Assembly (NCBI RefSeq): GCF_000715075.1
Contig: NC_134082.1
Span: 58,739,466 to 58,803,465 of the forward strand
Direction of reading: 5' to 3'
Source of the DNA: Nicotiana tabacum
Taxonomy: Eukaryota; Streptophyta; Magnoliopsida; Solanales; Solanaceae
DNA length: 64,000 nt
The notes under the pieces are model-generated. The model saw nothing but the letters and a program-made list of their open reading frames with translations, was not told where the DNA came from and ran no database searches. The translations under genes and the position numbers were made by a program. This document shows positions 1-64,000 of the stretch, piece by piece; within the stretch, counting starts at the first letter, position 1; every line of letters starts with the position of its first letter.

Positions 1-2440
1 AAAAATCTGTTCAATTAATAATTAGGAGTGTTGTACTTAATCTATTTGTTCTCGCAGGATTTATATAAGTAACTCCAAATTACGATGAATTAGAAAATTT
101 ATATAAGCAAAATCGTACTTAATATTAACTTTTTAAATATCAGGAATTCTGCATAGTTCGAATAGAGAGAGATTTAATAGCTAAAAAAATTCATTAATAT
201 CAAAATTCAAAATATTAGAAAATTAATTTAAATAACGATTTTAACTAATAGCACAACCTAAAGGCGTCATTATATCTTTTTAAAGTAAGACTTGTTCGAC
301 AAATAATTTTGTTGAATCATTGATTACGATATTTGTGATTCTTTTCCTGTGTTAACCATTTAGCCTAACCCTAAATTATGCTTCCAGCCGTCTCAGAAGA
401 ATCTCAAAAATTTAGCTTAATAATCTCACGCTCCCATCAAGCCAATGACTAAATCTTATCTGTGAAAGATTTTAATTACAATATATTGACAATAATATTG
501 GAAGCTTGTGGTCAGGAAGGACCTTGATATATATAAAGTGACTGTTAAATATATTCAACGTAATAATTTAAAAATTAAACTTTAAAACATATGGACTAAA
601 AACACAAAGAATTCTATATTGCCAAAATATTTAGAGGCAAAATATCTCTTTCCAAATTTAGTTAGGAAGAATGATTATGTTACCTAGTTTATATAATTAA
701 AAAAGTATTCTTTTCACAATTGGCACAACGTATGTGGATACATCGGAAGGGCTTCAAAGTAGATTGTTTATCACTGCCTTAAAAAAAATTGAGCACTAAC
801 ACGTTAATTATAGAAGAAAGGGAAAAAATTGTATAAGGTAAATCATAATTAATTTTATTAGGAATTTCTATATATTTCAAATAAGGAAAGATTTAATTAT
901 TGAATAAAATTTTCGTTGATTACTTCAAATAAGGAAAAACTTAATTATTAAATAAAATTTTAGTTGATTTTTAAATCCTAAATATTAGGAAAATAATTAA
1001 ATGTCTATTTTGTCCACTGTAAACTCTATATATTTAAAGGGTAAAAAAACGAACGATATTTTGCTAAGGGACTTCGTGCTTTTAATATAGTATAAATAGA
1101 TATAGATAGATATATATATATCATCAAATATTTTCATGATTGATAATGTGAGGGGCATTAGATTTTTAAGGAAGTGATATTCAATCTTATAACAAGAGAC
1201 AATTCTAATTGTATGACAACTTATCTAAACTACCTCTTTAGGTGCAAAGGGGAGAATTGTCAAGTCTAATCCTAAAAGATAGAAAAGCAAAAAAAGTCGA
1301 AGTGATGGTAAAAAAATTGCTAAATTTGAGAAATAAAAATTTTTACGAGGAAAGAAATTAAAAAGGCAGAAGAATATTTTCTTTTTTCGTGGCACGACTT
1401 TTTTGGAGGACACATTTTTTTTTCTTCTTCTGTGCCGTAAATAAATAGTGACAACTGAGAGACTTAATTCTTATGTGAAAAAACAAGAAATCAGACTGCG
1501 CTAAGGACCCGTTTGTCCATACAAAAAATTCGATTTTTTTTTTAAAATATGTTTTTGTCCATGAAATTTTATAAATTTTTGAAAATATTTTGAAAATGAG
1601 TTTTTCACACTTTGACCACTTTTTCAAAATTTAAAAAAAAAATCCACTCACAAAACTATAATATTTTTTCAAGTGAAATGCATATCCAAACATAATTTCA
1701 AATTCTAAATACCATTTTTTAGTTTAACTCCAAATACTATTTTTTTCCAAAATTACAATTTTTATGTCCAAACACCTACTAAATTTCTCAAAAAGAAGAT
1801 GCATTTTAACTTTTGAGAGTTGGTGGATATTTCTTGTTATGAATAGTGCTCTCTCAAGAACTTTGTGTCTCAAGAGTGCTCAAAGTAAAGTCGACTACTT
1901 TAATGATACTATTGTACAAAAATCCCGTTCAAAATGTAAAATTTAATTTCTTTCATTATTTTTGTATCGCAATTATTGTTCACGTAAAGATTCTGCGGAT
2001 CTCCATTAAATTATTAGTGTGTTTGATCCAGCTTTCACAAGGCAAAAACATTTTTTTAGGAGAAAAACATATTTTGAGTAAAAGCAAAAGCTACTTTTGA
2101 GTAGCTAAAAGTAGGTTCTCATCAAAAGCGGAAGCAAAAGATATTTTTAATTATTCTTTGGGCAAAAATACCCTTAGCAAAAAATTATATATACTAAAAT
2201 GACCCTACTTAATTTAATGAAATATTTAGCTATTCTAAACATAATTCTCCTAATGTATAAGTATTGTTTTTTATTTTTAGGATAAATTTCTAAGATATGG
2301 TGACTTTTGGGTGAATACTTTATATTTGTTTAATGATGTTTAGAAATATTTAAACTATTGAAAGAGTAAACTACTTTTTAAATTTTATTTTCATACTTTA
2401 CTTAATAAACTAGTATTAGCACTCGCGCAGATGTGCGGAC
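1..2440. other. AT-rich spacer, no gene
   Basis: Very AT-rich DNA with only short chance reading frames that have no recognisable domain. It holds a decayed MITE at 1506-1776. Around 2022-2160 there is a sequence starting like the end of another small transposon (GTGTTTGATCCAGC followed by AAAAGC-rich inverted motifs), but no second terminus was found. Nothing else can be supported. Confidence 0.7.
1506..1776. mobile_element. Decayed MITE-like element with imperfect terminal inverted repeats
   Basis: The left end reads GTTTGTCCATA and the right end, read in reverse complement, GTTTGGACATA; nine of eleven bases agree. The interior is A/T-run rich and codes for nothing. This form (GTTTGG-CAT termini) is familiar from solanaceous non-autonomous DNA transposons, but no clear target duplication is visible, so the exact ends and superfamily are uncertain. 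Confidence 0.45.
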
Positions 2441-3470
2441 ACTAACCATATTAAATATTTGAGTTATTTGGATTATACGTAAAAAATCTTAAAATTTAAA
2501 CCTTCTCGATAAATATAGATAATCATTGGATATTAATTAAGACATGAAAATGATTAAACATTTCTCAAATCTCCTAGTTATAATTTTATTTTTCTTTTTT
2601 TGGTACCATTCTCGCCGGTGTCATTGGATCAAAAAAAAAATAGTTAGAAAGCAAAATAATAACTCATATTTATGGCAAAACAATCAAAGGTTGAGACTAT
2701 GAAGGACTCTTTGGATACGACTTGACTCTTTTACTACTGCTTGAACTCTTAAGTGTGTTGATATATTCTAAATTTATTTCTGTTTTAAATTTTCAGTTTC
2801 TAAAATTTTATTTTTCAATAATAGTTATATGAACAACGTAAGTGAAAATATTATCCTTAATTCAAAACTCATTTTAGTCGGTTATCTAAAATTTAAAAAG
2901 TTCTTTAGCCAGTAATTTTCTTTCTAGTATGACTCCATTTTGATATTTGACATTAACCATGTTAAATATGTGAGTTATTTGAATTATATATAAAATAACC
3001 ATAAAATTTAAACGATCTAGGTAATTATAGATAATCGTTAGATATTGTTTATGAAACACTACATGAAAAAAGGCTAATATTTTCTCAAATCTCGTAGTGA
3101 TAATTTTATTTTTGCACCATTCTTATTGGTGTCATTGGAACCTAAAAATAGTCACGAAATAATAACTCGTATTTATGAGCTCTGAAAAAGCACAAAGGTT
3201 GACACAATATGAACGATTCTTTGGTTACGGCGTGACTCTTTTACTACTACTTAAATTCTTATTTGGTATGCTATTATGTTTTAAAAAAATATTTCTATTT
3301 TAAAATTTCAATTTCTACAACATTATATATATTTCAATAAAATAATTATTTTTATAATGATGCAAGTGAAGATATTATCCTTAATTTAAAATTTACTTTA
3401 ATCGGCTAGCAAAAAATTTAAATGATTCTTTAGTCTATAAATTTTATTTCAGTATGACTCCATTTTGAGT
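2441..3470. repeat. Diverged tandem duplication, two units of about 0.5 kb
   Basis: Unit 1 (about 2441-2946) and unit 2 (about 2952-3470) follow one another in the same orientation. Both start near ACTAACCAT / CATTAACCAT, pass through matching blocks (GAGTTATTTG; TTTCTCAAATCTC; GGTGTCATTGGA; CTTTTACTACT; GATATTATCCTTAATT-like) and end with TATGACTCCATTTTGA. The offset between matching blocks grows from about 511 to 524 bases, showing small indels. No coding content is recognisable. Confidence 0.8.
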
Positions 3471-5184
3471 TTATCGATATCTCTAGCCACAAATTTCAAA
3501 TTTTGAATACCCTTACATATACAAATTTTTTGTTCTTTGAATCATTAAATGTTAGATTAATTGATTGTTATTATATAACATTGCATATATTGTCTTAAAA
3601 TTGCTAAGCAATTTTTTCACCATGCTTGGCTTAACCTCAATGCAAATTACTTAAATTATAATTAAATTCAAATTCGAATATCATATCACTTTGTTAGCAA
3701 TAGTGATTTTTTTAAAAACGACACACAATGTAAATAAAAAAAATATTCTAAGATATCCTTATCTTATAATCTATGTATTTGAGTTGAAAAATATATTTGA
3801 AATCGATGAGATCATCTTCCAAATTTTTTACACTCAACAAAGATGAAACAGAAGAAGAAATTCGTTGTCGTCTCTTATTTCTGGTTTTTAAATTTTTCAT
3901 ACATTTTTTCTATATTTATTTTCTTTTATCCTATTTTTTTATGTTTTCTTTCTTTTGTTACACAAAATTAAGTTATTTCGTAATAAAATGATGAGTTTTA
4001 ATAGAAATTGTCTACATAAGAACTCTATTTATATTTTTAATCTTTGGTTAAAATTTTGTAATATTTTTCTTTTGGCTTTATCTTATCAATCTAAACAGGA
4101 GCTCACCCAACCACTTAAACTAAAAAATTAAGGATGTGTAATTTATTTATAATTCATATGTAACATGTGTATAATCGTGTGTAATAGGTATATCATCTAT
4201 GTTAGCTATAAAAAGTAAATAATAAATCTGGCCGGATATTTATGTAATAATATATAAGATTTTGGTTTCTTGATTTTATCCATGATATGACTTCTATTAT
4301 AATTATTTTAAAAACTCTCTACTAAAATTTAAAAATATCTTATCTTTTATTTTAAAAATTATATTATAATTTAAAAAATAATCCCATTTCGAAATAATTT
4401 GTTTATATTTTAAAAATAACTATTTCACGTCATACCAATTTTTTTTTAAATATACTTTTCGTTACACTTGAAAATTGCTATAGAAACTATCAATTAGAAA
4501 CCAATATCCCTCCTTTTGAATTCGAGAAAAAAAACTTTCACATAATCTAATGATTCAAAACTAATATTTTTCAATGAAAAAAATACTACACCCTTGCAAT
4601 GTTGGTTTGACTGCAGCTAAATGAAGAGGTCGGCTTATATCCTTCAATTCCTAGAAGGTGTTAAATAGAAATTAATCAATTATATAGTCAAAGTTTTGTT
4701 ATTTGTTTGATGTCCTTTATATAAATTGACTCTTCAAACAAATATTTTTCAAAAAGAAAAAAAATAATTTGTGTTGAATATTGATTGATTTTTGTAATGT
4801 TTCTTTCTCCAGCATTTAGGTTTACTTCATTATATATGCAAGTAAATTTTTATCAACTTTTAAACTTTTTTTTGTTATAAACATAGACGTGTACCTTATA
4901 TATTATATTTATTTTAAAAGAAATTCGCTTTATTCAAATCTAGCTATAGTGTTTTAAAGAATTATAATTATAAGATTTTAAATGTAAAAGAGTTTATAGT
5001 TATATGGAGTATTATTTATTTATTTTTGCTAGAGGCGAAGTGGAATTTACATAATCTGAATTAAGATAACAAAAGTTCCTAATATAATTGCATATGATCA
5101 CTAACCGAATTAAGTATGATAACATGGTAATAAAAGATATTTTTTTTATTTTAATTCAAATTTAAAAAAATTATATTGAAATTC

Positions 5185-5189
<5 letters not shown>
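3471..5189. other. AT-rich spacer, no feature seen
   Basis: Strongly AT-rich sequence with poly-T and poly-A runs. A short frame around 3797-3991 would encode a Phe-rich peptide that is explained by T-runs. No gene, RNA or bounded transposon could be supported. Confidence 0.6.

Positions 5190-5274
<85 letters not shown>
5190..5274. repeat. (AT)n microsatellite
   Basis: An uninterrupted run of about 42 AT dinucleotides. Such arrays mutate quickly and their length in an assembly is often inaccurate. Confidence 0.97.
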
Positions 5275-5277
<3 letters not shown>

Positions 5278-5646
5278 ACTAACATAGTCAAATATAGAAT
5301 AAATTTACCATATACTATTGATATTTATTAGTTTGCCACTTGGCTTAACTACATAATCAATTATTTATGGCAACTTTATAGCTTTAATATATATATAGAT
5401 ATGAGAAATTAATTATATTCTTTCATAATAAACATTTAGAATTATCTATCTACTTTAATATATCAACTATTAAGTAAATATTTTAATGTTCTTATTCGTA
5501 ATTTGACACTTAAAATTACTCTCTGGAAAGTTTGGCCAAAAAAATAAATTGTTGACCAAAAGTATTTTTGTTTACCGTGAAAATGGTAACAACTATTAAA
5601 TTTGTAAATGAGATTCTAAAAATACGTGATTTATTTTTATGCTAGT

Positions 5647-6445
5647 TGTTAGAGCATATGATGCTAAGAAGATGAAGTTCAATGATGAAATGAAAGCTTA
5701 AACGAGGCAGTGATCGAACCGATAGGTCGACTGCCGAGGTGTAGGACTGGTCGATGGGGGACCTTGGGGTCGACGACTGGGCCGAGCTCGAGCTATCGGG
5801 GGCAGTCGGAAATGGGATAACAGTTAAGATATGATTAAACAAGGCAATTTATGGCCAATACCAAGCGATAGAATGAAGAACAAGTAAGAAAGTGATAAAT
5901 ATTAAAGTGGCCTCGAACCAGTGAGAGCGAGCAAGTTAGAGAGAAGAGAGAGAGAGATATTATTGCACTTGTGGAGAAATAATTGGAGCAACATCAGCCC
6001 ATTACAATGTAGTATGGGTTCCCTTTATATAGGAGGGGAACCTGGCTATAGTACATGGGCATTAATTATAAAGTATGGAGATGTGACGGCTAGATGCGAC
6101 GCTTCGGCGTAGGCTCTAGATGGGCCGGCCCTGTCAGACTTAGTCGTATGCCTTGGGAGTTTCCTCTTCTGTTCTGGACTCATCCTTCATCTTCTTTGAG
6201 TCGGGCCCTGTCGAACCCCGAGGGAGGGAACTCGGTCGTGGCTTCACGTCCTCAGGGTCTCGAGGAATTCTTCTGAAGTGGCTCTATAGCGAGAAATCGA
6301 GTCTTCTGATTTCGCCACATACAGATAGTCTCTGCATTTCCCAGAACAAAGCGATGGGAAATGATTCTGTCACCTGACTCCTCGAGCTTCTTACGGTGAC
6401 GTCGCACCAATGATGCAACCTGTGGCGCGAGCTTTTGTGACAATC
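5647..6445 (-). mobile_element. LTR-like block of a minus-strand retrotransposon, far boundary uncertain
   Basis: On the minus strand a TATA box (CTATATAAAGG, plus positions 6022-6032) is followed by a CT-rich leader and the block ends in ...GCTCTAACA at 5647, as the 3' end of an LTR would. No tRNA-matching primer site follows, so this could be a 3' LTR or a solo/truncated LTR. The upstream edge (plus about 6130 to 6445) was not resolved. The DNA is much richer in G+C than the spacer to its left, marking the junction at 5647. Confidence 0.5.
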
Positions 6446-6812
6446 GGGGTGCCCTGTGGACTTGTGCATTTTGACATCATTTAACGCGCTGTCAATTCCC
6501 GTTCTCCAAGGTGAGTGTACCGCCGTTGATTTAATTTTTCAAGAGCACACTAATTGCATCCGCCGGTCAATCTTCTAAAGCCTTGATGATCGTGTCGTTA
6601 CCCCCTATAAATGGGGGTGCCTTGGCGCTAATTTTTCTATCCTAGTACCTTCGTTGGCTCATTTGACCATTTCTTCTTATCATCTTCTTTTATCTCTGAA
6701 CATCATGCTTGGGACTCGTGGCCTCGAGTCCATTTGGCGGAGCTCCCATAGATTGCATTGTGGACTCTTGACGGGGCTTCCCTTTATTGAGCATGATCAT
6801 GCTGTCTTGTCA
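6446..6812. other. Unassigned retroelement-derived stretch with a plus-strand TATA-like site
   Basis: This stretch lies between the minus-strand LTR-like block and the gag remnant. It has a plus-strand CCCCTATAAATGGGG site (about 6602-6616) followed by a pyrimidine-rich leader. That arrangement resembles the promoter of the antisense extra ORF seen in Tat elements, but no such ORF follows because the gag remnant abuts at about 6812. Probably a junction of truncated elements. Confidence 0.35.
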
Positions 6813-7961
6813 CTACGGTGGGTCTCGTAGGTGTGGATCATATGGCAGTGCATTGTGGATATGGTACTGGGAAGGTGAGGTATGACTTTGGGGATTTTGT
6901 GGAGGAAAGTAGCACTGGGAAGGATTATCTGGAGTATGAGGATATTCATAGGGTTGGTATTGAGGCTGAAAGCATTTAGCAGGAATGCCCACTGGATCTC
7001 GTCGTTGGCGGGACTCATCAACATCTTTTTTATCAATTGGAGGACTCACTCGAGCAACTTGTTCGTTCCATTTGAGCCAAAACTCCCCAAAACTTTCCTC
7101 GGGTTTCTTTTCTATCTGAGATGTGGAAGAGCAGTCTGGGATAATGTCTAGATTGTACTGATAGTGCCGAACAAAATCTTGAGCCATGTCACCCCATGCA
7201 TGCCATTTACTGACATCTTGACGAGTATACCACTCCAAGGCTTCCCCACTCAAACTCTTACTGAAATAGGTCATCAACAGTTCATCTTTCCCGCAAACAC
7301 TTCTCATTTCACTGCAATAACCCCTCAGATGTGCTACTGGGTCTCCACGCCCATCATACAAATCAAACTTTGGCATCTTAAACCCAACAGACAGTTGGAT
7401 GTCAGGAAACAAGCACAAGTCTTTGTAAGGCACGCTCACCTGGTTCTCTATCCCTTGTATGTTTCCTAAAAACTGCTCTAAGATTTTCACCTTCCTGGAT
7501 ATCTCATCTTGCTCCACTGTTTTAGCATGCTTTTCAATTTCACCGGAAGGCTCAAAATTAGGAGCGTGAGAAGTTGGTTCTAGAGCATAGTGTTGGGCAT
7601 CGGGGACTTTGAACACAATCTCGTTAGAGGATCGAGGAAAAGTAGCTTTTGGAGGAGCTACAAAGGCATGAGTGGAAAAAGGAGCGGGATATGAGGTGGT
7701 TTTGGCGGGTGGAGTGTGAAAAGGTTGCAGGTAGATATCAGCAGCAGTAGGGGGCTGGATTTGTAACAGTGGTGGGATAGTTGTAGGGTTTTCAGTGTAG
7801 TTAGCGGAGAATGAAGGTGCAGGATGCCCCCTAATCCAAGACTGATACATTTCTGCCATCTGCTGTTTCAACCTTTGGACCTCCTCTTTCAATTCAGACT
7901 CCGACTCCACAAACTCCCTCGACGGGTCAACAACTTCTGTGTCCAAGTCTTTGCTAGCCAT
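6813..7961 (-). pseudogene. gag remnant of an Ogre-like Ty3/gypsy element
   Basis: Gag is the structural capsid protein of the retrotransposon particle. The chosen start is an internal Met (MASKDLD) at 7961; a further 20 codons upstream are open but unlike gag. Visible in order: an acidic coiled segment (LKEEVQRLKQQMAEMYQSW), a Pro-rich linker, then the retrotransposon gag core (GFKMPKFDLYDGRGDPVAHL, GEALEWYTRQDVSKW, DFVRHYQYNLDI, FGEFWLKWNEQVARV). Right after VSPPIDKKDVDE the frame jumps to the Pro/Tyr-rich tail, so the last part of the capsid and the linker are lost by an internal deletion. No zinc knuckle, protease or polymerase follows; the element is truncated at about 6813. The same core motifs occur in the Ogre-like element at 48176-48631. 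A dead copy. Confidence 0.85.
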
Positions 7962-8371
7962 GGCTACCTTGCTCTTTGACCTTATATTGTCTGGATGAAT
8001 CGCCAAAGTGCCATAAACCAACCACCCTTCTGCTCAATGAAGATAACAAAAAGGAACAAGATGAGGTCATCACGTTAGCGTTAGGGCATTTAACAGCTAA
8101 AAATATCACATTGCGTACAACGCATCTAGCAACAATTAACGGCTCAAGAATGACTTCGAGGGTCACAAGGTCACTTGTCATCATCCCAATTTGTCCATTT
8201 GAATGTTCTCTTTTCTTTTCTTTTCTTGCACTTTTTGGCTTGCTCATTTTCCTTCCTTTTTTTTCTTTCTAATTATCACTATTTTCTTTCCTCTCATTTC
8301 TCGCATCCCACAATTTCATCTCTTTTTTTCTTTTTTTTTTCCTTTTCTTTTAATTTAAAAAAATGATTCGA

Positions 8372-8430
8372 TCGAACCCTATGTAGGTTGCTTACGTATC
8401 ATGACGCCACATGAATCAGACCAAGCGTAG
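8372..8430 (-). other. Boundary hairpin block, copy F
   Basis: On the minus strand: CTACG, TCTGATTC, then the stem TCATG / CATGA (plus 8399-8403 and 8410-8414, five perfect pairs), then GATACGTAAGCA and a GGTTCGATC tail. It matches the family found in the complete Ogre-like element but with a different stem sequence. It lies about 410 bases upstream of the gag start. Confidence 0.7.
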
Positions 8431-9720
8431 TTTTGGAAAATCGAGAATAGACTAAACAAACTAACATTTTCTTTTTTTTTGTTTTTTTGTTTTTTTAACC
8501 TTAATGACTACTCTGATGAGAAAAGAGAAATAAAAGAAGCAAATTCATTTTTTTGAATTTTCTAAACTTAATATTTTATAACCTATTCTAAACTCAAGCT
8601 TAACGAGCATATATATATGTTTTTTTTTTGAAACAAATACTCTATGGAAAATTATTAAGGAAAAAAACCCAAGAAGAGAAAAAATATTTTTTGATCCTTT
8701 TTTTAGGAAGGAAATCTAAAGAATGAACCAAAGAAAAATATTTTGAATTTTCATTTGATATCCTGAAAGAAAGATTTCGAACCAAGAAATGAAAAAGATA
8801 AAAAATATTTTTGGATTTCAGTTTTGATTATCTGAGGGAGAAGCTCTGAAGATAAACTAAAGATAAAGTATGTTTTTTTTCTATGTACAATGTCCTAAAG
8901 TTCTAGTAAGTAATCTTTTTTCTATTCATTTTTCATTAATTTCCCAAAGAAGGACCTCAAAAGAAAATTCTTTTTATTTTTATTTTTGGAATTAATATCT
9001 TAAGGAAAACTTTTAAAGAAGTACTAAAAGAAAATTCTCTTTTTTTTTTTGTTTTTGTTTTTTTCTTTTTCTTTTTTTATTTTTAGTCTCAATATACTAA
9101 AGGAAATATAAAAATAATTTTTATTTATTTTAGAGTTCTAGATATTAATTTAATAAAGGAAAACCACCTCAAATGAATTTTTTTTAGTATTCTAAAGAAA
9201 ACTTCTAACAGTATAAAAACGCAAAATTTCTTCTTTTTTTTTGGATTTTTGATTTATAACACACTTTTTCAAATACAAAATAGGAAATACAATAACAAAA
9301 AAAACTCGACAAACTTGCTAGACTATGACAGACTTCAACATCCCTTACAAGACTTGATATTACTGTACAGAACCTAAAGGTAAAAGATGGCATAAAAAGG
9401 AAACAAACTCAAATCATTAAAAAATAAAAAATAAAAAAAATCTCCTTAAGCAAATTCCTAAATGAGCGATCCTGACTGGACAGTCCTGGAACATCTGTCA
9501 TGCTCAACTCCGTTAAGTAGACCCATACCGATAGGAAAAAATTAAGACTAAATAAAGTTAAAGACCAAGAACACTATGTGAGATAATAACACTCCTTATT
9601 GGAGCATGCAAGACATGATTGATGCTATTTTTGCAAAATGACTTATGTGGCCAAAAGGTGACTAGAAGTGCAAAATTTGGCTAAGACCCCGCAAGGCCAA
9701 GAACTTACTATTTACTATGA

Positions 9721-9790
9721 AGACCGGAACCTATGTGGGTTGCCTACGTATCACGCCCCGAAAGGCGAGAATCAGATATGCGTAGTTCGG
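9721..9790 (-). other. Boundary hairpin block, copy G
   Basis: On the minus strand: CGAACTACG, TCTGATTC, a stem whose core is CGCC / GGCG (plus 9754-9757 and 9764-9767) with two more outer pairs around one mismatch, then GATACGTAGGCA and GGTTCCGGTC. Same family as copy F and those at 44830, 44953, 47168, 54914 and 58272. Confidence 0.7.
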
Positions 9791-10642
9791 GTGGGGACGA
9801 GAATTAAAAAAATAACTAATTTAGAGAAAATATATTTTTTGTCTTCTTTTTTTTTTGAAAAATAATGAAACAATGTAAACTCTTTTTTGGATTTTCTTTT
9901 CCCTTTTTTTGATTTTTGGAAAATGATGGGAAAGTGCAAAATCTTTATGGCTTTTTCATATATATATTTTTTTGGTTTTTTTCTTAAAAAAAATGTGAAA
10001 GAAGAACATAACTAGTCCTTACTTGCTTTATTTTCACACTTCACCTTTTTTTTTTTTTTCATTTGCCCTCAACTAACATTGGTCAGCCAAATGACCCTTT
10101 TACTCTTGAAGAAATGCAACATGTAGCACATAGGATACATTAGGATGGTCTTTTAATTTCGGGTGCACTTGTCCTAGATGTACCCAACCCCTGTGTTGAG
10201 TCTCCAAAGTCAAATGCACGTGATGCAAACAAATGTTCCTACTAGGGATCCGGCATGAGGTTGTGTTATTCTAAGTTTAAACCTGGGGTTGTGTTCTTGA
10301 CCTAGCTTACCCGAGCGGACAACTCGAGCCGAAGAGGGGGCAACGTACCGGGAGCACTAAAGTCTACCCGATCTTGTTGCTAGCCCAACCTCGTTCTATT
10401 TAGTATAATTTCTATAGAAAAAGCGGGTCATGCGAACGTGTGCACCATTTTTAGAAGACTCAGAGGAGTGGCGTAGGAAGGCATTTTAATACAATTTAAA
10501 CAATATCAAAGCGGTAAATAAACAACAATTAGCATATTAGGTTCACAAATATACAGTAGTATTAACAATAAATAAAGCCAAATAAAATCATATTGACAAG
10601 CTCGAATTCTTGAACCCTAAACCAGAGATTCTGGGTTCTCGT

Positions 10643-10660
10643 TCCCCAGCAGAGTCGTCA
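10643..10660 (-). other. Primer-binding site of the minus-strand Ogre-like element
   Basis: Reads TGACGACTCTGCTGGGGA on the minus strand, four bases downstream of the LTR end at 10665. It matches the primer site of the complete element (44107-44124) at 15 of 18 positions. From memory, Ogre elements are primed by tRNA-Arg; the tRNA match was not computed. Confidence 0.75.
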
Positions 10661-10664
10661 GAGC

Positions 10665-12975
10665 TGTCATACCTCCTTTTTTCTACCCCCGGAAAGGGTA
10701 TATAAGGGAGTTTATTCTAATTTAAGTGACAGTTGAAACGGGATTATTTATATTAAATTCAGAGTCGTCACTTGGGATAATTTATGGTGTCCCAAGTCAC
10801 CGGTTTAAAATCCCGAATCGAGAAAATTGACTCTTATTTATGGTCTGCGAAGACAGAAATTTGGGTAAGGAATTCTGTTAACCCGGGAGAAGGTGTTAGG
10901 CATTCCCGGGTTCCGTGGTTTTAGCACGGTTGCTTTGATCATACTTGGCTTAATCAAATTGTCTAATTACTCATTTTTAGAACCTATGTGCATTTGCCTC
11001 TTTTAATTAAGAAATTATCTTAAAACAGGTCACGCGTACGTGTACCTATTTGTTTGGCGCGTCAAAAATCATATCACGCAAAACGTGTCCACAAGCTTTG
11101 TTATTATTAAGAAAGTTTAGCCGAAGTTGCACGAACGCATACCCCGATTTTATTTTTAGGATCGCAATTATGTCACGCGAACGTGTACACAATCACGATG
11201 AATCAATTAATCTATATTAAGACAAGAACGCGAATTTAATCCCAATTCTACTTTACTTCATCTAAAATCCAAGTCCAATTTTTCAAGTGAATCACATTAA
11301 GGAAATTCAAATAAGCAACTGATTTTCTTTTCAACATAACGATCCAGCACTAGAAGAGATTAGTAGAGCTTGATTGTTCCATATCACTAGAATGTGAATT
11401 CTAAAGATTTAAAACCTTAATCTCCTAATGAGTTATTGCAATAGAATTCAAAATTCAAATCAGCCATTAAATTCATCCAAATGAGAATAGAGCTAAATAA
11501 CATACAGATAATAGTCAAGAGCACAAAATATCATCTAAATAAAGACAAATGTAATTTGTATTCCAGACATAATGGAATTTTAGGTTTTTCGTCATAGATA
11601 ATTTCATAGGCGATTCACTGATTTTGGCCATTTAGCTCAAACTTTCATAATACATAGATCATCACTAGAAAATTCATTAACAGCCACCAACGCAAACAAG
11701 ACCTTAATAAAGCAAGAGATGAAAATTGACCTCAAAAACAGAATCTGAGATGTGAACAAGACCTCGACGAAAAACTTCTACCTCGAACAGTCACCACCGA
11801 ACCAATAAAGCAGCAATAAAACTCAAACAAAACTCCATGACCGAAATTGAGTCAATTTCCATTGAAATCAGAAGAAGCGAAACTCTAAAATTTACATGAA
11901 CTCCATAACAAATCTGAAAATCGAAATCATTATAACGAGATTGAAGCAACTATATCTCTGTGTGCTTTCGTGTGTGTGTGTGTGTGTGTATGTGTTTATG
12001 ATGAAGATCATTGCCTGATTTCCGGCGAGCTTGGTGAAGGAGATGAAGGGTCGCCGATTTTGGTGGGGGTGACAGCTCTAGGTGTTCTAGGTTCCTTGAG
12101 GGGTGTTCAAGGCTAGAGAGATGTTGGCCAGCGATGGTTGTGGGGATCGATGAGGGGGTGACTGGAGATGGGGTGACCGGCGATGGGGTCGGAGATGGTC
12201 AATCTCTGTTGAAGAAACCGACGTCAGGGGGGGTCCTTTTTGAGTTTTTGCTGGTTGAAGAAGATGAATGGAAAGGAGTCCCTCTTTGGTCCTTTGCCGT
12301 TGATCCTCTGTTAGGTCTCTAGGTTAGTGATATTTTTGTTAAAGAAGAAGAAGTCATCTACAGGGGAGGGGTCATTTTTGTTCAGCGTCTGAAGAAGATG
12401 AAGAACGGTGGCGGGGGGGGGGGTGGTCTGTTTTTAATAAAAACGGCGGATCTCCTAGCTCTTACGGATCTTAGGCGTTAGGTCTAGTCTAGGGGTCTAT
12501 TAGGTTCCTTTTTGTAGTGTCTATTAAAGGTGAGGAAGTAGGGTTTTTTAAGGTATTGGGTTTAATGGGTATTGGGCCTGTCTTGTTTAGGCAAGTCCGA
12601 ATTGGGTCCTAAAATTGGGCTCTAAGATTTTTGAAATTGTGGTCCAACACCTTAATTAATTCCCTTTATTATAAGATAAAAATACTACACAATGCAAAAA
12701 ATAATCCTAATTAATTAAACTAAACTATATTAAAATATGAAACTATTTTTTGTATTTTCAAGATTATATAAAGATAAAATAAGGTACTATTTTTGTATAT
12801 ATTTTTTTATTTAAATTTATGAAAGATACATAACCTAAAATATTTTTTTGTAATTTTTATTTTTGTGACGAAATAAAGTAAAAGAGTCAAAATTAGTTGA
12901 AATAGCAATATTAGGCCTAAACTAAATATTTACATGCTAAAATATAAAAAATCTTGGGGAGGGTCAAAAATCACA
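10665..12975 (-). mobile_element. 5' LTR of the minus-strand Ogre-like element (about 2.3 kb)
   Basis: On the minus strand it begins TGTGATTTTTGACC at 12975 and ends ...ATGACA at 10665. Its last ~320 bases align with the end of the LTR of the complete Ogre-like element, including the block with the words CCTAACACCTTC and GGAATTC/TTACC and the terminal GGAGGTGTGACA-like end. It contains a (TG)9 run at 11971-11988 and a G-run near 12412-12423. No matching second LTR is found, so the target duplication cannot be tested. Confidence 0.75.
11971..11988. repeat. (TG)n microsatellite inside the LTR
   Basis: Nine TG units in a row, flanked by further TGTG words. Confidence 0.9.
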
Positions 12976-13079
12976 TGTCTATAATGACTATGGCAAAATT
13001 AGAGAACTATTTCGGTCTCCAATATCAAAAGAAATGAGCACGCGACATAGCAACTATAGGAACCGATGCCCACTCCCGA

Positions 13080-16000
13080 ATCGGATGAAGTTAGCCCAGC
13101 GGTAGAAGTGTCGAAATCTTATCAGGTGCCAAGGTAATTCCAGGTACCAGAAGAGACATATGCAACAAAATCTACGGTGGAAGAGCTCGAGCAAGTTGCA
13201 TTGTTCGAAGAGTTCTTAGAAAGGAAATTCCACTTGGGGACAAGACTGCACCCCGAGCTCAGGTCTGGCTTCATTGAATTTCTTAAATATAATGCCGATT
13301 GTTTTGCATGGTTGTATGCAGACATGACAGGTATCTCAACGGAGGTAGCCGTGCACAAGTGAAGTTTGGATCCCAAGATACCTTCGGTAAGACAAAAGAA
13401 GCTCCCTATTGCGGAGGCCAGGAATAAATTTTCCAAAGAAGACGTAACTCGCTTACTTGATATCGGTTCAATCCGAGAGGTAAAGTATCCAGACTAGCTA
13501 GCTAATGTAGTAGTAGTTCTTAAGAAGAAGAACAAATTTTGCGTGTGCATAGACTATAAGGACTTGAATAAGGCGTGCCCGAAAGACTCGTTCCCACTGT
13601 CAAACATCGATCAAATGATCGATATGACGACCGGGCACGAGTTAATGAGTTTCCTCAATACTTACTCCAGGTACAACCAAATTAAGATAAACCCTAAGGA
13701 TCAGGAAAAAAAATTAATGCATAACGAATTTCAGTACATATTGCTATAATGTGATGCCAACGGGTTGAAGAACACGCAGCCACTTATCAACGGCTTATAA
13801 ACAAGATGTTTGAAAAACAAATAGGGAAAACTATGGAAGTTTATATAGATGATATGCTCGTTAAGTCTTTGAATGCAGGTGACCATCTTAAGCATTTGTG
13901 AGAAACATTCGACATCCTAAGGAAGCATAACATGAAGCTTAACTCCGAGAAATGCGTGTTCGGGGTCAGTTCCGACAAATCCCTAGGATTTTTGGTATCG
14001 CAAATGGGGATTGAGGTAAATCTCAATAAAATCAAAGCCATCGAAGACATCCCGGATCAGTTGTCAAGCATGAAAAAGTCCAAAGGCTCACGGGAAGATT
14101 GGCAGCTTTGAGCAGGTTTATTTCTCGGTCATGAGAGAAAAGCCATTATTTCTTCACACTGCTCAAAAAGAAAAATAACTTCGAATAGACCCTGAAATGC
14201 CAGCAGGCTTTGCGATATTTAAAAGGTTACTTGTCTTGTCCTCCGTTACTTTGAAACCAAAGGAAGGCAAAACACTATTGGTCTACCTCACAGTCTCGGA
14301 AGTAGCAGTAAGTGCAGTTTTAGTCCATGAAGATGAAGGTACGCAATCTCTCATTTATTACGTTAGTAAGATTTTAATGGGAGCATAAACTCGCTACCCG
14401 CACTTGGAGAAGTTGGCCTTAGCTCTCGTAGTCGCCACTCGGAAGTTGAGGCCCTACTTCTAATGTCGCCCGATAGCTGTGGTGACCACGTTTCCCCGGC
14501 AGAACATCCTTCACAAACCTAAACTCTCTGGTAGGTTGGCCAAATGGGTAGTTGAAATAAGTGAATTTGACATAGAATATAAACCAAGGACTACGATTAA
14601 GTAACAAGTCTTGGCTGACTTTGTGGCCGATTTCAGCTTGGGATTTCTGCCTCTAACAACCAATAACCAGTAATGGTGTCAGAATCAACATAGGGAGTTT
14701 GGACCTTATTTACGGATGGAGCCTCCAACGTAAAAAGGTCCGGGCTTGGCATACTATTAACCATACCTTCGGGAGAAACCCTAAGGTGAGCCATCAGAAC
14801 GGTCCCTTTAACTAACAGTGAAGCAGAGTATGAGGCTTTAATTGCAGGACTCGAACTAGCTCGGGGACTGGACTTCGAGGTCATAGAAATCAAGTGTGAC
14901 TCACAACTGGTGGTAAACCAAGTCTACTAGATCTTCGAAACCTAAGAGTTGCGCATGCAACAATACGTGGTAAAGGTCCAGGCTCTGCTGGCTCGATTTA
15001 GGGAGTGGGCGATTACTCATATCCCCAGGGAAGAAAATGTAGAAGCAGATGCACTAGCTAACCTCGGTTCATCAACAAAAATGAAGGGATTAGAGTCCTG
15101 GACGGTAGTACAATTGATGCACTCGGTCTTAAATGTAGATAGCGACTACGAGGTAAATATGATTAATTTGGTCAGGGATTGGAGGAATGAGATCATCGAT
15201 TATCTTGAACACGGGAAATTTCCCAAAGATTCCAAGGCATCTCGGGCACTGCGTGTCAAAGCAGCATGGTATAGCTTCAAAAGAGGCCAATTGTACAAAA
15301 ACTCTTTCCAAGTCCCACTGGATCGATGTTTGGGAGCATCCGAAGCTAATTATGTTATGTGAGAACTCCACGAAGGGATATGCGGAAACCATTCGAGCAC
15401 AGATTCTTTAGTGTTAAAGCTGGTAAGGGTTGGATATTGTTGGCCCCGCACGGGGTAAGATGCCAAAGCTTTCGTACAAAAATGCGATAAATGCAAAAGT
15501 TATTCACTGTTGGTACATCGAGTGGCAGAACCACTATATTTGGTTTTATCTACGTGGTCATTTATGAAATAGGGGATAGACTGCCACCGGCTATCGTAAG
15601 GTAAGATGTCTTTTGATTTTAACTGACTATTATTCTAAGTGGGTGGAAATAGGTCCTTATCAGAAGATCGACGAATGTGAAATGGTGGATTTCTTATAGG
15701 AAAACATAATCTACAGGTTCAGAATACCAAAAGAGATAGCGTGCGACAATGGGCTGCATTTTATCGGCGCAAAGATCACAAAGTTCTTTGAAAATTTGCA
15801 AATAAAGAGGATCTCATCTTCACCCTATCATCCGAGCGCAAATGGTCAAGCGGAGTCAACGAATAAAGTGATTATACAAAATCTAAAAGGTTGGAAGCGG
15901 CTAAAGGTAAAGTGCCCGAGGAACTACCCGGAGTTTTATGGGCATACAAAACAACGGCCAAATCGAGAATAGGAAAAACTCGTTTTTCTCCTGTGTACGG

Positions 16001-16395
16001 AGCAGAAGCCTTAATCACAGTGGAAGTAGGGGAGCCACCTTGAGATATTTCCAAGCAAATGAAAAGTCAAACAACGAAGCAATGTTAGTCAATTTGGAGC
16101 TACTCGATGAGTGCAGGGACTTGGTGCATATAAGAATGGCATCCCAGAAGCAGAGAATGGAATGATATTATAATCAAAGATCCAACCTCCGTTATTTCAA
16201 AGTAGGAGACTTGGTCCTAAGGAAAGTAACTCTAAACACCTGGAGCTCAACGCAGGGAAGCTAGGTCCAACATGAGAAGGCCCTTACCGGATTTCAGCTA
16301 TCATTGGGAAAGATTTGTACGAATTGGAGAATCAAGATGGAGAAAAATTGCCTAGAAACTGGAACATGGCACACCTCAAAAGATATTATTGCTGA
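13080..16395 (+). pseudogene. Tat-A pol: RT, two RNase H domains, integrase (broken)
   Basis: Pol copies the element's RNA into DNA and inserts it. The start is taken where pol-like sequence begins (VEELEQV near 13180; weak similarity from 13080). RT words: FCVCIDYKDLNKACPKDSFP at about 13540, and the catalytic YIDD at 13842-13853. A connection RNase H follows (TRYPHLEKLALALV region near 14390), then the second, cellular-like RNase H of Tat elements (FTDGASN near 14710, NSEAEYEALIAGLELA near 14830, IPREENVEADALANL near 15040). Integrase has a zinc-binding start (ICGNH..., CDKCKSY near 15495), a DNG motif (ACDNGLHFIG near 15740) and NGQAESTNK near 15845. It ends with HLKRYYC and a TGA at 16393-16395. 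Many stops and frameshifts; not functional. Confidence 0.88.
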
Positions 16396-16602
16396 TGAAC
16401 ATCACCTGTAATGAAAGTATGTGCTGCACTCTTTTTCCCTCCATCCAGTTTTTGTACCAATTGAGTTTTTCTGGCAAGGTTTTTAACGAGCCAGAAACGA
16501 AAAGAATACTACGAAGAAAGCTTCAACAACAACAATAAAACCTTCTAATAACAAGGCATATAAGAGACGAACCATGCGGACTATTAGTTAATCTTTTGCT
16601 CA

Positions 16603-16638
16603 ATAGCAAATTTCCTACTAGGAAGTTAAATTTGCTAT
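16603..16638 (+). other. Stem-loop h1
   Basis: Perfect 11-base arms ATAGCAAATTT (16603-16613) and AAATTTGCTAT (16628-16638). An alternative inner pairing TTCCT / AGGAA around ACT is also possible. Confidence 0.7.
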
Positions 16639-16691
16639 AGAACAAATATCACCTGACCATTCGCAAGTGCAAACCACTAAAGGATTATTAT

Positions 16692-16728
16692 ATAGCATAA
16701 ATTCCTAAGGGGAAACGAAGTGTGTTAT
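16692..16728 (+). other. Stem-loop h2, relative of h1
   Basis: Outer arms ATAGCATA (16692-16699) and TGTGTTAT (16721-16728) pair at all eight positions with two G-T pairs. An inner TTCC / GGAA resembles that of h1, but the arm sequences differ. Confidence 0.6.
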
Positions 16729-17141
16729 CGAGTTAAAGATTGTCTAGCAATTCATTAGTGGGGTCCTCGAAGGTGTTTCACATTCGAACATGGGGGGGGG
16801 GGGAATGATATGAGGATACGACAACAATAACTTCCATGTCGACCAGGAAACGAAAACCAAAAATATAGTTATATCATCGGGACTGGGGACTACGTGGCCA
16901 GCCTAGTAGAAATAATTTGTATAAGTTAGCCACAAGTAATGGCAATTTCTTTCTAGCATTATGTACTTTTTGAAAATGGAAGGAATAAAGTGAAGTTCTT
17001 TTATCTCTATCTTGTTTCTTGTCTGAGCGATGAATTGACTTTGTTATTTGAAAGTTAAAGAAGTACTTCAAAAGCTAGTGTCGTAATAAACATGAGACGT
17101 CCTTTTCAAGAGCACTATAAACATAAGAGGGCTCTCTCTTA

Positions 17142-17355
17142 TGAAAACCCTCACGTTAAAGGGTTTATTTCGGAAGAACTTATGCCCGGAATCAAAATGC
17201 CTTCGGGGAAAAATACACCCGAAGCCTTGCACAAAAAAATGTAAAAAGCAAACTTGCGCAAATACTTACGAAAACCCTCACGTTAAAGGGTTTATTTCGG
17301 ACGAGTTTGTGCCCAAAATACATATGCTTTGGGGGGGAATACACCCAAGGCCCTA
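17142..17355 (+). repeat. Duplicated two-hairpin unit
   Basis: Copies at about 17142-17228 and 17269-17355. The first hairpin is AAACCCT / AGGGTTT in both copies. The second is CTTCGGG / CCCGAAG in copy 1 (17201-17207, 17218-17224) and CTTTGGG / CCCAAGG in copy 2 (17327-17333, 17344-17350), so a C-G pair has become T-A with pairing kept and one G-T pair added. Confidence 0.7.
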
Positions 17356-17523
17356 CATAATCAGACACAAATAGTAAAAATTATGCAAAACACTTAAGCA
17401 AAAAAGAATTCAAAGGTTAAAACTTGCATAAATGTTCAAACGAAAGAACGCAGAAAGACTCATGCAATATTTGAGCAAAAGATATTTTTATTTACGTCTG
17501 CACCCCCATGGGAAGTGGATAGA

Positions 17524-20027
17524 TGTTACAACCCATATTCACGTATGTTAGCTCGTGACATAAGGTAGTCAACGTAAATCCATGAAGAGATTATCTTTAA
17601 GATGATAAAAAGTTAATCATATTGGTCTTAAATTATACAAAGGTGTATAAGGGCAGTTAACAAGTATTAGAAGTTAAACGAATCAAGGATGTTGCCAGCT
17701 GTATTTTCGGATAAACCTAGAGGTGCTTAATACAATCAAGAGAGGTAGTATTTTAAGGTATTTGAATCATATAATATCCGTATTATAAGTCTTGAAGTCA
17801 AATGAGTTATGAGACAAAAGTCGACAAAAGTTGTCACAACTTAGGTTTATAATTTTACTTAAACATTAGGTCAAATATTACTAAGCTTTTCTCCCAATTT
17901 ACTTAGAATTATGGGGTAATATACCCACCAAATTGAATATCTATGAGTCTAGTTTTCAACGTATTAAACTGTTCATCGATACGATCTCGGAGTAGAGAGA
18001 TATTCGCGTTTTGTGAGACTACGCCAAACACCTCTCTATGGGGCCCACTTAGGCGGTTTAAGACATTTGGGTATATATATATGATGCCTCCAACCCGTTT
18101 TAAGTCATGTTTTTCACAATATTCAGACCTTAGAACCCTAGGAATACCCTCTCAAGGTTCTCTCAAGATTCAAGACCCAAACAAAGGGCAAACAACACAA
18201 ATCAAGTGTCGAGAATCCCGTGGCGCTAGTAAGTTTCTTTTTCTTCTTGTTGTTGCTCATTTTTGTGTTGTTTCAGTTCGTGTGGGAGGTTGTTTTAAAA
18301 GGTTTATATTCTTTAAATACTCCCTCAAGTTCTTAATATCAACCCTAGGAGATTTCAAGCCTTTTAAAGTGATTTTAGTGCCGAAAAATACTAATTGATT
18401 GCTAGTTTCGCTTTCTTGTTGTTGTGGCAGCATTGGAAGGATATTTCATGGGAAATTATAGTCAAATTGGATTTGTTCTTTCTGTATAAAGGTAAGGAAC
18501 CTCTTACTCTATATGTACTAAGATTATCCAAGTTGCGGCTAAGTCATTGAAGCTAGAACTTGTGGAATATATATCGAAAGGCTTGGTAGTAATGTTATCG
18601 GTTGGTGTACTATTATGGGAGGTTAAATATGATTAACATTGATGTTGTTTGGGATATTTGGTGATTGTTTTCAATTGTGAAAATCATATAAATAGGGGAG
18701 GTTTTGTCCGTTTCATCATAAAATAGGTTGTGGTCGGTACATAATAGTTACGACGCTTAAACGTTAACAATAGTGTCATTTCTCCTATTGTAGACTAAGG
18801 AGTCTTGACATTTGTATAGCTTGAGGTTGGGCAGTATATATAAGGTATGTGAGGTTATCCCTTTCCTTCTTTTTCACGACTCCGATATTACATAATGTAA
18901 TGAACGAGCTTCCAAAGATACTCTACTCTTAGAAGCTAGCAGTACTTACATTATTTTCCCTCTTATGGAACGATTAATGTTGATGTTGCTTCTCTTATAA
19001 TAATATTATCAATGTTGTTGGTACTTCCTAATTCTTATAAGGTTCATAGTGAAGAGTAGTCCTAATAACGTGTACAGAGGATACTGACCTTACGTCACTC
19101 TGAAAGGTTTAGAACGTGATTCCATGAGTCGAGCATGCAGTATTATATATGTATCTATTTTAGTATACCGAGCCACGCTATAGTTGGTCGGGTATGGAAC
19201 CTATTGTACAACCACTGATCAGTTGGTTACCGAGCTCCACGTGTCGGGTACGATTCTACCGAGCCTTGTGATGGCCGGGTACGTTTTTACCGAGCCTATT
19301 ACGGTCCGGTATGATATGATGATGATGATGCCCAAAGAGGCGTATGTTTTAAAAGTTTATGCATATATACATATGTATCATGCATTGCATGTCAGTAGCC
19401 CTCAGAGGTACCCAGACGTTACAGGTTGTATATTCTCTATCCCTGCTTACATTACTATTCGCACTTATGATTCCCTGCCTTACATACTCAATACTTTATT
19501 TGTACTGACGTCCTTTTATTTGTGGATGCAGCATGTCGTGCTACAGGTCCTGATAGACAGCCAGGCGCAGCCCCCCACCACAGTAGGCGGTCCAATTCAG
19601 CATTGATTGGCGAGATCCCTTCTTCGGACTTGCCGTGGTCTTGGTATGCATTTTTGTTATAGACATTATGGGTCTGTCGGGGCCCTGTTCCAGCAATGTT
19701 GCAACACTTATGTTCCTTTATAGGCTCATAGATAGGTGTCGACTCATGTATAGTTTGGTATGCTTTGTCAGTTGATTTTTGTTGTATAGTCTTTCATGGT
19801 AGCGTGGTAGCTCGTACCTTATATATAGTTTCTTGATTGTCTGGTCATCCCATGTTATGTATGTTCATGTCATCATCTTTTGTTGTTAGTTGTCCATGAT
19901 CCATGTCTACCAATTATATTGATCTCGTCGGCCTAAAAGATAAAAAAGAAGGTTAGATAAAATGTACGTTGGTGCTCGGCAAGTATGGTCGGGTGCTAGT
20001 CATGGCCCTCTAGTTTGGGTCGTGAGA
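17524..20027 (+). repeat. Tekay 5' LTR (2504 bp)
   Basis: Starts TGTTACAACC and ends TGAGA, where the 3' LTR has TGACA: the terminal CA is mutated. A TATA-like TATATAAGG lies at about 18835-18843. Short frames inside it, such as 17943-18398, are not genes because the same frames are present and altered in the 3' LTR. Confidence 0.93.
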
Positions 20028-20031
20028 AACT

Positions 20032-20043
20032 TGGTATCAGAGC
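20032..20043 (+). other. Tekay primer-binding site
   Basis: TGGTATCAGAGC, the classic complement to the 3' end of plant initiator tRNA-Met, four bases after the LTR. Confidence 0.95.
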
Positions 20044-20232
20044 AAGTATGTCCTAGGGGTTGTCTATGAGTTGTGTCTAGTAGAGTCTTGATTATGGATG
20101 TGTAGCGCGCCACATTTATAATCAGGAGGCTATATGATATCTAGGGTTGTTACCTTCTTCCTGAATCTAGATCATGCGTAGAGTTGAGTCGTAAGTGTTC
20201 GTATCTAATATTCACCTTGTTTTCTTTCAGTG

Positions 20233-21120
20233 ATGCCTTCGACTAGGAAGCAAACAATTAGTAGACTGCTGGATACAGCAGTAGAAGAGGGTACCAGTCA
20301 GGTGCCCTAAGCCAGAGCAGGACAAAGTGAGGCTCAGAGTGAGATGCCCTCTGATACCTCATCTACTCCGTCTCCTCCAGAGGATATTAGGAGGTACCCA
20401 ATACCTCCAGTTCCTTCGTCTGGCACTATAGACCAGGATATCCGGAGTGCTTTGCAGTTGTTGACTAGCTTGGTAGTTGCTCAGGCTCAGAGGTAGAATA
20501 CAGGTGCTGCTGATAAACCAGTTAGTATGAGAGTTCGTGATTTTATTAATTTAGATCCTCCAGTGTTTACCGGATCAGACCCCAAAGAGGACCCGCAAAC
20601 TTTTATTTACCAGGTTCATCGTACACTGTGGGTTATGCATGCCAGTGATACGGAGGTAGTAGAGTTGGCTTCTTATCGGTTATGGGATTTAGCGCTTTTC
20701 TGGTATGATAGTTGGGAGAGATCCAGGGGTCCGAACGCTCCTTCAGTTATGTGGAAGGAATTTTCTGAGGTCTTTCTTCATCACTACTTGCCAGTTGAGA
20801 TACGACGAGCTAGAGCTGATAAGTTCTTGAACCTTCGACAAGGTAATATGAGTATGCGAGAGTATAGTATGCAGTTTGATTCTTTGGCAAGGTATGCTCC
20901 CCATATGGTGGCCGAGATGAGTGATAGGGTGCATCTGTTTGTGAACGAGTTGGGACCACATCTGATAAATGAGTGTATGATAGCCTCCTTGGTGGAAGGC
21001 ATGGATATTTCCCGTATTCAGGCTTATGCCCAGACCCTAGAGGATCGTAAGCGCCAGCAGAGGGCTGATAGGGAGCAGGATAGGGGCCAACATAAGAGGG
21101 TGAAATTTGCAGGGTTCTGA
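20233..21120 (+). pseudogene. Tekay gag (capsid part), broken
   Basis: Gag forms the particle shell. The ATG at 20233 follows TTTCAG and begins MPSTRKQ. In-frame stops lie at 20308-20310 (TAA) and 20494-20496 (TAG); the rest is open to a TGA at 21118-21120. The capsid core is clear: DPPVFTGSDPKEDPQTFI, ALFWYDSWERSR, WKEFSEVFLHHYLP, FLNLRQGNMSMREYSMQFD and SLVEGMDISRIQAYAQTLE, ending in a basic Lys/Arg/Gln-rich segment. After 21118 the frame shifts by one and continues into the zinc knuckle of the next entry. Not functional. Confidence 0.9.
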
Positions 21121-24100
21121 TGACTTTAGAGGCAGCGTTAGGCCCGAGTCTTCGAGGAGTTCGGCGCCACCTGTAGCTAGTGCTCCTCCATAGATTCAGA
21201 GGCCTCGATATGATCATTTTATCTATTTTGGTCCGGGTCAGAGTTCACGGGCATCAGGCTCGCAACATCACAAGGATACTAGTTAGACGAGACCCCCAAC
21301 ATCACGTTGTGATCAGTGCGGCAATGCCCACTTTGGACTGTGTTGTCGAGGTTCTGGTGCGTGTTATTCTTGCAGATAGCCTGGCCATATGATGCGGGAT
21401 TGTCCTAATAGAGGAGGTGATGGTATGGCTCAACCGACTAGATCTGTTTCTAGTTCTTCCTCATCATTTCGACCTCCAACACGGGGTTTTTAGCAATCGA
21501 CAGGTCGTGGTAGAGGTAGATGTGCATTTCCGAGTTCGAGTGGTGCTCAAAATCGAACCTATGCTCTAGTAGGTCGACAGGATCTCGAGTCATCTCCACA
21601 TGTTGTTACAAGTATATTGTTTGTGTTTTCTTATGATGTATACGCGCTGATTGATCCGGGATCTACATTATCATATGTTATACCCTTTGTGGCTAATAAG
21701 TTTGGCATTGAACCTGAATTGATAAATAAACCCTTTGCGGTATCTACTCTGATAGGAGATTCTATGATTGCTAGAAGGGTATATAGAGGTTGCACTGTGA
21801 TGATTTATAGTCGTCAAACCTTGGCAAATTTATTTGAGTTAGAAATGGTTGATTTTGATGTGATAATGGGAATGGACTGGTTGGCCTCATGCTATGCAAA
21901 TGTTGACTGTCATACGAAGATGGTTAGGTTTCAATTTCCTGGTGAACCCGTCATTGAATGGAATGGGAACATTGCTACACCGAAAGGTAGGTTTATTTCC
22001 TATCTTAAGGCAAGGAAAATGATCTTAAAAGGTTACATTTATCATCTCGTTCGCATTAGGGATGCAGAGGCGAAGCCGCCTACTCTACAATCAATCCCCG
22101 TGGTCAACGAATTTCCAGATGTTTTCCCAGATGAACTCCCAGGCCTTCCTCTTGAAAGGGAGATTGAGTTTAGCATTGATGTGTTTCCTGACACTCAACC
22201 GATCTCTATCCCTCCATACAGAATGGCCCCGACGGAGTTGCGAGAGTTGAAGGTGCAGTTGAAGGACTTGCTGGATAAGGGCTTCATTAGGCCTAGCACT
22301 TCACCTTGGGGTGCACCGGTCCTATTCATGCGGAAGAAAAATGGGTCGTTACGGATGTGTATCGACTATCGACAGTTGAATAAGTTTACTATAAAGAACA
22401 AGTATCCACTTCCAAGAATTGACGACCTGTTTGACCAACTCCAGGGTGCCAAGTATTTCTCCAAGATTGATTTACGTTTAGGGTATCATCAGGTGAGGGT
22501 TAAGGAGAAGGATATTCCAAAAATGGCCTTCCAGACAAGATATAGGCATTTTGAGTTCTTGGTGATGTCGTTCGGGCTAACAAATGCCCCAACAACTTTT
22601 ATGGATCTCATGAATACTATATTTAGGCCCTATCTTGATGTGTTCGTGATTGTATTCATTGATGACATTCTAGTGTATTCTCGTTTGAAGGCGGAACATG
22701 CGGTCCACTTACGGATAGTATTACAGACGCTTCAGGATCGTCAGTTATATGCTAAGCTTTCCAAATGTGAATTTTGGCTGAACTCAGTAGCGTTCCTTGG
22801 CCATGTGATATCTGACGAGGATATTAGTGTCGACACTTAGAAGATCGATGCAGTAAAGAATTGGCCGAGACCTACAACACCATCAGAAGTCCGCAGCTTC
22901 CTAGGGCTAGAAAGATATTATAGGCGGTTTGTAGAAGGGTTTTCCTCTATATCAGCACCATTGACTAAGTTAACACAGAAAGCTACCAAGTTCCAGTGGT
23001 CTGACACTTGTGAACGTAGTTTTCAGGAGCTGAAGAATCGATTGACATCCGCACCAGTGCTCACTCTCCCTGAAGGAACAGAAGGTTATGTGGTATATTG
23101 TGATGCCTCAGGTATAGGTTTGGGGTGCGTATTGATGCAGCGTGGGAAGGTGAGTGCTTATGCATCAAGACAATTGAAGAAGCATGAAAAGAATTATCCA
23201 ACCGATGATTTGGAATTGGCTGCAGTAGTATATGCTTTGAAGATATGGCGGCACTAATTATATGGCGTCCATGTTGACATCTACACAGATCACAAGAGTT
23301 TACAATACATCTTCAAGTAGAAAGAGTTGAATTTGAGGCAGCGTAGGTGGCTTGAATTACTGAAAGACTACTATGTCGAGATATTGTATCATCCCGGTAA
23401 AGCCAATGTTGTGGCAGACGCTCTCAGCCGTAAGACAATGGGAAGCTTAGTACATATTGAGATAGGTAGATGGGGGTTGACTAAAGAGCTTCATCAGCTA
23501 GCCAATATGAGAATCAAATTGTTAGACTCTGATGACAGAGGTTTTACTATGCAGAATACATCAGAGTCATCTTTGGTAGCCGAGGTAAAAGCACGACAAT
23601 ATGAAGATCCTATCTTAGTACGATTAAGAGAGAGCATTCAGCAGTGTAAAAGTATGGCTTTTGAGATCAGAAGAGATGGGGCACTATGATACCAGGGCCG
23701 ATTATGTGTGCCTAATGTGGCAGGGTTGCGAGAGAAGATTATGAATGAGATTCATCAGTCCGGATATTCCATCCATCCTGGCTCGACAAAGATGTATCAT
23801 GATGTCAAGGAGCAGTATTGGTGTGATAATATGAAGAAGTCTATTGCAGAATTTGTAGCCCAGTGTCCCAATTGTCAACAAGTAAAGATAGAACATCAGA
23901 AACCCGGTGGATTACTTCAGAATATAGAGATTCTGACCTAGAAGTGGGAGGTGATTAATATGGACTTCATTATTGGATTACCTCGCTCTTATCATAAGTT
24001 TGACTCCATCTGGGTGATAATTGATCGACTTACAACATGTGCCCATTTTCTGCTAGTTAAGACAAATTACACGGCTGAAGATTATGCGAAGTTGTATATC

Positions 24101-25028
24101 AAGGAGATTGTTAGGCTTCATAGTGTGCCAATATCTATTATATCAGACCGATGAGCTCAATTTACGGCTAATTTTTGGAGGTCTTTTCAAAAGGGTTTAG
24201 GCACACAAGTGAATCTCAGCACTGCATTTCATCCGTAGACTGATGGACAGGCTGAACGTACCATTCAGACACTAGAAGATATGCTACGAGCATGTGTTCT
24301 AGATTTTTAAGGGAATTGGGATGATCATCTTCCACTCATAGAATTCGCCTACAATAATAGCTACCATTCCAGTATTAAAATGGCTCCATACAAGGCACTA
24401 TACGGGAGGAGATGTAGATCACTAGTTGGATGGTTCGAAGTCGGTGAAACAGAATTATATGGGCCAGATTTGATTCACCAAGCTATTGAGAAGGTGAAAG
24501 TGATACAAGAGCGATTGAGGACGGCACAAAGCAGGCAAAAATCTTATTTCGATGTCCAACGTCGTGATCTGGAGTTTGAGGTTGGTGATTGGGTTTTCCT
24601 GAGGATCTCACCAATAAAGGGTGTTATGCATTTTGGGAAGAAAGGCAAACTGAGTCCAAGGTATATCGGGCCGTATAAAATTCTTCGATGAATTGGACAA
24701 GTTGCTTATGAGTTAGAATTGCCATCCGAATTGGAATTTGTCCACCCGGTATTCCATGTGTCTATGTTGAGGAAATGTATTAGAGACCCTTCTCGAGTCG
24801 TCCCTATCAAAGATGTACAAGTTAGAGATGACCTATCATATGAAGAAGTGTCAGTGTCTATATTAGATTGACAAGTCCGCAAGTTGAGAACAAAAAGATG
24901 TAGCTTCCGTCAAAGTATTGTGGATGAACAAGAATATAGAAGAAATGACATGGGAAGAAGAGGATATGAAGTCTAAATACCCGTACCTATTCCAGAATGA
25001 AGATAACAAGGATGCTGGTGGAACATAA
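21121..25028 (+). pseudogene. Tekay pol: zinc knuckle, protease, RT, RNase H, integrase, chromodomain remnant
   Basis: A CX2CX4HX4C knuckle (CYSC...GHMMRDC, with a stop inside) lies near 21368-21410. The protease follows ([12 protein letters not shown] near 21640, DVIMGMDWL near 21870). RT has [20 protein letters not shown] near 22350 and the catalytic FIDD near 22660. RNase H has [16 protein letters not shown] and TDHKSLQYIF. Integrase has the zinc site (HPGSTKMYHD, CPNCQQVK), an ISDR motif, TDGQAERTIQ and GDWVFLRISP. From 21617 to about 24870 one frame is kept, broken only by stops at 22838, 23255, 23318, 23687, 23939, 24152, 24236, 24308, 24689 and 24869. A frameshift then leads to a chromodomain-like tail (VASVKVLW, EEMTWEEEDMKS). 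The chromodomain normally steers integration to marked chromatin. Not functional. Confidence 0.93.
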
Positions 25029-25287
25029 GATACATTGGAAAGTGAAATATCTCTCTGAGGTAAGCAATAACTTGAGAATACTCTTCCTTAATACAAAATA
25101 GTGATATGCAGATAATGTAAATATCCATAATGCTTTGTGTAGCCTTGTGAGGCCATATGTTGGGCTTAACTACTTGCAAGTTTTGCTCGTGACCATTTTA
25201 TAGGGTAAAATTAATCGGAAATTTCCGTTGGAATCCACGATGATTTGGACTCCCCATAGACCCTTACATTCGAGGACGAATGTTCCT

Positions 25288-25300
25288 AGGGGGGGGAGGG
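25288..25300 (+). other. Tekay polypurine tract
   Basis: AGGGGGGGGAGGG directly before the 3' LTR; primes plus-strand DNA synthesis in this family. Confidence 0.9.
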
Positions 25301-27811
25301 TGTTACAACCCATATTCACATATGTTATCTCATGCCATAAGGAAGTCAACGTAAATACATGAAGAGATTATCTTTAACATGATAAGAAGTTAATCCTATT
25401 GGTCTTAAATGATACAAAGGTGTATAAGGGTGATTAACAAGTATTAGAAGTTAAACGAATCAAGGATGTTGTCAGCCGTATTTTCGGATAAACCTAGAGG
25501 TTCTTAATACAATCAAGAGTTAGTGTTTTAAGGTATTTGAATCATATAATATCCGTATTATAAGTCTTGAAGTCAAACGAGTTATGAGACAAAAGTCGAC
25601 AAAAGTTGTCACAACTTAGGTTCATAATTTTATTTAAATATTAGGTCACATGTTACTAAGCTTTTCTCCCAATTTACTTAGAATTATGGGGTAATCTACC
25701 CATAAAATTGAATATCTATGAGTCTAATTTCCAAAACATTAAACCGTTCATCGATACGATCTCGGAGTAGAGAGATATTCGCGTTTTCGTGAGACTGTGC
25801 CAAGCACCTCTCTATGGAGCCCACTTAGGCGATTTAAGACATTTGGGTATATATATATATGATGCCTCCAACCCGTTTTAAGTCATGTTTTTCACGAAAT
25901 TCAGACCTTAGAACCCTATTAACACCCTCTCAAGGTTCTCTCAAGATTCAAGACCCAAACAAAGGGCAAACAACACAAATCAAGTGTCGGGAATCCCGTG
26001 GCGCTAGTAAGTTTCTTTTTCTTCTTCTTGTTGCTCATTTTTGTGTTGTTTCAGCTCGTGTGGGAGGTTGTTTTAAAAGGTTTATGTTCTGTAAATACTC
26101 CCTCAAGTTCTTAATATCAACCCTAGGAGATTTCAAGCCTTCTAAAGTGATTTTAGTGCCCAAAAATACTAATTGATTGCTAGTTTCGCTTTCTTGTTGT
26201 TGTGGCAGCATTAGAGGGATATTTCATGGGAAATTAAGCTCAAATTGGAGTTGTTATTTCTGTATAAAGGTAAGTAACCTCTTACTATATATGTATTTAA
26301 GATTATCCAAGTTGCGGCTAAGTCATTGAAGCTAGAACTTGTGGAATATATATCAAAAGGCTTGGTAGTAATGTTATCGGTTGGTGGACTATTTTGGGAG
26401 GTTCAATATGATTAACATTGATGTTGTTTGGGCTGTTTGGTGATTTTTTCACTTGTGGAAGTCATATAAATAGGGGAGGTGCTGTCCGCTTCATCATAAA
26501 ATAGGTTGTGGTCGGTACATAATAGTTACGACGCTTAAACATTAACGATAGTGTCATTTCTCCTATTTTAGACTAAGGAGTCTTGACATTTGCATAGCTT
26601 GAGGTTGGGCAGTATACACAAGGTATGTGAGGTTATCCCTTTCCTTCTTTTGCACGACTCCGATTATACATAATGTAATGAACGAGCTTCCAAAGATACT
26701 CTACTCTTAGAAGCTAGCAGTACTTACATTATTTCCCCTCTTATGGAACGATTAATGTTGACGTTGCTTCTCTTATTCTTATATTATCAATGTTGTTGGT
26801 ACTTCCTAATTCTTATAAGGTTCATAGTGAAGAGTTAGTCCTAATAACGTGTACAGAGGATACTGACCTTATGTCACTCCGAAAGGTTTAGAACGTGATT
26901 CCATGAGTCGAGCATGCAGTATTATATATGTATCTATTTTACTCTACTGAGTCGCGCTATAGTCGGCCGGGTACGACACCTATTGTGCAACCACTGATCA
27001 GTTGGGTTTTACCGAGCTCCACGTGGCCGGGTACGATTCTACCAAGCCTTATGATGGCCGGGTATGTTTTTACCGAGCCTATTACGGTCGGGTATGATAT
27101 GATGATGATGATGCCCACAGAGGCGTATGTTTTAAAAGTTTATGCATATATACATATGTATCATGCATTGCATGTCAGTATCCCTTAGAGGTACCTAAAC
27201 GTTATAGGTTGTATATTCTCTATCCCTGCTTATATTACTGTTCGTACTTATGGTTCCCTGCCTTACATACTCAGTACTTTATTCATACTGACGTCCTTTT
27301 ATTTGTGGACGCTGCATGTCATGCTGCAGGTCCTGATAGACAGCCAGGCGCAGCTCCCCTACCATAGTAGGCGGTCCAATTCAGCGGTGATTGGCGAGAT
27401 CCCTTCTTCGGACTTGCCGTGGTCTTGGTATGTATTTTTGTTATAGATATTATGGGTATGTTGGGGCCCTATTCCGGCAATGTTGCAGCACTTATGTTCA
27501 TTTATAGGCTCATAGATAGGTGTCGACTCATGTATAGTTTGGTATGCTTTGTCGGTTGATTTTTGTTGTATAGTCTTTCATGGTAGCATGGTAGCTCGTA
27601 CCTTATATATAGTTTCTTGATTGTCTGGTCATCCATGTTATGTATGTTCATGTCATCATCTTTTGTTGTTAGTTGTCCATGATCCATGTCTCCCAAATAT
27701 ATTGATCTCGTCGGCCCTTAAAGATAATAAAGAAGGTTAGATAAAATGTACGTTGGTGCTCGGCAAGTATGGCTGGGTGCTAGTCATGGCCCTCCAGTTT
27801 GGGTTGTGACA
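25301..27811 (+). repeat. Tekay 3' LTR (2511 bp)
   Basis: Starts TGTTACAACC, ends TGTGACA. It aligns with the 5' LTR along its whole length with scattered substitutions and small indels. The TATA word of the 5' LTR is changed here to TATACACAAGG (about 26616). Confidence 0.93.
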
Positions 27812-27842
27812 ATAGATCCGCTATCGGTTCGATATCTTGGCC

Positions 27843-30496
27843 TTAATCATTTTGGCCCTCAGCATCATCAACTTCGAGTTCCTCTTCAGTTCCTGAGAAT
27901 TCAGAATTGGAACCAGAAGAGCCAGAAGCATCAGCCCATGCCGGGAGACCACTTTTAGCAGTTAACTCAAGCTCACGACCCTTAGCAATTTCAGCATCGA
28001 AGTCAATGATACCATCTTTTGCTTCTTCCAAGATTTTTCTCCTTATGTTGTATATAATGTAAGTTTTCTTAACAACGAGGTAAGCTGCTCAGCACTTAAG
28101 TTCTTCTTTGAGTTGGGTTACCTCGACAGAAAGGTTTTTCCGGGCGGATCTAATGGACTTGAGGCTAACGTCAAGTTCATGGAAGGTAGAGCTGAAAATT
28201 CTATTATGTCAATGGTCTTCTTATACTTCTCCTTCAACTGGGCATATTTTATCCCCATAGCAGCAAGCTCTTCAGTCTTGGAATTCAAGGCTACCTCTAA
28301 ATTGATCAATCTTTCAGCGGAGACAGCCTCACGGTTGGATGCAGCAAGAACAGTATTATGAACTTCAACCCATTTGGCCTTAGACTCTTCAAACTGAACC
28401 CTCAACGTGGTGTTCTCTTGGCTAAGAGTCTCCACTTCTTTCTTGTTTTGCTGCAAACGAGCTTCTAACATAACAACCTCAGCAGCTTCGGTTCCCAGTT
28501 CCGAGAGGCAAATAATGGCTTGGTCCCACTTGACCAAAAGTTGATCCCGCTTGGTGGTAAGTTCCTCCTTGTACCGAATCAACCTCTGAAGGCCCCCAGA
28601 AGCAATGAAATTGGTCTACGAAACAAGAAAGGAAAATTCAAGAGTAATACTAAATCGAAGATAGGAGAAATGACAAAGGAAAATAAGAGTATACCGATGC
28701 GGCGCTGTGCATGGAATTATTCAACAAGCTTTCTGCCGAGAGAGCCTGTATCTTCTCCCAATCTTTTTCTGAAGTGAAAGGCTTCAGATAGTTAGCAAGT
28801 TCCACCGCCCGGGACAACAAATTGCTTCCGGTGGAGATCGAGAGACTAACGCTCCTACTCCTTTGCGGATCTTCAGAGGGGGAAGCATATTTTTGCCCTA
28901 AATTCCCATGAAGTAGGGACTAAGGAAGAGGAACACCCTCTTCTTGGCAGGATGCGGTTAGTGGAGATGATGTAGTGGTTGTTGATGAAAGAGCTGGTGA
29001 AGAAGGAGATGAAGCTAATGGTGATGAAAGATGAGAAACAACCGCGACAAACGTAGTACTAATGGTTAGTTGCTCTCCAATCAAAGACGGCAGGAACTTC
29101 GTACTCAGCCCCATAATACCGAGCACAACTATTGGAACCCGAAAATGGGAATTGGCATTTTCTACCATCTCGAACTCCCCCCAAAGCGCCGAGACCTCGG
29201 TTGGTGTAACTAACTCAACAAGTTGAGCATGATCGTCGTCTTCTATGTAGAGAAGCTCCCTCATCACTAGATTCTCCATTATCGTCGATCATCATGGTGT
29301 CTATGATCAGCCTAGGCGGAGGGCTCGTCATTCTTTGCCCTCTTATTCTTTCCTCCCGACCGAGGAGAAACACCTTCTTTTTAGTTGCTTGTTCTCCAGC
29401 CAGGGACTCCGTGAAGAAACACTTGTACCCGAAGCAGGTCCGAAGACACTTGTTCAAGTAAGCGCCTCCTGAAGCATCCTCGTCGCATCAGTAGGATCAA
29501 CCAAAACGTCCTCTTCGGGGACGACAACCGAGCCCGCGTGTAGACCTGATTTAGAAAAAAAGGAGAAAGGATCAATCAATTTTCTTACATAAAAAGCAGA
29601 AACAAGATGAGTCTAAGTTACCATGATTTTGGTCCTTCCACCCGATTTGAGGGCCATTTCTTTCCACGTGCAGGTTTCTGGCGTAGTGATGTCCAAGATT
29701 TTCTGAACTCACTGGTCCAAGCCTTTAACCCTAGGTGGAACCTATCGAGTTGCTGAAACAGGCGAAAGACGGATGATCAATACGGATATGAAAAAATTTC
29801 TAATGAAAGAAATATTAAACAAAGAGCTTACGAGTGCAGTTCCATGATTCCGAAAAGGATGAAGCCATTGCCGGATGATATCATTGGTGGCAACTGCAAC
29901 GAATCGTTCCATCTACCCACGGTCGTTGTCATCATCCATGCTTGATAGTAGAGCATGGTGGCTGTGTTTGCTGAAGTTTATCATTCCCCCGCAGAAGACT
30001 TAGGGGGAATAAAGATTCATCACATGAGATAAAGATAGCTCCTCTCCCGTCTCCTGGCACAGATACCAAAGATAAATAATTGTCCTCCACATAGAAGGAC
30101 TTACTTGTTCCAAACATGCCTAGTAGTGGAGGCAGAACTCTACAATAATGGAGTCAAGCTCTCCACTCAAAGAAAACCTTCCCAAAGTAAAGGGATACGT
30201 GTAAAAGTATGTAAAACCCTCCTTGGATAAGGTTACTCGCTCTGTTAGATCAGGAGCAACAATGTCCAAATCTTGACAGCGACAATCTTCTTTCACAACA
30301 GAAATACTGGAAGGACGGATAGAAGAAGGGTATCTGCCAATGGCCCATATGCGAGGGTTAGCCGAAGGGAATTTCTCTTCGAAGTCTTTTGTTATAATAA
30401 GACTTCTAGAGATGGTGGAACCCACTATTGGAGGAGCAGCGTCCTCGGCTTTGCTCTTGCTCTTTGAAGAACTTTATTCTTTGAAGAAGAAGCCAT
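27843..30496 (-). pseudogene. Antisense extra ORF (aORF) of Tat-A, intron-containing, broken
   Basis: This ORF runs against the element, between integrase and the 3' LTR, as in several Tat-lineage elements where it is described as an additional antisense ORF of unknown function. The start is taken at an ATG (30496-30494, MASSSKNK). The N-terminal block has SRSLIITKDFEEKFPSANPR, IGRYPSSIRPSSI, FTYFYTYPFTLGRFSLSG; then a Ser-rich linker; then a coiled-coil segment (28118-28582, rich in Glu, Leu, Lys, Gln); and an acidic tail (GSNSEFSGTEEELEVDDAEG) to a stop at 27843. Introns are visible: on the minus strand CATCG|GTATAC at 28695/28694 and CGTAG|ACC at 28616/28615, which joins two coding blocks in frame over a 79-base intron; another acceptor (AAATCAG|GT) lies near 29549. 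Frameshifts and stops elsewhere. Name and limits are my reading. Confidence 0.75.
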
Positions 30497-30836
30497 TATA
30501 TGTTATGGATGAAGGAAAAGCTTTTTCGTTTAAAGGAAGTTAAAGAAAGATTGAAGTACAATAAAGAAGGTTTTAGGAAGTTTGGAGAGTTATGGAGTAT
30601 GAGTGAATAAGATTGATGCGTATAAGTAAAGGTTTAGGCGGCTAAATTCGTAGCTATGATTACCTTGATAACCGGCAAAAGCTATATTGAATCGTGGGAT
30701 GACGCGTGTTCGGGGCATTAAATGTGGTGAGACGTACATCTAATTAACTGTCAGAGGCTTTTTAGAAGGGATCATAGTAGTTCCCGCCAAAAAGAGTATT
30801 TCTACCAACTTTCCGGTGACATAAAGCTATGTCACT

Positions 30837-30850
30837 GAAAAGCAGGGGGA
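30837..30850 (+). other. Tat-A polypurine tract
   Basis: GAAAAGCAGGGGGA, five bases before the 3' LTR start. Confidence 0.75.
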
Positions 30851-30855
30851 CTATA

Positions 30856-31482
30856 TGTATAGGGTAAAATATGCTATGCCAGGTGGCCGCTTAAAAGAAT
30901 GACACGTGGAATCTAAGGCGAATGATAGTTAGAACCAAAGACAATTATCCTATTTGGTACCGGAAGAAATAACACTCACAAAAGGCAATAAATATCTTCC
31001 GTCCAGTGATATTTAATGAAGAATATTCCACAATACTTAATACACTTCCCATCACAAAAGGATATGGCATTCATGCTTGCCGTTACATACTATTCAATGG
31101 CCATCATAATTGGCACTAAAGAGGGCTTGATCCTAGGTCCTTATTCCCTAGATGTAACTATAAATAATGAGCTCTATTACCATTATAAGGACACGACTTT
31201 TCTGGCAAACTTACGCTATAATTGATTAAAAGCTTTATATAATTTTACTTTCTTGTTCTTTAGTTTCATCACTGTTGTGGCCGGAAGCTCTGCCCCCAGA
31301 ATTACTATTTTTTGTGATTTCATCTTCATTTCAAGGTTAAGTGTCGCACATTTCTTTAATTATTTTATTACTTCAGGATTAAATTAATTAATTCACTTAT
31401 TTAGATACCATGTATAAATTTAACTATACAATTTTACGGGAATACACGTATAAATTCAACTGTACTATTTTACGGGTAAACA
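30856..31482 (+). repeat. Tat-A 3' LTR (627 bp)
   Basis: Starts TGTATAGGGTAAAAT and ends ACGGGTAAACA. A CTATAAATA box is at 31158-31166. The start resembles that of the Tat-B LTR at 39488 (TGTATACGGTCAAAA), and both ends read (A)CA after an ACCATGTATAAATT-like word, so the two belong to related subfamilies. A target duplication cannot be checked because the 5' end of the element is gone. Confidence 0.8.
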
Positions 31483-32715
31483 GTTAGATAAATATTTATA
31501 ACTATAAAAATATTTATTGTTAAATTTAGAGTGTCATTTTTTCTTTTAAATCTTATTTCCAGTCAAACAACATCGAGGCAAAGGGGTAATATGTTGCATA
31601 TCTAAACCAAAAGGTCTCGGTCCTAGCAATTTCAGGGGCGTCCAAAGAGGTATAGTTTTTGTGGCTCCCCACGCTTCTTGTTTTGCTTTTCTAATGCCTG
31701 GATAATTGTTGCACTTTAGACACCTGGCTATTCGTGGAAGACTTTAATATATCTGGCCTTTTACCTAAGTAACCCTCTCCAGAAAAAGAAAACAAAAAAT
31801 AAGAAACTTGTGGCCACAAATTTTCAGATTATTATATTACCGTCTCAACATTTGTGGCCACATAAATTTTGGTCAAGAACCCATCCAATATCCCCACCCA
31901 ACTCTTCCTCCTTCCTTCACTGTATCTATCAATCTGGCTGGCTTTCACTTTCTTGCACTAAATATATTTGTTAAAGAAATACACGTGGCATGGTGATTGA
32001 ACGATAGGCGGCGAGTGGTGTTGACGTGGCAAAAAAGTGCAAAGAAAAAGTTCACCTGAGAGGAGAGGGCAACAAACAGTAAGATCATAGTACAGCTCAT
32101 CAATCATCTCATCCTCATCTCCTTCATTCATACCCACAAAATTAAAATATCCACTTTATTTTCTTTTATTTCATTCTTTCATGATCCATAACTATTGGCT
32201 TTCCTCATTCCTCTCTCTCTCTTTTTGAGTCTTGTATTATTTGAAAAGGCTGCAGATATTTTAGCTTTCTTTCATAGTCACACAATAAATATCACATTTT
32301 TTAAAAGTTATCCCTAAATTTAAAATAGTATAGAAAGTGTACTATGACTACTATTTAGTTATTTGGCTGGATATTTTTATGTGTCCTTTCTTGAGAGGGA
32401 AAGGGTTTTGCTAAAGGATGTGGTTGAGATTTGTACTCGCCCTTATGTTGGCCCGTGTTCTTTTATTTTCCTTTTTTCTCTTTTCATTTTAAACCCCTTA
32501 TAATGTAGAAAATTAATTAATCTGCCTTCTCATAATGAAATTTTCACCAACTCAATTAAGATATCATTTGATTTCCTTTCATGTGACATTGAATAGTATT
32601 AGACTGTTAAATACTCCTACGTCTTGTTTAACTTTAAGATGTCTGTATTTTATAATATTAGGAATAATTTAATTTGAATCACATTGGGATTTTTATATTT
32701 TAAGATTATTTTTGC
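31483..32715. other. Upstream region of the REVEILLE-like gene
   Basis: Unique-looking AT-rich DNA without a reading frame of note. It has a CACGTG G-box (31982-31987), pyrimidine-rich tracts (32140-32230) and an inverted evening element (32254-32262). A 5' UTR exon may lie here but cannot be fixed without transcripts. Confidence 0.5.
32254..32262 (-). promoter_or_regulatory. Evening element, inverted
   Basis: AGATATTTT, the exact complement of AAAATATCT, the site bound by CCA1/LHY/RVE single-MYB proteins. It lies about 2.2 kb upstream of the REVEILLE-like start codon. A nine-base word can occur by chance in AT-rich DNA. Confidence 0.4.
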
Positions 32716-33429
32716 CAGGGGTGTTCATAAAACCCCTAAAAACCGAACCAAACCGAAAACTGAACCAAACCGACTAAAAAAATCGATACTTTTTAGGTTT
32801 GGTTTTGGTTTTGAATTTTAAAAACCGATCAAATTTGATTTGGTTTTGATTCTAATAAAAAAATAACCGAACCAAACCGACTATAAAAGTAGCTATTTAT
32901 ATTTATTATTACACCTATATATGTGTATAATTTTATATAAAGTTTCTAAAATTTTATGGTACATATTACTCATTTATATTTTTAGTCTAGTTCTTTGCTA
33001 TTTAATAATCTAATTCTTTGCCTTTACATTCTACTTTGGTGGGTAGTTTTCTTTTGCTAAGTGTAAAAAAAATTTATTTCATGTTAAAAATAATCAAATT
33101 TTAATTGAGTAGTTAAGTTATTCATCACAATTGATTCAATTATCATCAATATATCTTGGTAAATGATAGATTTCTCAAAGAACAATTGATTTGATAGTGT
33201 TATGTTGAAAATGTAGTAGCCGGAATATCCGTTTGGTAGTGTATGTCTCATATTTAAGAAAAAACCCGATAAATAACCAAAAAAATGAAAAACCGACAAA
33301 AACCGAATCGATAAAAACCGACTTAATTGGTTTGGTTTGGTTTGGTTCCGATATTTAAAAAACAACTTACTTGGTTTGATTTCTTTTTTGAAAAAAAACT
33401 CGACCCAAACCGAACCATGAACACCCCTA
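32716..33429. mobile_element. hAT-type MITE with perfect 8-bp target duplication
   Basis: Ends are CAGGGGTGTTCAT and ATGAACACCCCTA (inverted, first base differs). They are flanked by the perfect 8-base repeat ATTTTTGC (32708-32715 and 33430-33437), the length expected for hAT transposons. Sub-terminal parts are rich in AACCGAACC / GGTTTGGTT words in opposite orientations, so the element can fold on itself. No transposase, so non-autonomous. Confidence 0.93.
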
Positions 33430-33891
33430 ATTTTTGCAGCTTAAACTCCTGATCTCCCAGTAATACGACGATAGCTTTTATCGTTACATCAATAGAGCAT
33501 TTGATTTTTTCATTAAATATGTAAAGTTCTATTTTTACTCACACGCTATAATAAAAACATGGTTTAACCATTTTACGTTCATTATGATTTAATACAAGCA
33601 ATTCTATTTGACAAATGCTTATATATTGTTGTAAATAAAAGAAAGACTTAACATGGTGCTTTTTTTGGATATTATTAGATAACAAAATAAACTTTCCTAA
33701 AAACAAGAATCAATTAAACATGCTTTTATCTTCATAAAAAAATTACTCTATTGGAAGCAGTTGGGATAATATCTTTTGAGACTCAAATTTTCATCATTTA
33801 AAAAGGGAAATTTAGAAAAAGTGATGAGGGTGTCAAACTCGTTACCCCACCGTACAGAAAAAGCGAAAAAGGTTCGTCCACAAAAGGTCGA

Positions 33892-33897
33892 CACGTG
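33892..33897. promoter_or_regulatory. G-box (CACGTG)
   Basis: In the context GACACGTGGA about 560 bases upstream of the start codon. G-boxes are bound by bZIP and bHLH (PIF-type) factors. Confidence 0.45.
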
Positions 33898-34055
33898 GAA
33901 GACAAAAGAAGGAAGTACAAGGTTCCAATTCGTACTCGCGAGTATGAAAACATGAATTGTCTAGCACTTTTGTCAAAATCTTGGCTTAAAATAAAACACG
34001 ATATTTTAAGAAAACAGAAAAAGAAGAAAAAGACGAGGTAATGAGGTCAATTTGC

Positions 34056-34061
34056 CACGTG
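34056..34061. promoter_or_regulatory. G-box (CACGTG)
   Basis: In the context TGCCACGTGTCA about 400 bases upstream of the start codon, a strong G-box/ABRE-like context. A related ACGTGGC word follows near 34175. Confidence 0.5.
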
Positions 34062-34457
34062 TCATATGCTGTCTTTGAACGTGAGCCACAAGATTTCAAT
34101 GGATTTCTCGATTGTTCTATCCGAAATTCCAAAAACCTCCCCCAAAGAAAACGAAATTATCATTTTACCCCATGACGTGGCAGCGACTCGCTTCTTCTTT
34201 TCTCATCTTTTGAACCCCAAAAAACTGAAATTGTTTTCATTTCCATTTTCTCTCTGCCTTGTAGTTCTCCTCCTCCTCCTTCCTCTTCAACTTACCAAAA
34301 TTTTTAATGTATTTTTCAGTTCTGTAATTGAAGTTTATAGCTGTTATTTTTGGGACTGAAGAAAATTGATTGGCTAAACTGTGGGCTATTTGCTGAGTGG
34401 TAAAAAATTGATAATTTTGTCTCAAAAAGTAGCGGAATATTGATTGTTTCTGCAGTA

Positions 34458-37400
34458 ATGACTGTACAGGTAAGATTCTTCTATTTTTAGATCATACTAT
34501 TCTTTTTGTATGATTTTCTTAGAATCTCAGTGGTTAAATTTCTTTGTTCCACAGATTGTAGTTAGGTTTTATCTTTTTGACTTTTTGTTCATATTGGCTT
34601 GATGTATTTGGAAATTTCTATTTTTTCTACTGTATGACCAACAGTAAAAATTTACCCTGCAAGTTTACACCAAAACCAAATCATGTTAATTTATCATGGT
34701 TCAGTAGTAAATTGAGGTGAGAATTTGGATTAATTAACTACTCCTCCACACCATAATAAGCGATTTTTAAAGATTTGGAACTCCAATTAGATAACCATTT
34801 TAATAACATCAATTAAGGGGGGGGGGGGGGTTATTTGACCAAGATTAACCTTTATCTCTTCTCAATATTAATTTAGAAGTTTTAAGAGATTTTTATGAAT
34901 TTGTTCTAATTATTTATTAGACAAGTGTAAATTTGGAAAAAGTCATTTTTTACCTTAATTTATTTTATTCGAAAATCACCTGTTTTTGGCCAAATTTGAA
35001 ACAATCATTTATGGTAGTACTGTTTAGCCATAACATGTGTATTTACTGGATTGATGTTATTTTTCCCCCCTTCCTTTACTTGGTTAGAAGGTGGAAAAGT
35101 AGCGAGTATTAGCTTGAGAAAAAATAATTATGCAATAAATAACTTTCTAATTCATAGATGTAAAGTTTCCAAGTTGTATATGTGTGGCCAATTATTGTTA
35201 TTAAAATGAGTGAGGGGTTCAGAATTATGATTGAACTGCATGTCTTAAGAGTGTGACTGAAGTACACAACGAAAAATAATTGCAGGCCTTAAGAGTTATT
35301 ACTTGTTATATATCATGTATGTACTTGAATTTCGGGTTCTGTTTTGGGTTGAAAGAACTGATTCTGGAAATGTTTATGGAAATCAATTGTGCAGGTTTGT
35401 GTGTGCTAGGAATAATAGGGTGAAAACGCTCAAATATCAAGAATCTAAGTGTTTGTTAGAGTCACCTGTTCTTTTACTTTTTGTCCATAGGGGAAAGTTT
35501 TTTTTCTTTTACTACAAGATGAATAAGATTATTTGTGAACTAATTGCAGTATGGTTTAGTCCTGATATGTTGCATTCAACCATAAGATATCTTAAAATGT
35601 AAGAAAAATTCAATAGTCATTATCATCTAATTGGGATTTTGAAAATGTTCATCCGTAATGTAATATTAGTAGTCATGCTTGCTTGAATGGAAATTTTGTC
35701 GATAGAGATTTCTGGAGTTATCTCTGTAGAAGAGCTGTTGATTGATATCTTTTGCCATTCTGAAATTTAGGATCAAAGCAAGTCTGACACGATCCTTCCC
35801 AGCGGGAGTAGGACTTCACTTGATGTTGGAGCTCCTGCAGATGAATATGCTCCTAAGGTTCATTGCTCCCCTCATTGACTAAGTTAACACTTTCTTTACT
35901 TAAAGCCAATTTCTGAACGGTTGTCTTTTTATACTGTCTATTTTCAATCAAACAGATAAGAAAACCATACACCATTTCAAAACAAAGGGAGAGGTGGTCA
36001 GATGAAGAGCATAGAAAGTTCATTGAAGCTTTAAAGCTGCATGGCAGGGCATGGCGACGTATAGAAGGTAAAAAACGAACAAAACCAATGGATTATTTGA
36101 GGCATCTTTCTGCCTGTCATTCAATATTAAAAGAGGTCTTGTGTAATTCTCAGAGCACGTGGGCACCAAAACTGCAGTTCAGATCAGAAGCCATGCTCAG
36201 AAGTTTTTCTCAAAGGTTTGCTGCTCCTATATCCCATAGTATCTATATGCCTTTTGAAGTAAGTCATATTGTGTATGACTAAAGGCGTGCCGTCATTATT
36301 ATGAGCCAAATCTGTTTTGTATTGGTTATTGATGTTGAATGTTTTCTTCTGATCAGGTTGTTCGGGAATCGAATAATGGTGATGTAAGCTCTGTGAAATC
36401 CATTGAGATCCCTCCTCCTCGGCCTAAAAGAAAGCCAATGCACCCTTATCCTCGTAAATTGGCAATTCCAGTTAAAAGTGGAACCCTAGCTCCAGAAATA
36501 TCGAAGAGGTCTGCATCACCAAATCTCTGTCTCTCGGAAACAGAGAATCAGTCTCCTACGTCTGTGTTGTCAGCCCGTGGTTCAGATGCATTTGGCACGG
36601 TAGATTCTAGTAAGCCAAGTGAAAGCCCATCACCTGTTTCATCAGCTGTTTCTGAGAATTGTGGTGATCTTGTACTCTCCGAACAATCAGATTTCAATCT
36701 AGAGAAGAGAAGATCTTCACCTGCCCAAGCATATGCTAGTTCAAATCCAGACAACCAGGCTTGCGTGGTACTTACGACAACTCTTTTGTTCCATACTACT
36801 ACATATGATTTTTCATTTGACACCAACTTATTGTGATTTTCCTGTTTGATTTGTACATCCAGAAACTGGAGTTGTTTCCGGAAGACATTGATTTTGTGAA
36901 AGAAGGCTCAGTTGAGGCATCGTCCACTCATAGTCTGAAGCTATTTGGTAAAACCGTATTTGTCGCTGATTCTTGTGTACTTTCCTCTCCAACATCTGGC
37001 CAAATATTGTTGGCAGATGTCAATGATGAACCAGCATCACGAACGTTGTCTCAGAACTCCTTCCCTATGAAATTTTCACCCTCGGATTCAGAATGTGCCC
37101 CAAGTACTGTAACTATGTATCACTCGCCAGCAGCAAATGGAAGTCCAAGGCCTAACAAAAGTGTGTCTTGCCATCTGTTGTCGTGGGGATCATCATACGT
37201 ATCTGCTGCATTTTCTTGCACTCAGGTGCATAATCCAATTCCAATGAAGGGGCGTGCACTCTTCGATCACAAAGATTCGGAAGATCAGGAAATTCAAAAG
37301 GAAGGGTCTTCCACTGGCTCCAACACCGAATCAGTAAGTGCAGAGTTGAGTGTAGACAAGAGTTTGGGAGTTGAAGCTCAGATTAGCCGAAATCAAGAGG

Positions 37401-37582
37401 CAAGGAGGGAATTATTCTCCATTAGAGCTAGCGTACCCTCTTTGTTTGAGCGAAGAGCAAATTCCACGAAGCGTGTGAAGGGTTTTGTTCCTTATAAGAG
37501 ATGTTTAGCTGAAAGGGGCATCAGTTCCTCAACATTAACTGGAGAAGAAAGAGAAGAGAAGCGAACCCGGTTATGCTTGTAG
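34458..37582 (+). CDS. REVEILLE1-like single-MYB (SHAQKYF-class) transcription factor
   Basis: A nuclear DNA-binding protein of the CCA1/LHY/REVEILLE family; relatives bind the evening element and link the circadian clock to growth and hormone output. Six coding exons with GT/AG introns: 34458-34469, 35771-35857, 35956-36067, 36154-36215, 36357-36767 and 36863-37582, giving 467 aa with all phases consistent. The first exon encodes only MTVQ, followed by a 1301-base intron. The MYB repeat spans about residues 34-91: IRKPYTISKQRERWSDEEH, then LHGRAWRRIEEHVGTKT, ending in SHAQKFF (83-89), the family's signature. A Pro-rich block follows (PPPRPKRKPMHPYPRK), then a Ser-rich region, a conserved KLFGKTVFV motif, KGFVPYKRCLAER and a C-terminal RLCL. 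No stop or frameshift, so it looks intact, the only such gene here. RVE1 versus RVE2/RVE7 cannot be separated by eye; the short first exon is the least certain part. Confidence 0.92.
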
Positions 37583-38418
37583 TTACTTTCTTAGTCTGTT
37601 TGTGTAGGTTAACACATCCCTTTTGGTTCTGATTAGATAGCTTATATCAATATTATAATATCAGTTGCCGGATAACTGGACGAAGAGAAGCAACACCATG
37701 GCAGCAAAGGCGGCTCTTCCCTCTTAGCTTTGCTGAATGGCAGAAGCAGTCTTCCTAATTTTTCCTTCTCAATTCTTCAAATGTATGTTGATAAACTTTT
37801 TTCTTGCAAGTTCATGTCATTTCTTGCACTTTTGGCAGATGAGCTAAGGCTCTTGTAAAGCTTACTAAATGGTTGTTACTGTCAAAATTGGACCGCCGCT
37901 GGAATGGTAGCTGTACTGGCAATGGCGCTGCCTGTTGTTTTGTCCGGAGATAAAGAGATTAGATTCTTTTAAAAGATGGCAAATTTCTTGTAGTTAACGA
38001 ATCATTAGAAATCCAGGATGAATGTAGCCCTGACATTCTAGATCTTAATTGAATGCACGTGACCAAATTCATAGTGTCTCAAAGCGCTATTTATGTCGTC
38101 CAAGCCAAAATATTCGATCTAGGAAGGTGGGTTGCACTGCTTTTTTGGAGTAGTTTTCTTGATAATTTTCTTCTGGATAATATTTTGTGTTTAAATAGTT
38201 ATCTTTCCTGGATCTTTAGAGTCAATTGATTCTCCCCGTTTGGAGTTTGGAGCTGTTTCATAGTACATAGGGTTCGTTAGAGTAACGAAATAAAATGTAT
38301 CCTAAGATATTCATTCACTCCGTGCTATCTAATCTTACATTGTGAATCTTGTCTAATATCAAGGAAAGAAAGGATACATACTAGCTTGATAAAAGTCAAA
38401 CCTGCTTCATGTCGGCTG
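37583..38418 (+). other. 3' flank of the REVEILLE-like gene
   Basis: Presumed 3' UTR and spacer. No canonical AATAAA close to the stop is convincing; an AAATAAAATG word occurs near 38287. No other gene is seen. Confidence 0.5.
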
Positions 38419-38716
38419 ACTAATAGCCTATTTGGCCCATCAGTGTTTTTGTGTTTGACTAAGTTATTTGAAAGCACTTCTGGGCAGCAATTAGTATTTG
38501 ATCAAGCTTTTAAAAATTATTTCTAAGTGTATTTTCTTCAAAAGTGCTTTTCAAAAAAGCGTTTTTGGAGAGAAGCTATTTTTTTCTGATTCTTCTCTAA
38601 AACACTTTTTTCTTCTCTAAAAGTTTGACCAATCACTTCAACTTTAAAAAAAAAAAAAGTAATTTAAAAAAAAAAAACTTTTGGCTTGGAGAAGCTTGGC
38701 CAAACAGGCTATTAGT
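38419..38716. mobile_element. MITE with 19-bp terminal inverted repeats
   Basis: The left end ACTAATAGCCTATTTGGCC (38419-38437) pairs with the right end GGCCAAACAGGCTATTAGT (38698-38716) with one mismatch. The interior is rich in AAAAGT/ACTTTT and TTCTC words. No target duplication was found, so the superfamily is open. About 0.84 kb downstream of the REVEILLE-like stop. Confidence 0.8.
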
Positions 38717-38717
38717 A

Positions 38718-38760
38718 CTCCCTCCATTCACTTTTACTTGTCAGATATACTAAAAATAAA
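38718..38760. mobile_element. One end of a Stowaway-like MITE
   Basis: CTCCCTCCATTCACTTTTAC directly after TA, the typical start of Stowaway (Tc1/mariner) MITEs in plants. The opposite end was not found before 39487, so it is truncated. It abuts the previous MITE. Confidence 0.55.
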
Positions 38761-39487
38761 TTTTCATATTTATTTTTTCACTTTACACATATTAAGAGAA
38801 CGACAATTTTTTTTCTTGTTTTACCCTTAATTCATTACACTTCTTGAATAATTAATGGTCAATTGTAACTTTCCAATGCTCAATATTGGAATTCACTGAG
38901 AACTCTTCATTATCCCCCTTCATTAAACACACAAGTCCACTAAAGTCATCTTTTATTCTCTTTTCTTTGGAGTATTTTTTTCTTCAAAAGGTTTTTTTTT
39001 TTTTGAAACTCTCTAGTTAGTCCAAAAAATTTGTGCACATCTTTTTTAAGAAATGGACGAAAAGTGATTTTTTTAAGGAAACAGATGAAATTCCCACAAA
39101 TATCAAAGTAGAAGACTCACATAAAATGGTTGAAGATTCAAAGAATATGGAAGCTAAAGATTCAAAAAAGAGAGATGAAGATCGAGTAGAAGCAATTGAA
39201 GATTCGAAGACAAAAGTTATGGATGTTCCAAAATTTGGTGAATGATTCTGAATGGTTTGGCTCCTAAATTTATTCAATCATTTGGATCAAAAAAATTCAG
39301 GCTTTTAAACTGGAGAGATGGCCAGATGGATGTGTAAAATGCCGTTATCTATAAAAATTAAATGTACTTTGGAACTTCATAGTTGCTATTATAAATATGT
39401 ATGGGAATTTGGTTTCAATTATTGAGTACCAAAAATAGGGTTATTGTAGTAAAATTATCATGTCAATCATTACTTTTTAAGGGGCGC
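38761..39487. other. Spacer, no supported gene
   Basis: AT-rich. A short plus frame at 39033-39245 would give a Lys/Asp/Glu-rich 70-aa peptide with repeated EDSK-like words; no promoter, domain or partner supports it, and it may be a fragment of a gene or repeat. Confidence 0.5.
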
Positions 39488-39574
39488 TGTATACGGTCAA
39501 AACTGGGCTTGCCCTTTTGTATTAGTAATCGAGATCAGAACATGACAAGCCAAGTTTCAACCTCGTAGTATATC
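39488..39574 (+). repeat. Tat-B 5' LTR, left part
   Basis: Starts TGTATACGGTCAAAA. It is cut at 39574 by the Ogre-like insertion and resumes at 63021 after the duplicated ATATC. The joined LTR is about 650 bp. Confidence 0.8.
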
Positions 39575-42500
39575 TGTGAGCACGTGATTGTTACTTTCAC
39601 GACAATTACTCCAAAAGAAATCAAAAAATAAAACAAATTGTCTTTGTGTATAATCTTTAGAATCTGCGTGGCATTTCGGATAGTTATTTGTAGTTTTGTC
39701 TGTGATTGTTTATTTTTAATTAAAAATACAAAAAAATATGTTGCATGAATTTAGGATTTTATTCTGCTATTAGGAATTAATTAAATCATATTTGGAATGA
39801 AAATCACAAAAAATATTATTTTTGGTAATTTTGTCATTTTTATTGTTTAATGGTGTGATTTTGTTTAATTAATATTTGATATCGTGTGTTAATTATTGCT
39901 AAGAATCAATTAATGTCTGTGTAATATAATTGTTGTTTTATAATTTATTTTTAGGATTTTGGTAAATTCGGAATTAAAAAGGAAAAGAACAAAAATAGAA
40001 AAGAAAATTGGACTGGGCCATTTCATTTTTGGGCCAAAATCAGGCCCAAACGAGCCCTATACCCGGTCCAAACCTTCAGCTCTCAAAGACGCATCAGATG
40101 ACGTCGTTTCGAGACCAACGAATCTCGACCATTCATCCATCCTCATTCAACGGTCCAAGACCTCACCCCATAACCCGACCCGTTTTCCCTGGATCGACCC
40201 AGTCCCCCACTGAGACCAAAACGACTCTGTTTTATATAAGTAAAGTGATCCAAACCATTGATCTCATCAGATCTAACGGCTTGGATTCACTCACCCATCA
40301 CATATATATATTTTAAACACACCCCACACCCCCTAAGCTACCCCCTCTCTCTTCGTTTCTCTCAACAAACCAGACGACCCCAAGAACCCTAGCCAGCCGC
40401 CACCCCTCCCCTTCGCCTGAAACCCGGCGGCGGCAACGCCGGTGACCACCAAAATGACACCCCTGAGCCATCTCCCCATCCACAACACGAATCCATGAAC
40501 CATTTGCCTCGAATCACCCCACATCTTCTCGAATCTTCAATCGAAGTTTCGAGCTGACCATGAAACCACCCCAATCCACCCCTAATTAACACCACACCAC
40601 CACTAGGCTTCCCTCATCCCTAAACCATCAACAGATTCCCTCGAATCTCGTTGGATCTCCTCGAATCTTCGATCAAAGATCTCCCCTCCAAGCCCTAGCC
40701 TGTCCCCTTGACCCCAGACTAACACCCAATAATCCCCTTTACCTCCTCGTCCTTAATCCCTAACCAAATTGGCTCGAACATGAGTAAAAACCGTCGAATG
40801 ACGGATCTAGGGTTTCAACGGTTCAAGACGTGTCAAAGCTTCAGGGTCGATTGGTTTCTATTCAATATTGTAGGCCTATTTCTCACGAAATAGACGTATA
40901 ATACTGACTAGGACTCAAGTTCGAAAGGGCATACTGTTGAAATCCGAGAAAAGAACAGTAAGTTCTTCATAATTTCTTTTGTTTCCTTCTATAGTTTTGT
41001 TTGTCTGTTTTAAATTGTATCTTTGTTTTGATTTGTTTCTTGTCATTTGTTCAGTACTTCTCTCCTTCTTATCAGACCGTTTATTGGGTCCAAGTTCTCT
41101 AATTGTTGGTTATATGTTGTAAACTGTTTGGTCAATTTATTGATTAGTTCGTTATGTGTGAGTTCGTTTAACCTGATAGTAGTTTTAATCCTGGCCTTGA
41201 TTTCATAGTCCATTTCAGTAGGTTTCATTTGTTGTTTTGTTTAAATGATGTATGTTAGACTTTCTGGCATTGGTTCAGGTTTGTCCCATATATGTGATGT
41301 GTGGCTCTTTGTTCTTTGATATTCATCAATCTTCGTTAAGTTCAGTATATCGCAGGATTTCCTTCACTCTATTTAGCTTAATTTGGAATTATGAATTAAT
41401 CATTCCCATAATGTGCCACTGGTGATTGGAAGTTTGACCTGGATAGTTCAATAGGTTTGTGTTCTGATTCATGGTAATGCTGTTAATGGGTCTTCTGTTA
41501 AGTATCAATGAATTTTGATTTCAGCTTTAGCTTAAGCTTCAATGTTCTGCTAAGCTCCTTTGTTTGTTGATGTGATTTTGGTTTGAAGTTCAGTCCAGAT
41601 TAAGGAAGTTGAATTAGTTATAGCTGCAGTTTTAATGTAGATTTCAGAGTTTAGTTTGGGGATTTGAAAACCTAAAAAAGGGGTTTAGAGTGAGTGGAGT
41701 GCCAGTTGAGTATGTAGTGAATCATTAAATTAATGAATAATTTAATCAAAAGAGGGAATCTTAGTGCAAATACATCCTGGCTGGCATCTTTAAAGGTGGG
41801 AAGTCAGATGTAGGATGACTTAAAATAATAAAAGCTGAGAATGCACATGGAAATAGGTAGTGAAACCTGTTGTACAGTAGGATATGCATTACTTTTTTGA
41901 ACTTCAGGAGATTTTTAAATAAGAAAACCCATGCCTAGACAACAAAAGGTGGAAAGGACAAATTAGGAAATATACTTTAAGTCTGGGCAGCCTGTTTATT
42001 TTGAAGGAGGAGGGCTATAAAATCAAACGAGAGGAAGAAGGAGGGGGGACTGGAAAAATTGAAAAGGGAAAAAGTTCATATTGAGAGAAATTTTTCAGGG
42101 GTCAAAAACACAAAGAATATTAGTGATTTTTAATCAGTCTGTGAGAGTTTGAAGTTTGGTCTTTGAATTCAAATTCAGGAATCAAACTCAAAAGGGTTTA
42201 TTCTTAGACATCTAAGAGTTCACTTTCAGTTTTTTTTGGGCCAGTGTATGAGAGGTTGCTGCTTGTTTTCAATTAGGGTCCATTGGTTGATGTTCAGTTG
42301 AGTTTGGGTTTATTTGAGTAGTGTTGTTCGATTTTCAAAACACTCCTGGTTTCTATATGTGTTTCTGGGTTCAAGCTTGACATAGTTTGGGGCTGTTGAG
42401 TTCAAATTGCTGCTATTAATCTTCCCTGCCTCGACTGACTCTTTTTCTTCATTGTAATCTCGAATCCAGGTACACTTTTGTCTCCAGTTGAACGTGGAAT

Positions 42501-44102
42501 CTTGTTTCAAGTGTATAAATGATCCAGAAAGTCAATGACAAGGAACTTTTGTTAATCTGAATCTATTGAGAATTGTTGTAGTTTTAATATTCCAATTAGA
42601 TTACTTATGTTGTCAAGAACTATATTGAGCTACTAGACTGATTTTGTTTGTTTTTGGCTGATTTTGGGTTAAGTTAACGATTATCTTGGTTTAGTTCACA
42701 TTGATAGTGTAACGCATGATTTTAGTAGGCTCTTGGGTGTATTCGAATGAACTATATGAGACTGTATTTGGATCAAAAAATGGATTTTGAGTTAGCTAGA
42801 TCATGTGAATTATTGGATTGTTAAGTATTAGATCCTCTTTTGTAGTTCGCCATTAAACGATTGCATGTTTAGTAATAAATCAGAAGGCAGTTAGAACGGC
42901 GTGAAGTAATTGATTATGTTATCATACGTCAAGCCCAAGTTAAATATTAGACTAGTAAGTTTAGTTCGAGCTAGTATCAAACTAGTTAGCCTGTGCTGAG
43001 TAATCAATCTCCAGTAGGAATAAATAAATACACATCATTATTCCATGCGTTCAATTATCAAGTGCATATTGCAATAGCGTGAAATAACTGAGCATGCCGT
43101 CATTTTTTTAAAATTTGAAATTTGTTTGGTAAGAATCAAGGATCAGTAGCTAATTAAAAGTCTTGAAGTGGGCCTATTAAATACCTTTCTCGTTTGGGCA
43201 AATTTTAAGGCCCGCGCTCGAACAGTCTTCGTTAATGGACCGTTGTTTCAATTCATATTCTTCGGGCTTACTTTTGAGCCCAATGACACGTTTATTTTAA
43301 AACTATTGCTTGGCCTGTATTAGACCTAAAACATTTTAATTAGGATATTTTCTTTTTAGAGACAAAACAAAAAAAATAAATAAAAAATCATAGTTTGCTT
43401 TTAGGCTTGCCCTTTTAAAAATAAAATGAGTCGAGCCTCGCCCAATAAAACGCACAAACTGCGGGGTCCTCATAAATGTATATATTAAAAATACTTAGAA
43501 TACGGGATGACCCATCTAGCGAACTTCACGGCTTTCCCCAAAGATAATAACGCGTTAGACTCTTTAGGCGCGATTTTAATTAAATTACATTCTTAAATTC
43601 GGGTGCGCATTTATGTGACCCAAATCCAAATCTCAACGGAGTCGGAATGTATTAACAACCACGGGTGCATTGATTGCGACGTGGTTCGAGATGCATTTTC
43701 ACGACGTTGCAATTCTATTAAAAAATAATAATAAAAGCAGTTTAAACTTAATAAAAGCACACAAGTTATAACATGTATTAAAATCAGATATTTAGCCATT
43801 ATAGCAATTTAAGCGACCGTGCTAGAACCACGGGATCCGTGGGTGCCTAACACCTTCCCTCGGGTCAACAAAATTCCTTACTTAGAATTTCTTGTTCGCA
43901 GACTTCATTTGGAAAGTCAAAAATTTCCTCGATTTGGGATTCAAGATAAACCGGTGACTTGGGACACCAAAAGCCAAACCTTTCCCAAGTGGCGACTCTG
44001 AAACAAATAAATAATCCCATTTTCGAATAATGTCACTTAAAATGGAAAAACTCCCTCACGCATTTATCCTTCGGGGTAGGTGTGTAAAAAGGAGGTGTGA
44101 CA
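39575..44102 (+). repeat. Ogre-like 5' LTR (4528 bp)
   Basis: A TATA box TTTATATAAG is at 40231-40240, followed by a GC-rich, C-rich first-transcribed part (40320-40480) and a long AT-rich remainder. It ends with the block carrying CCTAACACCTTC and GGAGGTGTGACA that is shared with the minus-strand element. Confidence 0.93.
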
Positions 44103-44106
44103 GCTC

Positions 44107-44124
44107 TGGCGACTCCGCTGGAGA
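44107..44124 (+). other. Ogre-like primer-binding site
   Basis: TGGCGACTCCGCTGGAGA, four bases after the LTR. Ogre elements are reported to use tRNA-Arg; I could not check the tRNA match here. Confidence 0.8.
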
Positions 44125-44829
44125 TCAGAATCCAGAACTTCGGTTCAGGGTTCAAGAATTCGAGCTTAGAATAACTGTTATAGTTGGCTTGTTTTATCTG
44201 ATTTTTACATGTTGAGCCTAATGTGCTAAATGCCGCTTTTACTGCTTTGATATTATTTGGACTGTATATAAATTGCTACGAAACCCTCCTCTCTCTGAGT
44301 CTTCTAAAACATCTGGGAAGTGTGCACTTCGTGTGACTTCTTTTATGTTAGAGTCTTATCCCAATTTTAGAACGAGGTTCGGACAAGTTGCAAAGCCGGT
44401 GAAGCTTCTGTATTCCTGGTACGTTGCCCCCCTCGGCTCGAGCTATCCGCTCGGGTAAGCCAGGTCTAGAACAATAAACCCAGTTTTTTAAACCTAGTAT
44501 AACAAGCCTCATACCGGATCCCTAGTAGGAACGTTTGTTTGCATCATGCGCATTTGACCTTGGAGACTCAACACAGGGGTTGGGTCTGTCTAGGACATGT
44601 GTACCCAAATGAAAAAGACCATCCTGATGCATCTTACGTGCTACTTGCGCATATGTTTGTTTCGGCTTGCATGTTGACCAGCTTTCTAGAACAGAGGAAG
44701 AAAATAAAAAAAAATAAAAATAAATAAATAAATAAATAATAATAATATAGGAGTGAGAGGTAGGTATTTAGAAAATTCCGAAATCTCCAAATGAGCCAAA
44801 TTTTTCAACTGCCATGTTCTGTCAAAACT

Positions 44830-44889
44830 GGCGAACTACGCGAGTCTGATTCTCACCAGGTGTGAGATACGTAGGCAAACCTCATCGGT
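44830..44889 (+). other. Boundary hairpin block, copy A
   Basis: GCGAACTACG, TCTGATTC, stem TCTCAC / GTGAGA (44851-44856, 44862-44867, six perfect pairs), then GATACGTAGGCA and CTCATCGGTT. Confidence 0.8.
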
Positions 44890-44952
44890 TTCTGCCGGAA
44901 TTCCGAAAAAAATAATAATACGTAGGCATGTTTCCCCTGTTACGTCAAAACG

Positions 44953-45012
44953 GGCGAACTATGCGGGTCTGATTCTCACCGGATGTGAGATACGTAGGCA
45001 AACCTCATCGGT
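44953..45012 (+). other. Boundary hairpin block, copy B
   Basis: GCGAACTATG, TCTGATTC, stem TCTCAC / GTGAGA (44974-44979, 44985-44990) with a changed loop, GATACGTAGGCA and CTCATCGGTTCCGG. A half copy (ATACGTAGGCA) lies between A and B at 44918-44928. Confidence 0.8.
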
Positions 45013-45557
45013 TCCGGTCCACCATTTTCAAAAACATCCAAAAATATTTTCCTTTACTTCCTTCTTTAGAAAAGTCTTTCTTTAAGACCCCAATTTAAAA
45101 AAAATCCAAAAATATTTTTTTATTAATTTCTTCTCAAAATTCAAAAATATTTTCATTCTTCTTTCAAAATTGGAAAGAAAATTCAAAATTCAAAAATATG
45201 TCATTTTTAGAAGCATTTCTTTCATTAAGAAGGGTCCAACTTCGTTTTTTTGTAAAAGTAGCCCAAAAGAACAATTTTTTTTTATTGTAAATAAGAAGGT
45301 GATGTCATTCTTGTCTAAAATAGTTGAATGTCCCCAAAAGGACGTTGGAAGGCCGTTTTTGCAAGAACAGTCATTTTTAGTAGTCATTTTTTTTTGGGTT
45401 TTTGGCCGTTTAGCAAACACAGTCTTAAAATCTTCTTCCCCGAAGTGCTGAAAGGTCGCATTTGCAAAGCCGGACTTTTATGAAATTTTGATAACCTTTT
45501 CTTGAGTCCAAATGAGTCATAACCTTTTAAATTAAATCACCCTAATAAATGTGCAGG

Positions 45558-47173
45558 ATGAGCACAGATGAAAACGAACCCTTTGCAGCTCTTGAGGAGA
45601 TCCCCTTACAGCTCCACATGTGGTGGAATGACCTAGGGAAAGGTAGCCGAGGAACTGTGATAAAAGTTTTGGGTGGTCGTGACGGACTTTTTAACATCAA
45701 GCCAAGATTGGACGTGATTGAAGCCCTGATACCTTTTTGGGATCCGACTCTCAATGTGTTTCGCTTTTCTGATTTTGAGCTCACACCCACACTAGAGGAA
45801 CTTGCGGGTTACGCCGGCCTTAGCGGAAACCTTAGAAGTCGGTACCCGATATCACCGAGACCAGTATCTCCTCACAAGTTTCTGGATATGTTAAGTATTA
45901 GCCGGGATATTCAAGATGGGAATTTATCTGGAGGGTTTTGCACTTTCCAGTTCCTGTACCAATGCTATGGCAATCCCCAAGGTTTCGAAGCACCGAATAC
46001 TGGTCTGACCCATGCCGGAAATAAAGATAAATAGGAGGCAAGGCGGGGTTTGGTTTTTATAGTAGCATTCTTGGTGTTGTAATATGTCCGCAGAAAGACG
46101 ACAACATAGAATTGGGCCTCGTGGGAATGGTGGATGTCGCAATCAAGAAAGCTAATGGCACATTAGTTCCCCTGATCTTATCTGAGATTTACCGAGCTTT
46201 GACCATCTGTTGAAAAGGGGGAAAATTCTTCCAAGGCTGCAACTTACTATTACAACTGTGGATACTGGAACATTTCTGCCACCATGTCGGGTATATGAAC
46301 TACGGCATGACCGGTTTGGATTGCATCGAAGAATTTGAAAGCCGAGTGGCGGGGGTTAAATTTCCAGAGGGTACCGAAGCTTGGTTTGCCCACTTGAGTT
46401 CTTTAACTTCAGATAAAATTTAGTGGACGTTTGGATGGCTCCCTGCCACCGAAGTCATATACATGTCAGCTAAAGTGTGCTACTTTCTCCTAATGGGCAT
46501 CCGGAGCATTCAGCCATATGCTCCTCATAGGGTTTTGCGCCAACTAGGAAGATTTCAAACCGTCCCCCATGACGAAGATTTGAGTATACATGTTGTCGAA
46601 TTGGGCCCAAAGGCTGTATTTCCAGAAGGAAGAGTTCGCCAAGTTTGGAATGAGTGCAGATTTCTCGAACCCAAGACTATGGTACGGGATCTAGCTAGAG
46701 GTGAGGTGGACCCCAATTATATGGTTTTGTTTGGCAAAAGATTTCAAATTCCTCGAGAGACCGAGAGACCTTCTAAGAGACCTCATGTCCAACAATTCAC
46801 TAATGACTCACAGGAGCAGTGGGGCTGGTTGGCAAAGGAAGAAAGCTATTGGGCTAAGATAAGTAAATTAGAGGGACAAATCAGGGACCTCAAATTTGGC
46901 CACAGTATCCAAGCTGCCGCAGATGAAGGGGAAAAGAAAAAGCTAACTCAGGAGAACGAAGCTCTCAAAGCTCAAATCCATAAAATGAGAATAGCTGCTA
47001 GAAACCCGGAAAGAAGCCGGGCAGATGAAAGGCTTATAAGCGGTCTGAGAAGGAAAGTACTTGAGTGTCAAGATAACCTAGAAAAATCCGAGGCTAGTCT
47101 AGCAAAAGTACGAGCACAATTGGCAGAGAGGGATGTGAAAAAGAGAGCCAAAGAAAAACCTAGAATGATCTGA
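45558..47173 (+). pseudogene. Ogre-like ORF1 (extra ORF upstream of gag), broken
   Basis: A protein of unknown role found between the 5' LTR and gag in Ogre elements; similar plant proteins are, as I recall, grouped under a DUF (DUF7745-like) related to plant mobile domains. The start is the ATG at 45558 (MSTDENEPF). Visible blocks: LIPFWDPTLNVFRFSDFEL, TPTLEELAGYAGLSGN and PHKFLDMLSI (45558-46034); a decayed middle with stops and frameshifts (46035-46462) where IELGLVGMVDVAIKKANGTL and FFQGCNLLLQLWILEHF can still be read; then an open C-terminal part (46463-47173) with a predicted coiled coil (KLEGQIRDLKFG to AQLAERD) and a basic end. The stop TGA (47171-47173) lies inside hairpin block C. 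Confidence 0.8.
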
Positions 47174-47220
47174 TTCATGCGGCGTCGTGATACGTAGGCA
47201 ATCCTCATCGGATCCGGTCA
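47168..47220 (+). other. Boundary hairpin block, copy C
   Basis: TCTGATTC, stem TCATG / CGTGA (47175-47179, 47186-47190, five pairs including one G-T), GATACGTAGGCA, CTCATCGGATCCGGTCA. The TGA of TCTGATTC is the ORF1 stop codon. A 33-base copy of the ORF1 end (GAGAGGGATGTGAAAAAGAG...) is repeated just after, at 47246-47280. Confidence 0.8.
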
Positions 47221-47623
47221 CGTTTTTGTAAATAACTTCAAATAAGAGAGGGATGTGAAAAAGAGAGCCAAAGAAAAACCAAAAGAAAAATGAAAAAAAT
47301 GGGGGCAAGGAAAGAGTGGAAAGAAAAGAGTGGAAAATGGGAATAAAAGGAGAAGTACAAAAGCCAAAAGTGAAAGAAAAAAAAAAGAAAATTGGGAATA
47401 TAAGCAGAGCCGGGATGAAACATGCAGCCGTTGCGAAACATGTAGAAACACATTTAACTGTATAGGAGCATCACACCCCAATGTGCGATTTCCTATGTGT
47501 TAATTGCTTCAAACTAACTGGTTTGTTGTCTACTTTTCGCCAGAGTTCCTATAGTAAGGTGGTTGGTTATGTGGTAGTCTGGCTTCACATTCATACTTCA
47601 CAAGGTCAAAAGGAAGTGTTGAA
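47221..47623 (+). other. ORF1-gag spacer
   Basis: Purine-rich (47280-47400, mostly A and G) and then ordinary sequence up to the gag ATG. No gene. Confidence 0.6.
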
Positions 47624-49241
47624 ATGTCTTCGAAAATTCCTCTGCCAACAGTTCCTATTCCAGAGGATAGTCTGATCTCGGCCATCCAAACTTCTAAGTG
47701 AGCAACGACTGAGGAAAATAGAATTCTGCGTCTCCGCATGATGGAAATGTGGGACGCCTGGGCCAATGGAAAAGAACCGCCAAGTGCGATCCCTGGATTC
47801 CCTGAGCTTTTTCCCAGGGCAAGTGGGACCTCCAACATCCCCATAAGTTATCCAAATACCCCACTGGGATATCCTACCATTTCAGCCCACTTTGCTGGAA
47901 CACCTTCTGAGTCTCGCCCCCAGGTGTTAGCTTCAAGTGTGGCTTCAAACATATTCACCGCGCCACCTTGTTCAGCTACGGCACAACCTGTTTTACCCAG
48001 GCTTAACTTTGATTCATCTTCCTTCACATTTCAAGAACCATCTTTCCAAGTGGAACCTCCTCAGTTTCCTACTTATACTTACCCTCAACCACCCCAATTT
48101 GAATTCACTACAGGGCAAGAAGAGATTGTGAGGAAGATGAGGAGTATGGAACAGAGTCTCAAAAGCATATAAGGCTTGAGTGGACAGAAGAGTGTATCAT
48201 ATGCCGACTTATGCATGTTACCTCATGTGCACCTACCATTGGGATTCAAAACCCCAAAATTTGAGAAGTACGATGGGCATGGTGATCCTATTACTCATCT
48301 CAAGAGATATTGCAATCAGCTGCGAGGAGCCGGTGGAAAGGAAGAACTACTCATGGCCTATTTCGGAGAAAGTCTGGTTGGCATCGCATCTGAGTGGTAC
48401 ATGGACCAGGATATATCCCGCTGGTACATCTGGGATGATCTTGCTAGAGATTTCGTCAGGCAGTTTCAGTACAACATTGATATTGCTCCAGATAGGAACT
48501 CATTGACAAACTTGAAAAAGAAATCCTCAGAAAGCTTCCGAGAGTACGTAGTTAAATGGCGTGAGAAGGCATCCAGGGTAAAGCCTCCGATGGATGAGGT
48601 TGAAATGGTCACAGTTTTCCTTCAAGCTTAGGAAGCTGACTACTTCCAGAATATAATGTCCGCAATAGGTAAACCGTTCGCTGAAGCTATCAAGATTGGC
48701 GAAATGGTTGAAAATGGGCTAAAAACGGGTCGACTTCTAAGCAATACGCTATCAGAGCTACCTCCCAAGCCATTCAGGGTGGGTCTAGAGGAATAGCAAA
48801 GGGAAAGAAAAGGGAATAAACATTCATGGCAGTGTCGGGTGCAAGGAGAAACTGTACCCCCAGATCCCTTTTCTTAGAAAGGACCCCGCAACACTATTAC
48901 CCTCACCAAGATTTGGCCTATACTCCTCAGCCATACTCAGTCATGAATGCTCAGCCTTATGTCCGGCCACAACAACAAGCCAACAGAAATCAAGCTTCAT
49001 TTCCTAGAAACCAACCTCCTTACCAAACCCACTACAACCCCCGTCCTCCACAAAATAATTTCCACCCTCAAGAACCGCCCAAGAGGCCAAATTTCACACT
49101 AATTGGCGAAACCTACTCCAGCCTGTTCCTCAAACCAGACAAAACCCAGCATCACCCGCTTATAGAGTCGGTGCTCGATGCGCTTATCACTCAGGGGCAG
49201 AAGGGCATGACATAGATGATTGCTGGACTCTAAAGAGAGCC
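47624..49241 (+). pseudogene. Ogre-like gag, broken
   Basis: Capsid protein. The start at ATG 47624 gives MSSKIPLPTVPIPEDSLI. In-frame stops at 47699, 48170 and 48629, and another at about 48794, interrupt a frame otherwise kept to about 48800. Blocks: a Pro-rich N-terminal region; EEIVRKMRSMEQSLKSI; the gag core GFKTPKFEKYDGHGDPITHL, SLVGIASEWYMDQDISRW, DDLARDFVRQFQYNIDIAPD and FREYVVKWREKASRV; then, after a frame change, a Gln/Pro/Tyr-rich tail (48826-49160) and a zinc-knuckle-like HSGAEGHDIDDCWTLKRAVE at about 49190-49245. The 48629 stop stands where relatives have Gln (FLQA-Q-EADYF). Confidence 0.88.
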
Positions 49242-50478
49242 GTGGAGAATTTGATAGAACAAAGAAAGATAGTGCTAAGGGATGAAGATGTTCCCAATGT
49301 GACCAACAACCCACTGCCAGCCCATAACAACGAGCCGGTAATTGGAATGATTTGTAAGGATAAGGAGTTTGACCCAGCATTGAAGGCCATCATTGCCATT
49401 GCTGACAAAGAAAAGAAACCAAAAGTTGCCTCGAAGCAAGATAAAGGGGAGAAAAAGAAAGAAACCACCCTTCCAAAGTCAGAGAAGAAAATTGAAGTTA
49501 AGACCGGGGCAACGCCTCCCAAAGATGTTGTTCTCTACATCCCTCAAGGCCGTAAAGAAAAACAGATGACGTTGAGTCCTCCCAAGAGATTCGAGCTGAA
49601 CAAAACAACCCAGATGTATGTACCCAAGGGGGTTTATGTGATGCGGGGGCCAATTAAGCCATCGAGGCTGAATGAGCCCGTGGTTATTGGACGCGCGCCA
49701 CAGAAGCCCATGAAAGATCCTACTGCCGTGCCCTGGAACTACAACAAAATAGTGGTGACCTATAAGGGCAAAGAAATCCCAGGAGAAGTTCAAGAAAATA
49801 ACCCTGTTGAAAAGTATTCCAATTTGGAAGAGGTGAACAACGCTACTATAAAGCGCTTCCCACTTAAGAAGCCCGTGAGTTCCGAAGAAGCGGAGGCTTT
49901 CTTCCAAAACATGAAAATGGAAGATTATGAGGTGATTGACCAGCTTTGAAAATTTCCCGAACAAGTCTCCTTGTTGGCTTTGTTGATGAATTCCGCCGAA
50001 CATCAGAAGGTATTGATCAAGACCTTTAACGAAGCATATGTGCATGTTGACATTTCTATAGAGCAGTTGGAGAGAATGGCAGAAAGATTTTTCGCAATCA
50101 ATCAGATCACTTTTAGCAAAAATGATTTACCCTCAGAAGGGGTCGCACATAACAAAGCCTTGCACCTAACAGTCAAATGCAAAGGGCACTACGTGAAAAA
50201 GGTGATGTTGGACGGAGGCTCTAGAGTAGACATTTGCCCACTTTCAACTCTACAGCGCATGGAAATTGGGACCAAAATAATCCGACCCAACAATGTCTGT
50301 GTACGTGCCTTCGATGGCATCAAAAGGGACACGATTGGAGAGATCGATCTAATTCTGACCATCGGCCCAGTAGACTTTGAAGTAACCTTCCAGGTTCTAG
50401 ACATGGACACATCCTACAACTTTCTTTTGGGGAGCCATGGATTCATGCAGCGGGGGATGTACCCTCTACTCTTCATCA
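49242..50478 (+). pseudogene. Ogre-like gag-pol linker and aspartic protease, broken
   Basis: The protease cuts the polyprotein. A Lys-rich linker (49242-49949) ends in a TGA (49947-49949, where CGA/Arg is likely), and the same frame goes on to the protease: VMLDGGSRVDICPLSTLQRM near 50205-50265, where DGGS is the active-site loop, and VLDMDTSYNFLLG near 50395. A one-base loss at about 50437 shifts the frame, after which HQMVKFE-type sequence continues in the next entry. Confidence 0.87.
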
Positions 50479-50479
50479 G

Positions 50480-51111
50480 ATGGTGAAGTTCGAGCATAAA
50501 GACCAAGAGATCGTGGTCCACGGAGAAGATGAGCAATCAATTTATCGGGACCCATCAGTCCCATGTCTTGAAGCAAGAGAGGGGAGTGAGCACATAGTTT
50601 ATCAGGCTTTTGAAATTGTGGTTGCAGACCAGTACAAAGAAGGAAAACCTTGCCCCCAACCTTTCCTTTCTAATGCATCAATCATGGTGGCCAAAGAAAT
50701 GATCCGACATGGCTTCAAACTGGGGAAGGGACTTGGGAAATCATTGCAAGGGATAGTTGAACTTATCACCCTGCCCACCATTGAAAAGTCCTTCGGGGTA
50801 GGCTTCCGACCCACTCCAGCTGATATAAGATGGGCAAATGATAGAAAGAATGATGGTTGGGTTTTGCCTCAGCCGATTCCGCATCTTTACAGAACATTTG
50901 TCAAGCCAAAATGCCAGAAGAAAGAAGAAGATGAGGCCTTTACTGCCGAAGAGATTGAATAGATCTGTGGGGCAATAAGGAAGATACTATATGAAACCCA
51001 CATGGTCCAGTCAGGGGAGGGCTCAAGCACCGCTGAGGTGCTATATATGGGACCCAATGCCAAGCTGCAGAATTGGAAAACTGTGCCATTCCCAATCAGG
51101 CGGGAGTCCCG
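50480..51111 (+). pseudogene. Ogre-like G-patch region between protease and RT
   Basis: A G-patch (Gly-rich RNA-binding) segment typical of this branch: MIRHGFKLGKGLGKSLQGIV near 50699-50758, followed by FGVGFRPTPADIRWANDRK. A TAG at 50960-50962 breaks it; beyond the stop the frame still reads ILYETHMVQSGEGSSTAEV and IRRES up to the candidate splice donor. Confidence 0.8.
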
Positions 51112-51310
51112 GTAGACCTGTCCTACCACTTTTTCTGCATCACGAGTTATTTTAGGGTTAACTCGGATGTTTTTTCTTTTAGTTTCTTGTCTTTAAATAC
51201 TAATGTGAACCCTGTTATCTTCAAAATTCAATGAAATAAAATTAATATTTCATCGTTCATCTCTTTTCATTCTTTCTGATTTTGTTACTTTTTCTTATTT
51301 CTTTCTTCAG
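51112..51310 (+). other. Candidate spliced intron of the Ogre-like pol
   Basis: Donor G|GTAGAC at 51112 and acceptor CTTCAG at 51310 behind a long pyrimidine tract. The 199 bases between are full of stops in all frames and less GC-rich than the flanks. A spliced intron between protease and RT is an established Ogre trait; these exact sites are inferred. Confidence 0.6.
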
Positions 51311-53554
51311 TTCTAATAATGCGGCTTTAAATAACATGACATGCTTTCGGACTTCATACCCAGATCCAAACACGCTGTCTAATTACGAAATAATGAACCA
51401 AGAACCAGAATATGATGAAGAAGAGGCTATTAAGGAAATAAATCGAGAATTGAAACAATTTGAGAATAAACCTAAGCCAAACTTAAATGAAACCAAGCCA
51501 GTTAATTTGGGTAGCTCTGAAGAAGTCAAAGAAACCAAGATAAGCATTCATACAGATGAAAGAACCAGGGACGCATTGATCCAACTTTTGTTTGAATTCA
51601 AAGATGTGTTTGCTTGGTCATACGATGACATGCCAGGATTAAGTGTCGATTTAGTGGTCCATAAGTTGCCAACCTACCCCGATTATTCCCCTATCCAGCA
51701 AAAACAGAGGAAGTTCAAAATTGATATCAGTGACAAGATTAAAGAAGAGGTCACAAAACAGTTAAAGGTGGGAGTGATCCGAGTGGTCCGATACACCACA
51801 TGGCTGGCTAATATAGTTCTTGTGCCAAAGAAAGATGGTAAAATCCGGGTGTGCGTTGACTACCGAGATCTTAACAAAGCAAGCCCCAAGGACAATTTCC
51901 CTTTGCCAAACATCCACATCCTTGTTGATAACTGCGCCAAACATGAAATACAATCTTTTGTGGATTGTTACACAGGATACCACCAGGTGTTGATGGATGA
52001 AGAAGATGCAGAAAAGACAGCTTTTACCACACCTTAAGGCACTTACTGTTATAGAGTCATGCCATTTGGTCTGAAGAATGTCGGGGCAACCTACATGAGG
52101 GACATGACTGCCATTTTTCATGATATGATGCACCAAGAGATTGAGGTGTATGTGGACGATGTAATCATCAAATCCAAAACCCAGGACGACCACGTTCGGG
52201 ACTTGAGAAAATTCTTTGGGCGGCTGGGCAAATATGATTTGAAGCTGAACCCAGCCAAATGTGCATTTGGAGTACTATCCGGCAAACTCTTGGGATTCAT
52301 AGTCAGTTGGAGGGGCATCGAGTTAGATCCAACAAAGATAAAGTCTATTCGGGATTTGCCCCCTCCAAGAACCAAGAAAGATGTTATAAGTTTTTTGGGA
52401 AGATTGAATTACATCAGTCGTTTCATCGCTCAGTTGACCTCCACGTGTGAACCCATATTTAAGTTGTTAAAGAAAGATGCGGCAATCAAATGGACAGTTG
52501 AATGTCAAGAAGCTTTTGATAAAATCAAGGAATATCTGTCAAATCCGCCAGTCTTGGTCCCACCTGAGCCAGGAGGCCTCTGTTCTTGTACCTGACCGTC
52601 TTGGAAAATTCTTTTGGTTGTGTCCTCGGGCAACATGACGTGACCGGAAAGAAGGAGCATGTCATTTACTATCTGAGCAAGAAGTTTACTAGTTATGAAG
52701 CCAAGTACACTTTATTGGAAAGAACTTGCTATGCTTTGACATGGGTCGCTCAGAAGCTGAGGCATTATTTGCAAGCTTACACCACCTACCTCATAACCAG
52801 GTTGGATCCTTTAAAGTATATATTTCAGAAACCAATGCCCACTGGGAGATTAGCAAAGTGGCAGATCTTGCTCACGGAGTTTGACATAGTCTATGTCACT
52901 CGCACGACAATGAAAACCCAGGCGTTAGCGGATCATTTGGCTAAGAACCCGATTGATGATGAGTACCAACCTTTGAGAACTTACTTCCCAGATGAAGAAG
53001 TAAATTCAGTTGAGGCAATATCTGAAGACAATCATGCTTGGAAAATGTTCTTTGATGGGGCGGTAAACACAAAGGGTGTTGGAATTGGGGCAATTTTGAT
53101 CTCACCCACTGGTCAGCACTATCCAGCCATAGCTCAGCTTTGTTTCTTTTGTACAAACAACACTGCCGAGTATGAAGCCTGCATTATGGGTATAAACATG
53201 GCAATAGACCAAAATGTCGAAGAGTTGTTGATCATGGGAGACTCAGATCTGATTATCCGGCAAGCCCAAGGAGAATGGGAAACCCGAGATGTTAAGCTTA
53301 TCCCTTACAAGAAGCATGTGGAAGACCTCAGCAAGCGATTTAAGTCAATAGAGTTCAGGTACATTCCTCGTTGTCACAACGAATTAGCCGACGCACTTGC
53401 TACTTTGGCCTCAATGTTGCCGTATCCAGGCAATGCTCACGTAGATCCCTTGGAAATTCAAATTCGGGAAAGCCAAGGTTATTGTAATACAATTGAAGCA
53501 GCACCAAATACCCAACCATGGTACCATGACATCAAAAAGTTTCTGAAAACTTAA
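51311..53554 (+). pseudogene. Ogre-like RT and two RNase H domains, broken
   Basis: RT blocks: IRVCVDYRDLNKASPKDNFP near 51845, MPFGLKNVGATY near 52060, and the catalytic YVDD at 52149-52160. A TAA at 52035-52037 stands where relatives have Trp. A frame change near 52590 leads into the connection RNase H (FGCVLGQHDVTGKKEHVIYY, AKYTLLERTCYALTW). The second, cellular-like RNase H (WKMFFDGAVNTKGVG near 53040, NNTAEYEACIMGINMA near 53158, IPRCHNELADALATLAS near 53363) is the added domain that marks Tat/Ogre elements; its Asp, Glu and Asp residues are visible. The frame ends at a TAA (53552-53554). Confidence 0.9.
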
Positions 53555-54765
53555 GAATACCCCGAGCAAGCCAGTGGAGACCAAAAGAGAACCATTAGGC
53601 GGCACGCGAGTGGTTTCTTTTTGAGTGGGGATGTCTTATACAAGAGAACTCCGAACCTCAATTTGTTAAGATATGTTGACGCAGAGAGGCTGGAAGAATC
53701 ATGCATGAGGTACACGCGGGAGTATGCGGGCCCCACATAAACGGGTACGTTTTAGCAAAGAAAATCCTTCGAGCGGGTTATTACTGGATGACCATGGAAA
53801 AGGATTGTTTTAGTTTCGTTCGGAAGTGTCATCAGTGTCAGGTGCACGGTGATTTGATTCATGCACCTCCCACAGAACTGCATCCCATGCCTGCACCTTG
53901 GCCATTTGTTGCCTGGGGCATGGACGTCATTGGGTCAATCGAGCCAAAAGCCTCAAATGGACACAGATTCATACTAGTTGCCATTGACTACTTTACAAAA
54001 TGGGTTGAAGCAATCACTCTCAAGTATGTCACCAAGAAAGTTGTGGTAGATTTCGTGCACTCCAATCTTATCTGCCGTTTTGGCATTCCTGCAACTATTA
54101 TCACAGATAATGCTGCAAACTTGAATAGTCATTTGATGGGGGAGATATGCGAACAATTCAAGATAACGCATTAGAATTCTACTCCCTATCGCCCTAAAGC
54201 CAATGGTGCCGTTGAAGCAAAAAATAAGAACATCAAAAGGATTTTGAGAAAGATGATTCAAAGTTCCAGGCAGTGGCATGAAAAGTTGTCGTTTGCATTC
54301 TTGGGATATCGCACTACTGTGCGCACATCAATTGGAGACACCCCGTATCTTTTGGTTTATGGCACGGAAGCTATAATACCCGCCGAGGTCGAAATCCCCT
54401 CTCTCCGAATCATTGTTGAAGCCGAAATTGAAGACAGTGAGTGGGTTAAAACCCGTCTGGAACAATTAACCTTGATCGATGAAAAGCGAATGGCTGCGGT
54501 CTGCCACGGGCAGTTGTACCAACAAAGAATGGCTCGTGCCTATAACAAGAAAGTGCGACCTAGAAATTTTGAAGTGGGGCAACTCGTTTTAAGGCGTATT
54601 CTTCCCCATCACCAGGAAGCAAAAGGAAAATTCGCTCCTAATTGGAAGGGCCCATACGTCATCAGAAAGATATTGCCGAGAGGAGCATTGTATCTGGGCG
54701 ATATCGAAGGAAATGATCCTGAAGCAGCTGTAAATGCGGATGCAGTCAAAAGGTACTATGTTTAG
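53555..54765 (+). pseudogene. Ogre-like integrase, broken
   Basis: Inserts the DNA copy into the genome. Zinc-binding HHCC site: HAGVCGPHINGYVLA (53707 on) and CHQCQVHGD (53830). Catalytic core: WGMDVIGSI (Asp), ITDNAANLN (Asp) and VEAKNKNIKRILRKM (Glu). C-terminal part: YGTEAIIPAEVEIPS, NFEVGQLVLRRI, KGPYVIRKILP, ending ADAVKRYYV and TAG at 54763-54765. Defects are a one-base frameshift near 53700 and a TAG at 54172-54174 between the second Asp and the Glu. Confidence 0.9.
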
Positions 54766-54913
54766 TCTTTCTGTAACAACAACATTGTCCGATTGGGAAG
54801 ATGAAGGCTTTTATTCTCGCTACCCAAACACTATCTACCCTTTGCAAACCCATTTGTGCCGGTTACTCTTTGAAAGTGTTGAAAAAAAAAAGAGAAAGAA
54901 GAAGATGTTTTCC

Positions 54914-54975
54914 TGAACTACGTTCGACTTGATTCCGAAAGGATACGTAGGCAGTCTCTCTATGGGGTTCAGTCA
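54914..54975 (+). other. Boundary hairpin block, copy D
   Basis: TGAACTACG, TTGATTC, a short stem TCC / GGA closed by a GAAA loop (54934-54943), GATACGTAGGCA, then GGGGTTCAGTCA. It begins 149 bases after the integrase stop codon. Confidence 0.7.
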
Positions 54976-55193
54976 CACCAAAATAAAAATCCAAATTCCC
55001 TCAAAAATGAAACTGGGGCAAATGTTGTAATGGTCCTGCGATAATCCCGCTTGAATGGTTCCAAAGTTGTCATTCGATCCAAATCATTTTTACCCAAATC
55101 CTTTCAAGTCTTTCCGATCAATCAGTGAGAATGTTCAAGTATCAGAGGATACAGCTACTTGGATCCGATGCAATAAAGTGAGAGAAATAAAAT

Positions 55194-55375
55194 GAGAGAG
55201 TCTTATTGGTGAAAACCCACACGGGCACCATAAGGCGACGGTGAGCAGAAAAATTGAAAATGAGAGAGCCTGTTTAGTGAAAACTCGTAAAGAGTGCTAT
55301 CAGGCGACGGTGAGAAGAGAAATGAGAGAGGTCGATTGGCGAAAACCCGCAAAGGGCGCCGTCGATCGAAAAGAA
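55194..55375 (+). repeat. Three related hairpins with an AAAA bulge
   Basis: Each unit runs GAGAGAG, about ten bases, arm, AAAA, inner arm, loop, inner arm, arm; the first two then have AGGCGACGGTGAG. Unit 1: TGGTG-AAAA-CCC-ACAC-GGG-CACCA (55207-55230). Unit 2: TAGTG-AAAA-CTC-GTAAA-GAG-TGCTA (55275-55299). Unit 3: TGGCG-AAAA-CCC-GCAAA-GGG-CGCCG (55337-55361). Pairing is kept in all three although both arms change. Confidence 0.75.
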
Positions 55376-56250
55376 GACACCCCCCACCAATGAAAGAGTC
55401 CTGGCCAGGTTTCTCGATTTAGAGATATGGTTCACAGTGAGTTAGATAGTTGTGCATATCGGGTATCCAGTCCAAGAAGTATGTCATGTCTATTGAAGTC
55501 TGCATGCACCCCAGATAAGTCCTTCTTTCCCCCAAAAGGGACGCTTCTCCTTAAATTCATTTTTCTTATCCTTTCTTTACTTTTCCTTGAATCCCTTTCG
55601 GTCTAACTCTATTCCGAAACTAATACGAAGAAAAAGTGGCAAGATTGGTTTTACAGGGTTTTGTTTAATAAAGCCAAGTCCAAAGAAAAGTACCCAGCCT
55701 CAGTGGGTGCATCAAGTCGATCCCAACTGGCCATGATAGCCGATGCTCTGAAATCAGAGTTATTGAAAATGAAAAGAAATCCAAAGTCAAAAGCCCGTAG
55801 AAGCAGATTAAAATGAAAGGGTCAAAGCCTTATACGGTTGAGCCGTCATGATAAATTTTGAAAAGTTGAGTTCCTCGATTTTAGGAGAGAGAGACCAATC
55901 TTTAATAAAATCCAGCAAGTGGAAGAGGTTCTCGCCAAAAGAGTTGGGCCGAGATCAAGTGATCAAAAACAATGAAGGCCACAAAACCGACCACCATTTC
56001 AAACTAACAATTGTTCTTTGTTTGAAAATTGAAACAGGTGCAATCCAAAGAAACAGTGAAAGAAACAGGTGTAACCAAAATGGAAAAAGAAATGTGCAAG
56101 CGCTAGAAATAGCTTAGCAACAATAATCAACCCAAAGGGAAGTCTCCTCCAAATTCTTTCCTGCATTTGTTTTTACTAAAAAATGAATTGAAAGAAAATA
56201 GATAAGAAGAAAAAAAAAGGTAGTTTAGAAGCCCCAAAATCAAACTTTTA

Positions 56251-57700
56251 CCTTTTTACCAACATTAGGCCTCTTATCCCTGAGTTGAGATTTTAGACAT
56301 AGGGCCTCCATTCCCTAGTCGCCTTTTACCAACATTAGGGCTCCAATCCCTGAGTTGAACCTTTTTAGACATAGGGCCTCCATTCCCTAGTTGCCTTTAC
56401 CAATAATAGGGCTCCAGTCCCTAAGTTGAGATTTTTAGACATAGAGCCTTCATTCTCTAGTCGCCTTTTACCAACATTAGGGCTCCAATCCCTGAGTTGA
56501 ACCTTTTTAGACATAGGTCCTCCATTCCCTAGTCACATTTCGCCAACATTAGGGCTCCAATCTCTGAGTTGAGCGATTTTCCTTTAGCCGACATTAGGGC
56601 TTCAATCCCTGAGTTTGAGCGTTTCCTTTACCCGACATTAGGGCTCTAATCCCTGAGTTGAGCGATTTTTCCTTAGCCGACATTAGGGCTCCAATCCCTG
56701 AGTTGAGCGTTTCCTTAGCCGACATTAGGGCTCCAATCCCTGAGTTGAGCGATTTTTCCTTAGCCAACATTAGGGCTCCAATCCCTGAGTTGAGCGATTT
56801 TTCCTTAGCCGACATTAGGGCTCCAATCCCTGAGTTGAGCGTTTCCTTAGCCGACATTAGGGCTCCAATCCCTGAGTTGAGCGATTTTTCCTTAGCCGAT
56901 ATTAGGGCTCCAATCCCTGAGTTGAGCGTTTCCTTGGCCGACATTAGGACTTCAATCCCTGAGTTGAGCGTTTCCTTTACCCGACATTAAGGCTCCAATC
57001 CCTGAGTTGAGCATTTCCTTAGTCGACATTAGGGCTCCAATCCCTGCGTTGAGCGATTTTTCCTTAGCTGACATTAGAGCTCCAATCCCTGAGTTGAGCA
57101 TTTCCTTAGCCGACATTAGGGCTCCAATCCATGAGTTGAGCATTTCCTTTAGCCGACATTAGGGCTCCAATACCTGAGTTGAGCGATTTTTCCTTAGCCG
57201 ACATTAGAGCTCCAATCCCTGAGTTGAGCGTTTCCTTAGCCGACATTAGGGCTCTAATCCCTGAGTTGAGCATTTCCTTTACCCGACATTAGGGCTCCAA
57301 TCCCTGAGTTGAGAGTTTCCTTAGCCGACATTAGGGCTCCAATCCCTAAGTTGAGCGTTTCCTTAGCTGACATTAGGGCTCCAATCCCTGAGTTGAGCGT
57401 TTCCTTAGCCGACATTAGGGCTCCAATCCCTGAGTTGAGCGTTTCCTTTACCCGACATTAGGGCTCCAATCCCTGAGTTGAGCGTTTCCTTAGCCGACAT
57501 TAGGGCTCCAATCCCTGAGTTGAGCGATTTTTTCCTTAGCCGACATTAGGGCTCCAATCCCTGAGTTGAGCATTTCCTTGGCCGATATTAGGGCTCCAAT
57601 CCCTGAGTTGAGCATTTCCTTTAGCCAACATTAGGGCTCCAATCCCTGAGTTGAGCGAGTTTCCTTTAGCCAACATTAGGGCTCCAATCAATGAGTTGCG
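56251..57700. repeat. Minisatellite in the Ogre-like 3' region, about 42-45 bp units
   Basis: Around 30 head-to-tail copies of a unit with the words CCGACATTAGGGCTCC and AATCCCTGAGTTGAGCG, joined by TTTCC or ATTTTTCC, giving mainly 42- and 45-base units. The first ~300 bases are a longer variant that adds TTTTTAGACATAGGG-CCTCCATTCCCTAG. Tandem arrays before the 3' LTR are known in Ogre elements. Long frames on both strands across the array come from unit lengths divisible by three and are not genes. Confidence 0.95.
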
Positions 57701-58443
57701 CCTTTTAGACTTGGGGTTACCAATCCCCTCATCAATTCCGCAGATTTTTATGGCAAATAACTCACGAAATTTTCCTAGTGAAACTGGGGCAGAAAAATTT
57801 CGTTCGTTTGTTTGTTTTGTTGTCTGAGCAGGTTTTACCTCGAGGCACAGGGATCGAGATGACCTATAGAATGAGCCTCCATCCAGAATAAGGAAAAGAA
57901 TAAAAGAACAAAAAAAAAGATGAGCTCCAATACCAGAGCAAACAAAGGTGCGGATAGCCTGAAATTTGATTGAAGTCATGAGCTCCGCCAATCCCGTTTC
58001 GCTCAATGCTTGCAAAAATGAACAAGCGCCCACCACTTGCGAGCATCAAGATTCAGATCAAAGTCTACAAGCAAGATCAGCTAAGACTCAAGATCAAGTT
58101 TAGAAAGAATTATGGATAGGGATCTTGTACCTCATGGTTGATAAGCATAACTAACTTAGTTTTATTTTTCCTTTGGTATAATAAGGAGGTCGGTAAAGCA
58201 GTAGTAACAGCATGCAGCAGCAGTAACAGCAAAGTTGCAGTCCCATGGTAGTCCCAGCTACCAAAACTTCCCGAACTACATTGACCTGATTCCTGTTTAG
58301 CCCAGGATATGTAGGAAACCTTCGAAGCAAAGGTTCGGTCAAATATTTCAAAAAAATGCTTCACACGGAGTACTCGAACGGGCAAAAATTGCTCGTATTC
58401 GCTCACTTTATCTTTGCACGAAAACCCTGCATGTTTTCGAACA
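57701..58443 (+). other. Ogre-like 3' region, distal part
   Basis: Non-coding. It contains a polypurine-like word GAAACTGGGGCAG (about 57780) and hairpin block E shortly before the true polypurine tract. Confidence 0.6.
58272..58340 (+). other. Boundary hairpin block, copy E
   Basis: CGAACTACA, CCTGATTC, stem TCCTG / CAGGA (58291-58295, 58303-58307, five perfect pairs), GATATGTAGGAA, then AGGTTCGGTCAA. It lies about 100 bases before the polypurine tract. Confidence 0.75.
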
Positions 58444-58455
58444 AAGAGGGGCAGC
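58444..58455 (+). other. Ogre-like polypurine tract
   Basis: AAGAGGGGCAGC (58444-58455) directly before the TGTGAGCACG start of the 3' LTR. Confidence 0.8.
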
Positions 58456-61400
58456 TGTGAGCACGTGATTTTTGCTCTCACAACAATTACTCCAAAAGAA
58501 ATCAAAAAATAAAACAAATTGTCTTTTTGTATAATCTTTAGAATCTGCGTGGCATTTCGGATAGTTATTTGTAGTTTTGTCTGTGATTGTTTATTTTTAA
58601 TTAAAAATCCAAAAAAATATGTTGCATGAATTTAGGATTTTATTCTGCTATTAAGAATTAATTAAATCATATTTGGAATGAAAATCACAAAAAATATTAT
58701 TTTTGATAATTTTGTCATTTTTATTGTTTAATGGTGTGATTTTGTTTAATTAATATTTGATATTGTGTGTTAATTATTGCTAAGAATCAATTAATGTCTG
58801 TGTAATATAATTGTTGTTTTATAATTTATTTTTAGGATTTTGGTAAATTCGGAATTAAACTAGGAATTAAAAAGGAAAAGAACAAAAAATAGAAAAGAAA
58901 ATTGGACTGGGCCATTTCATTTTTGGGCCAAAATCAGGCCCAAACGAAACCTATACCCGGTCCAAACCTTCAGCTCTCAAAGACGCATCAGACGACGTCG
59001 TTTTGAGACCAGCGAATCTCGACCGTTCATCCATCCTCATCCAACGGTCCAAGATCTCACCCCATAACCCCACCCGTTTTCCCTGGATCGACCCAGTCCC
59101 CCACTGAGACCAAAACGACTCTGTTTTATATAAGTGAAGTGATGCAAACCGTTGATCTCATCAGATCTAATGGCTTGGATTCACTCACCCATCACATATA
59201 TATATATATTTTCAAACACACCCAACACCCCCTAAGCTACCCCCCTCTCTTCGTCTCTCTCAACAAACCAGACGACCCCAAGAACCCTAGCCAGTCGCCA
59301 CCCTTCCCTTTCGCCTGAAACCTGGCGGCGGCAACGCCGGTGACCACCAAAACGACACCCCTGAGCCATCTCCCCATCTACAACACGAATCCATGAACCA
59401 TTTGCCTCGAATCACCCCACATCTTCTCGAATCTTCAATCGAAGTTTCGAGCTGACCATGAAACCACCCCAATCCACCCCTAATTAACACAACACCACCA
59501 CTAGGCTTCCCTCATCCCTAAACCATCAACAGATTCCCTCGAATCTCGTTGGATCACCTCGAATCTTCAATCAAAGATCTCCCCTCCAAGCCCTAGCCTG
59601 TCCTTGACCCCAGACTAACACCCAATAATCCCCTTTACCTCCTCGTCCTTAATCCCTAACCAAATTGGCTCGAACATTAGTAAAAACCATCGAATGACGA
59701 GTCTAGGGTTTCAACGGTTCAAGACGTGTCAAAGCTTCAGGGTAGATTGGTTTCTATTCAGTATTGTAGGCCTATTTCTCACGAAATAGTCATATAATAC
59801 TGACTAGGACTCAAGTTCGAAAGGGCATACTGTTGAAATTCGAGAAAAGAACAGTAAGTTCTTTATAATTTCTTTTGTTTCCTTCTATAGTTTTGTTTGT
59901 CTATTTTAAATTGTATCTTTGTTTTGATTTGTTTCTTGTCATTTGTTCAGTACTTCTCTCCTTCTCATCAGACCGTTTATTGGGTCCAAGTTCTCTAATT
60001 GTTGGTTATATGCTGTAAACTGTTTGGTCACTTTATTGATTAATTCGTTATGTGTGAGTTAGTTTAACCTAATAGTAGTTTTAATCCTGGCCTTGATTTC
60101 ATAGTCCATTTCAGTAGGTTTCTTTTGTTTTTTTGTTTAATAATGTATGCTAGACTTTCTGGCATTGGTTCAGGTTTGTCCCATATATGTGATGTGTGGC
60201 TCTTTGTTCTTTGATATTCATCAATCTTCGTTAAGTTCCGTATATCGCAGGATTTCCTTCACTCTATTTAGCTTAATTTGGAATTATGAATTAATCATTC
60301 TCATAATGTGTCACTGGTGATTGGAAGTTTGACCTGGATAGTTCAATAGGTTTGTGTTCTGATTCATGGTAATGTTGTTATTGGGTCTTCTGTTAAGTAT
60401 CAATGAATTTTGATTTCAGCTTTAGCTTTAGCTTCAATGTTCTGCTAAGCTCCTTTGTTTGTTGATGTGATTTTGGTTAGAAGTTTAGTCCAGAATTTAG
60501 GAAGTTGAATTGGTTATAGCTGCAGTTTTAATGTAGATTTTAGAGTTTAGTTTGGGGATTTGAAAACCTAAAAATGGGGTTTAGAGTGAGTGGACTGCCA
60601 GTTGAGTATGTAGTGAATCATTAAATTAATGAATAATTTAATCAAAAGAGGGAATCTTAGTGCAAATACATCCTGGCTGACATCTTTAAAGGTGGGAAGT
60701 CAGATGTAGGATGACTTAAATAATAAAAGCTGAGAATGCACATGGAAATAGGTAGTGAAACCTGTTGTACAGTAGGATAGGCATTACTTTTTTGAACTTC
60801 AGGAGATTTTTAAATAAGAAAACCCATGCCTAGACAACAAAAGGTGGAAAGGACAGATTAGGAAATATACTTTAAGTCTGGGCAACCTGTTTATTTTGAA
60901 GGAGGAGGGCTATAAAATCAAACGAGAGGAAGAAGGAGGGGGGACTGGAAAAATTGAAAAGGGAAAAAGTTAAGATTGAGAGAAATTTTTCAGGGGTCAA
61001 AAACACAAAGAATATTAGTGATTTTTAATCAGTCTGTGAGAGTTTGAGTTTGAAGTTTGGTCTTTGAAGTCAAATTCAGGAATCAAACTCAAAAGGGTTT
61101 ATTCTTAGACATCTATGAGTTCACTTTCAGTTTTTTTTTGTGTCAGTGTATGAGAGGTTGCTGCTTGTTTTCAATTGGGGTCCATTGGTTTATGTTCAGT
61201 TGAGTTTGGGTTTATTTGAGTAGTGTTGTTCGATTTTCAAAACACTCCTGGTTTCTATATGTGTTTCTGGGTTCAAGCTTGACATAGTTTGGGGCTGTTG
61301 AGTTCAAATTGCTGCTATTAATCTTCCATGCCTCGACTGACTCTTTTTCTTCATTGTAATCTCGAATCCAGGTACACTTTTGTCTCCAGTTGAACGTGGA

Positions 61401-63015
61401 ATCTTGTTTCAAGTGTATAAATGATCCAGAAAGTCAATGACAAGGAACTTTTGTTAATCTGAATCTATTGAGAATTGTTGTAGTTTTAATATTTCAATTA
61501 GATTACTTATGTTGTCAAGAACTATATTGAACTACTAGACTGATTTTGTTTGTTTTTGGCTGATTTTGGGTTAAGTTAACGATTAGCTTGGTTTAGTTCA
61601 CACTGATAGTGTAATGCATGATTTTAGTAGGCACCTGGGTGTATTCGAATGAACTATATGAGACTGTATTTGGACCAAAAAAATGGATTTCGAGTTAGCT
61701 AGATCATGTGAATTATTGGATTGTTAAGTATTAGATCCTCTTTTGTAGTTTGTCATTAAACAATTGCATGTTTAATAATAAATCAGCAGGCAGTTAGAAC
61801 AGCGTGAAGTAATTGATTATGTTATCATACGTCAAGCCCAAGTTAAGTATTAGACTAGTAAGTTTAGTTCGAGCTAGTATCAAACTAGTTAGCCTGTGCT
61901 GAGTAATCAATCTCCAGTAGGAATAAATAAATACACATCATTATTCCATGCGTTATTATCAAGTGCATATAGCAATAGCGTGAAATAACTGAGCATGCCG
62001 TCATTTCTTTTTTTTTTTTTTAAATTTGAAATCTGTTTGGTAAGAATCAAGGATCAGTAGCTAATTAAAAGTCTTGAAGTGGGCCTATTAAATACCTTTC
62101 TCGTTTGGGCAAATTTTAAGGCCCGCGCTCGAACAGTCTTCGCTAATGGACCGTTGTTTCAATTCATATTCTTCGGGCTTACTTTTGAGCCCAATGGCAC
62201 GTTTATTTTAAATATATTGCTTGGCCCGTATTGGACCTGAAACATTTTAATTAGGATATTTTCTTTTTAGAGACAAAACAAAAAAAAATAAAAATAAAAA
62301 ATCATAGTTTGCTTTTAGGCTTGCCCTTTTAAAAATAAAATGAGTCGAGCCTCGCCCAATAAAATGCACAAACTGCGGGGGCCCTCATAAATGTATATAT
62401 TAAAAATACTTAGAATACGGGATGAGCCGCCTAGCGAACTTCACGGCTTTCCCAAAGATAATAACGCGTTAGACTCTTTAGGCGCAATTTTAATTAAATT
62501 ACATTCTTAAATTCGGGTGCGCATTTATGTAACCCAAATCCAAATCTCAACGGAGTCGGAATGTATTAACAACCACGGGTGCATTGATTGCGACGTGGTT
62601 CGAGATGCATTTTCACGACGTTGCAATTCTATTAAAAATAATAATAAAAGCGGTTTAAACTTAATAAAAGCACACAAGTTATAACATGTATTAAAATCAG
62701 ATAATTAGCCAGTATAACAATTTAAGCGACCGTGCTAGAACCACGGGATCCGTGGGTGCCTAACACCTTCCCTCGGGTCAACAGAATTCCTTACTTAGAA
62801 TTTCTGGTTCGCAAACTTCATTTGGAAAGTCGAAAATTTTCTCGATTTGGGATTCAAGATAAACCGGTGACTTGGGAAACCAAAAGCTAAACCTTTCCCA
62901 AGTGGCGACTCTGAAACAAATAAATAATCCCATTTTCGAATAATGTCACTTAAAATGGAAAAACTCCCTCACGCATTTATCCTTCGGGGTAGGTGTGTAA
63001 AAAGGAGGTGTGACA
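58456..63015 (+). repeat. Ogre-like 3' LTR (4560 bp)
   Basis: Aligns end to end with the 5' LTR, with scattered substitutions and small indels; the TATA box TTTATATAAG is kept at 59125-59134. Ends GTGTGACA followed by the duplicated ATATC. Confidence 0.93.
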
Positions 63016-63020
63016 ATATC

Positions 63021-63582
63021 GAACCATGATACAAAGTTAGATTGTCAAGTTCGTGACCTAGAGACCGATCGAGAATGAGATCGACTAATATTGAGACCGA
63101 GCAAGATAGAGATCGAGCAAGATCAAGGAAAGCTTATTGAGACAAATAACGAAAAGTTGAAATATCCGCAATCGGGCGAAGATCATGGCGAGAATCCCGG
63201 CACGTATCAAGAAAAGGCCGATTAATTAGCTAATCATGAGATTTCTTACCTCATATAGAGTTGTAACAAGAGTAGGACTCCCATACTATATAAAGGGAGC
63301 ATGATAATTTGTAAAGGGGCATCATATTCACGCAATACAAAACAATATACTATCATTTTCTAGCTTTCATTATCTTGTTATTCTGTTCACAAGCCAATTG
63401 AAACATCTTTGGTTCAAGGTTGATCGAACTCGAGGGCCAAGGATATTCAATTTCTGTGGTTGTATTTATTCTTTTATCGTCAATTTCAATACTGATTTGT
63501 TCTTCTTATTTTGTACCAAGTTATATCACGTATCCTTAAAACCATGTATAAATTCAATTGTTATCCGATTTTAGGACAAACA
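63021..63582 (+). repeat. Tat-B 5' LTR, right part
   Basis: Continues the LTR cut at 39574. TATA box TATATAAAG at 63287-63295; ends TAGGACAAACA. Repeated GAGACCGA / GATCGAG words lie near its left edge (63060-63120). Confidence 0.8.
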
Positions 63583-63585
63583 TTT

Positions 63586-63603
63586 TGGCGCCCACCATGA
63601 GAC
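63586..63603 (+). other. Tat-B primer-binding site
   Basis: TGGCGCCCACCATGAGAC, three bases after the LTR. TGGCGCCCACCGTGGGG-type sites are common in plant Tat and related elements; two bases look mutated here. Confidence 0.75.
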
Positions 63604-63622
63604 TAAGTATAATAGTATTGAC

Positions 63623-64000
63623 TCATTTGCTATGCTTGTAGATTCCTTTGTAAAGGAACACGCCGGGGCCATCAAGGTCGAAACCAGAAAGTCAGACCTT
63701 TTCAAGGTAAGGCATAAGGAGAACGAAATGCTTAGAAAATTCGTGTCTCGATTTCAAATGGAACGGATGGACTTGCCGCCGGTCGCTGATGATTGGGATG
63801 TTCAAGCTTTCACTCAAGGGCTCAACATTCAAAGCTTAGTGACTTCACAACAATTGAAGCAGAATTTGATAGAATACCTGGATGTTACTTGCACCGATGT
63901 GCATAATTGGTACCAGTCAAAGATCAAGGTTGAGGACGATCAACTTGGGGCTCCTTCGGGGTCCGTTTATCCTATTAGATCCGTCAATAGAATCAAGGGG
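63623..64000 (+). pseudogene. Tat-B gag, start missing, runs off the window
   Basis: A frame open to the window end with gag words MLVDSFVKEHAGAIKVETRK, NEMLRKFVSRFQMERMDLPP, WDVQAFTQGLN, QLKQNLIEY and KVEDDQLGAPSGS. It begins only about 20 bases after the primer site, in the middle of gag, so the leader and the first part of gag have been deleted. The remainder lies beyond 64000. Confidence 0.8.

Follow-up and report, generated by a model that had tools for sequence, protein, structure and literature searches.

The window analysed here, a stretch of 64,000 nucleotides of Nicotiana tabacum taken at its full length, contains an LTR retrotransposon of the Ogre-like (Tat clade) type at 39575-63015, and a related element on the minus strand is partly included. 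Giant Ogre elements account for a large share of some plant genomes. The 5' LTR (39575-44102, plus strand, with TGTGAG...TGACA ends) is 96.1% identical over 4570 columns to the 3' LTR matched to it (58456-63015, plus strand), and the target-site duplication ATATC was read at the element's two ends (39570-39574 and 63016-63020). Between the LTRs, all on the plus strand, lie an ORF1 region (45549-47173) with two open frames (45549-46034, with DUF7745, and 46463-47173), a gag with a Retrotrans_gag domain (48176-48631), and frames for RT, RNase H, a second RNase H (RVT_3) and integrase (51282-54765). The 52586-53554 frame carries PF17917 at 7-99 and PF13456 at 156-274, which places the second RNase H between RH and the integrase frame that comes next. 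The ORF upstream of gag matched DUF7745 above the cut-off and the plant mobile domain below it (E 0.00075).

The element is likely an Ogre element of the Tat clade. Like the Ogre elements of PMC6317226, it has a second RNase H that separates RH from INT and, with a less clear domain assignment, an extra ORF before gag. According to that paper, this second RNase H is a feature of both Ogre and Retand elements, a plant-mobile-domain-type extra ORF stands before gag in 57% of Ogre elements, and a tRNA-Arg primer binding site (PBS) and an intron between PRO and RT are features of Ogre (PMC6317226).

Seven copies of one block of about 73 nt, each comprising two successive hairpins, were located in the window, five on the plus strand and two on the minus strand, all at the places given for them in the preliminary description. 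The leader copy HP1a (44828-44900, arms TCTCAC/GTGAGA) lies 726 nt after the LTR and is followed by HP1b (44951-45023). Both of the blocks reported before ORF1 are present, and the second is a 79-nt tandem local duplicate of the first with 90% identity, so that the plus-strand element has four positions and one local copy. The pre-gag copy HP2 (47152-47223, arms TCATG/CGTGA, without the upstream GAACTACG) overlaps the ORF1 stop codon, as had been noticed; this overlap is not general, since the ORF1 match of ten relatives stops 634-749 nt short of the HP2 block, and a loss of this interval thus seems to have occurred in the window copy. HP3 (54910-54978, TCC-GAAA-GGA) follows the integrase-side reading frame by 148 nt, in agreement with its placement just past integrase. 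HP4 (58268-58344) has arms TCCTG/CAGGA, an outer CTACA/TGTAG and a hairpin B AACCTT/AAGGTT; it was expected next to the 3' polypurine tract (PPT) and is indeed near the 3' end, with its start 188 nt upstream of the 3' LTR and not at the tract itself. In the minus-strand relative, HP1 (9718-9793) lies about 870 nt past the LTR end (10669 was used for this distance; the sequence gives 10665) and HP2 lies at 8366-8438. By eye, a gag-like frame is seen downstream of this HP2, and no ORF1 was noticed between HP1 and HP2 of the relative.

A covariance model of the seven copies recovered them in the window with scores of 57-78 bits (E <= 2e-17), and no other hit fell below E about 1; this search informs only on the absence of further copies because the model was trained on the same seven. 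The Rfam 15 covariance models, which include tRNA, hammerhead and viral elements among others, gave 0 matches at E <= 1 on both strands of the window.

Covariation in the two hairpins

The arms of the first hairpin (helix A) vary between TGATTC and GATACGTAGG and covary, and so does helix B, AAYC/GRTT immediately past GGCA; around the hairpins GAACTACG, CTGATTC, GATACGTAGGCA and CGRYC are strongly conserved. The preliminary description recognised the first of these hairpins, whose arms differ yet pair, and overlooked the second covarying one as well as the fact that CTACG is complementary to CGTAG. Among 100 matches listed there were 45 distinct inner segments, three of them too short for the arm test; the 42 tested, with 21 distinct 3-nt arm combinations, gave 32 Watson-Crick pairs, compared with 7.8 on average and at most 21 after shuffling, and 0 of 10,000 shuffles reached 32. 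In an alignment of 49 distinct copies, helix A had 65 cells in which both sides had changed (22.0 on average in shuffles, 0/500 as high) and a covariation score of 0.331 (shuffled mean 0.117, 0/500; slid versions 0.009-0.129). This alignment was fitted to the model; the arm test and the score of the seven window copies (0.312 versus 0.157 shuffled, 0/500) were unfitted. Two of the five covariation measures were no better than shuffles on the 49 copies, namely the pairs with change on both sides (4; 81/500 shuffles as high) and the further pair types (14; 105/500), for which 42/500 and 428/500 shuffles, respectively, were as high on the seven window copies. All these shuffles overstate independence, because copies within one genome are related.

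For helix B, the form A[AG]YC..GRYY fits 46 of 65 distinct 3' segments (C-G 34, T-A 11, T.G 1, C.A 0) and is lacking in the other 19, including a copy beside a hAT transposase gene that is discussed below. Within HP4 alone, ACCT/GGTT occurs in 18 and ATCT/GATT in 8 of 32. The complementarity of CTACG and CGTAG would allow an outer pairing of the block, supported by one class-level double change, CTACA/TGTAG in 13 of 76 rows, versus 4 rows with a mismatched CTACA/CGTAG. These rows derive from 99 copies, of which 82 remained after those with less than 95 nt of context were removed and identical ones merged; 6 of the 82 were unparsed and stand outside the tallies. The outer pairing has a competitor in which YCUG would pair with UAGG.

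Single-sequence energy folding of the seven window blocks was no better than for shuffled sequences (z -1.57 to +0.54), and the consensus fold was often absent. Two further pairings were rejected: a loop-to-downstream pseudoknot, which could be drawn by eye for some leader copies and not for those with the GAAA loop, and a closing helix GAAC/GTTC, which competes with helix B and has both strings in 29 of the 76 parsed rows.

The covarying arms and the second hairpin also bear on a processing or splicing signal, in which the block would provide a CTGAT branch point, a GTAG|GC acceptor or a nuclease cut giving subgenomic RNAs. The motifs resemble the consensus for such sites, and part of the Ogre RNA is spliced in other cases (PMC6317226). 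However, a splice acceptor needs neither covarying arms nor a second hairpin, and we regard this role as quite unlikely.

Fixed positions, conservation and coding-less copies

Evidence independent of the model comes from the pattern CTGATTCN{4,30}GATACGTAGGCA, which has 15,935 + 15,497 = 31,432 exact matches in the window's own genome (4.0 Gb), whereas the reversed core pattern has 0 + 0 matches in the same 4.0 Gb. Sampled copies lie inside Ogre-like elements, on the element's strand, in the leader, upstream of gag, after integrase and before the 3' LTR. Among 30 consecutive matches, 25 have an element protein or LTR match no more than 1.5 kb away, in no case on the opposite strand. In 16 of 20 ten-kb stretches HP4 follows HP3 on the same strand, and in the other 4 it was not found behind HP3, on a map that shows matches to gag, ORF1b, RH, INT, INTc and LTR only, with RT and protease pieces left out.

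The distance from HP4 to the LTR is 178-189 nt in all 11 cases measured. In the set of distance measurements as a whole, the LTR match of L063 is 48 nt short and the LTR start of L080 was extrapolated from a partial match. Genome-wide, the HP4 tail followed by 115-145 nt and the PPT/LTR start has 8,053 matches, and the reversed pattern has 0; total length is 150-158 in 93 of the 100 matches listed, within an allowed range of 139-169. This tight distance, together with the order of PBS and then HP1, speaks for a reverse-transcription element, in which the blocks would guide strand transfer or plus-strand priming. Such a role seems unlikely nonetheless, since HP2 and HP3 are distant from both the PBS and the 3' LTR, HP1 is loosely spaced at 0.68-1.07 kb from the LTR end, and the copy behind the hAT gene would lack reverse transcription. 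Extra leader copies of the block were also seen in loci L061 and L066.

Besides, the blocks might act in translation, enabling ribosomes to overcome very long leaders on the way to ORF1 and gag by internal entry, shunting or reinitiation. HP1 in the leader and HP2 upstream of gag, 464-586 nt from the gagN match in the 6 cases measured, are placed as this would require, but hundreds of nucleotides thus separate HP2 from gag, and HP3 and HP4 are equally well conserved downstream of all ORFs found. With these two of the four positions behind every ORF, and with a gag-pol-less family that keeps the blocks, ribosome handling between cistrons became the least supported of the functions proposed in the preliminary description, and a translation element is in our view improbable.

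In 46 copies hand-picked from the 99, block identity was 0.78-0.85 versus 0.34-0.71 for the flanks (shuffled flanks 0.47-0.61), and the nearest neighbour belonged to the same position class for 46 of the 46. As far as sequence comparison goes, each position carries its own old version of the block. A DNA-level origin, by which a tiny mobile or recombinogenic sequence would have spread into non-coding slots without RNA function, could account for the tandem HP1b, the extra leader copies and the hAT copy; it is very improbable given the single strand, the four fixed places, the position-specific versions and the covarying arms.

Locus L079 retains HP1 to HP4, and L058 retains HP1 to HP3, its 3 kb ending before HP4. 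Compared at E <= 0.01 with the 12 reading frames found in the element of the window, the two loci gave nothing but a gag remnant of 27 aa, in L079. Their mutual identity of 81.5% over 2,527 columns indicates two members of one gag-pol-less family. From coding-less retention alone, packaging or other RNA handling may be a compatible role, and non-coding stretches in deletion copies may also persist from lack of time instead of selection.

A putative module for RNA handling

The idea of a selected RNA element at module boundaries, put forward in the preliminary description, is supported by covariation, strand, fixed positions, conservation relative to the flanks and retention in coding-less copies; in this approximation within one plant genome, neither missing covariation nor a scatter unrelated to ORF boundaries was found, so that the idea was not refuted. 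Our best explanation, to which we give about even chances, is that the block forms a structured RNA module acting in cis in the genomic RNA of Ogre-like elements and serves the handling of that RNA (export, stability or packaging). In the first hairpin the inner arms would be free to change provided that pairing is kept, with the second hairpin next to it and conserved letters around both. Several copies would act together as putative binding sites for one protein, the candidates being the element's own Gag, the ORF1 product or a host RNA-binding protein, and binding would single out full-length RNA to be exported, protected or packaged. In this proposal, a requirement in cis would explain why the block is kept by non-autonomous copies that others mobilise. 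With over 30,000 matches in a single genome, known positions and arms that covary, this defined module offers an experimental handle.

Retroviral psi and CTE are structured cis RNAs that the genomic RNA requires and that defective genomes retain, and such packaging and export elements usually occupy one region. The block differs in having four spaced copies, plus one behind the gene of a DNA transposon, sequence relation having been checked through Rfam alone. Its likeness to a packaging signal lies in being kept in coding-less copies, and is known here at the sequence level; Gag binding and particle entry are features of psi.

The copy behind the DNA transposon's gene belongs to another organism's contig and lies 47 nt past the stop codon of the hAT transposase gene; in the window's own genome, 150 hAT places were scored and were only 29-36% identical. 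Since a hAT transposon has no Gag, this copy hints that the partner may be a host factor. A tentative and rather doubtful extension, in which the link to hAT consists of this one copy, is a plant RNA element common to unrelated mobile elements (Tat/Ogre and at least one hAT) that would recruit a host factor favouring transposon RNA, for example by export, stability or silencing escape, with Ogre-like elements carrying one per module boundary. Should the hAT copy prove typical, a host pathway tapped by unrelated transposons would be suggested. In a scan of prokaryote genomes, TGATTCN{4,34}GATACGTAGGCA was found in 43 stretches, one of which (L034) reached E 2.6e-7 by the model; the other 42, with E 0.31 or worse or unlisted at E <= 10, were dismissed as chance. 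Among viral contigs the first pattern gave 0 stretches and another pattern 5, none at E <= 1 by the model, and the RT protein had no relative there.

The view that no described family covers the block agrees with Rfam and the papers searched, a scope with most subscription journals outside it: searches by the conserved letters returned no retrotransposon paper by title, and searches by concept no account of such a block. The passages on Ogre in PMC6317226 describe its domains, ORFs, PBS and intron, and the main text of that paper contains the words "hairpin" and "untranslated" 0 times. The Sireviruses (Ty1/copia) possess conserved non-coding motifs, one of them tied to the PPT/3' LTR junction (PMC2829016), and thus share with the elements studied here old motifs that are conserved outside the coding regions of a plant LTR retrotransposon lineage. 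The Sirevirus inverted repeats border the PPT with one arm inside the 3' LTR (PMC2829016), whereas HP4 starts 178-189 nt upstream of the LTR, is self-contained with its two arms inside the block, and has sisters at three further places.

Host elements and places of the block

The LTR retrotransposon on the plus strand of the window (39575-63015) has two LTRs of ~4.5 kb each (96.1% identity) and the direct repeat ATATC on both sides, and its interior carries, besides an ORF1 region that matches DUF7745, coding parts for gag, reverse transcriptase, two RNase H domains and integrase. Because its ORF1 type and long LTRs presumably point to Ogre over Retand, the element is likelier to belong to the former. 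Its domain order agrees with that described in PMC6317226 for two groups of the Tat clade, Ogre and Retand. Near 6.5-11 kb the minus strand carries part of a related element, with LTR end and leader 75% identical to those of the plus-strand element over 861 columns.

All seven blocks (two-hairpin RNA modules of ~73 nt) listed in the preliminary description are present at those places, and beyond them a search of the window with the covariance model built from these seven copies returned nothing better than E about 1. At E ≤ 1, no Rfam family matched any part of the window. The five plus-strand blocks all exist, but the first two form a tandem pair, the second having arisen as a 79-nt copy. An overlap with the ORF1 stop codon, also proposed earlier, holds for the third plus-strand block but not for ten relatives with ORF1; since 634-749 nt separate the end of the ORF1 match from the block in these relatives, the overlap probably reflects an interval lost from the window's copy.

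The proposal that blocks occupy fixed places relative to the element modules was borne out, as four places recur among the sampled copies: HP1 in the leader, 683-1071 nt downstream of the LTR end (nine cases, with approximate ends), HP2 464-586 nt upstream of the gagN match (6 measured), HP3 29-393 nt downstream of the integrase-side match (17 measured) and HP4 178-189 nt upstream of the 3' LTR (11 of 11 measured, the window among them). Among 30 consecutive hits, 25 lay no more than 1.5 kb from sequence that matched the window's element by tblastn or as LTR, always on the same strand; of the other five, L051 and L054 fall in 10-kb stretches (L078 and L079, respectively) that contain matches to gag or LTR, and L053, L058 and L069 each have another block in line. 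HP4 followed 3' of HP3 on the same strand in 16 of 20 ten-kb stretches picked without regard to HP4, and none was found in L084, L086, L091 and L092. Genome-wide, the HP4 tail followed after 115-145 nt by the polypurine tract and LTR start occurred 8,053 times and the reversed pattern 0 times, with a total length of 150-158 in 93 of the 100 matches listed. In the assembly that contains the window (3,996,098,646 bases, 700 contigs), the pattern CTGATTCN{4,30}GATACGTAGGCA had 31,432 occurrences, a count for this exact form and not for copies with other letters, and its reversed form had none.

HP2 at the ORF1 end lies between 35-nt direct repeats (47126-47160 and 47246-47280), which adjoin the interval present in relatives and missing from the window's copy. 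In the minus-strand relative, inspection by eye of the stretch from HP1 to HP2 (8438-9718) revealed no ORF1, and both blocks are still present. In L061 (2300-2372) and L066 (2188-2260), two copies for which no ORF1 match was listed, the leader has a third block between HP1 and HP2, of the TTTGATTC form and with ACCC/GGGT as helix B. A long tandem array between HP3 and HP4 (56291-57702), a large part of which consists of units of about 42-45 nt, agrees with the tandem repeats known in the 3' regions of Ogre elements. A second pair of direct repeats (17524-20028 and 25301-27812; 93.7% over 2.5 kb) probably represents the LTRs of another element, and the seven-copy model found no block between them.

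Pairing in the two helices

Helix A pairs the letters 3' of TGAT with those 5' of ATAYG. Among the 100 matches listed there were 45 distinct inner segments, 42 of them long enough for the arm test; these fell into 21 distinct arm combinations, and their pairing was equalled by none of 10,000 shuffles. The simple register fails in part of the matches listed: 12 of the 100 lack a Watson-Crick pair beside the constant TC/GA and six lack even G-U. All arm combinations without any pair there are of a form that starts with TCG; judged by eye, this form resumes pairing one mismatch further on in at least some cases. Arms of the pre-gag class include ATG/CAT, ACG/CGT and GTG/CAC, plus the wobble intermediates ATG/CGT and GCG/CGT. 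In an alignment of 49 distinct copies fitted to the model, the covariation score and the count of doubly changed cells both exceeded all 500 shuffles, whereas doubly changed pairs and further pair types did not beat them (81 and 105 of 500 shuffles as high, respectively).

Helix B starts directly 3' of GGCA. Of 65 distinct segments, 46 fit its common form, and in these the tally was C-G 34, T-A 11, T.G 1 and C.A 0; under looser criteria there were 3.91 pairs, compared with 3.40 in shuffled sequences (0 of 300 shuffles as high). Its HP4 versions include ACCT/GGTT (18/32) and ATCT/GATT (8/32). The outer complement CTACG/CGTAG is almost invariant; its sole double change, CTACA/TGTAG in 13 of 76 rows at the HP4 position, represents one event, and the mismatched CTACA/CGTAG occurs in four rows. 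Because both varying sites are CpG steps, deamination decay is a possible partial cause of these changes. Some predicted folds show YCUG paired with UAGG, which would be an alternative to CTACG/CGTAG. Single copies folded no better than shuffled sequences.

Conservation, copies without genes and possible function

Median block identity was 0.78, 0.81, 0.81 and 0.85 for HP1 to HP4, whereas flanks of 74-80 nt reached 0.34-0.71 and, when shuffled, 0.47-0.61. Identity was higher in the block than in either flank for 36/36 (HP1), 105/105 (HP2), 54/55 (HP3) and 51/55 (HP4) pairs, a contrast that is weaker for HP3 downstream (flank 0.65) and HP4 (0.68 and 0.71) because those flanks lie above background. 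The closest relative of each block belonged to its own position class (46/46), which suggests that the four versions predate the sampled elements.

Blocks also persist where genes do not. L079 retains HP1, HP2, HP3, HP4 and the start of the 3' LTR, and against the 12 frames of the window's element (E ≤ 0.01) it yielded nothing except a 27-residue gag remnant; L058 (3 kb) retains HP1, HP2 and HP3 and yielded no match in the same comparison. They share 81.5% identity over 2,527 columns and so represent a single family. Other sampled copies (L077, L078, L090, L093) match gag but neither RNase H nor the integrase core, and keep HP3 and HP4. Such retention is the behaviour expected of a cis-acting site, although age alone could also explain it.

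Comparison demonstrates two covarying hairpins that keep to one strand, occupy four fixed places in old versions specific to each place, and are retained without genes. We suggest that a putative protein would bind the conserved letters displayed by the two hairpins, that several sites per RNA would allow a multivalent complex, and that this complex would serve export, protection or packaging of full-length RNA, to which, as one group without choice within it, we give an even chance. Roles in translation, reverse transcription or processing, or an origin at the DNA level, are each less likely than this group. Structured cis elements as such are familiar; this case differs in that a self-contained module of two hairpins recurs at the module boundaries of a single lineage, matches its pattern over 30,000 times in one genome, has no Rfam match and has a stray copy behind a transposase. 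No description of such a block was found in the literature searched, a scope outside which most subscription journals fall, and these may already have noted conserved stretches in Ogre leaders.

The copy behind a hAT transposase

The stray copy comes from a 9,923-bp contig assigned to a bacterial (Bacilli) bin from roe deer jejunum, in which the seven-copy model matched at E 2.6e-7 (L034:7834-7905). Since the bacterial part is read as ending in an SSB gene without its start, the contig is probably a chimera of bacterium and plant, the plant DNA plausibly deriving from the roe deer diet. This case is one copy, and it came from 43 stretches preselected by the core pattern, so its outer letters and helix are its sole independent support. 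The block has GAACTACG and GATACGTAGGCAG together with a helix A of seven pairs; its helix B departs from the common form. The other end of the contig encodes, on the minus strand (L095:254-2167), a protein of 637 aa in which hAT dimerisation and RNase H-fold domains are present, and the block begins 47 nt 3' of its stop codon, on the same strand.
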